Shown: piece by piece, positions 1 to 64,000 of the stretch | How the letters are laid out: every line of letters starts with the position of its first letter | Numbering within the stretch: the first letter of the stretch is position 1 | Assembly: GCA_947462335.1 (NCBI GenBank) | Contig: OX381710.1 | Coordinates: 25,079,772 to 25,143,771 of the forward strand | Direction: 5' to 3' | Length of the DNA stretch: 64,000 nucleotides | Source: Harmothoe impar | Taxonomy: Eukaryota; Annelida; Polychaeta; Phyllodocida; Polynoidae | The notes under the pieces: generated by a model | Told to the model about the DNA's origin: nothing | Seen by the model: only the letters and a program-made list of their open reading frames with translations | Database searches by the model: none | Position numbers and translations under genes: made by a program

Positions 1-3000
1 TTCTACACAATAGTTTATATGGATTGGAACTGTATCTCTGTTCTGTTGTCAGTTCTAGGGGAATAAATGACACAAATTGGAGCAGTTGATATCAATTATG
101 AAATCTTTGATTGATAACAGTGCTGCAACATTGAATACTAGTATATTAGTAAGCATTTTGTATGAAGAAGAGAGAGGGTACTAGTAACTTGAACATGGAG
201 CAGGGGTTGTGAGGTGGGGTGGGGATGGGGTGTGGGGGTGCCAGCTGGAGGGATAATCCCATGGGGGAGGCCTCGTTTAGGTGAATGTTGCCGCCATGAC
301 GGGGGAGGGGGGGGGTACAGCTGGTAACAGAGCTGTGGCATGTGGTCAGGGGTGTAGACTAGACGGGATTAGTGCGTGGAGGCTGTGGTATGGGGCCCAC
401 TTTGTATATTGGGTGGGGGGGGGGGGGGGGAGAGAACATCCCTTCATTATTTCCCCAATATTGATACCAATACATATTATATTTCCCAACGGCCAGAAGT
501 ATTAAAGAAAAGAAAGTGACATGGGGGGGGGGGGGTCAACTTTGGGAGAAATTGGGGCAGAATATTCTTCTTTTTTTCAAATTAAAAAAAACATCTACCC
601 GGTAGTAATGATATGGGCTAACATCAACATTACCCCCGACATGTTGCCTCCATGTGCCACACAGGATGGTGGGTGGAAGGCAAGAGATCACTGAGTGGTA
701 TCTTTTTTTGGAGACGTTCGATTTAGGGAAGGCCTTAGGGTAGCATTTGGATCGCGCTCCAGGGTTGGGGTGGGGGCTGGGGTGGGCAAACAATCCATTC
801 ATCTCTTTCGGGCAACACTGTAAATGATAGGAGGGGCGAGGGGTAATGTAGACCAGTTTTACTTCGTGTAAAGAAAAAGAAAAAAGAAGACCACTCCCAA
901 AGTATAAATACACCACTAGCAACATACATTCTGTCATGAAACGCCATTTAATACAGACATCTAGGAACCTTATTACCCGGGGCCTGCGATACATGTTCCT
1001 ATTCTAGGAAGACTTTAAGTAGTATACAGACGAGACCTACACTAGGCCCCATTGTGGTACATGTATAATAAACACTAAATCCTGGTTTAAAGGATAGAGT
1101 CAAAACCTATTAGGGAGCCAACATGAGGCTCAGATTGTGTTTGTTTTGTTGTGGAAGCGCAATGTTTAGAGCTAGTGTAGTTGGAGGGAGGAATACGCTA
1201 CTCTAGACACGCTCTTCAGTGTACATGTAGCTGAAATATCTTTGTGTAAATAACATGCATACATTTATAGAAAATACAATTTATCAATGTCCATAACGTT
1301 GGTTAATTTAGATAGATATATAAGAATATAAAAGGAAATCACAACTTTGGGAGTAAAAGTGTAATTTCCAGATTCTTGGGACGTTCACATTTCTCAAAAT
1401 GATTAACATTATTATACATGCATACATGCCTCCATGGCGTCAATGGAGGTGTGCAGCATGGACCAGTGTAGGTGCCCACATGTAGACGGGGCCAGGCAGT
1501 ACCAGGGTGGGAGGCAGTGGAGGTGTATATATTTGTGCTTGTCTGGTCGCTATGCTCTCTACACCAACGCTAAACAGCACGTGCACTGTTGACATAATTC
1601 ACAATCCCAAGCCTCTACCAACTCCCCTACAGTCACCACAGTGTTGGGCGTGTGTGTGGGAATTGTGCAACTGTTTTCATGGTTGGCTATTAATAGTATT
1701 ATATGGTCATAACCCTGGCAAACGCAACTACCGGTATTCTGGTAATGATGTTACTAAACCAAATACTAAATTCATGTCGTTAACTACATGTATCTGGTAG
1801 TCTTCGGTCATAATCAGATACATATATAGAGTTATTATAACATTATAGCTAGCTAAGGTCTGGTCTATAGACAGCCCGAAGGCCAAAACATAACATTAAA
1901 ATATTGACCCAAATAGATTTTCTAGGGGGATCGCACTGCCCCCCCCCTTACGTCCCCTTCAAGTCGAAAATCGTGCAAGTCTGTGCCAATTTGTTGCATG
2001 GAAAAACAGGTGACACCCCACCCCCCTAATAGAGGGGTTGACATGCCCCCCCCCCCCCCCCTCTCCCAGTGGCTCCAGAGGGGTCAAAAGCGACCTGGCG
2101 ACTTGGGCTGTTTTCCAGGCGACCTGGCGGCCTGGTACAACCTGGCGACTTTTGGGGACTTTTCACTTGTTATAAAATGAATCACTCCCTAAAGTGCGTA
2201 TTTTAAAAACCTACTCGCTTCTAACCTATAACCTATAAGAGCTCATCTTAAACTAGGGCCTCAGGAACAACAATGCAACTTATCAAAGTTCCCACTGCTA
2301 GGTTTTCTATAACCCTCTTTAGGGTGGGGACGAAATGACAAAACACCCACTGCTAGGTAGGCCAGGCCTTATTCTGATCCGTTGTGCGGGTGCATGTTTG
2401 CTGACACAACAAACACCCATAACACATGCATGCACAGACTCACTGTGGGAGAGGTGAGGCCTGTGTGTGTGTAGGGGAGGGGTCTGGTTATGATCATACC
2501 TCCATACATGAAAACCTTTACAAAGAAGACCAACTGTGGGAGAACATGACATGAATTCAAAGAAGACCATGTATGGTCCCAATATGAAGTAGAAGAGATG
2601 GGGTGCATAATCCCTGCTGCATCACCACACACGTCAGTAAATGGTCAATAATTCCTATACGCATTGAGTTGATACACTCCCTTAAGGGCGGCATGATGCA
2701 TGAATGCAGCCCGGGAGACCACTGTATGCCTGGAGAATAGACTCACTAGGCATGCATCATTCCAACAAAGAGCAAACACTATGTGGCCCTTTAAAAAGGG
2801 CTATTAAAGGGTAAGCTGTGAACTCAGTGTACCGGTAATCAGAACAGAAACTACATTCATGGTGGATGGCAGTGTATCCATGCATGGACATGTTTAATAC
2901 TGGATTGTAATAAGTAAAATTCCGCTGCGCCACTGCCGCAAATCCGTCATAGATATTCACTTTTTAGTATGGCAGTCATGCTAATGGATCTAAGCGGGGA

Positions 3001-3096
3001 TCTAAGAGTAGGGAGTGGTGTCTAGGTCATGGACAAACACCCAAATACGTGCTACCCTACAGGCAGCTTTTGGGTTGTGCAGTAGTAGCTGCAACC
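1..3096. other. Non-coding stretch, intron or 3' side of the ATP10-like gene
   Basis: I see no exon or RNA gene here. The sequence holds several poly-G/poly-C runs (about 414-430, 523-536 and a C run at 2046-2060). At 2690-2760 there is a copy of a dispersed palindromic motif, ATGATGCATGAATGCAGC. The stretch 2020-2195 ends with CACTCCCTAAAG, which resembles the inverted end of the 51-54 kb transposon. The small open frames are low-complexity and match nothing I know. Because the ATP10-like gene runs leftward, this may be its intron. Confidence 0.5.
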
Positions 3097-3757
3097 TGTC
3101 CACCACAGCCACCACGCAGGCAGCTGTTGGAGGCCCACCACAGCCACCACGCAGGCAGCTGTTGGAGGCCCACCACAGCCACCACGCAGGCAGCTGTTGG
3201 AGTCCCACCACAGCCACCACGCAGGCAGCTGTTGGAGGCCCACCACAGCCACCACGCAGGCAGCTGTTGGAGGCCCACCACAGCCACCACGCAGGCAGCT
3301 GTTGGAGGCCCACCACAGCCACCATGCAGGCAGCTGTTGGAGGCCCACCACAGCCACCACAGGCAGCTGTTGGAGGCCCACCACAGCCACCACACAGACA
3401 GATCTCTGTTGGAGGCCCACCACAGTCACCACAGGCAGCTGTTGGAGGCCCACCACAGCCACCACAGGCAGCTGTTGGAGGCCCACCACAGCCACCACAG
3501 CCACCACAGGCAGCTGTTGGAGGCTCACCACAGTCGCCACAGGCAGCTGTTGGAGGCCCACCACAGCCACCACAGGCAGCTGTTGGAGGCCCACCACAGC
3601 CACCACACAGGCAGCTGTTGGAGGCCCACCACAGCCACCACACAGGCAGCTGTTGGAGGCCCACCACAGCCACCACGCAGGCAGCTGTTGGAGGCCCACC
3701 ACAGCCCCCACGCAGGCAGCTGTTGGAGGCCCACCACAACCACAACACAAGCAGCTG
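3097..3757. repeat. Minisatellite, 33-37-bp unit, about 20 copies
   Basis: Tandem copies of a unit built around GCAGGCAGCTGTTGG followed by AGGCCCACCACAGCCACCAC. Units are 35 bp at the left (with ACGCAGG), 33 bp in the middle (CCACAGG) and up to 37 bp where CACACAGG occurs; one copy carries an inserted AGATCTCT near 3400. The array lacks stop codons in several frames on both strands. It therefore yields long His/Pro/Gln-rich or Ala/Val-rich frames, which I regard as by-products of the repeat. Confidence 0.9.
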
Positions 3758-5003
3758 GAGGGGGGGGGGTAATGTGAGGTCTCGAGTGTGGGCAGTGGCT
3801 TGTGACTTCAGGGGGTTGAACGTGAGTAAAACAGGTTATATTTGGTGTCAGGCTATTCTCGTGTCTCTCTGCTGGAGTTGGACACTGTCCTGAATCCTCT
3901 TTCCACTGTGGTCGACTGCCAATAAGCTACTCAGATCGTACAGCCTTGGTGTTGGCTTCAACCACTTCTATACATTACTACATGTACATATATGACAGAC
4001 TGGTGTGTGTACATCAGTGCATGACCACCCTCCATCCCGTTATGCTCTGAATAAAGACGTCTACTTGACTGGGACATGGAGATGGAAACACCTTGAAAAC
4101 AGCCAAGAATGTACCTTACACTGGCCTCCAAGTACCTGGATAACTAGTTTTGGGCCACGTTACTATAGATTCTAAAAGATACTTCACGGGTCTAAAGGCA
4201 TCATCTTATGCTTCGATTTAAGTAATTTGGCAGACACTAATGCCGTATCATGGCTAGGTACACGACAGAAAACTTTGTGTAGAAGTGGTACCCGTGATTG
4301 ATGAAATATTTTAAAATGCGCCTGGGGTCTGATTATTGCCTCTTTATTACTGTAGTATACTTCCAAAAACCCTCGTATTATCCATTCCCCAACTGGATTC
4401 CTGCTTTGCGTACAAGCTGTTGCTTCTACACAACGTGTGGCAGGATGCATGAATGCATCCCTGGTAAGTCTTAGGACTGCGTTAATGCATCAATACGATA
4501 ACGGGCATAGCGAAGAAAAATATGCGGGCCTCAAATGGTTACAGCCAGTGCAATATCATCCAAGAGCAGATCAATCTATAAGAACACACATTGAATGCCT
4601 GATCAATAAGAAGGCAGCGGGAGACATCGACCAACAGTCCACCCAATAGGACTTGGCTACACGTCTGTAGACTATAGCAAAGTCTTATAGACCCAGGCCG
4701 TGATTACTATGGACTCTGGTCGATATAGCCTACATTATAGCTATATACATTTATAAGAAGACATATTGGTTAATAGTGTCAGAATCCCCTATGCAGCTAT
4801 ACAGCCTTTTGTAACCTGCACGAGTGGGCCTAGTGTTGAACAATGTGCCCCTACCCAGTGGGCATGGAGCAGGTTATCATACAGCGGACTGCAACTGTGT
4901 GTCCATGATGGGGACCTGCTACCTGTCCAGCCCCTGTTCAATCAACTCCTCTAGTCTGTCTTTCTTTCCTCCCTAAAGAAAAAGGTACATGTACATATGT
5001 GTT

Positions 5004-5137
5004 AGATAGACTACACCTGGACCCGGTTCTTCCATATACCCACTGCCCCACAGGGTCAAGACGAGGTGTTATACACCGAGTCGATGACCAGTGGGCAGTG
5101 GGTATGTGGGAGAAGCCGGGCCAGGTGTAGTCTATCT
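5004..5137. repeat. Fold-back element with about 46-bp inverted arms
   Basis: The left arm starts AGATAGACTACACCTGG and continues to ATACCCACTGCCC near 5050. The right arm, from GGGCAGTGGGTAT near 5091 to CCAGGTGTAGTCTATCT at 5137, is its inverted complement with few mismatches, around a 40-base loop. No open reading frame or clear target duplication is visible. It is likely a small MITE. Confidence 0.7.
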
Positions 5138-5642
5138 GATTTAACCCTCGGTTATGTCAGGGTATACAATATACACAAAGTGTGAAACCCATTGTATTAG
5201 CCCTCCACCGTGGGTTAAATGTACATATCCTATACCTATCTCCAGATATTTTCTCCAGAGGTTTCTAGAGCTCTAGAGTTTCTGTAGCGCTTTTCTGATA
5301 TGGTTAACTGTAGCTAGCTACTGTAGCCACAATAAATACACTCAGTACGTCTAGCACGGCCTGTCTACATTGTACCACAGATCTAAGGATGTATTCACCA
5401 CTCTGTCACTTATTACTGATCTTCGATTGAACTCTCTGCGTGATACCACCGTTGTATTTGCTGATATCAGACCAAAAACGAACAAATAAATACTTTGATG
5501 CACCACATTGTCACACTGCTGTATACCCTGTTTGTAGCTTACGGTATCCTGAATTCTCAAGTGATCCTACAGTACCTTTGTGTAGGGACATAATTGTTAT
5601 CTTAACACTGATCTATATTAACCCTCAATGGGCAGCATAATG

Positions 5643-5837
5643 CTTTAATGTGCTATTCCGTTTGTTGGTATGAATGCAGTCCTGATACGTATAATTGTCA
5701 GGGCTGCATCAGAATGCCACATGCCGACCCTTTTGGAGTGTATGAATCCCATAGGGTTACCATGATGCATGAATGCAGCTGCTTTACCTGCAGTGCTGCA
5801 TTCATGCATCATGACAATATGCGGCCCATGAATGGTT
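5643..5837. repeat. Palindromic dispersed repeat (ATGATGCATGAATGCAGC family)
   Basis: Contains CATGATGCATGAATGCAGC at 5760-5778 and its inverted complement ending near 5814, separated by a short spacer, plus further diverged half-copies near 5669 and 5700. Related copies lie near 2690, 4441, 39060 and 57940. I read it as a short non-autonomous element; its exact ends are not resolved. Confidence 0.55.
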
Positions 5838-6313
5838 AAACAAACATGATATCGGTCTGCCACTCATGTTGCTGACCTAGTATCAGTATCCAAAGCCCAG
5901 ATATCAATGTCTACCTTAATGGGTCTGTATCAGGTAGACGGGCCGGCTATTACCTGAACAGAAGTAACAGGTGGACTTATATCTAGCACTCCCACCTGTG
6001 GAGATTGGGGATCATACTAATACAAGCCATTTCACGCCGCCCTACATTACCTATAATTAATTACTGTAAAGGTACATTGCCAGGTGCATCATACATGGAA
6101 GGTAATTAGAAGATTTATTTCATGGTAAATACGGCACTCCCATTGAGTTAACCAAGGAAGGCCGTATTTAACACCCCCCGTGAAATAACCCTGGTACGTA
6201 TTTCACGGCCTGTCAAATGATTGAAATTGTTGATTTAACCACTATAAATTAGCTTTTTCAGAGTAATCAAGTGGACTTTTGACAAATATTATTAATAACG
6301 ACATGAAATAAAC

Positions 6314-6412
6314 ACAAAGGAGCACTCGTAGAGTTCCCCACTGAGGGTTATTTCACTCGGCTTCGCCTCGTGAAATAACCCTCAGTGAGGAACTCTACTC
6401 GTGCACCTTTGT
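6314..6412. repeat. Long hairpin with about 45-bp arms
   Basis: The arm ACAAAGGAGCACTCGTAGAG (6314 on) and the continuing ACTGAGGGTTATTTCACTCG pair with the inverted copy ending CTCGTGCACCTTTGT at 6412. There are only a few mismatches, and the loop (GCTTCGCC) is a few bases. The same TGAAATAACCC core recurs near 6180-6210, so this is probably one end of a larger degenerate inverted-repeat element. Confidence 0.7.
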
Positions 6413-6880
6413 CTATGTATCATATGTAATAGGGTCCAGAGAAGCCATCCAATTCGAGTATCGTAGGCCCTACGTAGGCGCCCCTACTTATTTTATCAAG
6501 TATCTAAGGGGAAGCCGATTAAAGTCCATAAAGGTATGAGAAACCGCAGAAGTACAGGTACTGTATCCTTGCTATTAACAGTTTTAAACATGCGTTTACC
6601 TAGCAGGTATGATAGCATGGCATAGGGTCCAATGGAGTCATATACTCTGACATATTACCCAGGTATGTCATGCAATACGTCTCGGGGGCACCTGGTTTCT
6701 GACAGTCAAACTACCAGATTCTTTAACGAATTCTTTTTCTTTATAAATCAGAAGCTAATGTAGGGATTTGGAACAACGTCCTTCCCTTCCCTTCGGGGGT
6801 GTCATTAATTCCTAGGGCATCTCCTGAAAACTCACAATAAATGGGCTACGATAAAAAATTTAAATAAAAGTTTTACTCAC

Positions 6881-7287
6881 TTTGAATATACTCTGCAATG
6901 TAGCTTGTTAACCTTGTTATCCGACTTATAGCGGCGGTAGTCCTCAAAGCCATCCTTTAAACATGTAACCGCTAACACGAATATCACCGGTATCATGGCC
7001 ACCTCCTTGCCAAACGCGTTCACCTGTGGCACCCAGTTCAGCAGTACCACGAAGATAAAGTACAGGTTGGCGAATCTATGGAACTGCTCGAACATGTTCT
7101 TGGGTAGGAAGGAGAGGAGGGTGTATTTGGTGGTTTTTATACGGTTGGTGAGGTATTTGTGGTTGGGTCGCTCTCGCTCCGGGAGCTCGTCAGAGTAGAG
7201 GTGGTTGGGCACGACTCGTCGGTGGTTAGTCGGAGTCTTGGTGTTACCCGAACTCTTCTGGAGTCGCTTCTTGAGTATGTTTCCCAT
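6881..7287 (-). CDS. First coding exon of an ATP10-type P4-ATPase (phospholipid flippase), partial
   Basis: The minus-strand frame starts with ATG at 7287 in a strong Kozak context (ACCATGG) and gives 135 whole codons. The exon ends at 6881 with donor GTGAGT (6880-6875), phase 2. Residues 49-64 carry [16 protein letters not shown] and residues 66-77 [12 protein letters not shown], hallmarks of P4-ATPases just before the first membrane segment. Residues about 72-92 and 96-112 look like membrane helices 1 and 2. From memory, the wording is closest to the ATP10 group, which moves phospholipids from the outer to the inner membrane leaflet with a CDC50 partner. Full ATP10 proteins have about 1,400-1,500 residues, so only about a tenth is present. 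The actuator domain, the catalytic DKTGT site and all other exons must lie left of the window or in introns I could not resolve. Assignment to a particular ATP10 paralogue is not possible. Confidence 0.88.
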
Positions 7288-8436
7288 GGTGAATAAATGT
7301 GTATTAATCCAATCCTAGTGTTGCTGAAATAACAAATGATGAAGGGATTAACTCTCAATCGGTCGGATTAGCCCAGTGACTGCTGTAATAGTGGAACCTC
7401 CTACAGACATGTATAAACTATAATACCAGCTTAATCTTGACGATGACACAGCAGGATTTACATAGGTCGCATTTGAGATATTGATTAGCACACTAAAAGT
7501 CACATGGCAAGTTGTCTGAGTAATTCCGGAAAAAAAGGAGGTCAAAGTGTTTTTTTCCCCACCAAATTATAAACATACTTATGTCAATAGATATATGATA
7601 GTGTACCGGGGTATTCTATATCATAAAGATCTACTTGTCTAAGTTCCCATTCATGTGTACGGTAGGTCGATAAAACATAAGGTTGAGAAAACCTTATCAG
7701 CATGAGTACCTGTACAAAGGTCTGGGGAGATAAGACTGACCTCAACCTTCAGTTTTACCTGAGAGTCTGCGTGGGATTACATTCATTATTCACCACGTCA
7801 CTGATATTAAAGATAAGATATCAAGACACACACGCTGTCGCAAGGACGCCTCCCTAGAAACCAGGCCAACTACCCATATATAGCAGCCATAAGATATCGA
7901 CCTTTCAATAAGTTAAACTTTTATCTAAAACTAAGGGGAGTGCTACCATCTTTAAACAATTTGGCCATGGGTTGGGTCAAAACAAACGTAACCCACAACT
8001 GCCACAAGTGGCTTTATACTCCATCAGCCCCTTCTAATATATCCATCTGTATGCTTTGTTGCTGTAGGTAGAATAAATCTTTTGAGAGTGGTAACAAATA
8101 ATCTGCACAGTAGGAGGAGGCTATAGTAGGAGTATAGACTATATATAACAACTACTTAAACAAGTACATGGGGCAGGGAATACCAGGTACCTCATATACT
8201 CAAATACTAGAAAAATAGTTGATATAGACTAGATCATGCAATGTCAATGATATACATCCAAGATTCCAAGCTGGATCAAGCTGGATCAAGCAGTCGAGAG
8301 TTCAATACCGGTAGTTTCAATAAATTGATTAAAATCAAATCAAATGACCACTTCCCTATACTCCCCAGGTTTCTAATTTTTTAGTCTGGAATAACATGTA
8401 TTAACCCCCAAACTATTATGATACAACCAACAATAA
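7288..8436. other. 5' region of the ATP10-like gene, no recognisable gene
   Basis: This stretch lies upstream of the minus-strand ATP10-like start codon and must include its 5' UTR or promoter, perhaps with an upstream intron. I see no clear TATA box, CpG cluster or conserved site. A short direct duplication, CAAGCTGGATCAAG, occurs near 8267-8290. Confidence 0.4.
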
Positions 8437-8814
8437 GGCCACTCAAAAAAATAAAATGGTTTCTCATCACCGCGCGCATCATAAAAATCAGGTTTTGGGG
8501 GAAACTTCTTTTTTTTTTTGCCAAATTTTGATGAAAAACCTCATCAAAATGGATAAAATTGGTGATATTTGGTATCAAATTAAAGCTAATAATGCCAGCA
8601 ATGCAGTGGTATAGAAATAACTTACAAACAACCACTTCTTAAGATCAATTAATTGTTAACTAATAAAATGTGAATTTTGGCCAAAGAAACCCGTAAATTG
8701 TCCTATAGATTTTGGCTTGCGAGTTAAAAAAAAAAAAAAAAAAAAAAAAAAGCCTCCCTCGTCAGATTTCTCAGACCTTGGTGATGAGAAACCACTTTTT
8801 TTTTTTGAGTGGCC
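8437..8814. mobile_element. PIF/Harbinger-type MITE, 378 bp, target duplication TAA
   Basis: The element starts GGCCACTCAAAAAA and ends TTTTTTGAGTGGCC. The inverted ends continue into TGGTTTCTCATCACC and GGTGATGAGAAACCA, giving about 35 bp of imperfect terminal repeat. It is flanked directly by TAA at 8434-8436 and 8815-8817. A three-base TAA/TTA duplication and GG-starting ends are typical of PIF/Harbinger elements. The interior is AT-rich, has a 25-base A run near 8727-8751, and encodes no transposase. Relatives lie at 38578-38928, about 26563-26973, and as an end fragment near 61985-62030. Confidence 0.85.
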
Positions 8815-8861
8815 TAATGTTGAGCCACAAGCCAAGCCAAGGCCTTCTACCTTCGCCTGTC

Positions 8862-8914
8862 ATGGGAATTAAGTACCGTACTACTATAATAGTAGTACGG
8901 TACTTAATTCCCAT
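8862..8914. repeat. Perfect palindrome, 26-bp arms around one base
   Basis: The left arm (8862-8887) starts ATGGGAATTAAGTACCGTAC and the right arm (8889-8914) is its exact inverted complement, with a single A at the centre. Shorter matching pieces outside (GCCAAGGCC near 8837, GCCTTGGC near 8928, CATGAC near 8920) extend the fold. The sequence could extrude as a cruciform. It starts about 50 bp right of the MITE. Confidence 0.92.
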
Positions 8915-10085
8915 CACCCATGACTCTTGCCTTGGCCTCTTTGCCGAGGTTTGACCTCACTCCGGTCACCTGATTTGCTCCTTCACTTCAGCTCTTCTGC
9001 CTTGGTTTTCCCGGCATACGAAAACCCAGGATATCAATGGAAATTACCTTCGGAGTCTCTGCAGACTCAGTCCTTGCAGCCAAGAGAAGCCTCTGTAGAT
9101 GGGGGTGACACGAATCCACAAACGGTGACCGACTTGGGAGGCACGTCAGTCGCCCGTCTAGTCCGACACAGCTTCACCGAGCGAGGTGGGGGAGAGGCAG
9201 CTCGCGTTTCCACTTTCGGGGAAAGGTTCACGAGTTGGGAGTCAATAAAACACATCAAATCCTAACTGAATCCAAGGTTGGTGCCCTCAGATTAAGGCAA
9301 CAACCCGCAGCTCTTAAACGGCGTCACCATGCTTGTTTCGGAGGAGTTTTCTAGCCCAAAATCCCAGTCCTCATCGTAGAGAAATTGAAATCCTTCCTTC
9401 CAACTCGGCGACTCGCTGCTTTCTGACGTCTAAGTGCACGCGTACTGAGGATCGAGATTGCTACGTTCGCTGGGCCCCCCACGTCAAAACTAATAATGTA
9501 AACAAAGGAACTCACCATTTTTGATCTAAAAAGTGGCTTTTTAACTCGTACATTTCTATCAAAATGAATTTCAAGATGTGTTTAGACATTTCTCAGACTA
9601 TTGCATCCTCTATTGCAGTAGTTGTCATATCTTTTCTCCTTTTTTCTCTTCGCCAAACTTTTTATTGACTAGCGGGGGCTCTCATGCTGTCTTCAAGCAC
9701 ATAGTAGGTGCAGAACCTACACTGGCGTCCAGTGCGTCCCATATTGCTATGGAGAAAGCTGGAGCAGAGACAGCACAGAGAACCACTGGGAATCCACATA
9801 TCTGTTAGGAGAGTGAATACACATCGGAGAGAGCGAGATTAAAAGAAATATTTCGTATATAATCAAACATCTATGTGCAGCAAAGTAAAATAAATTGTAT
9901 GAGTGAAGTAGAGATACTCTTAAAGTTCATGCATTCACAATTATTTTCATATTTTTATTGAAAAATCTTTCCAACTTTATCATTCATGTTTTAAAATTCT
10001 GTCTAAAAGTTGTAATCTTGTTTCGATCACAAGTAACAGAGGTCAAGGTCAGATCGAAAATCGAGCAGCAAGACAAGACGACAGC
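8915..10085. other. Region upstream of TIMM8, promoter not resolved
   Basis: The stretch has relatively GC-rich parts at 8990-9260 and 9420-9490 that could hold regulatory DNA. A 112-codon frame at 8927-9265 matches no family I know and ends beside an AATAAA at 9245, so I do not call it a gene. No TATA box is evident near the TIMM8 start. The bases just before 10086 (CAAGACGACAGC) would be its 5' UTR. Confidence 0.4.
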
Positions 10086-10340
10086 ATGGCTTCTCAAACA
10101 GATAAAGTCGATCCTGAATTGCAGGAATTCCTCATGATGGAGCAACAGAAAGCCCAGCTGCAGGGGACGATTCACTCCATGACGGACACGTGTTGGGATA
10201 TGTGTGTTGACAAGCCCCGTGACAAAATGGACTACAGAACAGAGGCCTGTGTCACCAACTGTGTTGACCGGTTCATTGACACCACCCTCCAAATCACACA
10301 ACGTTTCCAACAAATGCTCGGACGGGCCGGCGGCCACTAG
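10086..10340 (+). CDS. TIMM8: TIMM8, small Tim chaperone of the mitochondrial intermembrane space
   Basis: A complete 84-residue protein with the small-Tim signature: twin CX3C motifs at C36-C40 and C55-C59, separated by 14 residues. The segments DPELQEF (9-15), MTDTCWDMCVDKP (32-44) and EACVTNCVDRFIDT (53-66) match the Tim8/DDP group closely as I remember it. In that family Tim8 pairs with Tim13 in a 70-kDa hexamer. The hexamer shields hydrophobic precursors such as Tim23 on their way to the inner membrane, and the cysteines form disulfides after Mia40-dependent import. There is no N-terminal presequence, as expected. The start is the only in-frame ATG before the conserved core. The frame has no intron here, whereas vertebrate TIMM8 genes are split, so it is either an intronless gene or a retrocopy. 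The intact frame, with no poly-A trace near the stop, favours a working gene. Whether it is closer to TIMM8A or TIMM8B cannot be said. Confidence 0.93.
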   Translation: MASQTDKVDPELQEFLMMEQQKAQLQGTIHSMTDTCWDMCVDKPRDKMDYRTEACVTNCVDRFIDTTLQITQRFQQMLGRAGGH

Positions 10341-11827
10341 GACTTTGTCAAATATAGGATAATATAGAGACTCTTTGCCGAAGTTAAAGCCTCGAGAAAG
10401 AGGCCGGAATCATGGCAAATTACTATAAATGTGATCACAATTGAGATCAGGGGCAATGCTAGCCTATAGACTTATAATTTTATATAACAATATTAATAAC
10501 ATGGCAGGGGCCGGGGTAGGGTTAAATTTCCAAAACCAGTCAGGGAAAGGAGCATTTTCCTAGCCTAGGCCATGGAACTGCCTAGCCCTGACCTTACATA
10601 CTGATTATCTGATAAAGATGACCCTGGCCTATGGCTATGCCAAGCTATGTCTAAGGCACAGATCAAAACTAGGTTTTGACCATCATTCATTGTATCAAGC
10701 CTAGTTTCTTACCCAGGTTATGGATAGGCCTACTCTTGGAATGAAAGATACGATTACAAACATTGTCCAAAGAAAACTGGTATGCAACTGCTCCGCATGG
10801 ACTTTCACATGAGCTGCACTCTTCATAGTAATCATAGAATCATATTTACATGGACACACATGACAAGCCGAGCACAAGCAGCAACCTGGAATCATCATTA
10901 AGTCCTGATAACAGTAATATTAACAATGGAAAGAAGTGGACAAAAAAACAACAACATTCAAAACGCTTTAAAAACACAAAATGGACACATCAGTTAGCAT
11001 TACTTTAGACCAAGTACGTAGCATATTACATATATCTATGCTACCGTACGATATCTATGCTTCCATGTGAATTCTTACGGAAAAGGGAGAAAGTGATAGA
11101 TCAATCTAGAATTTTCTGATGTAGCCTAGATCTCTAGGCCTGAGGAAACTAGCATCTTGCATCACAATTTTTTAGAAATTCTACCTGATATGAACATATA
11201 ATCATTACAACGGGACGATAGACACTATAGATTTCACTCGCTTTGTGTCGATTGCTATTTAGTATTTGCTTTTGTCCATGCTAAATCGAAATCGTGTTAT
11301 GATAAATCTAGCTCGTACATGTGTGTCAGAGCAGAAATAATGGTAATGACCAGCGTATCATAACTAGCCCATTAAAGGTCATCTATGGTCCATACTCTAA
11401 TAAACAACACATATATACCGTTTTCTGAAGTTATGTCTCTCTCCATTGTCTTCTCATCCATTTTACCATGGACGTCAATATACTGAGATATTTAGATTCA
11501 TGATTATGTATACGTCACTATCATTACCGTATTCTACGTAATAAGGGCCCTGGGCGCGTATAAAATTATTTTGTATGACGTTTTTAGTACTGTAAAAGGA
11601 CTAGGGCAAGACAAGTACTCAATAAATCACAACAAGGACACCAATCCAATTAAAGTTGAGATCTGTATATTATCAATTCAATGAAGGTACAAGGTCATCT
11701 ATTTGGTGTAGTGAGGGCTAAGCTAAAGGTTGGCACGTCAGCACACTTTGGCTGGTTGGACAAGACTGATCCGCCAACCCCGCGGCGGACCGTTATATAG
11801 GGGTGGCGGATGCCGCGCGCCATCTAG
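10341..11827. other. Intergenic stretch downstream of TIMM8
   Basis: No gene is seen. No AATAAA lies close behind the TIMM8 stop; the first clear one is near 11620. Around 11527-11600 the sequence TACCGTATTCTACGTAATAAG resembles the inverted end of the small element at 25616-25790. Near 11765-11815, GATCCGCC and GGCGGAT motifs occur that also appear right of the nested insertion at 25460-25505. Confidence 0.4.
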
Positions 11828-11926
11828 GTGCCTCTACATGGGTACCCACATAATTGACCATGTCGCCGTGTCGATTTTTAGCAAGAAGGCCGTGTCGCCG
11901 TGTCGATTTTTAAGTATGTAGAATAT

Positions 11927-12209
11927 TGTAATGGGGAAATGGAGACTAGGAAGAGAAGACAAAACGCAGTACTGTTGTAAACAAAGGTAGTTCTCTATTG
12001 ACAGAATCAGGTATGTACATTTATCATCAATCATCAATCATCTATCATCTATCATCAGAGCACATCTGTCCATCATCATGGTGAGTCATAGACTGGCGGA
12101 TCCTGCTCCTGCAGGCCCTTTTATAGACAGGCCTCTGGTGGTGCCACCTAGTGGGCAGATCAGCACCAGAATCCGCACCAGATCCGCACCAGAATCCGCC
12201 ACCACTACA
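11927..12209 (-). repeat. 3' LTR of the retrotransposon (283 bp)
   Basis: Identical to the 5' LTR at 25036-25325 except for the absence of one 7-bp copy in the CATCTAT run. On the minus strand it begins TGTAGTGG and ends CATTACA. It contains TATAAAA (plus coordinates 12119-12125). The last 165 bases of the Gag frame run into it. Confidence 0.92.
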
Positions 12210-13571
12210 CTCTCCCCTGCTCAAACCAAACTCAGGGGTCTTCTTTTGATGTCGCTCCAGGGGATCCTGGTCCCTTCTTCTTTGCTCCAGTGAATCGGTT
12301 GCCCCGGCCCACCGGATCTTTCCCCAAGGGGTACTGGATCTTCGATCTTTCTCCCGAAGGGTACTGGATCTCGGTGACAGTTTCCGGCTCCTCATTTGAT
12401 GTTGTTGCCCTAGATCTTCTCCACTATGCTTTGTGCCAGTGACTTTTCTGTAGCTCCCCACCGGATCTTTCCCCAAAGGGTACTGGATCTTCGATCTTTC
12501 CCCCGAAGGGTACTGGATCTCGGTGAGAGTTTCTGGTTCCTCATTTGATGTTGCCCGCGATCTTCTCCACTTGGCCTTGCCCCAGTGAAACTTCTTTCCA
12601 TTGGTTACCCTTCTTCTCATGGGCTCTGATGGTTTGTCAGTTAAGCACATCCTGACCCAGCGAGCTGGTTCACTGACTAAAGGTCCTGATGGAGCAGCCA
12701 GGTTTCTACCATCACTGGTCCAGAGGGGGCAATCCTTCTTCAAGTGATCATCTTTTGCACAATGGAAACACCGCTTCTGTTTCCTTCTTGAGCATGACTT
12801 CCCTGGCTGTGTCTGAACCCTCTTGGAGATATCCACCACTTCCTTTGGGTATGTCTCTACTTCCAATTCCACGTTGGTCAGCTCCTCTGCCTTGGTCTGG
12901 TCAGCTACCCTTGTCGCCTTGTCACTTGCATATATGCAGGCCTCTGCATGCAGACCAACTCTTACAGCTTCTGCCAGTGTTCTGGGGCCGCTCTGCTGGA
13001 TCCATAACTGCAACTGGATGTTCGATAAGCTGTCAATGAACCAGTCCATGGCCATTACATCTATGGTAGAGAGGTCAGCCCTAGGATAGGCTAACCTAGT
13101 CAGCCTCTCCACTTCCTCTGAGTGGCTTTGGAGACATTCACCCACCTCTCTCTTCTTCTCACGAAGCAGTGCCTTAAACATGGCTGACTGATTCGGGGGT
13201 TGAAACCTCTGAATTAAGGCCTCCCTCAGCTGGAGATAACCTCTGGGGTTTTTGTAGTCAAAACCCACCAGTAGACGCCTAGCTATACCAGTAAGACTCA
13301 GCCCTAGGAACACACCTGCTACTTCATGGTTCCACCCATTAGCACGGCAGCAAAGGTCAAAGTGTAGGAGGTACACATTTAGATGCTCACTTCCATCGAA
13401 CTTGTCTGGCATAACTATGGGCTTAGGTAGTTTGTCGACAGATTGCCATTCCCGCAACTCCCCCAGCAATGCCTCAGGACTGCATCTCCCAACCTCTGGG
13501 AACGCCTCGGTACCACATCTCCCCACTTCCAGCAACGCCTCAGTGGCATGACTCCTCGCCTGTGGGAACAT
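12045..13571 (-). CDS. gag: Gag-like nucleocapsid protein of the LTR retrotransposon
   Basis: The open frame of 508 codons encodes a retrotransposon Gag. Residues about 47-215 form a helical capsid-like region. It starts near MPDKFDG (residue 54) and includes RGYLQLREALIQRF (110-123), a layout common to LTR-element Gag proteins. One zinc knuckle of CX2CX4HX4C form lies at C268, C271, H276 and C281, after a basic stretch, and would bind the element's RNA. The first ATG sits exactly at the edge of the 25-bp array, so the natural start is uncertain. After about residue 340 the DNA contains two copies of a 149-bp direct duplication (12461 and 12312). Since 149 is not a multiple of three, the second copy is read in another frame, and the tail then runs into the 3' LTR. 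The last 120 or so residues may therefore not be original Gag. No pol follows. A Metaviridae-like (Gypsy) origin is an inference. Confidence 0.8.
   Translation of the reverse strand: MFPQARSHATEALLEVGRCGTEAFPEVGRCSPEALLGELREWQSVDKLPKPIVMPDKFDGSEHLNVYLLHFDLCCRANGWNHEVAGVFLGLSLTGIARRLLVGFDYKNPRGYLQLREALIQRFQPPNQSAMFKALLREKKREVGECLQSHSEEVERLTRLAYPRADLSTIDVMAMDWFIDSLSNIQLQLWIQQSGPRTLAEAVRVGLHAEACIYASDKATRVADQTKAEELTNVELEVETYPKEVVDISKRVQTQPGKSCSRRKQKRCFHCAKDDHLKKDCPLWTSDGRNLAAPSGPLVSEPARWVRMCLTDKPSEPMRRRVTNGKKFHWGKAKWRRSRATSNEEPETLTEIQYPSGERSKIQYPLGKDPVGSYRKVTGTKHSGEDLGQQHQMRSRKLSPRSSTLREKDRRSSTPWGKIRWAGATDSLEQRRRDQDPLERHQKKTPEFGLSRGECSGGGFWCGSGADSGADLPTRWHHQRPVYKRACRSRIRQSMTHHDDGQMCSDDR
12119..12125 (-). 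promoter_or_regulatory. TATA box in the 3' LTR
   Basis: TATAAAA followed by GGGCC on the minus strand, in the middle of the LTR; it is the same site as at 25234-25240. In this copy it would fire outward into the flanking MITE. Confidence 0.6.
12210..12221 (-). promoter_or_regulatory. Polypurine tract of the LTR retrotransposon
   Basis: On the minus strand the bases directly before the 3' LTR are AGCAGGGGAGAG, a purine run in the place where plus-strand DNA synthesis is primed in LTR elements. Confidence 0.7.
12312..12560. repeat. 149-bp tandem duplication inside the Gag frame
   Basis: CCGGATCTTTCCCCAA and the following 90 or so bases at 12312 recur at 12461 with few differences, including the paired motifs GGGTACTGGATCTTCGATC. 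The 149-bp step changes the reading frame between the two copies. Confidence 0.8.
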
Positions 13572-14170
13572 CTCGGTCAGCGTGCGGTACCCTGGTCTCG
13601 GTCAGCTTGCGGCACCCCGGTCTCGGTCAGCGTGCAGCACCCCCTTCTCTGTCAGCATGCGGCACCCCCGTCTCGGTCAGCGTGCGGCACCCCCTTCTCT
13701 GTCAGCATGCGGCACCCCGGTCTCGGTCAGCGTGCAGCACCCCCTTCTCTGTCAGCATGCGGCACCCCCTTCTCTGTCAGCATGCGGCACCCCCTTCTCG
13801 GTCAGCGTGCGGCACCAGCTTGCGGCACCCCCGTCTCGGTCAGCGTGCGGCACCCCCGTCTCGGTCAGCGTGCGGCACCCCCGTCTCGGTCAGCGTGCGG
13901 CACCCCCCTCTCGGTCAGTGTGCGCCACCCCCTTCTCCGTCAGAGTGCGCCACCCCCGTCTCGGTCAGCTTGCGGCAACCCCGTCTCGGTCAGCATGCGG
14001 CACCCCCGTCTCGGTCAGCGTGCGGCACCCCCGTCTCGGTCAGCGTGCAGCATCCCCGTCTCGGTCAGCATGCGGCACCCCCGTCTCGGTCAGCGTGCGG
14101 CACCCCCTTCTCTGTCAGCGTGCGACACCCCCGTCTCGGTCAGCGTGCGGCACCAGCTTTCAGCACCCCT

Positions 14171-17100
14171 GTCTCGGTCAGCATGCAGCACCCCCGTCTC
14201 GGTCAGCGTGCGGCGACCCCGTCTCGGTCAGCGTGCGGCACCAGCTTGCGGCACCCCCGTCTCGGTCAGCGTGCGGCACCCCCGTCTCGGTCAGCGTGCG
14301 GCACCCCCGTCTCGGTCAGCGTGCGGCACCCCCGTCTCGGTCAGCGTGCGGCACCCCCGTCTCGGTCAGCGTGCGGCACCCCCTTCTCTGTCAGCGTGCG
14401 ACACCCCCGTCTCGGTCAGCGTGCGGCACCAGCTTTCAGCACCCCTGTCTCGGTCAGCGTGCAGCACCCCCGTCTCGGTCAGCGTGCGGCGACCCCGTCT
14501 CGGTCAGCGTGCGGCACCAGCTTGCGGCACCCCCGTCTCGGTCAGCGTGCGGCACCCCCGTCTCGGTCAGCGTGCGGCACCCCCGTCTCGGTCAGCGTGC
14601 GGCACCCCCCTCTTGGTCAGCGTGCGCCACCCCCTTCTCCGTCAGAGTGCGCCACCCCTGTCTCGGTCAGCTTGCGGCAACCCCGTCTCGGTCAGCATGC
14701 GGCACCCCCGTCTCGGTCAGCGTGCGGCACCCCCGTCTCGGTCAGCGTGCAGCATCCCCGTCTCGGTCAGCGTGCGGCACCCCCGTCTCGGTCAGCGTGC
14801 GGCACCCCCTTCTCTGTCAGCGTGCGACACCCCCGTCTCGGTCAGCGTGCGGCACCAGCTTTCAGCACCCCTGTCTCGGTCAGCATGCAGCACCCCCGTC
14901 TCGGTCAGCGTGCGGCGACCCCGTCTGGGTCAGCGTGCGGCACCAGCTTGCGGCACCCCCGTCTCGGTCAGCATGCGGCACCCCAGTCTCGGTCAGCGTG
15001 CGGCACCCCCGTCTCGGTCAGCGTGCGGCACCCCCGTCTCCGTCAGCGTGCGGCACCCCCGTCTTGGTCAGCGTGCGGCACCCCCCTCTTGGTCAGCGTG
15101 CGCCACCCCCTTCTCCGTCAGAGTGCGACACCCCCGTCTCGGTCAGCTTGCGGCACCCCCGTCTTGGTCAGCATGCGGCACCCCGTCTCGGTCAGAGTGC
15201 GGCACCCCCGTCTCGGTCAGCGTGCGGCACCCCGATCTCGGTCAGCGTGCGGCACCCCCTTCTCTGTCAGCGTGCGACACCCCCGTCTCGGTCAGCGTGC
15301 GGCACCAGCTTTCAGCACCCCTGTCTCGGTCAGCGTGCAGCACCCCCGTCTCAGTCAGCGTGCGGCAACCCAGTCTCGGTCAGCGTGCGGCACCAGCTTG
15401 CGGCACCCCCGTCTCGGTCAGCATGCGGCACCCCCGTCTCGGTCAGCGTGCGGCACCCCCTTCTCGGTCAGCGTGCGGCACCCCCGTCTCGGTCAGCGTG
15501 CGGCACCCCCCTCTTGGTCAGCGTGCGCCACCCCCTTCTCCGTCAGAGTGCGACACCCCCGTCTCGGTCAGCTTGCGGCACCCCCGTCTCGGTCAGCATG
15601 CCGCACCCCCGTCTCGGTCAGCGTGCGGCACCCCCGTCTCCGTCAGCGTGCGGCACCCCCGTCTCGGTCAGAGTGCGCCACCCCCTTCTCCGTCAGAGTG
15701 CGACACCCCCTTCTCCGTCAGAGTGCGACACCCCAGTCTCGGTCAGCGTGCGGCACCAACTTGCGGCACCCCCGTCTCGGTCAGCATGCGGCACCCCCGT
15801 CTCGGTCAGCGTGCGGCACCCCCGTCTCGGTCTGTGTGCCGCACCCCCTCTTGGTCAGCTCGCGGCACCCCCTTCTCCGTCAGAGTGCGACACCCCCGTC
15901 TCGGTCAGCGTGCGGCACCATCTTGCGGCACCCCCGTCTCGGTCAGCATGCGGCAACCCCGTCTCGGTCAGCGTGCGGCACCCCCGTCTCGGTCAGAGTG
16001 CGGCACCCCTGTCTTGGTCAGCTTGCGGCATCCCTGTCTCGGTCAGCATGCGGCACCAGCTTGCGGCACCCCCGTCTCGGTCAGCGTGCGGCACCCCCGT
16101 CTCGGTCAGCGTGCAGCACCCCCCTCTTGGTCAGCGTGCGGCACCCCCTTCTCCGTCAGAGGGCGACACCCCCGTCTCGGTCAGCGTGCGGCACCAACTT
16201 GCGGCACCCCCGTCTCGGTCAGCATGCAACAACCCCGTCTCGGTCAGCGTGCGGCACACCCGTCTCGGTCAGCATGCGGCAACCCCGTCTCGGTCAGCGT
16301 GCGGCACCCCCGTCTCGGTCAGAGTGCGGCACCCCTGTCTTGGTCAGCTTGCGGCATCCCCGTCTCGGTCAGCATGCGGCACCAGCTTGCGGCACCCCCG
16401 TCTCGGTCAGCGTGCGGCACCCCCGTCTCGGTCAGCGTGCGGCACCCCCGTCTCAGTCAGCGTGCGGCAACCCCGTCTCGGTCAGCGTGCGGCACCAGCT
16501 TGCGGCACCCCCGTCTCGGTCAGCATGCGGCACCCCCGTCTCGGTCAGCGTGCGGCACCCCCTTCTCGGTCAGCGTGCGGCACCCCCGTCTCGGTCAGCG
16601 TGCGGCACCCCCCTCTTGGTCAGCGTGCGCCACCCCCTTCTCCGTCAGAGTGCGACACCCCCGTCTCGGTCAGCTTGCGGCACCCCCGTCTCGGTCAGCA
16701 TGCCGCACCCCCGTCTCGGTCAGCGTGCGGCACCCCCGTCTCCGTCAGCGTGCGGCACCCCCGTCTCGGTCAGAGTGCGCCACCCCCTTCTCCGTCAGAG
16801 TGCGACACCCCCTTCTCCGTCAGAGTGCGACACCCCAGTCTCGGTCAGCGTGCGGCACCAACTTGCGGCACCCCCGTCTCGGTCAGCATGCGGCACCCCC
16901 GTCTCGGTCAGCGTGCGGCACCCCCGTCTCGGTCTGTGTGCCGCACCCCCTCTTGGTCAGCTCGCGGCACCCCCTTTTCCGTCAGAGTGCGACACCCCCG
17001 TCTCGGTCAGCGTGCGGCACCATCTTGCGGCACCCCCGTCTCGGTCAGCATGCGGCAACCCCGTCTCGGTCAGCGTGCGGCACCCCCGTCTCGGTCAGAG

Positions 17101-20100
17101 TGCGGCACCCCTGTCTTGGTCAGCTTGCGGCATCCCTGTCTCGGTCAGCATGCGGCACCAGCTTGCGGCACCCCCGTCTCGGTCAGCGTGCGGCACCCCC
17201 GTCTCGGTCAGCGTGCAGCACCCCCCTCTTGGTCAGCGTGCGGCACCCCCTTCTCCGTCAGAGGGCGACACCCCCGTCTCGGTCAGCGTGCGGCACCAAC
17301 TTGCGGCACCCCCGTCTCGGTCAGCATGCAACAACCCCGTCTCGGTCAGCGTGCGGCACACCCGTCTCGGTCAGCATGCGGCAACCCCGTCTCGGTCAGC
17401 GTGCGGCACCCCCGTCTCGGTCAGAGTGCGGCACCCCTGTCTTGGTCAGCTTGCGGCATCCCCGTCTCGGTCAGCATGCGGCACCAGCTTGCGGCACCCC
17501 CGTCTCGGTCAGCGTGCGGCACCCCCGTCTCGGTCAGCGTGCGGCACCCCCGTCTCGGTCAGTGTGCGGCAGCCCCCTCTTGGTCAGCGTGCGGCACCCC
17601 CTTCTCTGTCAGAGTGCGACACCCCCGTCTCGGTCAGCGTGCGGCACCAACTTGCGGCACCCCCGTCTCGGTCAGCATGCGGCAACCCCGTCTCGGTCAG
17701 CGTGCGGCACCCCCCTCTTGGTCAGCGTGCGCCACCCCCTTCTCCGTCAGAGTGCGACACCCCTGTCTCGGTCAGCTTGCGGCACCCCCGTCTCGGTCAG
17801 CATGCGGCACCCCCGTCTCGGTCAGCGTGCGGCACCCCCGTCTCCGTCAGCGTGCGGCACCCCCGTCTCAGTCAGCGTGCGGCACCCCTGTCTCAGTCAG
17901 AGTGCAGCACCCCTGTCTCGGTCGGCTTGCGGCATCCCCGTCTCGGTCAGCATGCGGCACCAGCTTGCGGCACCCCCGTCTCGGTCAGCGTGCAGCACTT
18001 CCGTCTCGGTCAGCGTGCGGCACCCCTTCTCCGTCAGAGTGCGACACCCCCGTCTCGGTCAGCGTGCGGCATCCCCTTCTCGGTCAGCGTGCGGCAACCC
18101 CGTCTCGGTCAGCGTGCGGCATCCCCTTCTCGGTCAGCGTGCGGCAACCCCGTCTCGGTCAGCATGCAGCACCCCCGTCTCGGTCAGCGTGCGGCGACCC
18201 CGTCTCGGTCAGCGTGCGGCACCAGCTTGCGGCACCCCCGTCTCGGTCAGCGTGCGGCACCCCCGTCTCGGTCAGCGTGCGGCACCCCCGTCTCGGTCAG
18301 CGTGCGGCACCCCCGTCTCGGTCAGCGTGCGGCACCCCCGTCTCGGTCAGCGTGCGGCACCCCCTTCTCTGTCAGCGTGCGACACCCCCGTCTCGGTCAG
18401 CGTGCGGCACCAGCTTTCAGCACCCCTGTCTCGGTCAGCGTGCAGCACCCCCGTCTCGGTCAGCGTGCGGCGACCCCGTCTCGGTCAGCGTGCGGCACCA
18501 GCTTGCGGCACCCCCGTCTCGGTCAGCGTGCGGCACCCCCGTCTCGGTCAGCGTGCGGCACCCCCGTCTCGGTCAGCGTGCGGCACCCCCCTCTTGGTCA
18601 GCGTGCGCCACCCCCTTCTCCGTCAGAGTGCGCCACCCCTGTCTCGGTCAGCTTGCGGCAACCCCGTCTCGGTCAGCATGCGGCACCCCCGTCTCGGTCA
18701 GCGTGCGGCACCCCCGTCTCGGTCAGCGTGCAGCATCCCCGTCTCGGTCAGCGTGCGGCACCCCCGTCTCGGTCAGCGTGCGGCACCCCCTTCTCTGTCA
18801 GCGTGCGACACCCCCGTCTCGGTCAGCGTGCGGCACCAGCTTTCAGCACCCCTGTCTCGGTCAGCATGCAGCACCCCCGTCTCGGTCAGCGTGCGGCGAC
18901 CCCGTCTCGGTCAGCGTGCGGCACCAGCTTGCGGCACCCCCGTCTCGGTCAGCATGCGGCACCCCAGTCTCGGTCAGCGTGCGGCACCCCCGTCTCGGTC
19001 AGCGTGCGGCACCCCCGTCTCCGTCAGCGTGCGGCACCCCCGTCTTGGTCAGCGTGCGGCACCCCCCTCTTGGTCAGCGTGCGCCACCCCCTTCTCCGTC
19101 AGAGTGCGACACCCCCGTCTCGGTCAGCTTGCGGCACCCCCGTCTTGGTCAGCATGCGGCACCCCGTCTCGGTCAGAGTGCGGCACCCCCGTCTCGGTCA
19201 GCGTGCGGCACCCCGATCTCGGTCAGCGTGCGGCACCCCCTTCTCTGTCAGCGTGCGACACCCCCGTCTCGGTCAGCGTGCGGCACCAGCTTTCAGCACC
19301 CCTGTCTCGGTCAGCGTGCAGCACCCCCGTCTCAGTCAGCGTGCGGCAACCCAGTCTCGGTCAGCGTGCGGCACCAGCTTGCGGCACCCCCGTCTCGGTC
19401 AGCATGCGGCACCCCCGTCTCGGTCAGCGTGCGGCACCCCCTTCTCGGTCAGCGTGCGGCACCCCCGTCTCGGTCAGCGTGCGGCACCCCCCTCTTGGTC
19501 AGCGTGCGCCACCCCCTTCTCCGTCAGAGTGCGACACCCCCGTCTCGGTCAGCTTGCGGCACCCCCGTCTCGGTCAGCATGCCGCACCCCCGTCTCGGTC
19601 AGCGTGCGGCACCCCCGTCTCCGTCAGCGTGCGGCACCCCCGTCTCGGTCAGAGTGCGCCACCCCCTTCTCCGTCAGAGTGCGACACCCCCTTCTCCGTC
19701 AGAGTGCGACACCCCAGTCTCGGTCAGCGTGCGGCACCAACTTGCGGCACCCCCGTCTCGGTCAGCATGCGGCACCCCCGTCTCGGTCAGCGTGCGGCAC
19801 CCCCGTCTCGGTCTGTGTGCCGCACCCCCTCTTGGTCAGCTCGCGGCACCCCCTTCTCCGTCAGAGTGCGACACCCCCGTCTCGGTCAGCGTGCGGCACC
19901 ATCTTGCGGCACCCCCGTCTCGGTCAGCATGCGGCAACCCCGTCTCGGTCAGCGTGCGGCACCCCCGTCTCGGTCAGAGTGCGGCACCCCTGTCTTGGTC
20001 AGCTTGCGGCATCCCTGTCTCGGTCAGCATGCGGCACCAGCTTGCGGCACCCCCGTCTCGGTCAGCGTGCGGCACCCCCGTCTCGGTCAGCGTGCAGCAC

Positions 20101-22103
20101 CCCCCTCTTGGTCAGCGTGCGGCACCCCCTTCTCCGTCAGAGGGCGACACCCCCGTCTCGGTCAGCGTGCGGCACCAACTTGCGGCACCCCCGTCTCGGT
20201 CAGCATGCAACAACCCCGTCTCGGTCAGCGTGCGGCACACCCGTCTCGGTCAGCATGCGGCAACCCCGTCTCGGTCAGCGTGCGGCACCCCCGTCTCGGT
20301 CAGAGTGCGGCACCCCTGTCTTGGTCAGCTTGCGGCATCCCCGTCTCGGTCAGCATGCGGCACCAGCTTGCGGCACCCCCGTCTCGGTCAGCGTGCGGCA
20401 CCCCCGTCTCGGTCAGCGTGCGGCACCCCCGTCTCAGTCAGCGTGCGGCAACCCCGTCTCGGTCAGCGTGCGGCACCAGCTTGCGGCACCCCCGTCTCGG
20501 TCAGCATGCGGCACCCCCGTCTCGGTCAGCGTGCGGCACCCCCTTCTCGGTCAGCGTGCGGCACCCCCGTCTCGGTCAGCGTGCGGCACCCCCCTCTTGG
20601 TCAGCGTGCGCCACCCCCTTCTCCGTCAGAGTGCGACACCCCCGTCTCGGTCAGCTTGCGGCACCCCCGTCTCGGTCAGCATGCCGCACCCCCGTCTCGG
20701 TCAGCGTGCGGCACCCCCGTCTCCGTCAGCGTGCGGCACCCCCGTCTCGGTCAGAGTGCGCCACCCCCTTCTCCGTCAGAGTGCGACACCCCCTTCTCCG
20801 TCAGAGTGCGACACCCCAGTCTCGGTCAGCGTGCGGCACCAACTTGCGGCACCCCCGTCTCGGTCAGCATGCGGCACCCCCGTCTCGGTCAGCGTGCGGC
20901 ACCCCCGTCTCGGTCTGTGTGCCGCACCCCCTCTTGGTCAGCTCGCGGCACCCCCTTTTCCGTCAGAGTGCGACACCCCCGTCTCGGTCAGCGTGCGGCA
21001 CCATCTTGCGGCACCCCCGTCTCGGTCAGCATGCGGCAACCCCGTCTCGGTCAGCGTGCGGCACCCCCGTCTCGGTCAGAGTGCGGCACCCCTGTCTTGG
21101 TCAGCTTGCGGCATCCCTGTCTCGGTCAGCATGCGGCACCAGCTTGCGGCACCCCCGTCTCGGTCAGCGTGCGGCACCCCCGTCTCGGTCAGCGTGCAGC
21201 ACCCCCCTCTTGGTCAGCGTGCGGCACCCCCTTCTCCGTCAGAGGGCGACACCCCCGTCTCGGTCAGCGTGCGGCACCAACTTGCGGCACCCCCGTCTCG
21301 GTCAGCATGCAACAACCCCGTCTCGGTCAGCGTGCGGCACACCCGTCTCGGTCAGCATGCGGCAACCCCGTCTCGGTCAGCGTGCGGCACCCCCGTCTCG
21401 GTCAGAGTGCGGCACCCCTGTCTTGGTCAGCTTGCGGCATCCCCGTCTCGGTCAGCATGCGGCACCAGCTTGCGGCACCCCCGTCTCGGTCAGCGTGCGG
21501 CACCCCCGTCTCGGTCAGCGTGCGGCACCCCCGTCTCGGTCAGTGTGCGGCAGCCCCCTCTTGGTCAGCGTGCGGCACCCCCTTCTCTGTCAGAGTGCGA
21601 CACCCCCGTCTCGGTCAGCGTGCGGCACCAACTTGCGGCACCCCCGTCTCGGTCAGCATGCGGCAACCCCGTCTCGGTCAGCGTGCGGCACCCCCCTCTT
21701 GGTCAGCGTGCGCCACCCCCTTCTCCGTCAGAGTGCGACACCCCTGTCTCGGTCAGCTTGCGGCACCCCCGTCTCGGTCAGCATGCGGCACCCCCGTCTC
21801 GGTCAGCGTGCGGCACCCCCGTCTCCGTCAGCGTGCGGCACCCCCGTCTCAGTCAGCGTGCGGCACCCCTGTCTCAGTCAGAGTGCAGCACCCCTGTCTC
21901 GGTCGGCTTGCGGCATCCCCGTCTCGGTCAGCATGCGGCACCAGCTTGCGGCACCCCCGTCTCGGTCAGCGTGCAGCACTTCCGTCTCGGTCAGCGTGCG
22001 GCACCCCTTCTCCGTCAGAGTGCGACACCCCCGTCTCGGTCAGCGTGCGGCATCCCCTTCTCGGTCAGCGTGCGGCAACCCCGTCTCGGTCAGCGTGCGG
22101 CAC
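14171..22103. repeat. Two near-identical 3,981-bp higher-order copies within the 25-bp array
   Basis: A rare variant unit containing TCTGTGTGCC occurs at 15831, 16933, 19812 and 20914. The spacings 15831 to 19812 and 16933 to 20914 are both 3,981 bp, and GCATGCAGCA at 14181 recurs at 18162 with the same step. The copies span about 14171-18151 and 18152-22103. I found one clear difference: GTCTGGG near 14932 against GTCTCGG at the matching place. Confidence 0.9.
15322..17525. repeat. 1,102-bp tandem duplication nested inside each 3,981-bp copy
   Basis: TCTGTGTGCC at 15831 and 16933 marks a 1,102-bp step, and the flanking order of variant units agrees on both sides. The approximate limits are 15322-16423 and 16424-17525. 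The same pair recurs 3,981 bp to the right. Confidence 0.8.
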
Positions 22104-23959
22104 CCCCGTCTCGGTCAGCGTGCGGTGACCCCGTCTCGGTCAGCGTGCGGCACCCCCCTCTCGGTCAGCTTGCAGAGACCCCGTCTCGGTCAGCGTGGGG
22201 CATCCCCGTCTCGGTCAGCCTGCTGCACCCCCGTCTCGGTCAGCCTGCAGCACCAGCTTGCGGCGCCCCCGTCTCGGTCAGCGTGCAGCACTTCCGTCTC
22301 AGTCAGCGTGCGGCACCCCCTTCTCCGTCCGAGTGTGACACCCCCGTCTCGGTCAGCGTGCGGCACCCCCGTCTCGGTCAGCTTGCGGCACCAGCTTGCG
22401 GCACCCCAGTCTCGGTCAGCGTGCAGCACCCCCTTATCTGTCGGCTTGCGGCACCCCTTCTCCGTCAGTGTGCGGCAACCCCGTCTCGGTCAGCATGCGG
22501 CACCCCCGTCTCGGTCAGCGTGCAGCACTTCCGTCTCGGTCAGCGTGCGGAACCCCGTCTCGGTCAGCGTGCGGAAACCCCGTCTCGGACAGTGTGCAGG
22601 ACCCCTGTCTAGGTCAGCTTGCGGCACCACCTTGCGGCACCCCCGTCTCGGTCAGCGTGCGGCACCCCCGTCTTGGTCAGCGTGCGGCACCCCTGTCTCG
22701 TCAGCCTGCGACATCCCCGTCTCGGTCAGCGTGCGACATCCCCGTCTCGGTCAGCGTGCGGCACCAGCTTGCGGCACCCCCGTCTTGGTCAGCGTGCAGC
22801 ACTTCCGTCTCGGTCAGCGTGCGGCACCCCTTCTCCGTCAGAGTGCGACACCCCCGTCTCGATCAGCGTGCGGCATCCCCTTCTCGGTCAGCGTGCGGCA
22901 ACCTCCTCTCGGTCAGCGTGCGGCACCCCCGTCTCGGTCAGCGTGCGGCGACCCCGTCTCGGTCAGCGTGCGGCACCCCTGTCTCGGTCAGCGTGCGGCG
23001 ACCCTGTCTCAGCTTGCGGCACCCCCGTCTCGGTCAGCGTGCGGCACCCCCGTCTCGGTCAGCCTGCGGCACCCCCGTCTCGGTCAGCGTGCGGCACCAG
23101 CTTGCGGCACCCCCGGCTCGGTCAGCATGCGGCACCCCCGTCTCGGTCAGCGTGCGGCACCCCCGTCTCGGTCAGTGTGCGGCACCCCCGTCTCGGTCAG
23201 CGTGGGGCACCCCCGTCTCGGTCAGCGTGCGGCACCCCCGTCTCGGTCAGCGTGCGGCACCCCCGTCTCGGTCAGCGTGCGGCACCCCCGTCCCGGTCAA
23301 CTTGTGGCACCCCCTTTTCCGTCAGAGTGCGACACCCCCGTCTCGGTCAGCCTGCGGCACCAGCTTGCGGCAACCCGGTCTCTGTCAGCGTAGGGCACCC
23401 CCTCCTCTGTCAGCTTGCGGCACCCCCTTCTCTGTCAGAGCGCGACACCCCCGTCTCGGTCAGTGTGCGGCACCCCCTTCTCGGTCAGCATGCGGCACCC
23501 CCGTCTCGGTCAGCGTGCGGCACCCCGTCTTGGTCAGTGTGTGGCACCCCAGTCTCGGTCAGCAAGCTGAAACCCAGTAACGGACAGCGTGCGGCACCCC
23601 TGTCTAGGTCAGCGTGCGGCACCACCTTGCGGCACGCCCGTCTTGGTCAGCGTGCGGCACCCCCGTCTCGGTTAGCGTGCGGCACCCCCGTCTCGGTCAG
23701 AGTGCGGCACCCCCGTCTCGGTCAGCATGTGACACCCCTGTCTCGGTCAGCGTGCGGCACCAGCTTGCGGCACCCCCGTCTCGGTCAGCGTGCGGCACCC
23801 ACGTCTCGGTCAGCGTGCGGCATCCCCGTCTCGGTCAGCGTGCGGCACCCCCGTCTCGGTCAGCGTGCGGCACCCCCGTCTCGGTCAGCGTGCGGCACCC
23901 CCGTCTCGGTCAGCGTGCGGCACCCCCGTCTCGGTCAGCGTGCGACACCCCCGTCTCGG

Positions 23960-25035
23960 CTCCTGCTGGCGGATTCACTTCCTGCCAGCGGATCGGAGGG
24001 ATCAGCGGATCGGCGGATCTAAGTTGCTAAGCAACCAGCTTCCATTTGTACACCACACTCTTCTTTCTCATAGAGTCAGGATTTCGTCCATGATTTCTTC
24101 CAGAGACACAACTTCCCACTGTCTTCACAGCGACCACAGAGTTGTGTTCACAACAACCACAGAGTTGTCTTTACAACGACCACAGAGTTCCCTTTCCATG
24201 GACCACAGAGTTGTCTTCACAACGACCACAGTGTTGTCTTCACAACGACCACAGAGTTGTCTTCACAACGACCACAGAATCGTCCTTCCAACAGCAACAG
24301 AATCGTCCTTCCAACAGCAACAGAATCGTCCTTCCCTCTTCTTCCCTTTCCTTCTTCTCGGTCCTGCTTCCTGCTGGCAGATCTGGCGGATCTGGCGGAT
24401 CTGGCGGATCTGGCGGATCCGGCGGATCGGCGGATCGGAGTTGCTAAGCAACCGGCTTCCATTTGTTTACTGCTGGCGGATTCAGCCTCCTGCTGGCGGA
24501 TTTAAATTCTTGTAGGATCGTCCTATAAACAGCCACATAATCGTCATCCTTAGGGCCCCAGAATTGTCCTCTTGAGGGCCACACAATCGTCGTTATAACG
24601 GCCACAGAAACGTCTTCACAACAGCAACAGAATCATCTTCAAATCTGCGACAGAAACGTCTTCACAACACCCACAGAAACCTCTTCACCACAACGGATTC
24701 AGCTTCCTGCTGGCGGATTCAACTTCCTGTTGGCGGATCTGGCGGATCTGGCGGATTGGCGGATCTAAGTTGCTAAGCAACCAGCTTGCACTTGTTTACT
24801 CCTCCTTCTAGAAGAGTTACGATTTCGTCCATGATTTCCACCCACAGAATCGTGCTTCCAACGGTCACAGAGTCGTCTTTCCAACGGCCACAGAATCGTC
24901 CTTCCAATAGTCACAAAGTCGTCCTTCCAATGGCCACACAATCGTCCTTCCCACAGCAACAGAATCGTCCTTCCTTCTCTCTTTTCCTCCTTCCCTCCGG
25001 CGTGTGTTCTTCTTTTGAAACCAAGCTGTCACCAC
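23960..25035 (-). repeat. Repeat-rich leader of the LTR retrotransposon
   Basis: Between the array and the 5' LTR there are three degenerate blocks. Each has GGCGGATC repeats (clearest at 24378-24440), then GTTGCTAAGCAAC (24023-24035, 24440-24452, 24769-24781), then a series of about 24-bp units around CCACAGAATCGTCCTTCCAA or CCACAGAGTTGTCTTCACAA. The GTTGCTAAGCAAC motif is an inverted repeat with one central base and resembles the X-box bound by RFX factors. No convincing reading frame is present. Confidence 0.75.
25021..25034 (-). promoter_or_regulatory. Candidate primer-binding site of the LTR retrotransposon
   Basis: One base inside the 5' LTR the minus strand reads TGGTGACAGCTTGG. It starts with TGG, the complement of a tRNA 3' CCA end. 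The tRNA species was not identified. Confidence 0.45.
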
Positions 25036-25325
25036 TGTAATGGGGAAATGGAGACTAGGAAGAGAAGACAAAACGCAGTACTGTTGTAAACAAAGGTAGT
25101 TCTCTATTGACAGAATCAGGTATGTACATTTATCATCAATCATCAATCATCTATCATCTATCATCTATCATCAGAGCACATCTGTCCATCATCATGGTGA
25201 GTCATAGACTGGCGGATCCTGCTCCTGCAGGCCCTTTTATAGACAGGCCTCTGGTGGTGCCACCTAGTGGGCAGATCAGCACCAGAATCCGCACCAGATC
25301 CGCACCAGAATCCGCCACCACTACA
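25036..25325 (-). repeat. 5' LTR of the retrotransposon (290 bp)
   Basis: Same sequence as the 3' LTR plus one extra 7-bp step. It begins TGTAGTGG and ends CATTACA on the minus strand. TATAAAA lies at 25240-25234, so transcription toward lower coordinates would start in the middle of this LTR and read leader, satellite and Gag. Confidence 0.92.
25234..25240 (-). promoter_or_regulatory. TATA box in the 5' LTR
   Basis: TATAAAAGGGCC on the minus strand, the expected promoter for the retrotransposon RNA. Confidence 0.65.
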
Positions 25326-25505
25326 ATATACTAGGGGTCTATAAGAAGGTCTGTGTCCGTCGATTTTTAAAAGGGCCGTGTCGCCCGTGTCGATTTTTAA
25401 AACGGCCGTGTCGCCGTGTCGCCCATGTCGATTTTTACCCATGTAGAGGCACATCTAGCGGGATCCGCCAGATCCGCCAGGTGACGAAGGATCCGCCACA
25501 GATCC

Positions 25506-25760
25506 GCCACTCCCACTACAGTACTTAACAGTTTAATTGTCTCCAAAATCGTGAAATTTGAGCCTTTGTTCTAGTCTAAAAATGCTCCAAAAGGGGAAGG
25601 GGGGGGGGCTTATTACCGTATTCGACGTAATCCAGGGCGCTTATAAAATTATTTTTATGGCGTTTTAAGTACTTAAGAGTTTAATTGTCTCCAAAATTGG
25701 GAAATCTGAGCCTTTGTTCTAGTCTGAAAATTCCCTAAAAAGGGGGGGGGGCGCTTATTA
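25506..25760. repeat. About 155-bp tandem duplication next to the nested insertion
   Basis: GTACTTAACAGTTTAATTGT with the following 80 bases (about 25518-25605) recurs at about 25669-25755 as GTACTTAAGAGTTTAATTGT. Both copies contain TTTGTTCTAGTCT and end in a G run followed by CTTATTA. Confidence 0.75.
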
Positions 25761-25790
25761 GGGGGAGGGCGCTTATTACGTCGAATACGG
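25616..25790. mobile_element. Small Tc1/mariner-like MITE, TA-flanked, about 175 bp
   Basis: Starts CCGTATTCGACGTAAT and ends with the inverted ATTACGTCGAATACGG, flanked by TA on both sides (25614-25615, 25791-25792). A related end occurs near 11527. It has no coding capacity. The TA duplication suggests Tc1/mariner mobilisation, but this is inferred from ends only. Confidence 0.55.
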
Positions 25791-26562
25791 TACATGCTAT
25801 TTTCAGTCTCAAATATTGTTGATTTACGGCCCATTTGCGAATAGGTGGACTTGCCATGAATTCAAGGGTATGTTTATAGCTGAAGGAGACAAGTCACAGT
25901 GGCTTTTGTTTTCGATAGTGTGGGATTGGAGGCAGGGGTACACATGTTGTTATTGGGTGGGAGTGAAAATGACAGCCTCCCCTTTTCAGCTTGGTACCAA
26001 CTGCTACCAGTAACTCTAAATTCATGAAGGGAACCATTATCCCATGATATAAGGAGCACTACACAACTCTATGAAAAAGTTGCATCAGATCTCTAAAAAT
26101 TGGTCAACAGTGGAGGCTGGAAAAGTTGCATCAGATCTTAATTGGTGCAGCAGAAGAAGAAAGAGGCTCTTACCCGCCGCCTGGTGGATGGACAGGACAC
26201 AACAGCTTCTTGGCCATGCCTCTAGGTGGAGCGTCAGTGTGTTGTCCTTGCCTGCATGCTTTCCTTTATTGAGCTAGATAGTACTAGATCCCAAAGTGGT
26301 GTGCATATTGCAAAACACATTTCCAGCGATTTTCAGACTATAAAGTATGGGCCAAAAGGCATGCCAATGCGAACGTTTGGATCCTTCTATTGAGATAGTG
26401 ATAGTGAAGGTTGGAATAGAAAGTTGTCAGGAAATGTATTGCAAAAGAGTGGGAATTACAATAGAATGTGGGTGGAAAGTGGGATAAGAAAGTGCCTAGG
26501 GAAAATCTCGGAATAGAAAGTGATAAGAGGAAGTATAGAAATAGAAAAGTAGTCAGAGAAAA

Positions 26563-26973
26563 TGCCACTAAAAAACTGTTTTTTCATCACCACAAGCATT
26601 ATTATAAATAACTTTTTTTTAAACATTTTTGATGAAAATTTATGTTTTAAAGGCCAGACCAAAAAAAAAGTTGGTCAGTTGTTTTCATGAACGTAATTTT
26701 CGGAAATGGAAATTTTCTCTTTTTTTTAAAAAAAAATCTTTGTTATTCAAAAATCGAGTTTATTGTGGGTTTTTTAAACTTCATTTTCTCTTCATTTCCG
26801 TACATCAACCAATTGATTTTTTTTTTGCCGTGGGTTCACTGAGAACTTTTGTCAGAGATTCACTTCACTTTTCCATGACACATTCTCAAATTCTCAAAAA
26901 AAAAAAATTTTGCTCGCTCGCACCATTTTTTCAAAAGTGAAATCCACTGATTAAGTGTTTTTTTTATGTGGCC
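26563..26973. mobile_element. Diverged copy of the PIF/Harbinger-type MITE family
   Basis: Begins GCCACTAAAAAACTG with TTTTTCATCACC and ends ATGTGGCC. The interior is very A/T-rich and resembles the copies at 8437-8814 and 38578-38928. The ends are eroded and I could not confirm a target duplication. Confidence 0.5.
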
Positions 26974-27019
26974 AAATGGACAAAATCTTCATTTGCATAT
27001 TTAGTACCAAATTAAAGCT

Positions 27020-27650
27020 TAAACTGTAGGGTGTTTACCTCTAAATTGAAATAATAGGTCCACAAAAATATGAGACCTATCACCAGGAAGAGAAATAGGT
27101 CTGGACTATAATACAAAAGATGGCATATAGATCCAGCATTATTGGGCAGAATGTGAAGCAGGGTCTGAGTGAACTCTTGAAAACTTTCCCATAGCATTCA
27201 ACAGAGAAAAGTGGTCACTCCCTTCAGACAGTACGGGCCATGAAAAGGGATGTTTCTCTACTCCATCTGCTCTACTCAAAATTAAATGGTCCATCATGGC
27301 TTTAACATTCAATGTAGAATAGAAAATCCAAAAGGATATTAAAGCATCACACAATGAACCTATGGATCTATATTGGTATTTATGGACTTTGTAAGTATAT
27401 CCATTACACCATTCACTTAGGAAATCCATTATTAAGCCAATGATATGTCCTAATATAACATAATATCCGTTGATGACCACAATCTAACATGCAATAACTT
27501 TCTTAGAGCTAATAAATTGCATTCTAAGGTGTCCCTAGCTCCGTTATGATTATCCAGGTTTTTCATGCTAATCTAAGCTGCTTAATCATAGTTTCTATGA
27601 GCAAATACATTTAGAATTAACATAGAAAAGTGGAGCTACCAACCAGATGT
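27020..27650 (-). repeat. Dispersed repeat, inverted copy of 50155-50845
   Basis: The inverted complement of this stretch matches 50155-50845 in order: TAGCTCCACTTTTCTAT, AATGCAATTTATTAGCT, GAAAGTTATTGCATGTTAGA, a block on AGTGACCACTTTTCTCTG, and GGTGTTTACC at the end. No transposase or terminal repeats are clear. A 30-bp inverted pair around AGAAAATCCAAAAGGATATT (27316) and its complement near 27700 extends to its right. Confidence 0.65.
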
Positions 27651-29667
27651 AGCGCAAAGACGCTCCTGCCATAAGGCGGTGATTCAGGATCAGAGGAGAT
27701 GATTTAATATCCTTTTGGATTTTCTATTTTGTCTGTATGAGTCCCTGCCATTCAGTTCGATAGTAGACAGCTCTGTAAATCCGTTACAAAGAAAACCATG
27801 CGGACCATGATGGTGCTGGACCATGATGGCAGTGGCCCGTAATGTACTACATGTATAAGCATCAAGTGAACAACAAAAGCCCTCGTTTAGTGTACTGGAA
27901 GCAGTTCACGCCCTCCATTTTTCTTTCTGCACAATATCTGGCCATTAACAAATATCATTTCAATATTCTGAATATTTCTATTTTTGGCCGACCTGCCCAT
28001 TACATTTATATGTCAAAGGATCCTCTCTCGAAATTCCACCAACCTCTCTTCTCTTATAATAGGGTTGCCGGAGGGTCTCGCTGATCGCCCAGTCTGTATC
28101 TGATCCTATGTTAAATAACCCTTTTATGATGTCTTCCCATTTTGTCTAGGGAGCAGATAGAGACGTATAGTTAGCTGGTATCAAGAGATCTTGAAGGGGT
28201 CCATCATACACAGGTTGGAATAAGCATTATAAATTATAAACTATATTACCTAATGTAGTTCAGGGGCAATGTTGACAGTCCCTCAGATTTTGAGTCTGTT
28301 GAACAATATAACTGAGTAACATCTTGACCTGCCATTTGGGATAATTGGCACGGTTTGAAGGCAAATCCATGTATCAACGGGATTCTTTTTTTGTTTGAAG
28401 TGTCTTGTATGTAGGTATGCCATGGGGGGCTTAGAATTAGGCTACATGAAACACTGCTATCTTCTTCAGATAAGCCATCTAAAAATGGTCATTTTAGCTC
28501 AACATTTTGAATAGAAATCTTTTATTGGTAAGTTACCGTAAAATATTGGAGATAGAACTAAATCAACTGGATATGATGTATTTGGAATGGAAATGATACA
28601 ACCTAGCGACAGCCAGCGACAGGGTATCTCCTGGAGGTGATCTGAGGTGTTCTTATCAGTTTTAACATGGTGCAATACCAAATGGCAGCATTGTATAGCA
28701 CCAGTCTCTATGGGGTGCAATGGTGCATGAAGGCCCCTGTTTCAGCATATATCCACCCCAGGTGGCATAGTAGTACAGTAAGAAGACTGCTATGAGTTTT
28801 AATGTTAGCCTTGGCACCAGTCCAAAACCTGTCAGAAGGTTTATCAGGGTGAGGTAGATTCAAACAACTATAGCTATTTTCCTATTTATTGCATCATCAT
28901 AACAAAAGTAGCCTTGGAAATGTGTATATTAGGGCTATTGGTAGATATGCATCATGTTTATGTCATATCGTTTTATAAAAATGGTCCGGCCACCCTACTT
29001 ATATAGTATATATATATAGTTATAATCATTATGATATAATATCATGCCCTTATTCCGTCATACAACTGTTACCTGTCTGGTAGACAACCTGATTGAGGAA
29101 GTTAACGTTAATAAGTCATTGGGTATGGAAAACCTTTCAAATCAAGTTGTCAAGGGTGCGTGAGGTCTATACCTGCCCAGTAAAAAACATTATACATGTA
29201 CAACGTTTCAGAACGTATCGCTATGGCTCTCTATTATGGCCAAACGTTGCATAACCTTAAAAACGTTATTTTGACGTAAAATAAACGTGTTTTTTAGCCA
29301 AAACAATGTGCCTTTTTTCAAAGACTATCTGAAGAGACAGGTCAGAGCATGACAGAACAATCACAGAGACAGTTCAGACCATGTGAGCTGTGGAAAGGGC
29401 TGGTGAAGTAGGGTAAGGGCAGTCTTGGGGACCCAGCCAATAACTAGTGTGTTCTTGGCTGAGAGGAGTCTTTCTCTTGACTTGAAAAATACTGGGGGAG
29501 GGGGGGGGGTATTTGTATTGGACGAAAAGTGTGTTTTGGGGGAACCACCTTAGTCCCGATCGTTCCTGGACCCTCCACTGTGTGGACGGTTACATAATCA
29601 GGTGGAGGAGCCTGGATGGGGGAGGGATGGAGGAGGCTGGAGGAACCATGACACCACATGTGGGTGG
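27651..29667. other. Intergenic stretch without a gene
   Basis: No coding exon is recognised. Near 29172-29300 the sequence CCCAGTAAAAAAC followed by ACGTT-rich DNA resembles the ends of the element at 45589-46886 and is probably a fragment of that family. TA-rich simple sequence lies near 29006-29020. Confidence 0.4.
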
Positions 29668-30367
29668 TGGGGCTCTAAAGTGAAAAGGGAGGACTTGATT
29701 TAAACAATTAATTCATTTTGCAATGATTATATTTGGACTTAAGGTATAGATGCACATTAAACCAAGTTATTCAAAGTATAATTCTGAGTGTCAAAAGTGA
29801 TGCAGTGAGAAATTTGCTGGGAGTTTGAGGAAAATTTTAGAAAATTTTGAAAATATTGACATAATTTGGTAAAATATAACACAGGCTGTTACCAAAATTC
29901 GCGACATTTCAACGTACTAAATTCGCGACATTTTTAGGAATACCCCTAAAAAAAGGCCCCACCCTAAGAATAGGGTAAAAAAAAAGCCCCCCCCCCTTTG
30001 AATACCCCTTAAAAAAATTTGCCCCCTCCCTCAAATGCTCACCCCCCCCCCCCCCAGTCATAAATAATGAACCCTCCCTTAGGCTACATAAGTACTTTGG
30101 CACCTGTACTATCTGGACAGAACCCCAGATATATATCCTATATCATACTTTTAATAACTATGGTGTCATGTGCATCTATAGAACTAATCAAATACAGGAT
30201 ACTGGGTGGTTAGGAGAAAAAGGGACTTTGGCACCTGGACTACTTTAAAAAAAAAGCATACATCATAATTTGAATAATTTGGTTTAAAGATGTATCTATA
30301 CCTAAAGTCCAACTATAATCATTGCAAAATGCCTTCATTTTTTAAAGTTAAGGAGTAGTGAGCCCCA
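29668..30367. mobile_element. Inverted-repeat element, about 700 bp
   Basis: GGGGCTC near 29669 and GAGCCCC near 30360 mark the ends. The internal arms about 29715-29777 (CATTTTGCAATGATTATATT) and about 30265-30335 are inverted copies over roughly 70 bp. Between them are C-rich tracts and two copies of ACTTTGGCACCTG (about 30090 and 30225). No coding sequence is present. The terminus near 30067 (AATGAACCCTCCCTTA) resembles the 51-54 kb element. Confidence 0.5.
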
Positions 30368-32194
30368 GCCCCTGTGACTCCATCCCCATGGTATCAAGTG
30401 TCCTAGAACAACCACAGTGTTGATAATAATCTGGTGCTAATTAGGTGCAGGTGACCAAGGGGTCGCCGGGCGTCGGGAGTCAGATCTACAGATAACCATT
30501 GGGACGGGACTGGGACGTATATGTATTGGGGGGGGGGGGGGGGGGGGGGGGCACACCCAACCTTTGGGCTGGAGGAGAGGCTGGAGGAGTGGTTGGAGAT
30601 CGAGCTAACAGGGTGTGCATGGCAATCGATGCCAGATGGAATGCTCAAAACCAAAATTTACAGATTTTGGCTGAGGAAAATGGGATTGCAGATATCCCTG
30701 CTGTTTATTCTCAGAATCTATTTTTGCCAGGAAATTATTGTGTGACCTGGCGGCTTAGCGATGCACCCACTTCCTCACCCACACCCATCTGCTTGCCTGG
30801 AATGTGATTATAGACTGGTGTGACACATGCTTTGAGGGTAGTTTTATAAAGTATATATTTCTGCTCTCGGAATTGAAAAATAATCAAATGTTCCAGAAAT
30901 GATTTATACCTTCAATTGTTCAATTAATCAACACATTCCGCTTAATAACCCCGACCCTGAGCTATTTGTGTTGTAAACCACATGCTCAATGTGGGGTCCC
31001 TGCCAAATGGAACAGAGCTGTCAAAGAACTCATCTTCAATTTCAAATCAGGAAATCCTGCAGTTGCTAAAAAGTGCAGGCCTATTTCTCCAACTCGCTGT
31101 AAAAGGGCGGAAGGATTGCACATAGACATATGTTAAACTCTATAAATAACCATAAAATGTTAACAGGTTTGGTCCACCACAATAAAGGGTGTCGTTATGT
31201 ATCTGACCACCAGCCTCATGGACCAGCAATGCAGCGAGCGATGTGGGCCAACTATTATATTGTGGACTAGTATTGCCGTTTGAGCACAGAAATATGTAAG
31301 CGTCTTGTTTGTATTGTTTGTACTTGTAAACTTCACGACACCGTTTATTAAGACATGTTATGTTGAAATCTATGGGAGAAATACAGATCGATGATATAAA
31401 CTGAACCATGGTCATTATAGCATGTAGGAATTACATCACGTCACCAGCAAGACATGTGGAATTCAAAGGCGAATTTAAAGCACCCTCTTTCAAAGGGAAT
31501 GCACATGATTGTAGCATATAGATACTGTACCGAATTTGCCGGAAGATGGGGGAAATCGAGATAGTCCCACGAGAATTCAGAAAATATTAACTTTGAATCG
31601 TTTTGCATCCTGCCTTTGTATTGGTGTTATTTGAAAGGTTTGAGGTACTTTGAGGGCACAAGATTATCAGATGCATTTCAAACGTCCCTATCACAGTTCA
31701 TTAATGCATCTTATAACGGTTCGGGAGCACACTTGTATATCCAAGTTTATTTTACTGGGTTTACTTTTATCTTGGTGAATTCAGAGGGGTTCGACCTGAC
31801 GGAAATTTATAGATTTAGCTGATTTAACCTGATTGAAGGGGTTTAGTAGTGTATTAATGCACCCAGGGAAATTTTGAAATCGTACCTTCAGATTAGCGTA
31901 TTCTGAAAGTTTTGGGGCATTTTGTTGTACAGTTTCAGCCAGGCCTGTCTGTGGCCTACTACGAAGTGATGTCTTGCCTTTGTTGGTTTTATGAATAAGA
32001 AGGTGATCGACCCAGAGTGTCAACGTTTTGCTGTTGGAGTAGCTGTGCAATATATAATACAGGGGCAAAACTGCGTTTGTCAATGTCATATTACACAGAT
32101 GGATACGCCACTGTGTCTATAGGGCCTTAGCAAGATGATCAGTGGATAGCGCCATTCCCACTGGTACTAGGTCTATTCCCAGTACTCACAGCAA
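30368..32194. other. Intergenic stretch without a gene
   Basis: Holds a 23-base G run near 30529-30551. I recognise no exon. The start of a SINE-related sequence (AGCAAGATGATCAGTGG) is visible from about 32129. Confidence 0.4.
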
Positions 32195-32372
32195 CCAGCT
32201 TAGCCAAATCTCGTGGCCGAGATTAGGGTACAAGCAGGGTGCAGGTATTGTGAATAGGTTGTACCTGGACACTCCTAATGTCACCTGTGTCTAGTACAGT
32301 GTAGTGGTTAGCACTGTGGACTCGTGATGCAGAGTACTGGAGTTCAAATCTCTTCCAGGCAATGCCTGGTAA
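32195..32372 (+). repeat. tRNA-derived SINE, left arm of a head-to-head pair
   Basis: Contains pol III-like boxes: TAGTGGTTAGCA (A-box) near 32300 and GAGTTCAAATC (B-box) near 32340. Upstream lies a conserved non-tRNA part (ATCTCGTGGCCGAGATTAGG). A diverged copy lies at 50885-51090, split by a later insertion. Confidence 0.7.
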
Positions 32373-32475
32373 TCAAATTGCAATCAAATAAGTAAAGCAA
32401 TTTTGGAAACAGAATACATTATTCACAATACTAAAGAAATTTAGAAATATGTATTTAAAGGACATAGTGTTATTT

Positions 32476-32646
32476 GGCCTGGTAGGGATTTGAACTTGGG
32501 CTCCCAGCATTATGAGTCCACAGTGCTAACCACTACACTATACTGGACACAGGTGACATTAGGAGTGTCCAGGTATAACCTATTCACAATACCTGCACCC
32601 TGCCTGTACCCTAATCTCGGCCACGAGATTTGGCTGAGCTGGTCCT
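32476..32646 (-). repeat. tRNA-derived SINE, inverted right arm
   Basis: The inverted complement matches 32195-32372 closely (ATTTGAACT for the B-box, TGCTAACCACTACAC for the A-box, CCTAATCTCGGCCACGAGAT). The two arms flank about 100 bp and would form a long hairpin in a transcript. Confidence 0.7.
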
Positions 32647-33852
32647 TGCAGAGCAAAGGGTTATGGTTGTTACCAGTGGTCCAAAAGGTGGAGCCACTGT
32701 ATCTCGCTAATGCGGAATAGTGAACTAACTGCCTCACGTGAAGTTATCTGGATGATTCTACACACGGAAATAAAGCAACGTTGATAAACAGCTTATCTGA
32801 CTGTTGTAGCCATTCAATATAAAGCCAACAAAAGTATCTTGAAATCAACTTGGTAATACATGTAACTGAACTAATTACATCAAGATGTGTACAAGGCTCA
32901 ACATTAAAATCTAATCAAGGTTTGGGAACTCTCTCGAACCATACTGTAAGGTAAGTCAATTTACCCGTGCACCAGGATACATAGCAGTATGAAGGAAACC
33001 TTACCCAACGTTTACTCAGTTAAGTCAGTTTTCTTGGCAGATAAACTCATCTTTTGTGGGCACCAGCTCACATGTGTATTGAGTTGAATACCTCTAACCT
33101 ACAAGTAATCACACCTATTTGATCAGGCCAGATTAAGAGTACTCTAACTTTGCTCTTTTACTACATACCAACTTGAATGCCACCACCCCAGAGGAGAGCA
33201 GGACTTGGGTGTTGGTGGTGTTGGGGGAGAGTGATGTGTGCAATTGTATGAGGAGGGGGGATAAGCAAATGAATGGAGATCGTATTATTTATTTTTCTAA
33301 ATCAGAGACACAACCAAGATGGATATTGACTCATTGAAATTATGCTTTTTATTAGATGATTAGAACTAGAGCACATCATCTAGACATCTTTATGTTTTAA
33401 TTGTTATAATCTAAGCTACACCGCTGTGGTATATGTGAATATTAAAATGGAACAAATTGAGTTGAAGATAACGTAGTGTCTTGGTGATCATTGTTTGGTA
33501 TGATGCACAAATGCAGCATCAAGAGGAACTCGCATGATGCTCCATTCTTCCCAAGGGCTGGACCTGAGTTGGAATTTTGAGACAAAACTCACATAATTGA
33601 ATATACATTTGATTGAATTTAACCTTGGCCATTCATTATCACTGTAGGAACAGTGGATAGTTAGCTCATCACCTATGGTGGGTGGTTGTGTTTGTAAGCA
33701 AAGCTACAGGGGGTGATTGCACAGTATTTATAGGGAGTTAAACATTGTAAAGTTATGAGTTGGTGGCTATGGCCATGTAGTATATAGTGCACTAATGGTT
33801 TTGGGGTATAGTGGTCTATAAGAGCAGGAAATAATAATGTTATGATATGGAT
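32647..33852. other. Intergenic stretch without a gene
   Basis: Nothing coding is recognised. A weak copy of the ATGATGCA...AATGCAGC motif lies near 33500-33545. Confidence 0.35.
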
Positions 33853-34792
33853 GACTAGGCTAACTACATTGGCCTCCATAACAAGGACTAGGGTAACTAC
33901 AAATACATGACTAGGCTAACTAAGTTACTGGTGACGGGGATAGATGAACCTATGATGATATAAAATGACCACTCAGTGCCTGTTTAGGACCCTTATGGGA
34001 TGTGCATTAGTCATATTGGTATGGAGATAAAACATAGTGCATGTAAAGCATAACAGAAGAATTGAGAATTGAGAAGGAATTAACCCATAACGAGGAACAT
34101 GTTCCATGTACTAGGCTAACTATGAAGGACTAGACTAACTCAAAATACAAGGTTGTACAAAAAGAAGCCTATAATATTCCATTTACATGGATTGCCCTTG
34201 GCTGTTTATGCATAATTTAAGGATATACCAACGGTGCACCCAGAGGCCTTACTCCACTGTTAGTACTACATGTATACTACATTTCACCTCATACTAGTTA
34301 AATCTGATTACATGGTATACACTTGTTTGACAGTCCAACCTATTTGCCAACCTGTAAGACAGGCATAAAAACTCCCCACTCCAATTTATGGTACCCAATC
34401 AACCTAATAAGATGCATGCGTACTCCCACTGAGCCCAATCAACATCAACATCATATGTGTAGCCATCTTGAACCTTTGTTTTCATTTCTTGGATTTCAAT
34501 AGGGAAATGGACATTAGTGTATACAAGCTTTCCCGTTGAGGCTTGCAGCTTTAATGTTCTGATCACCAAATCTTCACAGGCATGATTTGCTATCATAATT
34601 ATGCTCAATAATACGCCACAGTGAGCCGCTGCTCAGCTCACAAAACCCACACCGGAGGTCCCTTGTGACTGTAAAGGAACACAATGTTTATAAGGATTAG
34701 TTAGCCTAGTCCTTTTTACTTAGTTAGCCTAGTCATTTCTCTCACAACAGACTGAGTTAGCCTAGTCACATCAATATAGTTAGCCTATAGTC
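33853..34792. mobile_element. Element with inverted subterminal GACTAGGCTAACT motifs, about 0.94 kb
   Basis: The left side carries five copies of GACTAGGCTAACT or one-base variants (33853, 33886, 33909, 34110, 34128). The right side carries four copies of the inverted form AGTTAGCCTAGTC (34699, 34722, 34755, 34778). None lies in between. Such opposed subterminal motifs are typical transposase-binding arrays of DNA transposons. No transposase frame is present and the exact termini are not defined. Confidence 0.55.
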
Positions 34793-34826
34793 TTCAATCT
34801 TTATTTCAGGCTGATGTCGGCCATCA

Positions 34827-35441
34827 TTGATCAGCTTACTATACATTCCAGGCCCAGTGTTCGTACAGGTAGATAGACCTGGTTACAAATACTTCCAAGT
34901 AACTCGTAAACACAAACATCCCAACGCCAGGAGGGCTTCTGGTGGCATGGGGATATTAATATCAAAAGAACTTGAAGGTTGTATACAGCTACGCATTATG
35001 TCAGACTTTTTTATACTGATCCGTTTTGTTTCTAAACATTTTTGTTTTGCACGGGACTTGGTGGTAGGTGCTATTTATATACCACCAGAGGGATCTACTT
35101 ACAGAGCAGAAAATGATAACTATTTTGAAATAATATCTGAACAAATCGGTGCACTTGAACATCAAGATATAGATCTTATACTGTGTGGCGATTTAAACGC
35201 ACGCACTTCATCAGTGAATGAGCTTAGTTCAAACTCACTAAAGCTAGTCACAGGTACCTTGTCAACTGAGAGAGAGTCCATTGATAAAACTGTAAATAAT
35301 AATGGTAAAGAGCTTATCCAGCTATGTAAGGATATGGATATGGTTATACTGAATGGTAGAATGCCAGAGGTTAACAACACAGGTGGTTTTACATGCTATA
35401 CGGCTAATGGTCAAAGTGTGGTTGACTATGTACTATGTTAG
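34827..35441 (+). pseudogene. LINE endonuclease domain, 5'-truncated and cut by a stop
   Basis: The frame shows an apurinic-type endonuclease domain of a non-LTR retrotransposon: GGMGILISKELEG, then AIYIPPEGS, then LILCGDLNARTSS with the catalytic Asp-Asn pair. The N-terminal part with the conserved Glu is missing, so the element is 5'-truncated near 34850. A TAG at 35439-35441 ends the frame. The next frame (35469) is in the same phase and starts with the missing end of the domain (LLPDSDHTPLTF). The break is thus a single nonsense codon, not a frameshift. Confidence 0.85.
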
Positions 35442-38400
35442 GCAAGCTCTCTAGGTATATGTGACAAAATGGAAATATCACATTTGTTGCCTGACTCTGA
35501 CCACACACCATTAACCTTTAGTGTAAAAGGTGCTATAGTAAACCCCGAAACTAGTCAAGTAGCAGGTGAGCCATACATGGCATACAAATGGAATGGTGTA
35601 AAAAAAGAATTATATAAAGCGAATCTCAGCGGTGAAGAATGTAACCAACTTATGGAGCACATGGTGACCCTAGCAACTGACCCAGGTAACAACATTGATG
35701 AGATAGTCCACACATACTACGAGTTTCTAGATACAGCAATCCCTGTCGCTAAGTGTTCAAGGTCTAAATCAACAAAATTCCCGCAAAACACATGGTACAA
35801 TGATGAGTGCAAGCTTGCCAAGAGAAAGGTACATGATTATAGTAGACAATATGACCTAACCTTGGAGTTACATAAAGATATATACAATACACTTAAAAAA
35901 GATTACATGCGAATTATTCAGAAAACTAAGAGAGCTGCAAAAAGGAAGAAGGGTCTGGAGCTTGAAAAAATGCTAGAGGTAGAAAACAATACTAGATTCT
36001 GGAAGTCTTGGAAGAAAATGCAAGGTAAAACAAGCCAGTGTGACATCAAAATTGATGAATTTGTTGATTATTTTAGAACACAGCAAACTCCCCCTAATGT
36101 GGAATATTTTGATTGCATTGGCATGAATGAAATAGAAACATATGTAGAAAACTTTACATATGGCTATGGTCCTGATAATATGGATAAATCAATACAATCG
36201 CTATTAGATTCTCCTGTCAGTATAGAGGAGATAGAAGGTGCGCTCAGTGCTTTAAAATCTAAAAAAGCAACTGGAACGGATGGAATACCCGCTGAATTTC
36301 TAAAATATGGTGGCAGGGTTTTTGCCGAGGTAGTCTATGTTGTATTTAATTGTGTATGGGAAGCAGTTGATTTCCCAGAAAAATGGGCAGAAGGAATAAT
36401 TAGCCCTCTACATAAGAAAGGAGATACAGGGAACCCTGATAATTACAGGAAAATAACTATTATGAACAGCACTTGTAAACTCTTTGAAGTTATTATCAAC
36501 AACAGACTAAAGTTCAATAATGATATGTTGAATCAAGACGATCCACTTCAGAATGGTTTTGTTGAAAAGGGTAGGACATTGGATAATGTGTTTATTTTGT
36601 ACACTGCTGTAAAAATGGTTCAGGCTGAAGGTAAATCTCTGTATTGTTGTTTCATTGACTTCACAAAGGCCTTTGACTATATTAATAGAAAAGCTTTATT
36701 TTACAAACTGATATGTAACCAGGTGAAAGGAAAAGCACTTCAAGTCCTTATGAATTTGTATGAGAAGTCACACTCCAAAGTGCGTGTCAAGTCTGAGTTG
36801 AGTGAAAACATAGATAGTCTATACGGTGTTCTACAAGGGGGAGTACTCAGCCCTAAACTATTTAATACTTTTCTCTCAGATATTGCTGAACATCTTGACC
36901 TAGACTGTGGAGTAGATATATGTGGGATGAATGTTGCTTACCTACTGTATGCAGATGACTTAGTTTTAATGTCTTCCTCACCTGACAGACTACAGAGGCA
37001 GCTCGACAAACTATTTCAATATTGTAGGAAATGGCATCTGATAGTAAATATGACTAAGTCAAATATTATGATATTTAACGATAAGAGAAAGAAGAACACA
37101 TGTAACTTTAAGTATGGAGATGCGACAGTAGAAAAAGTAGAATCATATAAATACTTAGGTTTTATACTAAACACTAGTCATAAGGATATTTTCCACGAAA
37201 CCTATGACCAGCTATGGGATAAGGGCAGAAAGGCAGCATATGAAGCTAATTCATGCTGCTATCAACACATAGGAAAACCTGATCCAAGAATGGCCCTTAA
37301 AGTATTTGATAGTCAGATTAGGCCCTGTCTAGATTATGGTTGTGAGATATGGGGCATGAGTAAGGGTAACAAACTCCAAAAGCTTGAAACTATACAACTA
37401 AAATACCTAAAGTCTATGCTAGGTGTTAGAAAGCAGACCACAACAGCTGCAGTATACGCTGATACAGGGAGAGTACCTCTCAAAGTAAAATGGGAAATTC
37501 AGGCCCTACGTTATTGGGAACGGGTTATCAACCTTCAAGAGTCTCACATCCTGCATAAATGCTATCTGAAATTAAGTGCCCTTGAAACCATCGGCCAGGT
37601 TAATTGGTGTAGAAACATTAAGTGTTTACTGATCTCGTTAGGTATAAGATATGCTCAACTCTGGAACATGCAGGCAACATGTGATGACCCTAAAGCTATA
37701 AGTGCAGTAACTGAAATAATAAATTGTAAATATAGAGACCAAGTAATGAATGAGATATTTTCAGCAGGGGAAGGCAAAAAACTTAGAACATATAAGATAT
37801 TCAAATTAGAATTTAGGCTTGAACACTATCTGTTTTGCATCCCTAATCAAAAACATAGGATTGCACTCTCACGGTATAGACTCAGCTCACATAATCTAGG
37901 TATAGAGACAGGAAGGCACTGTAGGCCTCCAAAGCCTGCTTGTGACAGGATATGTTTACATTGTTCTAGTGGTGCTATAGATGATGAGATACACCTCCTG
38001 ACAGCATGTGACTTTCATAGTGTATCAAGAGAACATTTTATGACGATTATAAGTGATACTATACATAACTACCAAGAAATGTCAAACCTAGATAAATTTA
38101 TATCAGTTATGAGAACTAGTGATGCTGTTGTTATAAAGGCACTTGCCAAGTTTGTATGCACTGCATTTACGCAAAGACAGCAGGTTTAAGTCAAAGTAAA
38201 AAAGGTACTTGTATACTATTTCATGTAACTGTAAAGAGGAAGTATTCTCAGAACCCACATGTGGGTATGTATGCCATGTCTGTACATTTTAGTATGTGTG
38301 ACTATGAATGTGTGTATATGTGTGTGAGTGGATGTTCTGTATACTTTATAACTGTGTATTATCTTGTGTTAAAACTAGTAGATAGTTGTAGATATGTAGT

Positions 38401-38493
38401 ACTTAGCTTTAGATTAGAAACATATGCTGAATGTATGACACATAGGTCAGTAATGACCTCCTTTTGTTGTCAATAAAAGATTATTATTATTAT
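34850..38493 (+). mobile_element. CR1/Jockey-like LINE, 5'-truncated
   Basis: A non-LTR retrotransposon with endonuclease, reverse transcriptase and a C-terminal Cys/His region. It ends with AATAAA and a (TTA)n tail near 38472-38493. The 5' end is lost, as is usual after target-primed reverse transcription. No target duplication was identified. The clade is judged from domain order and tail only; L2, Crack or Daphne relatives are possible. Confidence 0.85.
35469..38189 (+). CDS. LINE reverse transcriptase, 906-codon open frame
   Basis: The frame begins with the end of the endonuclease domain (SDHTPL, residues about 10-15) and continues into a long linker. The reverse transcriptase follows: ISPLHKKGD with NYRKITIMN (about 313-335), NGFVEKGRT, CFIDFTKAFD (about 392-401, catalytic Asp), LQGGVLSPKLFN (about 455-466) and YADDLVLM (494-501, catalytic Asp pair), then YKYLGFIL. 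A C-terminal Cys/His cluster (CDRICLHC ... HLLTAC, about residues 826-848) is typical of CR1/Jockey-type proteins. The catalytic residues are intact. It would copy its own RNA at a nicked target. With the endonuclease cut off by the upstream stop, this copy is not expected to be autonomous. The ATG at 35469 is probably internal to the ancestral frame, not a real start. Confidence 0.9.
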   Translation: MEISHLLPDSDHTPLTFSVKGAIVNPETSQVAGEPYMAYKWNGVKKELYKANLSGEECNQLMEHMVTLATDPGNNIDEIVHTYYEFLDTAIPVAKCSRSKSTKFPQNTWYNDECKLAKRKVHDYSRQYDLTLELHKDIYNTLKKDYMRIIQKTKRAAKRKKGLELEKMLEVENNTRFWKSWKKMQGKTSQCDIKIDEFVDYFRTQQTPPNVEYFDCIGMNEIETYVENFTYGYGPDNMDKSIQSLLDSPVSIEEIEGALSALKSKKATGTDGIPAEFLKYGGRVFAEVVYVVFNCVWEAVDFPEKWAEGIISPLHKKGDTGNPDNYRKITIMNSTCKLFEVIINNRLKFNNDMLNQDDPLQNGFVEKGRTLDNVFILYTAVKMVQAEGKSLYCCFIDFTKAFDYINRKALFYKLICNQVKGKALQVLMNLYEKSHSKVRVKSELSENIDSLYGVLQGGVLSPKLFNTFLSDIAEHLDLDCGVDICGMNVAYLLYADDLVLMSSSPDRLQRQLDKLFQYCRKWHLIVNMTKSNIMIFNDKRKKNTCNFKYGDATVEKVESYKYLGFILNTSHKDIFHETYDQLWDKGRKAAYEANSCCYQHIGKPDPRMALKVFDSQIRPCLDYGCEIWGMSKGNKLQKLETIQLKYLKSMLGVRKQTTTAAVYADTGRVPLKVKWEIQALRYWERVINLQESHILHKCYLKLSALETIGQVNWCRNIKCLLISLGIRYAQLWNMQATCDDPKAISAVTEIINCKYRDQVMNEIFSAGEGKKLRTYKIFKLEFRLEHYLFCIPNQKHRIALSRYRLSSHNLGIETGRHCRPPKPACDRICLHCSSGAIDDEIHLLTACDFHSVSREHFMTIISDTIHNYQEMSNLDKFISVMRTSDAVVIKALAKFVCTAFTQRQQV

Positions 38494-38577
38494 ATGTCTT
38501 GCATTGGCTTCATTGAATCGTATAATATGTTACGATTTTGAAACATGTTAAATTGTTAATTCAAAAACACCTCATTA

Positions 38578-38928
38578 GCCCACTCAAAAAAAAGTGGGTT
38601 CACCAAGGACTGAAAAATATGACGAGGGGGGCCTTTTTTTTTTTAACTTGTGGGCTAACATGTATAGGCTAATATATCTTTTTCACAACCAAAATTCAAA
38701 TGTTAGTAGTTAAGAATTGATCTTTAGAAGTGGGGAAATGTAAGTTATTTCTATCTTAATGCACTACTGGCAGCATTAGCTTTAATTTAATACCAAATAT
38801 GCCAAATATTTGTCCATTTTTATCATATAAATTTTACATAAAAAATTTGCAAAAAAGAAAGTTTTCCTCAAAAGCTGATTTTCATGATGTGCGCGGTGAT
38901 AAGAAACCATTTTATTTTTTAAGTGGCC
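38578..38928. mobile_element. PIF/Harbinger-type MITE, 351 bp, target duplication TTA
   Basis: Starts GCCCACTCAAAAAA and ends TTTTTTAAGTGGCC, with TTA at 38575-38577 and 38929-38931. The right end matches the 8437-8814 copy (GGTGATAAGAAACCATTTTA against the inverted TAAAATGGTTTCTCATCACC). Non-coding. Confidence 0.8.
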
Positions 38929-39039
38929 TTACCATGGAAACGAGACTGTCCTGATTCATCCAATTAGTCCACCTTACATGATTTTCAGACTCACTAAAGA
39001 TACAGCTATCAGAAAAATTATGGGTTGGGTGTTAGTGCC

Positions 39040-39245
39040 TACTTGGCAGTTACAAATGATCCTGCTCATGGATTAATTGATGCATCATGGCGACCCTTTG
39101 GGGGTGCATCACGCCTATTAGTGTCCCCATGGTGCATGCCCGCATGCGGCACTCGCGAGTTATTCGTCATGGCTGCATTGATGCATTACCGCAACATGAG
39201 ATGGTACATTAGAACACTATGCTGTACTATGCTGCTGTTAACGGG
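39040..39245. repeat. Dispersed palindromic repeat copy
   Basis: Repeated diverged halves of the ATGATGCATGAATGCAGC motif (TTGATGCATCATGG near 39077, GGCTGCATTGATGCATTACC near 39172), ending in a GTTAACGGGTTAAC inverted repeat. Same family as 5643-5837 and 57940-58115. Confidence 0.45.
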
Positions 39246-39689
39246 TTAACGTAGAAGGCATCAACTGTATACTCACAGCAGGGTCTCGTTAACTACACGC
39301 TCTTTATGTCCTTATTGATCACTATACATCACTAATAATTTATTCACAACCATTGGTTAATGACTTATAGCTGCTCACGGTTAGTTTTTACAACTATTAA
39401 GATAAATCAATGAAATTGATGATTATATATGGCACAGATGCCCGGTGTACATTATGTACACCTCAACCTATTGACGTTACATGTTATCACATTAACTGCA
39501 CAGCGGGTGACGTAATAATACATGACTTGGCTCATTTCCAACACTCATAAAATAAGTAAAAGTCATCCACCAATTAAATCGAATACAACTTAAAAGTCAA
39601 TTTGAATAGGCCATTTGAGGGCAGATGAGTGGGTGGCTGGTGGTGGGTCCTCTGACCCAACCGTCACAAGCACCAGGAGTGGTTTATGT

Positions 39690-39994
39690 ACCTCTAGGTG
39701 TAGAAGCTCCTATATGAAAGCTCCTCCAGGGCGCGCATGTGCACTAACAGCCCAGTGTGTTAGCACCTGGAGGAAGGTGTGCTGACTGGGGGGGGGGGGG
39801 GGGGGGGGGTATTAGCTCGGGCATGCGCAGTGAGCAGCAGTGTGTAGAGATTTAAGACCAGTGTAGAGTGAGGAGGTAGAGAGGCCTAGGTCGGTACAGT
39901 CCCAGCTACAGTGGTTTCCTGCGCTCTGTTGGATAGTTCTGTGTATACCTAAAAAAAGGGCTCTGTCTGTATACATAAAAAAATCACCATCACG
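39690..39994 (+). promoter_or_regulatory. Promoter and 5' UTR region of the SPATA18-like gene
   Basis: GC-rich stretch just upstream of the first coding exon. It contains GCGCGCATGTGCA near 39731 and GCATGCGCA at 39821-39829, both like NRF-1 sites (consensus around GCGCATGCGC), and a 22-base G run at 39788-39809. No TATA box is evident. Control of a mitochondrial gene by NRF-1 would make sense but is inference. Mammalian SPATA18 is a p53 target; I found no clear p53 site here. Confidence 0.4.
39788..39809. repeat. Poly-G run, 22 bases
   Basis: Uninterrupted G tract about 190 bases upstream of the SPATA18-like start codon; one of the longest of many such runs in the window. It could fold as a G-quadruplex. 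Confidence 0.9.
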
Positions 39995-40081
39995 ATGGCG
40001 GAATCACTGCGGAGACTTGTCAACCTGGGATCGTTCAGCGTCCTGCAGGAGAAGGCTGAACAGTGGCTGGACACTTACAAG
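39995..40081 (+). CDS. SPATA18: SPATA18 coding exon 1
   Basis: 29 codons from an ATG in good context (CACGATGG) to AAG, then donor GTAGGC at 40082; phase 0. Encodes MAESLRRLVN to WLDTYK, the conserved N-terminus. Confidence 0.88.
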
Positions 40082-43000
40082 GTAGGCTGACATTTATGAC
40101 CCCCCCCCCCCCCCCCTTACTTGAGACCAGGAGGGCTCCAGTGTAGAACCCATGTATGTGGGGGAGGTGAGGTGGAATATATCCGCCCCGTGTTGGACGT
40201 GTGTACCGTTGTATTGAACAGCCCGCGCACACCGCGATGCGTCCAAGCCCGGCACTGGTTGCTAAGGACGCCTTGCCAGGGAAAGTGGGAGGGGGTTAGG
40301 GGGATACAGGAGGGGAGTGGCGAGTAGGGAAACTGGAGGGCGGTGTGTGTGGTGGGGGGGGGGGGGGGGGGATTTCCCGCGCGCGCCTGGATCACCATTC
40401 AGTTCTCCAACGATAAACAGCACATATAGGTTCCAACAGTATAACTAGGCCCTAAATCACAGGTGGAAAGGTGATTCTGGAGCTACATGTCCAAGCGTGC
40501 TAGGCGGGCCCTATCCGTGTGTAGGCCAGTAGGTGGCGGGGGCAGGGGGCAGGGCTATATATAGGGTTATACATTGGAGTAAGCCTTATCAAAGGTATAC
40601 ACAGGCACAATAACACACCTGACAGCCATGAAGCTTATTGGTTATTGAGACTCAACGACTATTGACTATCCATATTGATAAATTACTATTGATATATGAG
40701 TGCTTACTACACATGCTCCCATTCATGAATTACTGACATGAAATGGGTGACTTCTGAGCATTGACTAGCCTATAGGCAGATAGACATTAAATTGTGTTTT
40801 CTTTGTACCTCTGACACGCTTGGAAAGTGTTAACTTTGCCTTGTGTGCCAATTCAAGTAGCCTTGCTTGCTTACCATTTCTGCAAATTGCATGACCTAAC
40901 ATTTTTCTATTAAACGCCAAATCTGCCGTGTCTGCATCTAAGATGGCTAAGATACTACCTATCATGGCCCGGTATGGACGGCCTCAAATGCTGCCTCGCC
41001 TCTGTAAAGGAAACCATATGCCACATCAATCAATTGAGATGGAATCTTCTATATATAGTATTTCAACCAGTCCAATAAATGCATATACGAATATATGGCA
41101 ATGTCCCTGAATTAGTGAATCTGATAGTAGAGATTCTATGGGAAGTTTAAATCGCGATGTCAGTAAATCGTGGATACGCACGAACAGCCTGATATGAAAT
41201 ACTGTACAGAAAACATATTACCATTCAAATGATACATGTTGTACTAAGACTACTGATATCATGCGTACAACCATGCCTAAATTATTTTTAATAGTTTTGG
41301 TCATACCGTACCTCCAAATCTGGTATGTGAGGCTAGTGGGGATATTATTCTACTCGCCTCAAGTTGAGTTAGGTCTTATATACACGTATATATATATATG
41401 GTAGTCCTCTGCATGTTGTACCGATCTTAACATGTTAGTTTCGATGTTAATCAGATAGTCTATCATGCTTAATCCATACCTAAGGTCACCTCCTATACCC
41501 TACTACCCATTCCATAGTCACCAGGCAGTATTGTAAACCGGGGATTTCATAAAGGTGTTGGGCACCTGGGAGTGTGGCTATCTTACAGTAGGAATATATA
41601 CCACGACAAATAGTGGCTGTTTAATAGTAAAGTTTATGTAGACGAGCAGTAGAAGCTACCATAGTTTTACAGGATAATACTACAGTATTAGAATGTATAC
41701 ATGAGCATTAGAATAAATAATTGTTGGTGTACACAGTAGAAAAAATGATATTATTGGGTTCACTATTTACAGTGTGGGATAAAAGGCCTTTTCTAAACAC
41801 TATGAATATACACCACCATAACTTAATGGATGGACAACATATCCGAATAATTGTGACGTGCCCCCACCCTGGGCACACTTTATTCTATCAGTATCACTCG
41901 TTATTTGAAGTCAGGATCCTTCTTTTCACGCCACTGTTTAGCCCATAGCACACACTCTCAGCTGGTTTAATGAGAGTAAAACACAATCTAGGTGTGTGTA
42001 ACTCTATCCCTGCTGATCTCAAACTGTGAACATGTAATTCAGTCCATGCCAGGTCCCTGATTACAAACGCTTGGATCTGTTCTGTTTTACGTTTAGCCCT
42101 TATTAACTTAGCTTCTAATACAACTAGCATTTTATGTGCATATTATACGGTAACAATACCATTTATTTAAGGACAGTAGCGAATGATTTCAGCGATTCAA
42201 TATGAGGGAGAGAGTACGTGAGAGAGCGCGAGAGTGAGACAGATAGAAAGGCGATCTAGATAGTAAGAGAGACAGAGACAGAAACTTAGAGTGTGGTGGT
42301 GAGAGGCAACACTCACACTGAAAAAGTAAACTCGTCTCCAGACTCGTCGAAGTGACTGTCATAAAATAAACGAGCCAAAAGTTGTCTAATGTATCAGGTT
42401 ACCATCCCACAAATAGAATCTAGAGCTGGCAAATGTCGGGTTTTGGGCTGGCACATACCAAGTGGGTCTTCTATCTCCAGCTAGAAGACTCGCTTCCTTG
42501 TCACTTAGACGAGTTGTTGACTCGTTTATTTTATGACCGTCACTTTGAAGAGTCTGGAGACAAGTTTATTTTTTGAGTGCACCTGGGTCGTAATAGTTAT
42601 ACAGAAAGTAGCAACAGCCACCAGGGTTTAATTATAGCATACAAATCAACAATAGCTTAGTACGCGCAGGAGGATAGAGGGCTAATCCCCCAGTCACGGC
42701 CACGTGATGTAATGGTAGACAATGTATATACTATAGTATTTCAGCAATCATTAAGAGGACTAACTGTCGTCAATATCATATTCTTTGAGTTATGGTATTT
42801 TTATTGTAACAAAATGAGCATATATATCTAAGTTAGTGCACCATGCTGCTTATATTTACCTTTATTTCTCGCCATTTATACCTCACTCATCTATATATTT
42901 GCTCTACAATCCTTTCCCAATGTATTTTCTTTTCAATTTCAACGCCCCGCCCCCATGGCTTCTAACGTCCCTTCATGGCTTCAAACGTCCCTCCTTGACT

Positions 43001-46000
43001 TCCAACGTCCATCTCCGCCGTACAACATCCCTCTGCGCATTCCAATGTTCAATCTAATGATATTCATCAATTGCTAGGGCTGGTCAGCGTGAACACCTGA
43101 CTATAGGCACAGTCTACACCTATTACATATCGTGCAAACATGGTTGTATAACATATGGAATTGATCCATATTTAACAACCACCTACAGGTATCATTCATT
43201 AGACCCTACCCATGACTAACCAATACAGTAAATGTTTCATGATTGGTTGGCTATTGGGGAGCAAAGAAAGAGCATCAGTTGTAATCGATTATAAAAAGGG
43301 TTGTGTCAAGATCTTCGTATAGGTAGGCATTAATGCTTGGTCCGGGCAACGAGCAGAACCAGCGAACAATGAGTCTATTGGATCAGCGATATATTGTAGT
43401 ACTATATATCCCATGATAAAATGGTCCTGCTTAATGCTTGTGACAAAGTCTTTTAAAGGCTTTTAACGATGCCATGACATCTCGAGGCATCATATTAATT
43501 TGTCCGCATAACACACCAACTCAACCCTAGTGAGTAACTCGCCTACTTTTGGCGAGTGCATCTAACCTGTGCTGCATTCAGGCAAAGTGTGGTAACGCAT
43601 GTTTCTGTCCCTATAATGGCCACCGTCCACTGGGCTCTAATCAACCGAAGTTATATAGGAAATGTATTTAACCCAGTGGCAGTGGACGGTGGCCATATGG
43701 TCCAGGATACCGATCCTTGCCCACCGTAGCTCTTGCCGGAGGGGCAGTGTGCGAATTGGGCCTAGGGTAGATTCACCTGGAGTCGGACACATACCTTGAA
43801 ACGGACACCTGATTCTGTGATTATTCAAACATTTTAAGCCCTTTATTTGCGAGCAATAGTATAGTTTAAGTGTTATTCTTTAAAAAAAACACTAGAAGTA
43901 GTAGGGTACATGGATAGCCTCATATTTCACTGTCCGTCTCAGGGTATGTGTCCGACTCAGGGTGACTCTACCCTATACCACAGGACTCGCTCATGGCCCT
44001 ATACTATAGCTGTACCTGTCTACTGTGGCCTGTGCCCAGTGAGTGAGTAATGTGTGTAATCCTGGTGCCCGGATTAGCAGGCACGTAACGCAGGGATTGT
44101 TCAGTCTCCTAGCTCCAGCATTAAAGCAGGCACTACCAGGGCTGCCTACAGTCTATCCCTCATTATACAAAACCACGTATTTCAGGTTTCAGACCTGCTG
44201 AATTGAACTAATTGTGTACGTACACATTGTGTAAGGCCTGTGGTGCTTAACGGGTGCACGGCAGTTACGAGTTAGTCACAGTTTGTAATCTGAGAGAAGT
44301 GATATACATGTGTGGAGATTGAAATTAGTCATAGCCTGGTAGCTGAGAGATTATGCTGATATGGATCTGGCCAGCCTACATGTGTACAATGGTGTGTCCT
44401 AAGGCTATAATAGGGATATGAAGCTGGTCCCTTCTTATCTGACTATGCACCTTATACTACATGTGTGTGCTCTTATTAGTGCCCGTATGATACCCACTAT
44501 ACATTGTATATGTTAGTTTGCAGACCTGTACATATTATATACATAATATTTGCACTAAAGGACATATTTATATATACATGCGTATACATTATTGGACTGT
44601 ATATGCCGGATAACATCCCCTAATTCATTAAACTTCCACAAATGAATTGAATATGTATGACGAGCTATTCTTGAAAAAAATAAAGAAATGTCCGCAAGTT
44701 AACCTATATAAATCCAGCCTGCTTTTGACTCCTGGACTGTATTCGAGCAGGAAAGTCTCGGGACATTTAGCATTAATATATACCAGTATATATACCAGTC
44801 TAGGGAGACCAGTTTGGAATATAAAATGAGATGTCCTCAGTGATGGCTAGAAAGGTGGTATAATTATGTACGTGTATAATCAATGCCCGGGGATCAGCGA
44901 CAGACATATATACAACATTAGATATTGCTCTACTAAGACTATCTGATAGTAGCACAGTGTGAGTAAGCCATGTCTGCTATTTCCACTGGGCTCATGAATA
45001 CTACTAAAATTCAGAAGCAAATGTATAGCCTACTGGCACAACCATATAGCATGTGCACTAAAACGTTGCAACCATTTAAACAACCACAACCGCTCTATTC
45101 AAGCCCAGAGTGCCAGTCATTGCTCAGCTCTGACTGTTACAGCAGGGGCAGCAAGTGTTTTCCCTTTGAACACACAGGCTAAAATATTTATTTTTGAAGT
45201 GATTTTAGGGCTATTTCAGGGTCAATTTGATAGTCTACGAGTCAATGTCGTAGTCAGCGAGAAACTTTTATCCAATTTTGAAAAAATATTAATGTTTTAA
45301 GTAATTTTGGGCCTATTTTAGTGTTAATTTGATAGTCTACGAGTCGACACCATTGTCGGCGAGTCGGCGCTGAAGTTTGCGGGTCAATTTTGGGATTACT
45401 TTTCAGTCAAAAGTAAAAAAAAAAAATTAAAAAAAAAAAAATCCGACCTACCCTACCTAGATTTTCAGACTATGTAACCTGAAACACACCCTTTTTTTTG
45501 GCCCTATTGGTTTAATATAGAGATTTTTTTTAAATCTTTCAAATATGAAATTACATGGTCTCGGTGTTATTTCTCCGGGTAATCCCAGCCCAGTAAACAC
45601 AGGTACGTTATTAGAACGTAATTTCAGTACGTAATATAACGTTCATATGTAAGGGTTGCTTAACGTTATCAAACGTAAATCAACGTTATTTAACGTATCT
45701 AAACATTATGTGAACGTTATTTTGAGGTTTGTTAAACGTTATTACCACGTTTAGTAACGTTATGTAGATAGTATCATGTGGGTTCGAATCCTACAACAAG
45801 CAATTCGTTTCTTTTTGGAAAGCATGTTATACCAAGGTCCCATAGTAACGTAATGTCCAGTAAATGAAATATTGTTGCATTCTAGGCCCTTCTAAATATA
45901 AGGGGCAGTAATTACACAAACGAAAACGTGTTGCTAGTTACAGGACTTGAACCCACATATAGTTAACATAGCATTCCTAATCAAAGAAAAATATGCGCTT

Positions 46001-49000
46001 CAAAAATGATTTTATCATTTATGATATATCAGGCTGTCAATATACCTTAGATACTATATTATAATATCAGTACATTTGCAGAAATGTAGGCTGCACATGC
46101 TGGGACTCGACCCTCTGACCTTAGAGGTTGTAGTCCCAGGCCCTAACCACTGATCTACTTGGCCCGATGTGAATGGGATCCTTCCGAACGGCTTTTTGAC
46201 CTTCCTTCAATGTTACCTCATAGCCTAGGGGTAGACTGTGAAGGGCCTCTCTGCTGGCATGCACTAAATAGGGACCTTTAGCAACCACGTAAAAGCTTAT
46301 TAAACGCAGACGTAGCAATGCTGCAAGTATAGGATACGTCTGCATTAAATGAGCTACGTCGGGGATTAAGCATAGATGTAGGTCCTTATACATGCATGCC
46401 CAGGTAGCTCAGTCGGCAGAGCAGTTGACTGCATATGCAAAGGTCTGGGGTTCCCTTCTCTGAGCTGGAGACATTTCTACTAGTGTAAATGAGGGGAAAA
46501 CGTAATTAAGAAGTAAGAACATTTGCCAATTAAGATTAAATCAATCGTCAAATAGAAATAATCTTTAGTTCTTTTACTTACATTTTAAGAATAAAAGTGA
46601 GATGCAACCCTGTCTAGACCTATATTGACATTTAGAAATAATAGCGTTTACATGATATTATTTAAGTATCAACTGATTTATGTCAGGTAAGGTTTTCATA
46701 ATTTACGTAAATGAACCTGGAAATAACGTTTGCATTACGTATATATACGTTCATTAACGTTCATATAGGTTTAATAACGTTAAAGAACCCTTACATTTAA
46801 ACGTTATTTAACGTAGTAAAGTAACGTAATTCAGACATAGAAATGACGTTCATTGAACGTTAGGTAACGTAAGTGTGTTTACTGGGAGGTGACCTGCACC
46901 TTACCAGACTATTTTAAGTCCACCTCCTCCAGGCCCCGTCCAGGCCGTACCTGAGCGCCGCACCTCCTTCTGTACATACTTTGAAGTCCTGTGTAATTCT
47001 ACAAATCTGCTGGAGGAGGATTTATATAACTCTAATCCTACGGCCAACTGCTTACACACACACCCAGATGCTAAACATATACCCTGGAGGAATGAAACAT
47101 CTAGAGGTGGAGAAGTATCACAGAAGATATACGATACTAGTGTATCCATATCATTGCAATTATGGGGGGTAGCTGTTGTAGTTTTTAGATGACAAATTGT
47201 GTCATGTCTAATGTCTACATATTTACAGATTGTGACACATCAGACGGGCCAATTACATATGTCATGATGGCAGCATAGTGCTTCACTGCACAATGCAGAA
47301 TGGATCCCAGGATCCTTTGAGGCGATTTGCTCCAGGGTTGGAGGTCAATGTGGGGTCAGTCCCTACTTGGGCGCCTCGTAGCGGCAAGTATTGACTCACG
47401 CTGATTGGTTGTTGGTTTATCCGAGGCCTGCCTACTGTAAGTAAGTACATGGAGAAGTACTGAGCGTAGACCAATGTGGAAGCAAGCTGGGTCATTGGTC
47501 TTTCTGCAGGACCAGGGACATTGTTATGTAATTATAGAAGTAATGGTTTGTCCCTAAGGTGAGCTCACGAATGAAGAAAGTAAAGGAATGGGGGGGGGGG
47601 GGAGTCGATATTCACCTTTTGCTGATAGTCTTCTATGTATATCATGTAGTTCAGAGCTCTGTACAAGGCATCTAAGTGCATGCAGTAGGAAAGGGGTGTA
47701 ATACGCGCGCATATTTCCCCCAGAGATACCCCCCCCCCCCCGATGTGACCAAGTGTAATAATGTAGGGCCTTATTCAGGTACATATTGAATATCAACTAT
47801 GTATCAGTGTATAGGTACATTTGTACATTATGAGTGGGTTCAACTTTAATGTGTCATCAGGCGTGAGGTTTCAGATGTGATTTGAATAAAAGATTGAAAT
47901 TTCATTCACATACACCTATACTTCAATGTGAATGAATTTGCTCAAGACTGTCACACAAAGTATGTATAATACTTATGATACTTATCTATGGCATGTCCCC
48001 TATGATTTTATACAAACGTGTAGTTCATTCACCTCTCCCCCTTTCTTAATTATGGGGCGTGTACGTTCAGCATCATGGTCCGTAGCTTCAGGGAATTGAA
48101 TCACCTCTGTACGTGCACTCTCCCTCTGCCGTATTTTTATTACCGTCCATTTACCTCTCTTACTTTTATCAGTGTATTCTTATTAATTACCCTCAGTGGC
48201 CTTCATAGAGTACATTCAACCTTGTGCACTTCATCTGTTATTGAGGTCACTGCACCATCAGGGAATGTCGGGTAGCGGGAGGTCTTACGCGGGCATCCAT
48301 TGCCTGATCTTGTACTGGCGAGAAAAGCACTGATAAAAGCTATCACAATGGAAACCAGCTGTTACATGATGCATCCTAGAATTCTGCAGTGAATGCAGGG
48401 GCTTAGATATGGGGCTGGATGCCTAAATTCCACATGGCGATATGACATTTTCTTAAAATCGAAATGAGGGAAAAAATAAGTGACATGACATAGGGTATTT
48501 CTTAAAATCGACATGGGACATGGGACATGGGGATTTTAAGTGACATGACATGGACATTTATTAAAATCGACATGCGACATGAGGACCCCCCATCTATACT
48601 CCTTATACATGTATCATTGGTTGATAATTCATCTACGCCCGCATAAGGCCCCGGATAAGGCCTCCCGCTTCGCGGGAATACATTCTGCAACTTGAGGCCC
48701 ATTTTCCATTAGGCGATTTTGACGTACCGTCAGTCGATATACCCACCATTTAATGTTAAATGAGTCAGAGTGCCATTGGCCGACGCAGTACCAATGATGG
48801 CCAATAGGTCTGCCGACTGTAGGGTTCACTATAAGCCTACACATTAGTTTAATTTCACCCTTATGTACTGCACTTGTCGACAAATTAGGGCTGTACACTC
48901 TGTGTGGTGTAGTTGTTGTGGCTATCCCTGCTGATACCCAGCCGGTAGAGGTCCAAATCGGCTAATGGAAAGTGGCCTAGCCGTGTGATTACAGATGACA

Positions 49001-52000
49001 TGATGCTTCAAGGCCCATTGCGGGGTCCCGCTCTCGACTCATCCAGACCTTGTCCCGTGGGGGGGGGGGGGGTTAATGTTTTTTGAGTATATCAATTCTA
49101 TTATGTTGAAACTCAAGGACTTCACTGGTGGGACTTTGACAAATTATATGCAAGTAGTCACTTGTTTTGTAGAAAAATGTATAATTTTTTTCTCACAATA
49201 AACATAAACAGGCACTTAGTTACATAAATCATCTCTATTTGTCGGTCAACTAGGCCCAGGGTCGGAGATCGTTCTCGTGCGTAGGCTACCGTTTTAATCA
49301 TTCACATACACTAACGTGATACATACAAATATAAGATGTCACGATTGTTGGTTCTCGTCCTATAATCTTGATAGCATCTACTAGTTCAAGGAATCCCCTC
49401 TGTGTATTTCCCATCTGTCTGCTCGCTATCACCTCACACAGTTCATTCACCTCTGTTTTCCCTGCTTTCACACGCACAGTTCATTCACCTCTCTATGGGG
49501 CTTCCAAAGTGTCACTACAATTATCCCCCACTGACCTTCATAAGGTTCATTCAACTTTGTGCACTTCTCCTGTCTGGGTCTAGGCCCACGTATAATCAGC
49601 AGCACACAGAGTCGTTACCTACCCTTTAACACGTTCACTGAGCACGACAATGCGATACCTCAAGGCCTCATGTTTCTGTCATATCAATGTAAGGTCTTTT
49701 CTTAGGGTCCCCCGATCTGGGTCTTTGAAGTTATGGTTGCGTGAACCATAATTGTGGCTTAAGGACTGGGATATGTGCCACTACTTTCGCTTTGCCCCTT
49801 TATAGGGTGTTTACCTGTGGAACCAGGGGCCGTGAAAACGACAGTTTCTCTACTCCTCTTCAGTAATTTCCCATTTTTCATAGGAAATAAATGGATTATG
49901 AGAAATATAATGACACCCCATGAAATCCAAGGCTTTATGCTATCAGATCATGTATGGGGCCACCTGAATAATGCAACTTTCTAAAGCTAAAATATCATCA
50001 TTCTAAGGAAAAGCTCTCCCACAGCAGTGACTACACTGAGTGAGTCTATTTGTGGACTCTCTGGCATTGACACATTTCCTGTCATCCTAAATCCGTGACT
50101 TATGGCTTAAAGATAAATCATGCTGACACCCTGGGGGTGTAGAGGAGACTTTGCTCTACATTTGGGTGTTAGCTCCACTTTTCTATCTTTTTTTCCAAGT
50201 GTATCACCTCATGAAAACTATAATTAATCAGCTCAGATCAGCATGAAAAATCCAATTAAACATAACGGAGGTGGGCACACCTTAAAATGCAATTTATTAG
50301 CTATTAGAAAGTTATTGCATGTTAGATTGTACATCCAGTAGTTATAAACGGATATTAGGTTATATTAGGACATATCCCTGGCTAAAAAATGCACTCCATG
50401 GATATAGGGTGTAACAGTGCATTTGCAAGTGCATGATAACTAATATAGATTCATGGGCCTTCTGTGTGATATCATAACTTTATTATCATTTTGGAATTTC
50501 TATTCTGTACTGATTATTATGGACATGATAGACCTTTGAAGTGCATCAAATGCAGTAGAGAAATGACCCTTCTTGAGGTCGCCAGCGCTATAGTAGACCT
50601 ACAGGTAATCACCTTAGCTATGGTCTGCAGTGACCACTTTTCTCTGCTGAAGGGTATGGGAAATGTTTCCAGAAATAACTCTGAGTCTGGCTCACATTAT
50701 GCTTAATTGCACTGGATCTAAAGCAGATATCAATATGCAGTCTTTTGCATTGTCTTCCAGACATGTTTCCCTTTCTGGTGATAGGTCTCAGACTTTTGGA
50801 GACATAATATTACAATTTAGGGGTAAACACCCTACCCTTTAACCATGAACCACTGGGGTCTCTCTATGTATTCCACATTAGCAAGATGACCTGAGTACAG
50901 CGTCATGTTTATTGGTACCAGTGTGTATCCTCTAACCTCCAGTAACTAGCTCAGCCACATCTCATGTCTGAGATTAGGGTACAAACATGGTCTGAGTATT
51001 GTGAGTGGGTTGTACCTGGGTATTCCTTATGTCACCTGTCCCTCATAGAGTAGTGGTTAGCATGGTGGATTCATGATGCAGAGGCCCTAAGGGAGTGTTC
51101 ATTTTTTAACAACAGGGGGGGGGGTGGTGAGTTTTCGTTTTGACACGCAAGTTATTTTGCGCCCCCCCCTTGGGAAGGGCCAAGTTAAAATCCGCCCCCC
51201 CCTTGGGAGGAGCTGAGTTATTTTGCGCCCCCCCCCCTTTCAATTTTTCTGCATCAATTTGCGTTGCATCGCTGTGTCGCATCAGTGCTACCTAGAAATG
51301 AGTCTATACTTGATATATAGGCTATAGGCCTTATTTACAATGCCTATCCCTATGTTGCTTCATGGAATGTACCATAAAACCCCTCCTTTAAGACAGACTT
51401 ACTTTAGGGTATATTTTTCTAGGAGGTATTCTTAAAGGTGGGGTTTTCTGATATAGGTTTAAAGAGAAAACACCTTTACAGTTTCTTCTCATACAATGGC
51501 CATTAAATATTCAAATTGTAAGTTTTGATTTTGATCTATGTGTTCATTAAATTTGAGCGTGAATATTAGGGACACTATATCTACCCAGCTTCCAGGAAAT
51601 CGCAACCATACTCAAAGTGCAGTGCTTTAGAAGGGTCAGAGCGGCATATCCGTCTCATAACTGGAACATTTGAGAATCTAGAAGTCAAGTGGTGTTTTCA
51701 TGTGCACTTTGAAAGCTTAAAAGGAGGGTTGGTGGAATCCTGAATGGATTGTATACCCACAAGTTGACAATTTTGAATAACCTTTATGTTACTCAATACA
51801 ATCTATTACTGTCCAGTATAATGTTCCATAAATGTCAACATTACGGCTCAGTTGGTAACAGCCTATCTGGAATGATGAAGCATCCTGGGTACATTTGATG
51901 ATCACTATTTTAGTCTCTATTATTGTTTTTTCGACTAGGTCGTTTTATTGCAATTGTAGGGGCCGGATTCCCCATACCCTGGTGGAGAGCCCAAAGGGGT

Positions 52001-55000
52001 GAAACACCTGGGTAATCCTCCCCCTCTGTACCATACCGATCCAGTAACGGCGGAGACATCGAGCGCGCTCGGTGAAAATGTTGGGAAGTCGGCAGGAAGC
52101 ATTCTAACTTGCTAGGGCTCGGTGACCTTGGAAACAGGGTCAGCTCCAGATGGTCCCAGGAATGGGACCTTAACCGCACTAGGAGCAACCGAGTCCTGGT
52201 ACGGGTAGTTGGTTACGCAGTTAGAGACTTGGTTCCAACAATGATTGAATCGGTATGGTGTGGAAAGCTTCACTTGCTGGGAAGTCAAGATATCTCAACA
52301 ACTGCTTGATAAAGCCCCATTGGGACCTTCGGTCTCCAGTGGGTGAGAATGCCTGGTGCTAGGTGCCCCTATACTCCGGGGACTGGGACTCTCTGTAACT
52401 GCTTGATAAAGCCCCTACTCGGAGGGAGAGAAAGCCCAGGGTTGGTAACCCCCCGGGAAAAACCCGGATTTAGAGGACGTGATGGAAGCTGGTGGGGGCA
52501 GTGTAGGGACCGGATTCCCCGTACCCTGGTGGAGAGCCCGAAGGGGTGAAACACCTGGGTAATCCTCCCCCTCTGTACCATACCGATCCAGTAACATGAG
52601 ACACGGTCTATCTGATAGGACAAGGGGATGTAGCTAAGTGGTAGAGCAGTCCCTTGGCAAGCGGAAGGCCCCGGGTTCGAGTCCCGGTGTCTCCGAAAAC
52701 GCCATTTTCGGAGAAACCGTGTCCCTCACACAATGATATAGCCGCAGATAAAATCTGCCAGAAAAGAAAGGTGTAAAAAGATGAACAGTTGGTAGCTGTT
52801 TGGGTGCAACTACATAGGTTCATGTACTGAACCACAGGAGTGTGATGCAAACCACACAAGCATTTCATCCAACATTTAATAGTCCTACAACGGGTTCCCT
52901 TTTTTACACTGAATAATCCGTTTGGTTTTAGTTGGAATTATTACAAACCTTTTTCAATATTTGATAAGCAAATTGTTACTCTACCTGCCAATCAAAGGGT
53001 CCATTGATAAAACAATTTTGTTGATGCAATAATGGGAATTTTGGGGATGACCAACCATGTCCGTTTTTGGTTCAAACTCCACAAACATTTATTTTGCAGT
53101 CTGGTCTGCTCTGTTCTACCAGCAAAAACAATCAACAGGTAGACTGGCCTATTGAAAACACACATCTTACGGGCAAATGTGGGCCTACAGTGAACACCAG
53201 ACATGCAAACTCAGAAGAGAAAAAAATCATAGCCCAGGAAAACCTATGACTAGCAATGCTGCATTCTGATGCATTTTGGTATACAATATATGAAGGCTCA
53301 ATTCTGAAATATTTTTGATTGGGGCTAGAAACTTGTTTATCTTTTAGGAAAAGTTTTAGGAAAATTGGAAATCTAGACTTGAAATTGTGCATTCTGCTGC
53401 ATTTTGGCCAAAAATATATTACAACTCGGATCTGCATTATTCAGCCTCTATATGATTAGGGCCTTATCTTTTTTGAGGAAAGGTTTTGGGAAGATTTGAC
53501 AATCTAGACCTCAAATGGTGCATTCTGTTTCCTTTTGGCCAACTATATTATGAGGACTGTTTTTAGTGGGACATTTTTGGGAACATTTGAAAATCTAGAC
53601 CTGAAATGGTGCATTCTGGTGCATTTTGGCTAGAATTGTATCACAGCTAAGATCTGTACTAGCCAGCCGCTATAATTGGGGATGGAACTTTGCTTTTTGG
53701 ACGGAAAGGTCTTAGAAAATTTTGAATTCTTGACTTCAAATGGTGCAACCTGATGCATTTTGGCACATCTGACATGTCTACCCCCCATCTTAAACCATCA
53801 CTGAAATAGTTATGTGTTCATTTGCCAATCACATGTCACAGCAGTACTAGGGGGGTTTGGGGGTATGCCCCCCCGCCCAAGAAAAATTTTGAAAATCAAG
53901 AAGGCAAATAGTGAAATTTGATGTATTTTGATATTCTTGTCTGACACATAAAGGTAAACAGAGTTCTCATTGAACGAATCACAAAAATGACCAATTTGGA
54001 AAAAATTAATCCGAGAAATCTGAGGAGTTTGCCTGCCTGGCACATACTGCCCCCCCCCCCTATGAAAATTGTAAAACATCACATCGTAAATTGTGAGATT
54101 TAACAGGTGCGACACAAATGTTGCAAGAAAATTTTATGATTATGGAGGTAATTTGCTGCATTTTAAGGCATTTCTACAGAAAAAGTGAAGAGTTAAAGTA
54201 TTCAGCGTCATGTCGCGACAAATCGCGCCCCCTCCAAAGGTGTTGAGTTATTTTACGCCCCCCCCTCAAGAGAGTCAAGTTATTTTACGCCCCCCCCTCG
54301 GAAGGGGTCAAGTTATTTTACGCCCCCCCCCTAAACTCACCACCCCCCCCCTGTTGTTAAAAAATGAACACTCCCTAATGTCAAATCCCTGTCAAGACAT
54401 ATCATGGTGACCATACCATTAACAACCAATTCCTTTTCTTTTTTATAATATAGTTCCTTTGAAGAAATAGGAATACAAATTTTGTCCAAATATTATTTAT
54501 ATTTCTTTGATATAATTTCAAGGTTGTTACTTACTTCTACCTATCAAAGCAAAACATATTTGATATATAAGAAAATAAATGCATAAACTATTTTTCGTGT
54601 CAGGTTGTTATGCTGTGTTTCAAGCTATATATTGGTAAGATAAAACATGCATTTTACAATACGGTTTGAAGATATTTTGATTTAACAATTCCACAGGTTA
54701 CAAACGTGTTCAGCATGTTGCAAATGACATGGGGGAATATGGTAATGGGTATTATGGTAACACACCCACCCCAACATTTGACCCTTACAGGATTTATATT
54801 TGGGGTATAATTGAGGTGTATAGTTAGGCGTACTGCGTAAGGTATACTGTCAGAAATATATCAAGCCATTCCCCACCCATCCCATGGAGAACAATACAGG
54901 TCTGAGGTGAATGAGGGAGTATTTGGATGAGGGAGTATTCTCCTTGCGATATCCTCCTCTCGAGAGACACACTCTAAATAATTTATCCCCAACACAAAAA

Positions 55001-58000
55001 TCGCTCTCCTGGACACGAATGCATTCTGGTTGATGTTGTTGTTGATGTTGTTGGTAGTGAGGGAAACCACAGTTCACACAGGTGCCTGGGGTCCCAGGGG
55101 GACGTCCCCTTTTCTCGTCACTCTCCAACTACCCTACGCACTGTCCAACATAGTATCTCTTGTAAGGAGGGACACTACCCTCCCTAAACAACACGCCGGT
55201 GCTGCAAAAATGCATCATACAATGCTCACAGAGTTGATAAGCTTCCTACGCTGTAAAAACTTTCCGTTGAAATTACGGAGAATCAATGTCAAACTTGACG
55301 CTGTAATGTATCACCGGGATTTTACAGCATGATTTTACAGAGTCGACACGATGCTCGGATTCTGCGGCTACAATGCAGCCCCAGTAATGTACACACCAGA
55401 ACTACAATGATACATAATATAATGACTAAAACACGAAAATGATGTCATTAAAGGGTTAAGAAGGGCGTTGTATAATATGCAAAGGGCAGAGTCTGTCAAA
55501 TCTGAACGTGGGTAGTAGCTGTGACTTTAGCGTGAGTACCTATGTATAGGTTGGGGCAGAGATACACTAGATGGGCCTGTGAGTCTCCGGGAGGCAGAGA
55601 GTGCTGTCTATAGTGTCTGCCTGGTGTTGAGTCCCTGGTGCTCATCGCTGTGTAGAATTAAGGCCAAGTGTCTGTCCGTTACCAAGGTAAAGGAGGTAAA
55701 CACCTGCCTGAGCAGTGTCTGGGGGATTACAAGGGGGTAGGCAGGGGGAAGGGGGTTGGGCGGAATGGAATGATACCAATCGAACGCCTACATTGGAGAA
55801 GATAGTGACATGCTTGACTCTCTGTCCAGAGTATCTCTTTAGCGAGAGTGTGAGCCTAGGGGCTCGTCCTAAGAGTGTGATCTAGCCAATACTGGGCTCT
55901 ATAGTGGGGGTCAGTCAATCCAGCAATATCAAAGAAGAGTCTAGCATTGCCCAACTCCTGTTTAAAGGGGAGTCAATTCCTGGCGGAGAGAGGAGGGGGG
56001 CTGGCGTGACAGGGATAGAGCTTCAAATCCCTGTGTGTTAACTAACAACAGGAAGGGATAATATCAACTCAGAGATAGGGGATAATGCCGATGAGATGTG
56101 CTTAAAGCTAACCAGGAATTGACTATTAAGAAGAAGATAATACTACTTTCTTAAAGGCTGTTTATTATGGTGAAACTGATGCAGATCCATAGAGTTAAAT
56201 ATATACATAGCAAAACCTATATCATGGACATGTTGCCTCAGCTATAGGACTACTCTCTTTCAGAAGATTGTCTAATAGAGGCCAAAAAGCGACTGCCCCT
56301 TCACCAACACTGGGAGTAGAGTAGGGACTGCTAATCTGGGCTTTATATAATTATGATCCCGCTATACATTCTCTAAACATTGTGATATTATGAACACTAC
56401 GCTCTCATATGTGCCACATAGAGCATATGTATAGTCATATGGTTTCTACAAGCATTATGGAACAGTTTGTGAGTTGTGGAATTGCTCTATATACAACTAT
56501 TTGAATAGCATTCATGTGAGTGCCAAGGAACCTACTACTTCACTGAACAAGCATTCTAGTTCTACCACTGCTACACAACCCGACCTTGGAGGCGGCACCA
56601 CTCTGTACTCAGCTGTAGTGGGGTCATATAAAGTTCTTTGATCCTTCAGATTTAAGACTGACCCCCTGTAAGAACCCCCCCCCCTCTCCTGGCCTCAAAG
56701 TCCTCACACTATAGCTTGTGGTTTGTGCCGCCCACTCCCTGTGGATTTATACGTCTATTAATGCATGCCAAGGGCCCTGGAGAACTGCCCAAATACTTCT
56801 TGTCATGGAGTATAGAACAGTTATGTGTAAGCTATAGTAGTAAGGAATGGTTTCGGATCAGTTGGTGTGTAGGAATTCTACATAGTGGTGTACGTGCTAT
56901 ATGGGTGGCAAATTTACAATTCAAGTGACAGCAGAATTCCAGTGACAACATGTCGGCATATTATATATTTGGAAGTTGTAGAATTCCAAAATTATATTTG
57001 TGCTATCTTTCGCAGAATATTAATAAAGGTTATGAATACAATTTGATGGAGCATTGAGCCAGAATTATCACAATTATCAGAATTGTAAGTAGTACAGGGA
57101 GATATTGGTGGAACCCCCCCCCCCCCACACACACACACCTGGAGTTTCATTTCTGGTCGCTGCAAGGGCCAGGGCTAACTAGTCCCATAAAACCACCCAT
57201 GCATACTCGATTTTACAGCCCCATATTTGTTGCACTGACCAGCGAGCAGAGGACCGACATAACTCGTGCTGTCCCTGGCTACTTTCCTACCACCGAGGTC
57301 GATACGGAGTGGGAGTGGTCCATACCTTTTATAAATAATACATATAAGTTGGTAATTAGAACGCTGTAGGTGGTGTGTAAAGTGACCAGAATAGAAGGCA
57401 GGGGGTCAGAGTCGAACAGAATATTTCCAGGTTACCCGACGTTACCTAAAATACGGAGGGAATATCCATTTCTTCTCGTGCAACGTTCATTAATCAAGAC
57501 AATAGTTCGCATATATACATGTATAGCGCTTTATTTAAAGTCACTGGACCACTGGGTAAATCTCCCAGATGAGTTCCTGGTATGTATAAGAACAACCCTC
57601 GGACCGATGTAGTATATATCAACGCTGTATCCTGAAACACATTTACCTTTGGCCTTAGTGCCAATCAATGGTAGCTGACCTACAAGCCGCCTACAACACA
57701 GGACGATAGGTTAAGATCAAAGTATAGGAAGGGTTGGAAGTAATAGGTGGGTGGTAGAGGGGTGGGGGGGGGGGGTATACAACAGGTACTGTACATGCAC
57801 TTAGAACTAACAACAGACCCTGTGTACAGGGGGGAGTTCCGAACACCGCGGATGCGGATACATGTCTTAAACTATACATGTTACTTATAGCTTTGATCCT
57901 TTAAGTTTAATGATGTGCCATGCCCTTTGTTGTCACGTTGCATGAATGTAGTACTGGCGGGTTTATGCACCAGAACTGCATTCATGCATCATGCCGACCA

Positions 58001-61000
58001 TTTGGGACTGTGTCAATCCCATATAGTTGGCATGATGCTTGAATGCAGCCCTCGTGATTTCCTTGTCACGGCTGCATTCATGTATCATGACGGCAAAGGG
58101 TATAGCATAATGCATTGACGAACTGTGTAACTTTAAAGGGTTAGCCATAAAAAATGCATCCATGATTCAATTAAGGTACATGTTCCGATTTGACGGGCGG
58201 TGTAGTACCCATTAATACTGGAGCAGCTCGTGTCAACCCAGTGTAGACGACAGCCCATGAATAACCTGCAGCCTGCACTTGTCGTGCATTCATCTTTAGT
58301 CTGATTGATCCCTGACCGACAAACGGCATGTCACTCACCAACAACTCTTTAGGAGCTGAGCAGTTAATAGGTCACACAGACACAACTGCTAATTAACTCC
58401 ACAATACAGCACCCAGCTAGAGAAAGCAAACAAGGAAGAGATAGCTAGAGAGTGAGAGGCAGATGGGCAGAGAGACAGTGACAGGAAAAGACATAGAGAC
58501 AAATAAAGACACATTCAAGTTACATTTTTGATATTTATATAGTGTTATAGATTTCCTGGAAACTTATGTATACGTCTGAGTTTACACGGGGTTTGAGTTT
58601 AGTCGTTGTAAAGCACTCTGAATCTGTCATATGATAATATAGAATCAATAAAATTGATACCTTTACACAAGTATACAACCTAGCATCTGTAAAATAACAC
58701 ACACACAAGGTTACTCATGTTTGTGGTCTAAACCGCGTCCTCCCTGTGTTTCAGATCAACTCGTGTGAGCAGAACGTGGCCCGCTGCTGTGAGCTGATAG
58801 AGGGCAACTCCCGCATGCAGGGCCAGCTCTTCAAACTGCTCAGTCTCACCGCCGCCGAAGGTACAGTCTTATCGATATATTATGTGTGACCTTATTATCT
58901 TTAACTCTTTAAGGGAGTGGTCATTGCTAATAGAATGGGGGGGGGGGGGGCAGGGGTGGTGGAATCTAAGGGCGGATCCCTCGCGGGGCTGGAAATCATT
59001 TGCGCGCATGCATGTTATGAACAATGTTAGCCTATTTTAGACCATCTAAAGCATTAACTGCTTTTCATTAAAAGAGTGTCAGTCACTTGGTATCATCATA
59101 TTTAGAAATATATAAATCAGGGCATGGTTAAATTGTATCTCGTGTCTCAACTATGCAATATTAAATTTTGATAGCCAGACCTTTATACCCTGCTCTTGAG
59201 CTTCAACATGATGTCCCCAATACCACAGTCTATAAAGCACAACTATAAGGCACATTTCCCTCCATCCCTCCAGGTGGTGCCTATGGCGGTGCTACCACCC
59301 TCAAGTCGCGGCTGCTGCCGTGGCTGGGTTCAGGTGTGTTGGCGGCGGTGCCCGACCCCGGCTTCACGGCCCTGGCGCAGGTGGCAGCCAAGGACCGGGA
59401 GCTGAACGAGGTGACCGACATGTACGAGCGGTCCATCCAGACCCTGGAGGAGGACCTCTCCCAGAGCCGGGCCGAGGCCGACGAGCTCAAGGCAGTGTGA
59501 GTAGCATTAAGTGGGGTTTATTTGTCTTAAAGTCCCAGCGCCCCTATAATTATATAGGGCTGATTACATGTCCCGGCTCCACTCCGACCGCCGCTGGAGG
59601 GGTACCGAGATCTGCGCCTTTCATTGGAATCAACATAGAGTGCATACGTAGAAATTGTTCCATTGTCAACATCCATTTAAGCCTCAAAAGGGAATATTGA
59701 CTCTGTAAGGCCAGCATACTTGATCCATGCATTTTGCATCAAGATGTACCATACCGGTCTTATGGAGCTTATAATGTAAATACGACCTCAAAAGGTCGAG
59801 ATGCGTTCTTTGACGTTAAAGGCAAAGACATTTAACTTATAGTAATTGTTGTGTGATTTTCTAAGTTTGGACGATACTAAGGACGAGCTAAGCACCTCCC
59901 ATAGAGCCTCTGCCAGCGAGAAGATGTTCTCAGAGAACGAGCTGATAGATCTCCGCACCCAGTGAGTAACTCTTGTACTATAAATAACTCATAAAGGGAC
60001 CCATTTGAAAAGTCTTTGTAAGGGTTCAATGAACCAGAAAAAAAAAAAACAATACGTTTAACATAACCTCTGCAAGTACCGGTAGGAACATTTGTCATCA
60101 TGCCGACAAAACCTCATGTACATTACACCACAATACCACAATTTTGCCCCAATCCCCAGGCCATCAGTGCAGCCAACGTCTAACCCCCATCTCAATATAC
60201 TTCTCTCACCCCCTCCCACAGCCTATCCCGTGTCTAACCCCCATCTCCCTGTACTTCTCTCACCCCTCTCACAGCCTGTCCCGTGTCTAACCCCCATCTC
60301 CCTGTACTTCTCTCACCCCTCCCACAGTGTGTCCCGTGTCTAACCCCCATCTCCCTGTACTTCTCTCACCCCTCCCACAGCCTATCCCGTGTCTAACCCC
60401 CATCTCCCTGTACTTCTCTCACCCCTCCCACAGCCTATCCCGTGTCTAACCCCCATCTCCCTGTACTTCTCTCACCCCTCCCACAGCCTATCCCGTGTCT
60501 AACCCCCATCTCCCTGTACTTCTCTCACCCCTCTCACAGCCTGTCCCGTGTCTAACCCCCATCTCCCTGTACTTCTCTCACCCCTCCCACAGTGTGTCCC
60601 GTGTCTAACCCCCATCTCCCTGTACTTCTCTCACCCCTCCCACAGCCTATCCCGTGTCTAACCCCCATCTCCCTGTACTTCTCTCACCCCTCCCACAGCC
60701 TATCCCGTGTCTAACCCCCATCTCCCTGTACTTCTCTCACCCCTCCTACAGCCTATCCCGTGTCTAACCCCCATCTCCCTGTACTTCTCTCACCCCTCCC
60801 ACAGTGTGTCCCTTGTCTAACCCCCATCTCCCTGTACTTCTCTCACCCCTCCCACAGCCTGTCCCGTGTCTAACCCCCATCTCCATGTACTTCTCTCACC
60901 CCTCCCACAGTGTGTCCCTTGTCTAACCCCCATCTCCCTGTACTTCTCTCACCCCTCCCACAGCCTATCCCGTGTCTAACCCCCATCTCCCTGTACTTCT

Positions 61001-61921
61001 CTCACCCCTCTCACAGCCTGTCCCGTGTCTAACCCCCATCTCCCTGTACTTCTCTCACCCCTCCCACAGTGTGTCCCGTGTCTAACCCCCATCTCCCTGT
61101 ACTTCTCTCACCCCTCCCACAGCCTATCCCGTGTCTAACCCCCATCTCCCTGTACTTCTCTCACCCCTCCCACAGCCTATCCCGTGTCTAACCCCCATCT
61201 CCCTGTACTTCTCTCACCCCTCCCACAGCCTATCCCGTGTCTAACCCCCATCTCCCTGTACTTCTCTCACCCCTCTCACAGCCTGTCCCGTGTCTAACCC
61301 CCATCTCCCTGTACTTCTCTCACCCCTCCCACAGTGTGTCCCGTGTCTAACCCCCATCTCCCTGTACTTCTCTCACCCCTCCCACAGCCTATCCCGTGTC
61401 TAACCCCCATCTCCCTGTACTTCTCTCACCCCTCCCACAGCCTATCCCGTGTCTAACCCCCATCTCCCTGTACTTCTCTCACCCCTCCTACAGCCTATCC
61501 CGTGTCTAACCCCCATCTCCCTGTACTTCTCTCACCCCTCCCACAGTGTGTCCCTTGTCTAACCCCCATCTCCCTGTACTTCTCTCACCCCTCCCACAGC
61601 CTGTCCCGTGTCTAACCCCCATCTCCATGTACTTCTCTCACCCCTCCCACAGTGTGTCCCTTGTCTAACCCCCATCTCCCTGTACTTCTCTTACCCCTCT
61701 CACCCCTCCCACAGTGTGTCTTGTGTCTAACCCCCATCTCCCTGTACTCCTCTCATCCTTCTCTCTGTACGTCTCTCACCCCACAGGCTGCGGAACGCGC
61801 AGGATGACGTGGCCTCCTACCGGGCACGAGCCTCACTAGTCGACAACTACGAGCGCCAGGTGCGCCACCTTCGGGACGAAGTGGCCATCCTCTCCGGCCG
61901 CCGGGAAGCGCTGCTCGCCGG
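39995..61921 (+). CDS. SPATA18: SPATA18 (Mieap) homologue, mitochondria-eating protein, 5' part, five coding exons
   Basis: Joining 39995-40081, 58755-58860, 59274-59496, 59866-59961 and 61787-61921 gives 215 codons with consistent phases (0, 1, 2, 2) and GT-AG borders. The protein starts MAESLRRLVN and continues with LQEKAEQWLDTY, CELIEGNSRMQGQLFKLL, LKSRLLPWL and LRDEVAILS. These line up in the same order with human SPATA18 as I remember it (MAENLKRLV, GQLFGIL, IKSRLLPWL, LKEEIAVLS). Residues about 95-210 are a coiled coil rich in Glu, Arg, Leu and Ala. In mammals the protein controls mitochondrial quality and cardiolipin-bearing condensates, and its C-terminal Mieap domain lies beyond these exons. 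That domain must be encoded right of the window. Intron 1 is 18.7 kb and full of transposons; intron 4 carries an array of splice-acceptor repeats. The frame is intact, and the third bases of codons are GC-rich, unlike the AT-rich surroundings. Confidence 0.9.
40082..42313. other. SPATA18 intron 1, left part
   Basis: Starts with a C17 run at 40101-40117 and a G run near 40358. No exon-like sequence is recognised. GA-rich simple sequence lies at 42206-42290. Confidence 0.5.
42314..42580. mobile_element. MITE with about 75-bp inverted ends
   Basis: The left end (CACTGAAAAAGTAAACTCGT with CTCCAGACTCGTC and GTCATAAAATAAACGAG) pairs with the right end (GACTCGTTTATTTTATGAC, GAGTCTGGAGACAAGTTTAT). 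It is a strong fold-back without coding sequence. Confidence 0.7.
43615..43978. repeat. Two nested inverted-repeat pairs
   Basis: ATGGCCACCGTCCACTGGG (43615) pairs with the inverted copy ending GGTGGCCAT (about 43695). GGGTAGATTCACCTGGAGTC with GGACACATACC (43765-43797) pairs with GGTATGTGTCCGACTCAGGG (43942 on). No coding sequence is seen; possibly a MITE with an inserted or duplicated end. Confidence 0.55.
46092..46178 (-). repeat. tRNA-derived SINE fragment
   Basis: The minus strand reads GGGCCAAGTAGATCAGTGG (A-box like) and, further on, GGGTCGAGTCCCAG (B-box like). This is a degenerate tRNA-derived unit inside the 1.3-kb element. Confidence 0.45.
46397..46470 (+). repeat. Degenerate tRNA-like sequence
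   Basis: CCCAGGTAGCTCAGTCGGCA has a good A-box; the B-box GGGGTTCCCTTCT is poor and the stems do not pair fully. Likely a SINE remnant, not a working tRNA gene. Confidence 0.4.
46887..50154. other. SPATA18 intron 1, middle part
   Basis: No exon is recognised. It holds about 60-bp tandem units at 48430-48590 (TTAAAATCGACATG...GTGACATGACAT, about three copies) and G/C runs at 47588, 47730 and 49059. Two copies of a dispersed repeat sharing GTTCATTCACCTCT and ATTCAACTTTGTGCACTTC lie at about 48020-48235 and 49395-49570. Confidence 0.45.
50155..50845 (+). repeat. Dispersed repeat, partner of 27020-27650
   Basis: Runs from TAGCTCCACTTTTCTATC to GGGTAAACACCCTA and matches the inverted complement of 27020-27650 with scattered differences. 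The family is unidentified and non-coding. Confidence 0.65.
51955..52595. repeat. Direct repeats of about 95 bp inside the 3.3-kb transposon
   Basis: GTAGGGGCCGGATTCCCC (51957) with the following bases to CCGATCCAGTAAC (about 52048) recurs at 52502-52595 with few changes. Between them ACTGCTTGATAAAGCCCC also occurs twice (about 52300 and 52398). Non-coding. Confidence 0.8.
52624..52695 (+). tRNA. tRNA-Ala-like sequence, anticodon loop TTGGCAA (GGC), probably a pseudogene or SINE head
   Basis: 72 bases fold as a tRNA. The acceptor arm is GGGGATG with TGTCTCC (pairs and wobbles), the T arm CCGGG-TTCGAGT-CCCGG is perfect, the D arm pairs three of four, and the A- and B-boxes are good. The anticodon stem has two mismatches, so a working tRNA is doubtful. 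Lengths match animal tRNA-Ala, but GGC is not the usual animal Ala anticodon. Directly behind it the hairpin TCTCCGAAAA-CGCCA-TTTTCGGAGA (52690-52714) overlaps the acceptor 3' strand. The unit is bracketed by inverted TGAGACACGGT (52597) and ACCGTGTCCCTCA (52716). Confidence 0.5.
53230..53780. repeat. Degenerate tandem repeat of about 110 bp, five copies
   Basis: Each unit contains ATGGTGCATTCTG or a variant, GCATTTTGGC, and a preceding TTTTAGGAAAATT...ATCTAGAC block. Copies start near 53240, 53385, 53515, 53610 and 53745. Part of the 3.3-kb transposon. Confidence 0.65.
54406..57939. other. SPATA18 intron 1, right part
   Basis: No exon is recognised. A minus-strand frame at 54850-55128 has a Cys/Gln-rich start (CVNCGFPHYQQH) but no family I can name. 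Runs of C (56678, 57114) and G (57764) occur. Paired CTGTAAAA and TTTTACAG words lie at 55252-55340. Confidence 0.4.
57940..58115. repeat. Dispersed palindromic repeat copy
   Basis: Four diverged halves of the ATGATGCATGAATGCAGC motif in alternating orientation (near 57940, 57978, 58031, 58071), the most regular copy of the family in this window. Confidence 0.6.
58755..58860 (+). CDS. SPATA18: SPATA18 coding exon 2
   Basis: Acceptor TTTCAG ends at 58754 and donor GTACAG starts at 58861; the exon ends in phase 1. Encodes NSCEQNVARCCELIEGNSRM to LSLTAAE, the conserved second block. Confidence 0.9.
58861..59273. other. SPATA18 intron 2
   Basis: 413 bp. TTTAAGGGAGTGGTCATT followed by a G run near 58937 resembles one end of the 51-54 kb transposon, so a fragment of that family may have landed here. 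Confidence 0.6.
59274..59496 (+). CDS. SPATA18: SPATA18 coding exon 3
   Basis: Acceptor CCTCCAG ends at 59273 and donor GTGAGT starts at 59497; phases 1 in, 2 out. Encodes LKSRLLPWL and then the start of the coiled coil (KDRELNEVTDMYERSIQTLE). Confidence 0.9.
59866..59961 (+). CDS. SPATA18: SPATA18 coding exon 4
   Basis: Acceptor TTTTCTAAG ends at 59865 and donor GTGAGT starts at 59962; phase 2 on both sides. Encodes LDDTKDELSTSHRASASEKM to ELIDLRT, coiled coil. Confidence 0.85.
60178..61786 (+). repeat. Array of about 30 copies of a 53-bp unit, nearly all with a 3' splice site, ending at SPATA18 exon 5
   Basis: The unit is GTCTAACCCCCATCTCCCTG, TACTTCTCTCACCCCTCCCACAG in two overlapping parts, then CCTATCCCGT or a variant (CCTGTCCCGT, TGTGTCCCGT, TGTGTCCCTT). 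Nearly every unit ends a pyrimidine-rich tract with CACAG or TACAG, the form of a 3' splice site. The true acceptor of exon 5 (CTCTCTGTACGTCTCTCACC then CCACAG) looks like a diverged last unit. The order of unit variants from the acceptor at about 60218 to about 60907 (14 units, 742 bp) is repeated exactly from 60960 to about 61649. Confidence 0.92.
61787..61921 (+). CDS. SPATA18: SPATA18 coding exon 5
   Basis: Acceptor CCACAG ends at 61786 and donor GTAGGT starts at 61922. Encodes LRNAQDDVASYRAR to LRDEVAILSGRREALLA, the end of the coiled-coil part seen here. It is the last exon in the window. Confidence 0.87.
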
Positions 61922-63195
61922 GTAGGTCATAGGTCATAGGTCACAGACCAAAGGTTAAATGGCACAGGTTACTATCATATTCTACAAATATGATCCAGTA
62001 ATTTGATGTTTATGATGCGCGCGGTGATGAGAAACATCTTCTTGTGTGACCCGAAGCTGTGACTCTTTGAGCTTTAGTTATGTATTTTGGCAACAAAGTA
62101 GTTGCGTTACATGAGGCGTCTTTCTATAATTGCCATATCATTGCGTCTACAGGTGGGGTTCCACTCACCGATTTTATTCACAAATCGGGGCTATTCTCAC
62201 GAATCTGACTCAGTTATATACCATAACAATTATATGCCTTAAGCAGGGAGGCACTATAGACCCAGTCTCCGTGAAAACGTGCCGGACACCGGCTATAGCC
62301 GGCTAAGAGGCTGCTGGACCGGCTGGACTGGTGCTACTGCCGGTCCAAATGACTGGCTGGATATTTGGCTACATGTCAGTTTTTACGGCTTGTAAATCGG
62401 ACCATTATTAAGGTCTCTAGAGAGAAAAACCTTTTTTAATAAATTTTGAAAATCATTACTCTAGATTGTACATTTTACAATGTTTCAATAGGAATATACA
62501 AGAAAGCTGTATTGATTCAATATAAGTTCTTGCTTTATACACTTTTTATGAGATATGAAAAGTGCCCTCAGGCATCCGGGCCTGCAAATTTTAAGCCGGT
62601 CCTGCAAAATAATAGATCTGCAGGACCGAATGTCCTGCATGGCAAAAAAGTTTTCACGGAGACTGTAGACCCTGCCATAGGTTTATGTTTTTCAATAATG
62701 TTTATGTTTATAAACAAGTGGGAAATAGAATTGCCAAGGCTATACAACACGATTTAGGTCCCGATTTAAGCCCCGATTTTGCATCTCAGGCTGATCTGGG
62801 CCTCCGATTTCATATCAAAGAGGTTTGATTTTCATTTATCTGATGTTCCCCCATTCACAGGGCTCTAATCAGCCGATTTATGCACAAAAACAGATAGGAA
62901 ATATGTTTTTTGTTTTGACCTGATCAGACTGTAAAGACCTATATGATCGGTTTGTGAGAATGACCCAAAAAATCGGGTACAGGAGTCCCAGCTTACCCCT
63001 ATTACCTAAATTCGAATTACAGTAATTGGAGAAGGCCGCTTAGGAATTTGACAACAAATAGAAGGGGGTTAATCTAGGCTACTTAGAATCAATTATATGA
63101 GTTGTTATTACACAGATATACTTATAGGAGATATAATAGTATACTGGGCACAGTACAATAATTATATGGTACAGCTATAGGGGTCACACAATAAT
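61922..63195. other. SPATA18 intron 5 with transposon remnants
   Basis: GATGCGCGCGGTGATGAGAAAC (about 61993-62014) is an end fragment of the Harbinger-type MITE family at 8437. TATAGACCCAGTCTCCGTGAA (62252) with AAAACGT pairs with the inverted AGTTTTCACGGAGACTGTAG (about 62648), bounding a fold-back element of about 420 bp. No exon is recognised. Confidence 0.5.
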
Positions 63196-64000
63196 TGCCC
63201 AGGTAACATAAGTACATTGGGCCATGATTGGGGCAATATACCACTTAAAAATGGGCCAATATTGGCATTTTGATATTGGCCCTACGCTGGTTTGACCGCT
63301 GGCCCAGTAATGGCCCATGCTCGGAAAAAGGGATATTGATTTTATGTTGGCCCAATGGTTGGCCAACATTACAATGTTTTTACATTATTCCAAGGTTAGA
63401 AATTAAACATCGGGGCAACCTTGAAATACATATGTCGCCCCAACATATGATGTTCAATATAGGACCACTGCAACAATCACTAATATTGAACAATACTATT
63501 TTTATGTATATAATTGAATGTGCAAACATACTTAAGACATGACTGTCAAGTATCATCAGTTTAGAAAAAGCCATTTCCATCTTTTTAATCCATCTTGATC
63601 TCTATCCCAAATTCGTTAAACACCATACAAACTGTATTACTGTCATTTAGGACTTATCTAACTCCATTACCCAAACATGAGGTGTCTTCAAGTTACTTTT
63701 GACAAATTCCCACTGATGTCATGCAGTGAATGGCACTTTTAGGTATCAAATATCATCAATGAACTTCCTCTGACCTTTAAACATGTAGAGCACACTGGGG
63801 ATCACATTTATAACCCAATATGATGGCAAAGTAGGAGCCATCCAGTAAGATATTCTTCAGGCAACATTGAATCCCCCTGGTGTAGATCACAGCCAATATT
63901 GGACAAGTGTAGTTAGAATTGATGTTGGTCCAACATCAGAAATAATATGATGGCCTTAGATGTTCCAACACTAGGCCAACACTGGGTCAATATCAGCCAT
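63196..64000. mobile_element. Left part of an element rich in TTGGCC/GGCCAA motifs, cut by the window edge
   Basis: Begins near GCCCAGGTAACATAAG and carries many words of the form TTGGGCCAATATTGG and ATGTTGGCCCAA in both orientations. They reappear at 63880-64000 (GATGTTGGTCCAACATC, CTAGGCCAACACTGGGTCAA). The layout is like the AACGTT element at 45589: terminal zones filled with one short motif. No protein is seen. Confidence 0.45.

Follow-up and report, generated by a model that had tools for sequence, protein, structure and literature searches.

Between positions 11927 and 25325 the window, a stretch of 64,000 nucleotides from the annelid Harmothoe impar, contains a single LTR element, inserted in minus-strand orientation, and this element very probably belongs to a mobile family of retrotransposons that encode Gag only and carry a satellite. 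The family is an extreme form of LTR elements with internal tandem repeats, and this form is itself new. The best overall explanation, to which we assign a probability of roughly three in four, is that of a non-autonomous, Ty3/gypsy-type Gag-only family using the enzymes of pol-bearing relatives.

From 5' to 3', the element consists of a 5'LTR, a primer site, a 1.1-kb leader, the 25-bp array, Gag, a polypurine tract and a 3'LTR (Table 1). Because it reads on the minus strand, the right-hand LTR is the 5'LTR. The two LTRs are identical at 283 of 283 aligned positions, with one 7-bp gap; their termini are TG..CA, and ATAT is duplicated on either flank. The LTRs, this duplication, the polypurine tract and the TATA box had been proposed in a first-pass annotation made from the sequence alone, and all were confirmed with exact coordinates, as were the Gag with a CCHC knuckle (508-aa ORF) and the absence of pol. 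Furthermore, an empty target was identified, a paralogous site (L027:6277-6500) that matches the two flanks, joined, without a gap and at 87% identity over 224 bp. Since this paralogue of the target is uninterrupted, the 13.4 kb were inserted as one piece. Paired TG..CA LTRs, a target duplication, and LTR edges bordered by a primer site and a polypurine tract are the features of an LTR retrotransposon. Those of Ty3/gypsy are found in part: a Gag with a predicted capsid fold and CCHC knuckle is present, a pol with the order RT-RNase H-integrase is not. The primer may be tRNA-Leu; a search of 28 loci and the window for tRNA genes that might name it gave one tRNA-Ala only. The host exons that were also found, which encode a phospholipid ATPase and a Tim8-like protein, indicate no more than a eukaryote.

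Table 1. Features of the inserted element in window coordinates
Feature	Position	Strand	Evidence
Target-site duplication, left copy (ATAT)	11923..11926	.	Sequence, duplication comparison, empty site
3'LTR, 283 bp, ends TGTAGTGG..CCATTACA in element sense	11927..12209	-	LTR alignment
Gag ORF, 508 aa	12045..13571	-	ORF, copy comparison, selection analysis
Polypurine tract GGGGAGAG	12210..12217	-	LTR-edge comparison across copies
Two 134-nt direct repeats, spacing 149, within 3' part of Gag	12271..12553	-	Repeat comparison
CCHC zinc knuckle CFHCAKDDHLKKDC	12729..12770	-	Sequence motif; 17 bits, below the Pfam cut-off of 20.8
Predicted Gag capsid domain, residues 50-222	12906..13424	-	AlphaFold model and VIA-align
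About three 11-aa (33-bp) coding repeats, Gag N-terminus	13452..13550	-	By eye
25-bp tandem array, 10,389 bp, 415.6 units, unit TGCGGCACCCCCGTCTCGGTCAGCG on + strand	13571..23959	-	Tandem-repeat analysis
Array segment with tandem second copy at 18152-22102 (shift 3981, 1 mismatch)	14171..18121	-	Self-comparison
5' leader containing tandem repeats of 23 bp and 8/9 bp (GGCGGATC)	23960..25016	-	Repeat analysis
Primer-binding region GTGGTGACAGCTTGGTTTC	25017..25035	-	Junction comparison across copies
5'LTR, 290 bp	25036..25325	-	LTR alignment
TATAAAA box inside 5'LTR	25235..25241	-	Sequence
Target-site duplication, right copy (ATAT)	25326..25329	.	Duplication comparison, empty site

The genome search and comparison of array lengths suggested by the first-pass annotation showed arrays of 1.6-10.4 kb (1,555-10,391 bp, the longest being the window copy) in all 18 copies examined; LTR candidates in the genome number 125. 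The 18 loci are spread over 11 contigs, and array lengths and block order vary where compared. In all 18 the array lies inside an LTR element, with constant place and orientation, and internal regions measure 4.6-12.8 kb. The 4-bp target duplications match in 16 of the 17 copies tested, L020 being the exception and L023, with its truncated 5'LTR, being left out. LTR pairs differ by 0-5 substitutions in the 15 tested, and by none in seven of these. Of the 15 copies with two LTRs, 13 have the polypurine tract CTCTCCCC directly after the 3'LTR, the estimated LTR edge being shifted in the other two (L014 and L017). The LTR/primer junction is exact in 17 of 18, with one mismatch in L020. Genome-wide, this junction occurs at 283 places with at most two mismatches, versus 12 for a reversed control. 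A tblastn search with a relative's pol, which found its control, detected no pol in any of the 18 copies. Gag is present in 13 and absent from five (L018-L022), which are mostly tandem repeats with a longest sense ORF of 129 aa. A chimeric 5'LTR in L025 was considered and rejected; what follows the first ~20 bases is a foreign insert some 4.7 kb long that by eye resembles a LINE, with the remaining LTR and an ATAC duplication beyond it. The family has multiplied recently, and repeat DNA has moved about the genome inside its elements, in lengths that differ between copies.

The array makes up 77.5% of the window element and the copies of its unit are 88% identical to it, which bears out the earlier description as three quarters satellite with about 415 copies (415.6 units). 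As assembled, it contains a 3,981-bp tandem duplication with a single mismatch over 3,951 bp. So close a match might point to an assembly artefact, either in array length or in this large internal duplication; however, arrays stand at 18 loci on 11 contigs with varied lengths and block order, and neither the window nor any of the array-bearing loci contains an N, so that an artefact is very improbable. Solo LTRs with duplications do occur (L027, L031, L033), and the array could be imagined as an unrelated satellite locus between solo LTRs, the arrangement regarded by the first-pass annotation as fatal to its reading, or as a satellite that captured LTRs. Against this stand an array that keeps its position and orientation throughout the 18 copies, the paired LTRs, the 16 of 17 matching duplications and the empty site. 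Comparison of the copies, together with the empty site, rules out a separate locus, and we give the idea practically no weight. Because copies, duplications and empty site agree, the array is transported with the element, and that part of the earlier suggestion that the element spreads satellite DNA stands. The best of 880 satellite matches, as listed, all fall within 15 of the 18 copies and give no sign of spread beyond the elements.

The last 54 residues and the stop of the Gag ORF fall inside the 3'LTR, and residues 50-222 model as a retro-capsid fold. Gag is under purifying selection in the testable copies. In support of this, 20 of the 21 pairs that do not involve L023, which is frameshifted, have pN/pS of 0.11-0.41; the remaining one, L024/L025, gave 0.56, from 3 changes, the seven pairs involving L023 gave 0.56-0.76, and all 28 pairs pooled gave 0.42. 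Long coding arrays resembling the 33-bp Gag repeat are found in L011, L013 and one group C copy. Related Gag-only groups, 62-71% identical, are also present, and a leader sampled from them consists of a coding array of 33-bp repeats. No Gag relatives in viral contigs were found among 21 and 30 pattern stretches. The 11.5-kb stretch from leader to Gag contains 92 ATGs against 108 expected, a weak depletion; with such a length and so many ATGs preceding Gag, cap-scanning to it is unlikely.

The first-pass annotation had proposed to look for a pol-bearing partner sharing LTR ends and primer site, and relatives of this description, which are candidate helpers, were found (L043, C11:44715529). Ty3/gypsy relatives with pol in the same genome have LTR ends and primer site in common with the family, and the array is absent from those sampled. 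L043 encodes RT, RNase H and integrase domains and a Gag similar to that of the family, and 78 pol matches were found in the genome. At C11:44715529 all 19 bases of the LTR/primer junction are matched, and 2.2 kb downstream, on that strand, lies a pol match; the Gag of this copy was not among the matches listed. Three relatives were sampled directly inward of the primer site, and in them Gag begins 45-49 bases on, without an array. The LTR bodies of sampled relatives gave no alignment with this LTR. Over the capsid region, Gags from pol-bearing families share 47-60% identity with the present one, in a scoring that covered 85 of 1,130 candidates, and a closer helper may exist. Because pol is absent from 18 of 18 copies and present in a relative with a similar Gag, the family is a non-autonomous derivative rather than an autonomous Ty3/gypsy element, and it probably depends on pol-bearing relatives like those found.

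In the proposed cycle, the element RNA would span 5'LTR, leader, array and Gag, and particles would be assembled from Gag made in cis or by sister copies. Reverse transcriptase and integrase would be supplied in trans by an element with identical LTR termini and primer site. The reverse transcriptase could then jump within or between co-packaged, repeat-rich templates, and such jumps would duplicate or delete kilobase blocks, of which the leader would be tolerant. We put the chances about even that template switching, rather than change at the DNA level, drives array change, and in our view it is the most likely motor. The three closest Gag pairs (0.3-1.3% divergence) have arrays that differ by 1.8-8.4 kb, and 78 pairs showed no correlation of array length with relatedness (rho -0.16, p 0.15). 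The LTR clade L011+L024+L025 (96/96), picked once trees had been seen, is rejected by Gag (p-AU 4.9e-5). AU tests of the Gag-less copies as a single LTR clade (p 0.089) and of L016 grouped with its relatives by Gag (p 0.072) were not significant. The conflict between LTR and Gag points to recombination between copies, although gene conversion could also produce it. In L016, a 2,857-bp duplication links array to Gag, with a 1-bp overlap at the junction.

Arrays altered mainly after insertion, in chromosomal DNA, by unequal exchange or microhomology-driven repair, with the element contributing only a seed array, are a substantial possibility, if short of even odds. Remodelling of the LAVA/SVA VNTR is reported as microhomology-based and at the DNA level (PMC4432496), the near-perfect internal duplication fits a very recent event, and the overlap in L016 is compatible with both mechanisms. 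Such a process would nevertheless require fast change at every locus, because close copies differ by kilobases, and all 18 copies hold at least 1.5 kb of array; the LTR/Gag conflict also speaks for exchange between copies.

The array may instead be a selected cis element, but this seems unlikely. Retroviral packaging signals sit in a leader position comparable to that of the array, and the array might be a series of repeated packaging or dimerisation signals. A cluster of DNA-binding sites is the other candidate: as described in PMC2374998, the gypsy insulator of Drosophila groups 12 Su(Hw) sites within 340 bp of the 5' UTR, and it resembles the array in position and as a cluster of short sites within the 5' region of an LTR element. 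The insulator differs from the array, which reaches 10.4 kb, in its size and in its known protein binding, which for the array is hypothetical. Presence in 18 of 18 copies in a single orientation would suit a cis element. Against it, five folded stretches, one antisense, had no excess RNA structure (z +0.2 to +1.4), three sampled relatives do without an array, and unit positions are in our reading about equally conserved, apart from a 12/13-bp deletion variant, position 8 and CpG positions. More doubtful still is the idea that a Gag-only lineage, of an age to have divided into groups 62-71% identical in Gag, amplified a packaging or dimerisation signal into the leader array and thereby competes with its pol-bearing helpers for particles. 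If this were true, array length would be a fitness trait and satellite DNA a by-product of the contest between parasite and helper.

TR-GAG elements are LTR elements with Gag only and are short, about 4 kb or less, and LARDs are long LTR elements without coding capacity. The family resembles the plant TR-GAGs in being non-autonomous with Gag only (13 of 18 copies with Gag, none with pol) but differs in the 13.4 kb of the window element, internal regions of kilobases, large arrays and an animal host. The Gag-less L018-L022 are long and without a long ORF like LARDs, but are mostly tandem repeats and are mixed with Gag-bearing siblings sharing their LTRs, and the window copy itself encodes Gag. 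LTR elements with internal tandem repeats are already known, in the literature consulted chiefly from plants and with the repeats downstream of pol. The Ogre/Tat and Retand elements are likewise of Ty3/gypsy type, with internal arrays variable in length and sequence that act as a satellite source, and some copies lack pol (PMC7004042, PMC11963269). Their arrays, however, are described as lying after gag-pol and before the 3'LTR, whereas here the array is upstream of Gag and accounts for as much as 77% of an element, and none of the 18 copies examined has pol. SVA and LAVA share a non-autonomous nature, a GC-rich, length-variable VNTR, which in LAVA sets mobilisation efficiency, and mobilisation in trans, proposed here (PMC4432496); they are non-LTR, LINE-1 driven and without Gag. 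In barley, BARE2 is a defective relative packaged in the particles of its partner BARE1 (PMC3735527), as we propose from sequence for this family, but BARE2 is described as unable to make Gag, whereas the present family retains Gag and lacks pol. A literature search, mostly of journals open without subscription, found no published animal family of this kind.

The 18 copies form a young natural series, with arrays of 1.6-10.4 kb and some identical LTR pairs, in which one can trace, copy by copy and in an animal, how a satellite grows and disperses within a mobile element. The Gag-only lineage is apparently long-lasting, with several groups, a selected Gag and pol seemingly from outside. Two questions thus become testable: whether tandem repeats are expanded by reverse transcription itself, and for what reason Gag is retained in non-autonomous elements.

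The positions of the LTR pair, Gag and the array bear out the first-pass annotation of this element, and the matching LTRs, TG..CA ends, ATAT duplication and 10.4-kb, roughly 415-copy satellite between LTR and Gag that it described are all measurable in the window (see table). Since Gag lies on the minus strand, the right LTR is the 5' LTR and the array is located between leader and Gag.

Features of the element and of the surrounding window
Feature	Window position	Strand	Details
LTRs	11927-12209 and 25036-25325		TG..CA termini, ATAT flanks; alignment 283/283 positions plus 7-bp gap
Gag	12045-13571	minus	
25-bp array	13571-23959		10,389 bp, 415.6 units
35-bp tandem repeat	3100-3757		18.8 copies, 91% matches; several frames open
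Host exons	6880-7314 and 9924-10337	minus; plus	phospholipid-transporting ATPase N-terminus and Tim8-like protein
LINE-like frame pair	34815-38186	plus	two adjoining open frames, endonuclease and reverse transcriptase domains
53-bp tandem repeat	60178-61703		28.8 copies, 95% matches; no link to element seen

When the flanks of the element were joined, with one ATAT copy removed, and aligned to the solo-LTR locus L027, positions 6277-6500 of that locus aligned across the junction without a gap, at 87% over 224 bp, and are an empty paralogous site of the insertion. An older repeat with GTGTCGCCGTGTCGATTTTTA sub-repeats surrounds the element on both sides (window 11700-11926 and 25326-25520); L027:6277-6500 is another copy of this repeat.

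A genome search with the LTR gave at least 41 matches (40 of 125 candidates scored) and led to the family of 18 copies studied here, the window copy and 17 fetched ones (L009-L025), spread over 11 contigs. Three further loci (L027, L031, L033) are solo LTRs with matching duplications. All 18 copies carry the 25-bp array, on the 5' side of Gag wherever Gag exists, and the unit had no opposite-strand hits in any of them; tandem repeats make up 62-89% of the internal region. Among the satellite matches listed (best of 880; 30 of 31 regions scored), all fell inside 15 of the 18 copies and none outside. Gag is found in 13 copies. The five Gag-less ones (L018-L022) have a longest sense ORF of 129 aa and additionally contain arrays with units of 34 bp and 23 bp, as well as variant 25-bp units. 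The reported absence of pol holds for every copy examined: the pol of a relative, used as query, matched none of the 18 copies, while the control was found.

For 15 copies the fetched sequence included both LTRs, which differ from each other by 0-5 substitutions. Seven have none, and four (L009, L013, L015, L024) have neither substitution nor gap. Leaving aside L023, whose 5' LTR is truncated, matching 4-bp duplications flank 16 of 17 copies, comprising L016, L025 and every two-LTR copy except L020; they read GTAT, ATAT, CTAT, ATAC, GTAG or ATAG, a narrow target preference.

Comparison among copies showed arrays of 1,555 bp (L011) to 10,391 bp (window), close relatives differing by kilobases. 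The nearest relative of the window copy, L023, has 2.0 kb of array against 10.4 kb at a Gag divergence of 1.3%, and across 78 Gag pairs array-length difference did not correlate with Gag divergence (rho -0.16, p 0.15). Within the window array, a segment is duplicated in tandem (3,981 bp, one mismatch), and a second tandem duplication, of 1,102 bp, is nested inside it. Blocks of 250 bp or more, duplicated at 99% identity or higher, are also present in L009, L014-L016, L018-L020, L024 and L025; the same method found none in L010-L013, L017, L021 and L022, and only short-period runs in L023. L024 and L025 are nearly identical over 1,588 bases of their LTR and Gag, but the blocks are out of order between their arrays of 6.3 and 4.3 kb. 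In L016, array and Gag are brought together by a 2,857-bp duplication whose junction shows an overlap of 1 bp, and exchange between units therefore does not account for all events. LTR and Gag trees disagree for L011, L024 and L025 (p-AU 4.9e-5, post hoc), which points to recombination among copies, as would be expected with co-packaged RNAs; gene conversion may instead have produced the same disagreement. Two other such tests gave p 0.089 and 0.072.

The LTR/primer junction is exact in 17 of 18 copies, L020 having one mismatch, and its pattern at up to two mismatches occurs at 283 places genome-wide (reversed control, 12). A pol-bearing relative with the same LTR ends and primer site, a candidate for the partner that the annotation had proposed looking for, was found at C11:44715529. 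The junction listed there is exact, with a pol match 2.2 kb downstream; the LTR runs TGTAGCGG..CCATTACA, a start codon lies 45 bases in from it, and the LTR body does not align to that of the window element. This place belongs to a group of 18 at 75% identity to the pol query, the 566-aa protease-RT piece of a family with a 753-aa Gag, which matched at least 78 places (77 of 11,822 candidates scored), 60 of them at 92-100%; three others of the 18 have a listed junction differing at two primer bases, and the remainder are not among the junction places listed. One copy of the 753-aa-Gag family (C7:25452000-25454200 and 25456000-25459300) lacks an array and has a Gag-frame ATG 46 bases in from the 5' LTR; a frame downstream encodes the domains for reverse transcriptase, RNase H and integrase, in this order, and a VDTGA is taken by eye to be the protease motif. 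Two pol matches of this family with equal scores lie about 9.9 kb apart (C7:38019041 and C7:38028930), possibly a tandem sharing an LTR, or a duplication. A further 37 listed junction places read GTAATAG, including L020 and one group C copy; at the one sampled (L044), a start codon lies 49 bases in from the LTR, the related Gag is broken and a long array is absent. The sampled relatives have LTR ends and primer site in common with the satellite family, and one of them may, we infer, serve as its helper.

Gag as protein query gave at least 118 matches (85 of 1,130 candidates scored), among them two related Gag-only groups. Group B (8 places among the matches listed) is 62-64% identical along Gag, reaching into the LTR-located part, and group C is 66-71% identical. 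Neither leaves space for pol: in group C the LTR-side end of the query adjoins Gag, at a distance of about 30 bp or less for 10 of the 12 places listing it and of up to 130 bp for the remaining two. Where the primer junction and a group B or C Gag are both listed (nine cases), the junction is 2.4-5.0 kb upstream. The 1 kb sampled from one group C leader consists entirely of a 33-bp array with 33.4 copies. After a single stop at the upstream end, its Gag frame stays open over 357 codons and encodes 11-aa repeats like RRGTEASQDAG. The window Gag begins with about three copies of the same kind of repeat, which covers about 1.2 kb in L011 and L013; a 1-kb group B leader sample consists partly of 20-21-bp and 44-bp repeats. 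The leader and the N-terminal part of Gag thus look like a long-standing hot spot of tandem arrays, on the thin basis of two 1-kb samples. At L046 (C1:7520400-7521500), a group C Gag is extended far at its N-terminus by 11-aa repeats that a 33-bp minisatellite encodes, and listed open frames of this group reach 1,563 aa. One Gag match (C15:9888628) lies within a 2,267-aa open frame, which might be a fusion of Gag with Pol or else a long Gag containing repeats.

In plant Ogre/Tat elements, the available text of PMC7004042 describes internal arrays growing into satellites and proposes a strand-transfer hypothesis. Retand arrays are located between pol and the 3' LTR according to PMC11963269, which also cites work from 1995 on clusters of internal repeats in a Zea element. 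The reviews PMC9659126 and PMC12628747 catalogue satellite origins from transposable elements, and their available parts mention no LTR element of an animal whose leader holds an array of kilobase size; nor did our literature search, with subscription journals mostly outside it, find one published. The analysis confirms a young LTR family that is Gag-only and both transports and remodels a satellite. Such a family is known in kind; relative to the literature found, what is new is the position and scale of the array, its occurrence in an animal, and a Gag-only lineage that appears to have persisted.
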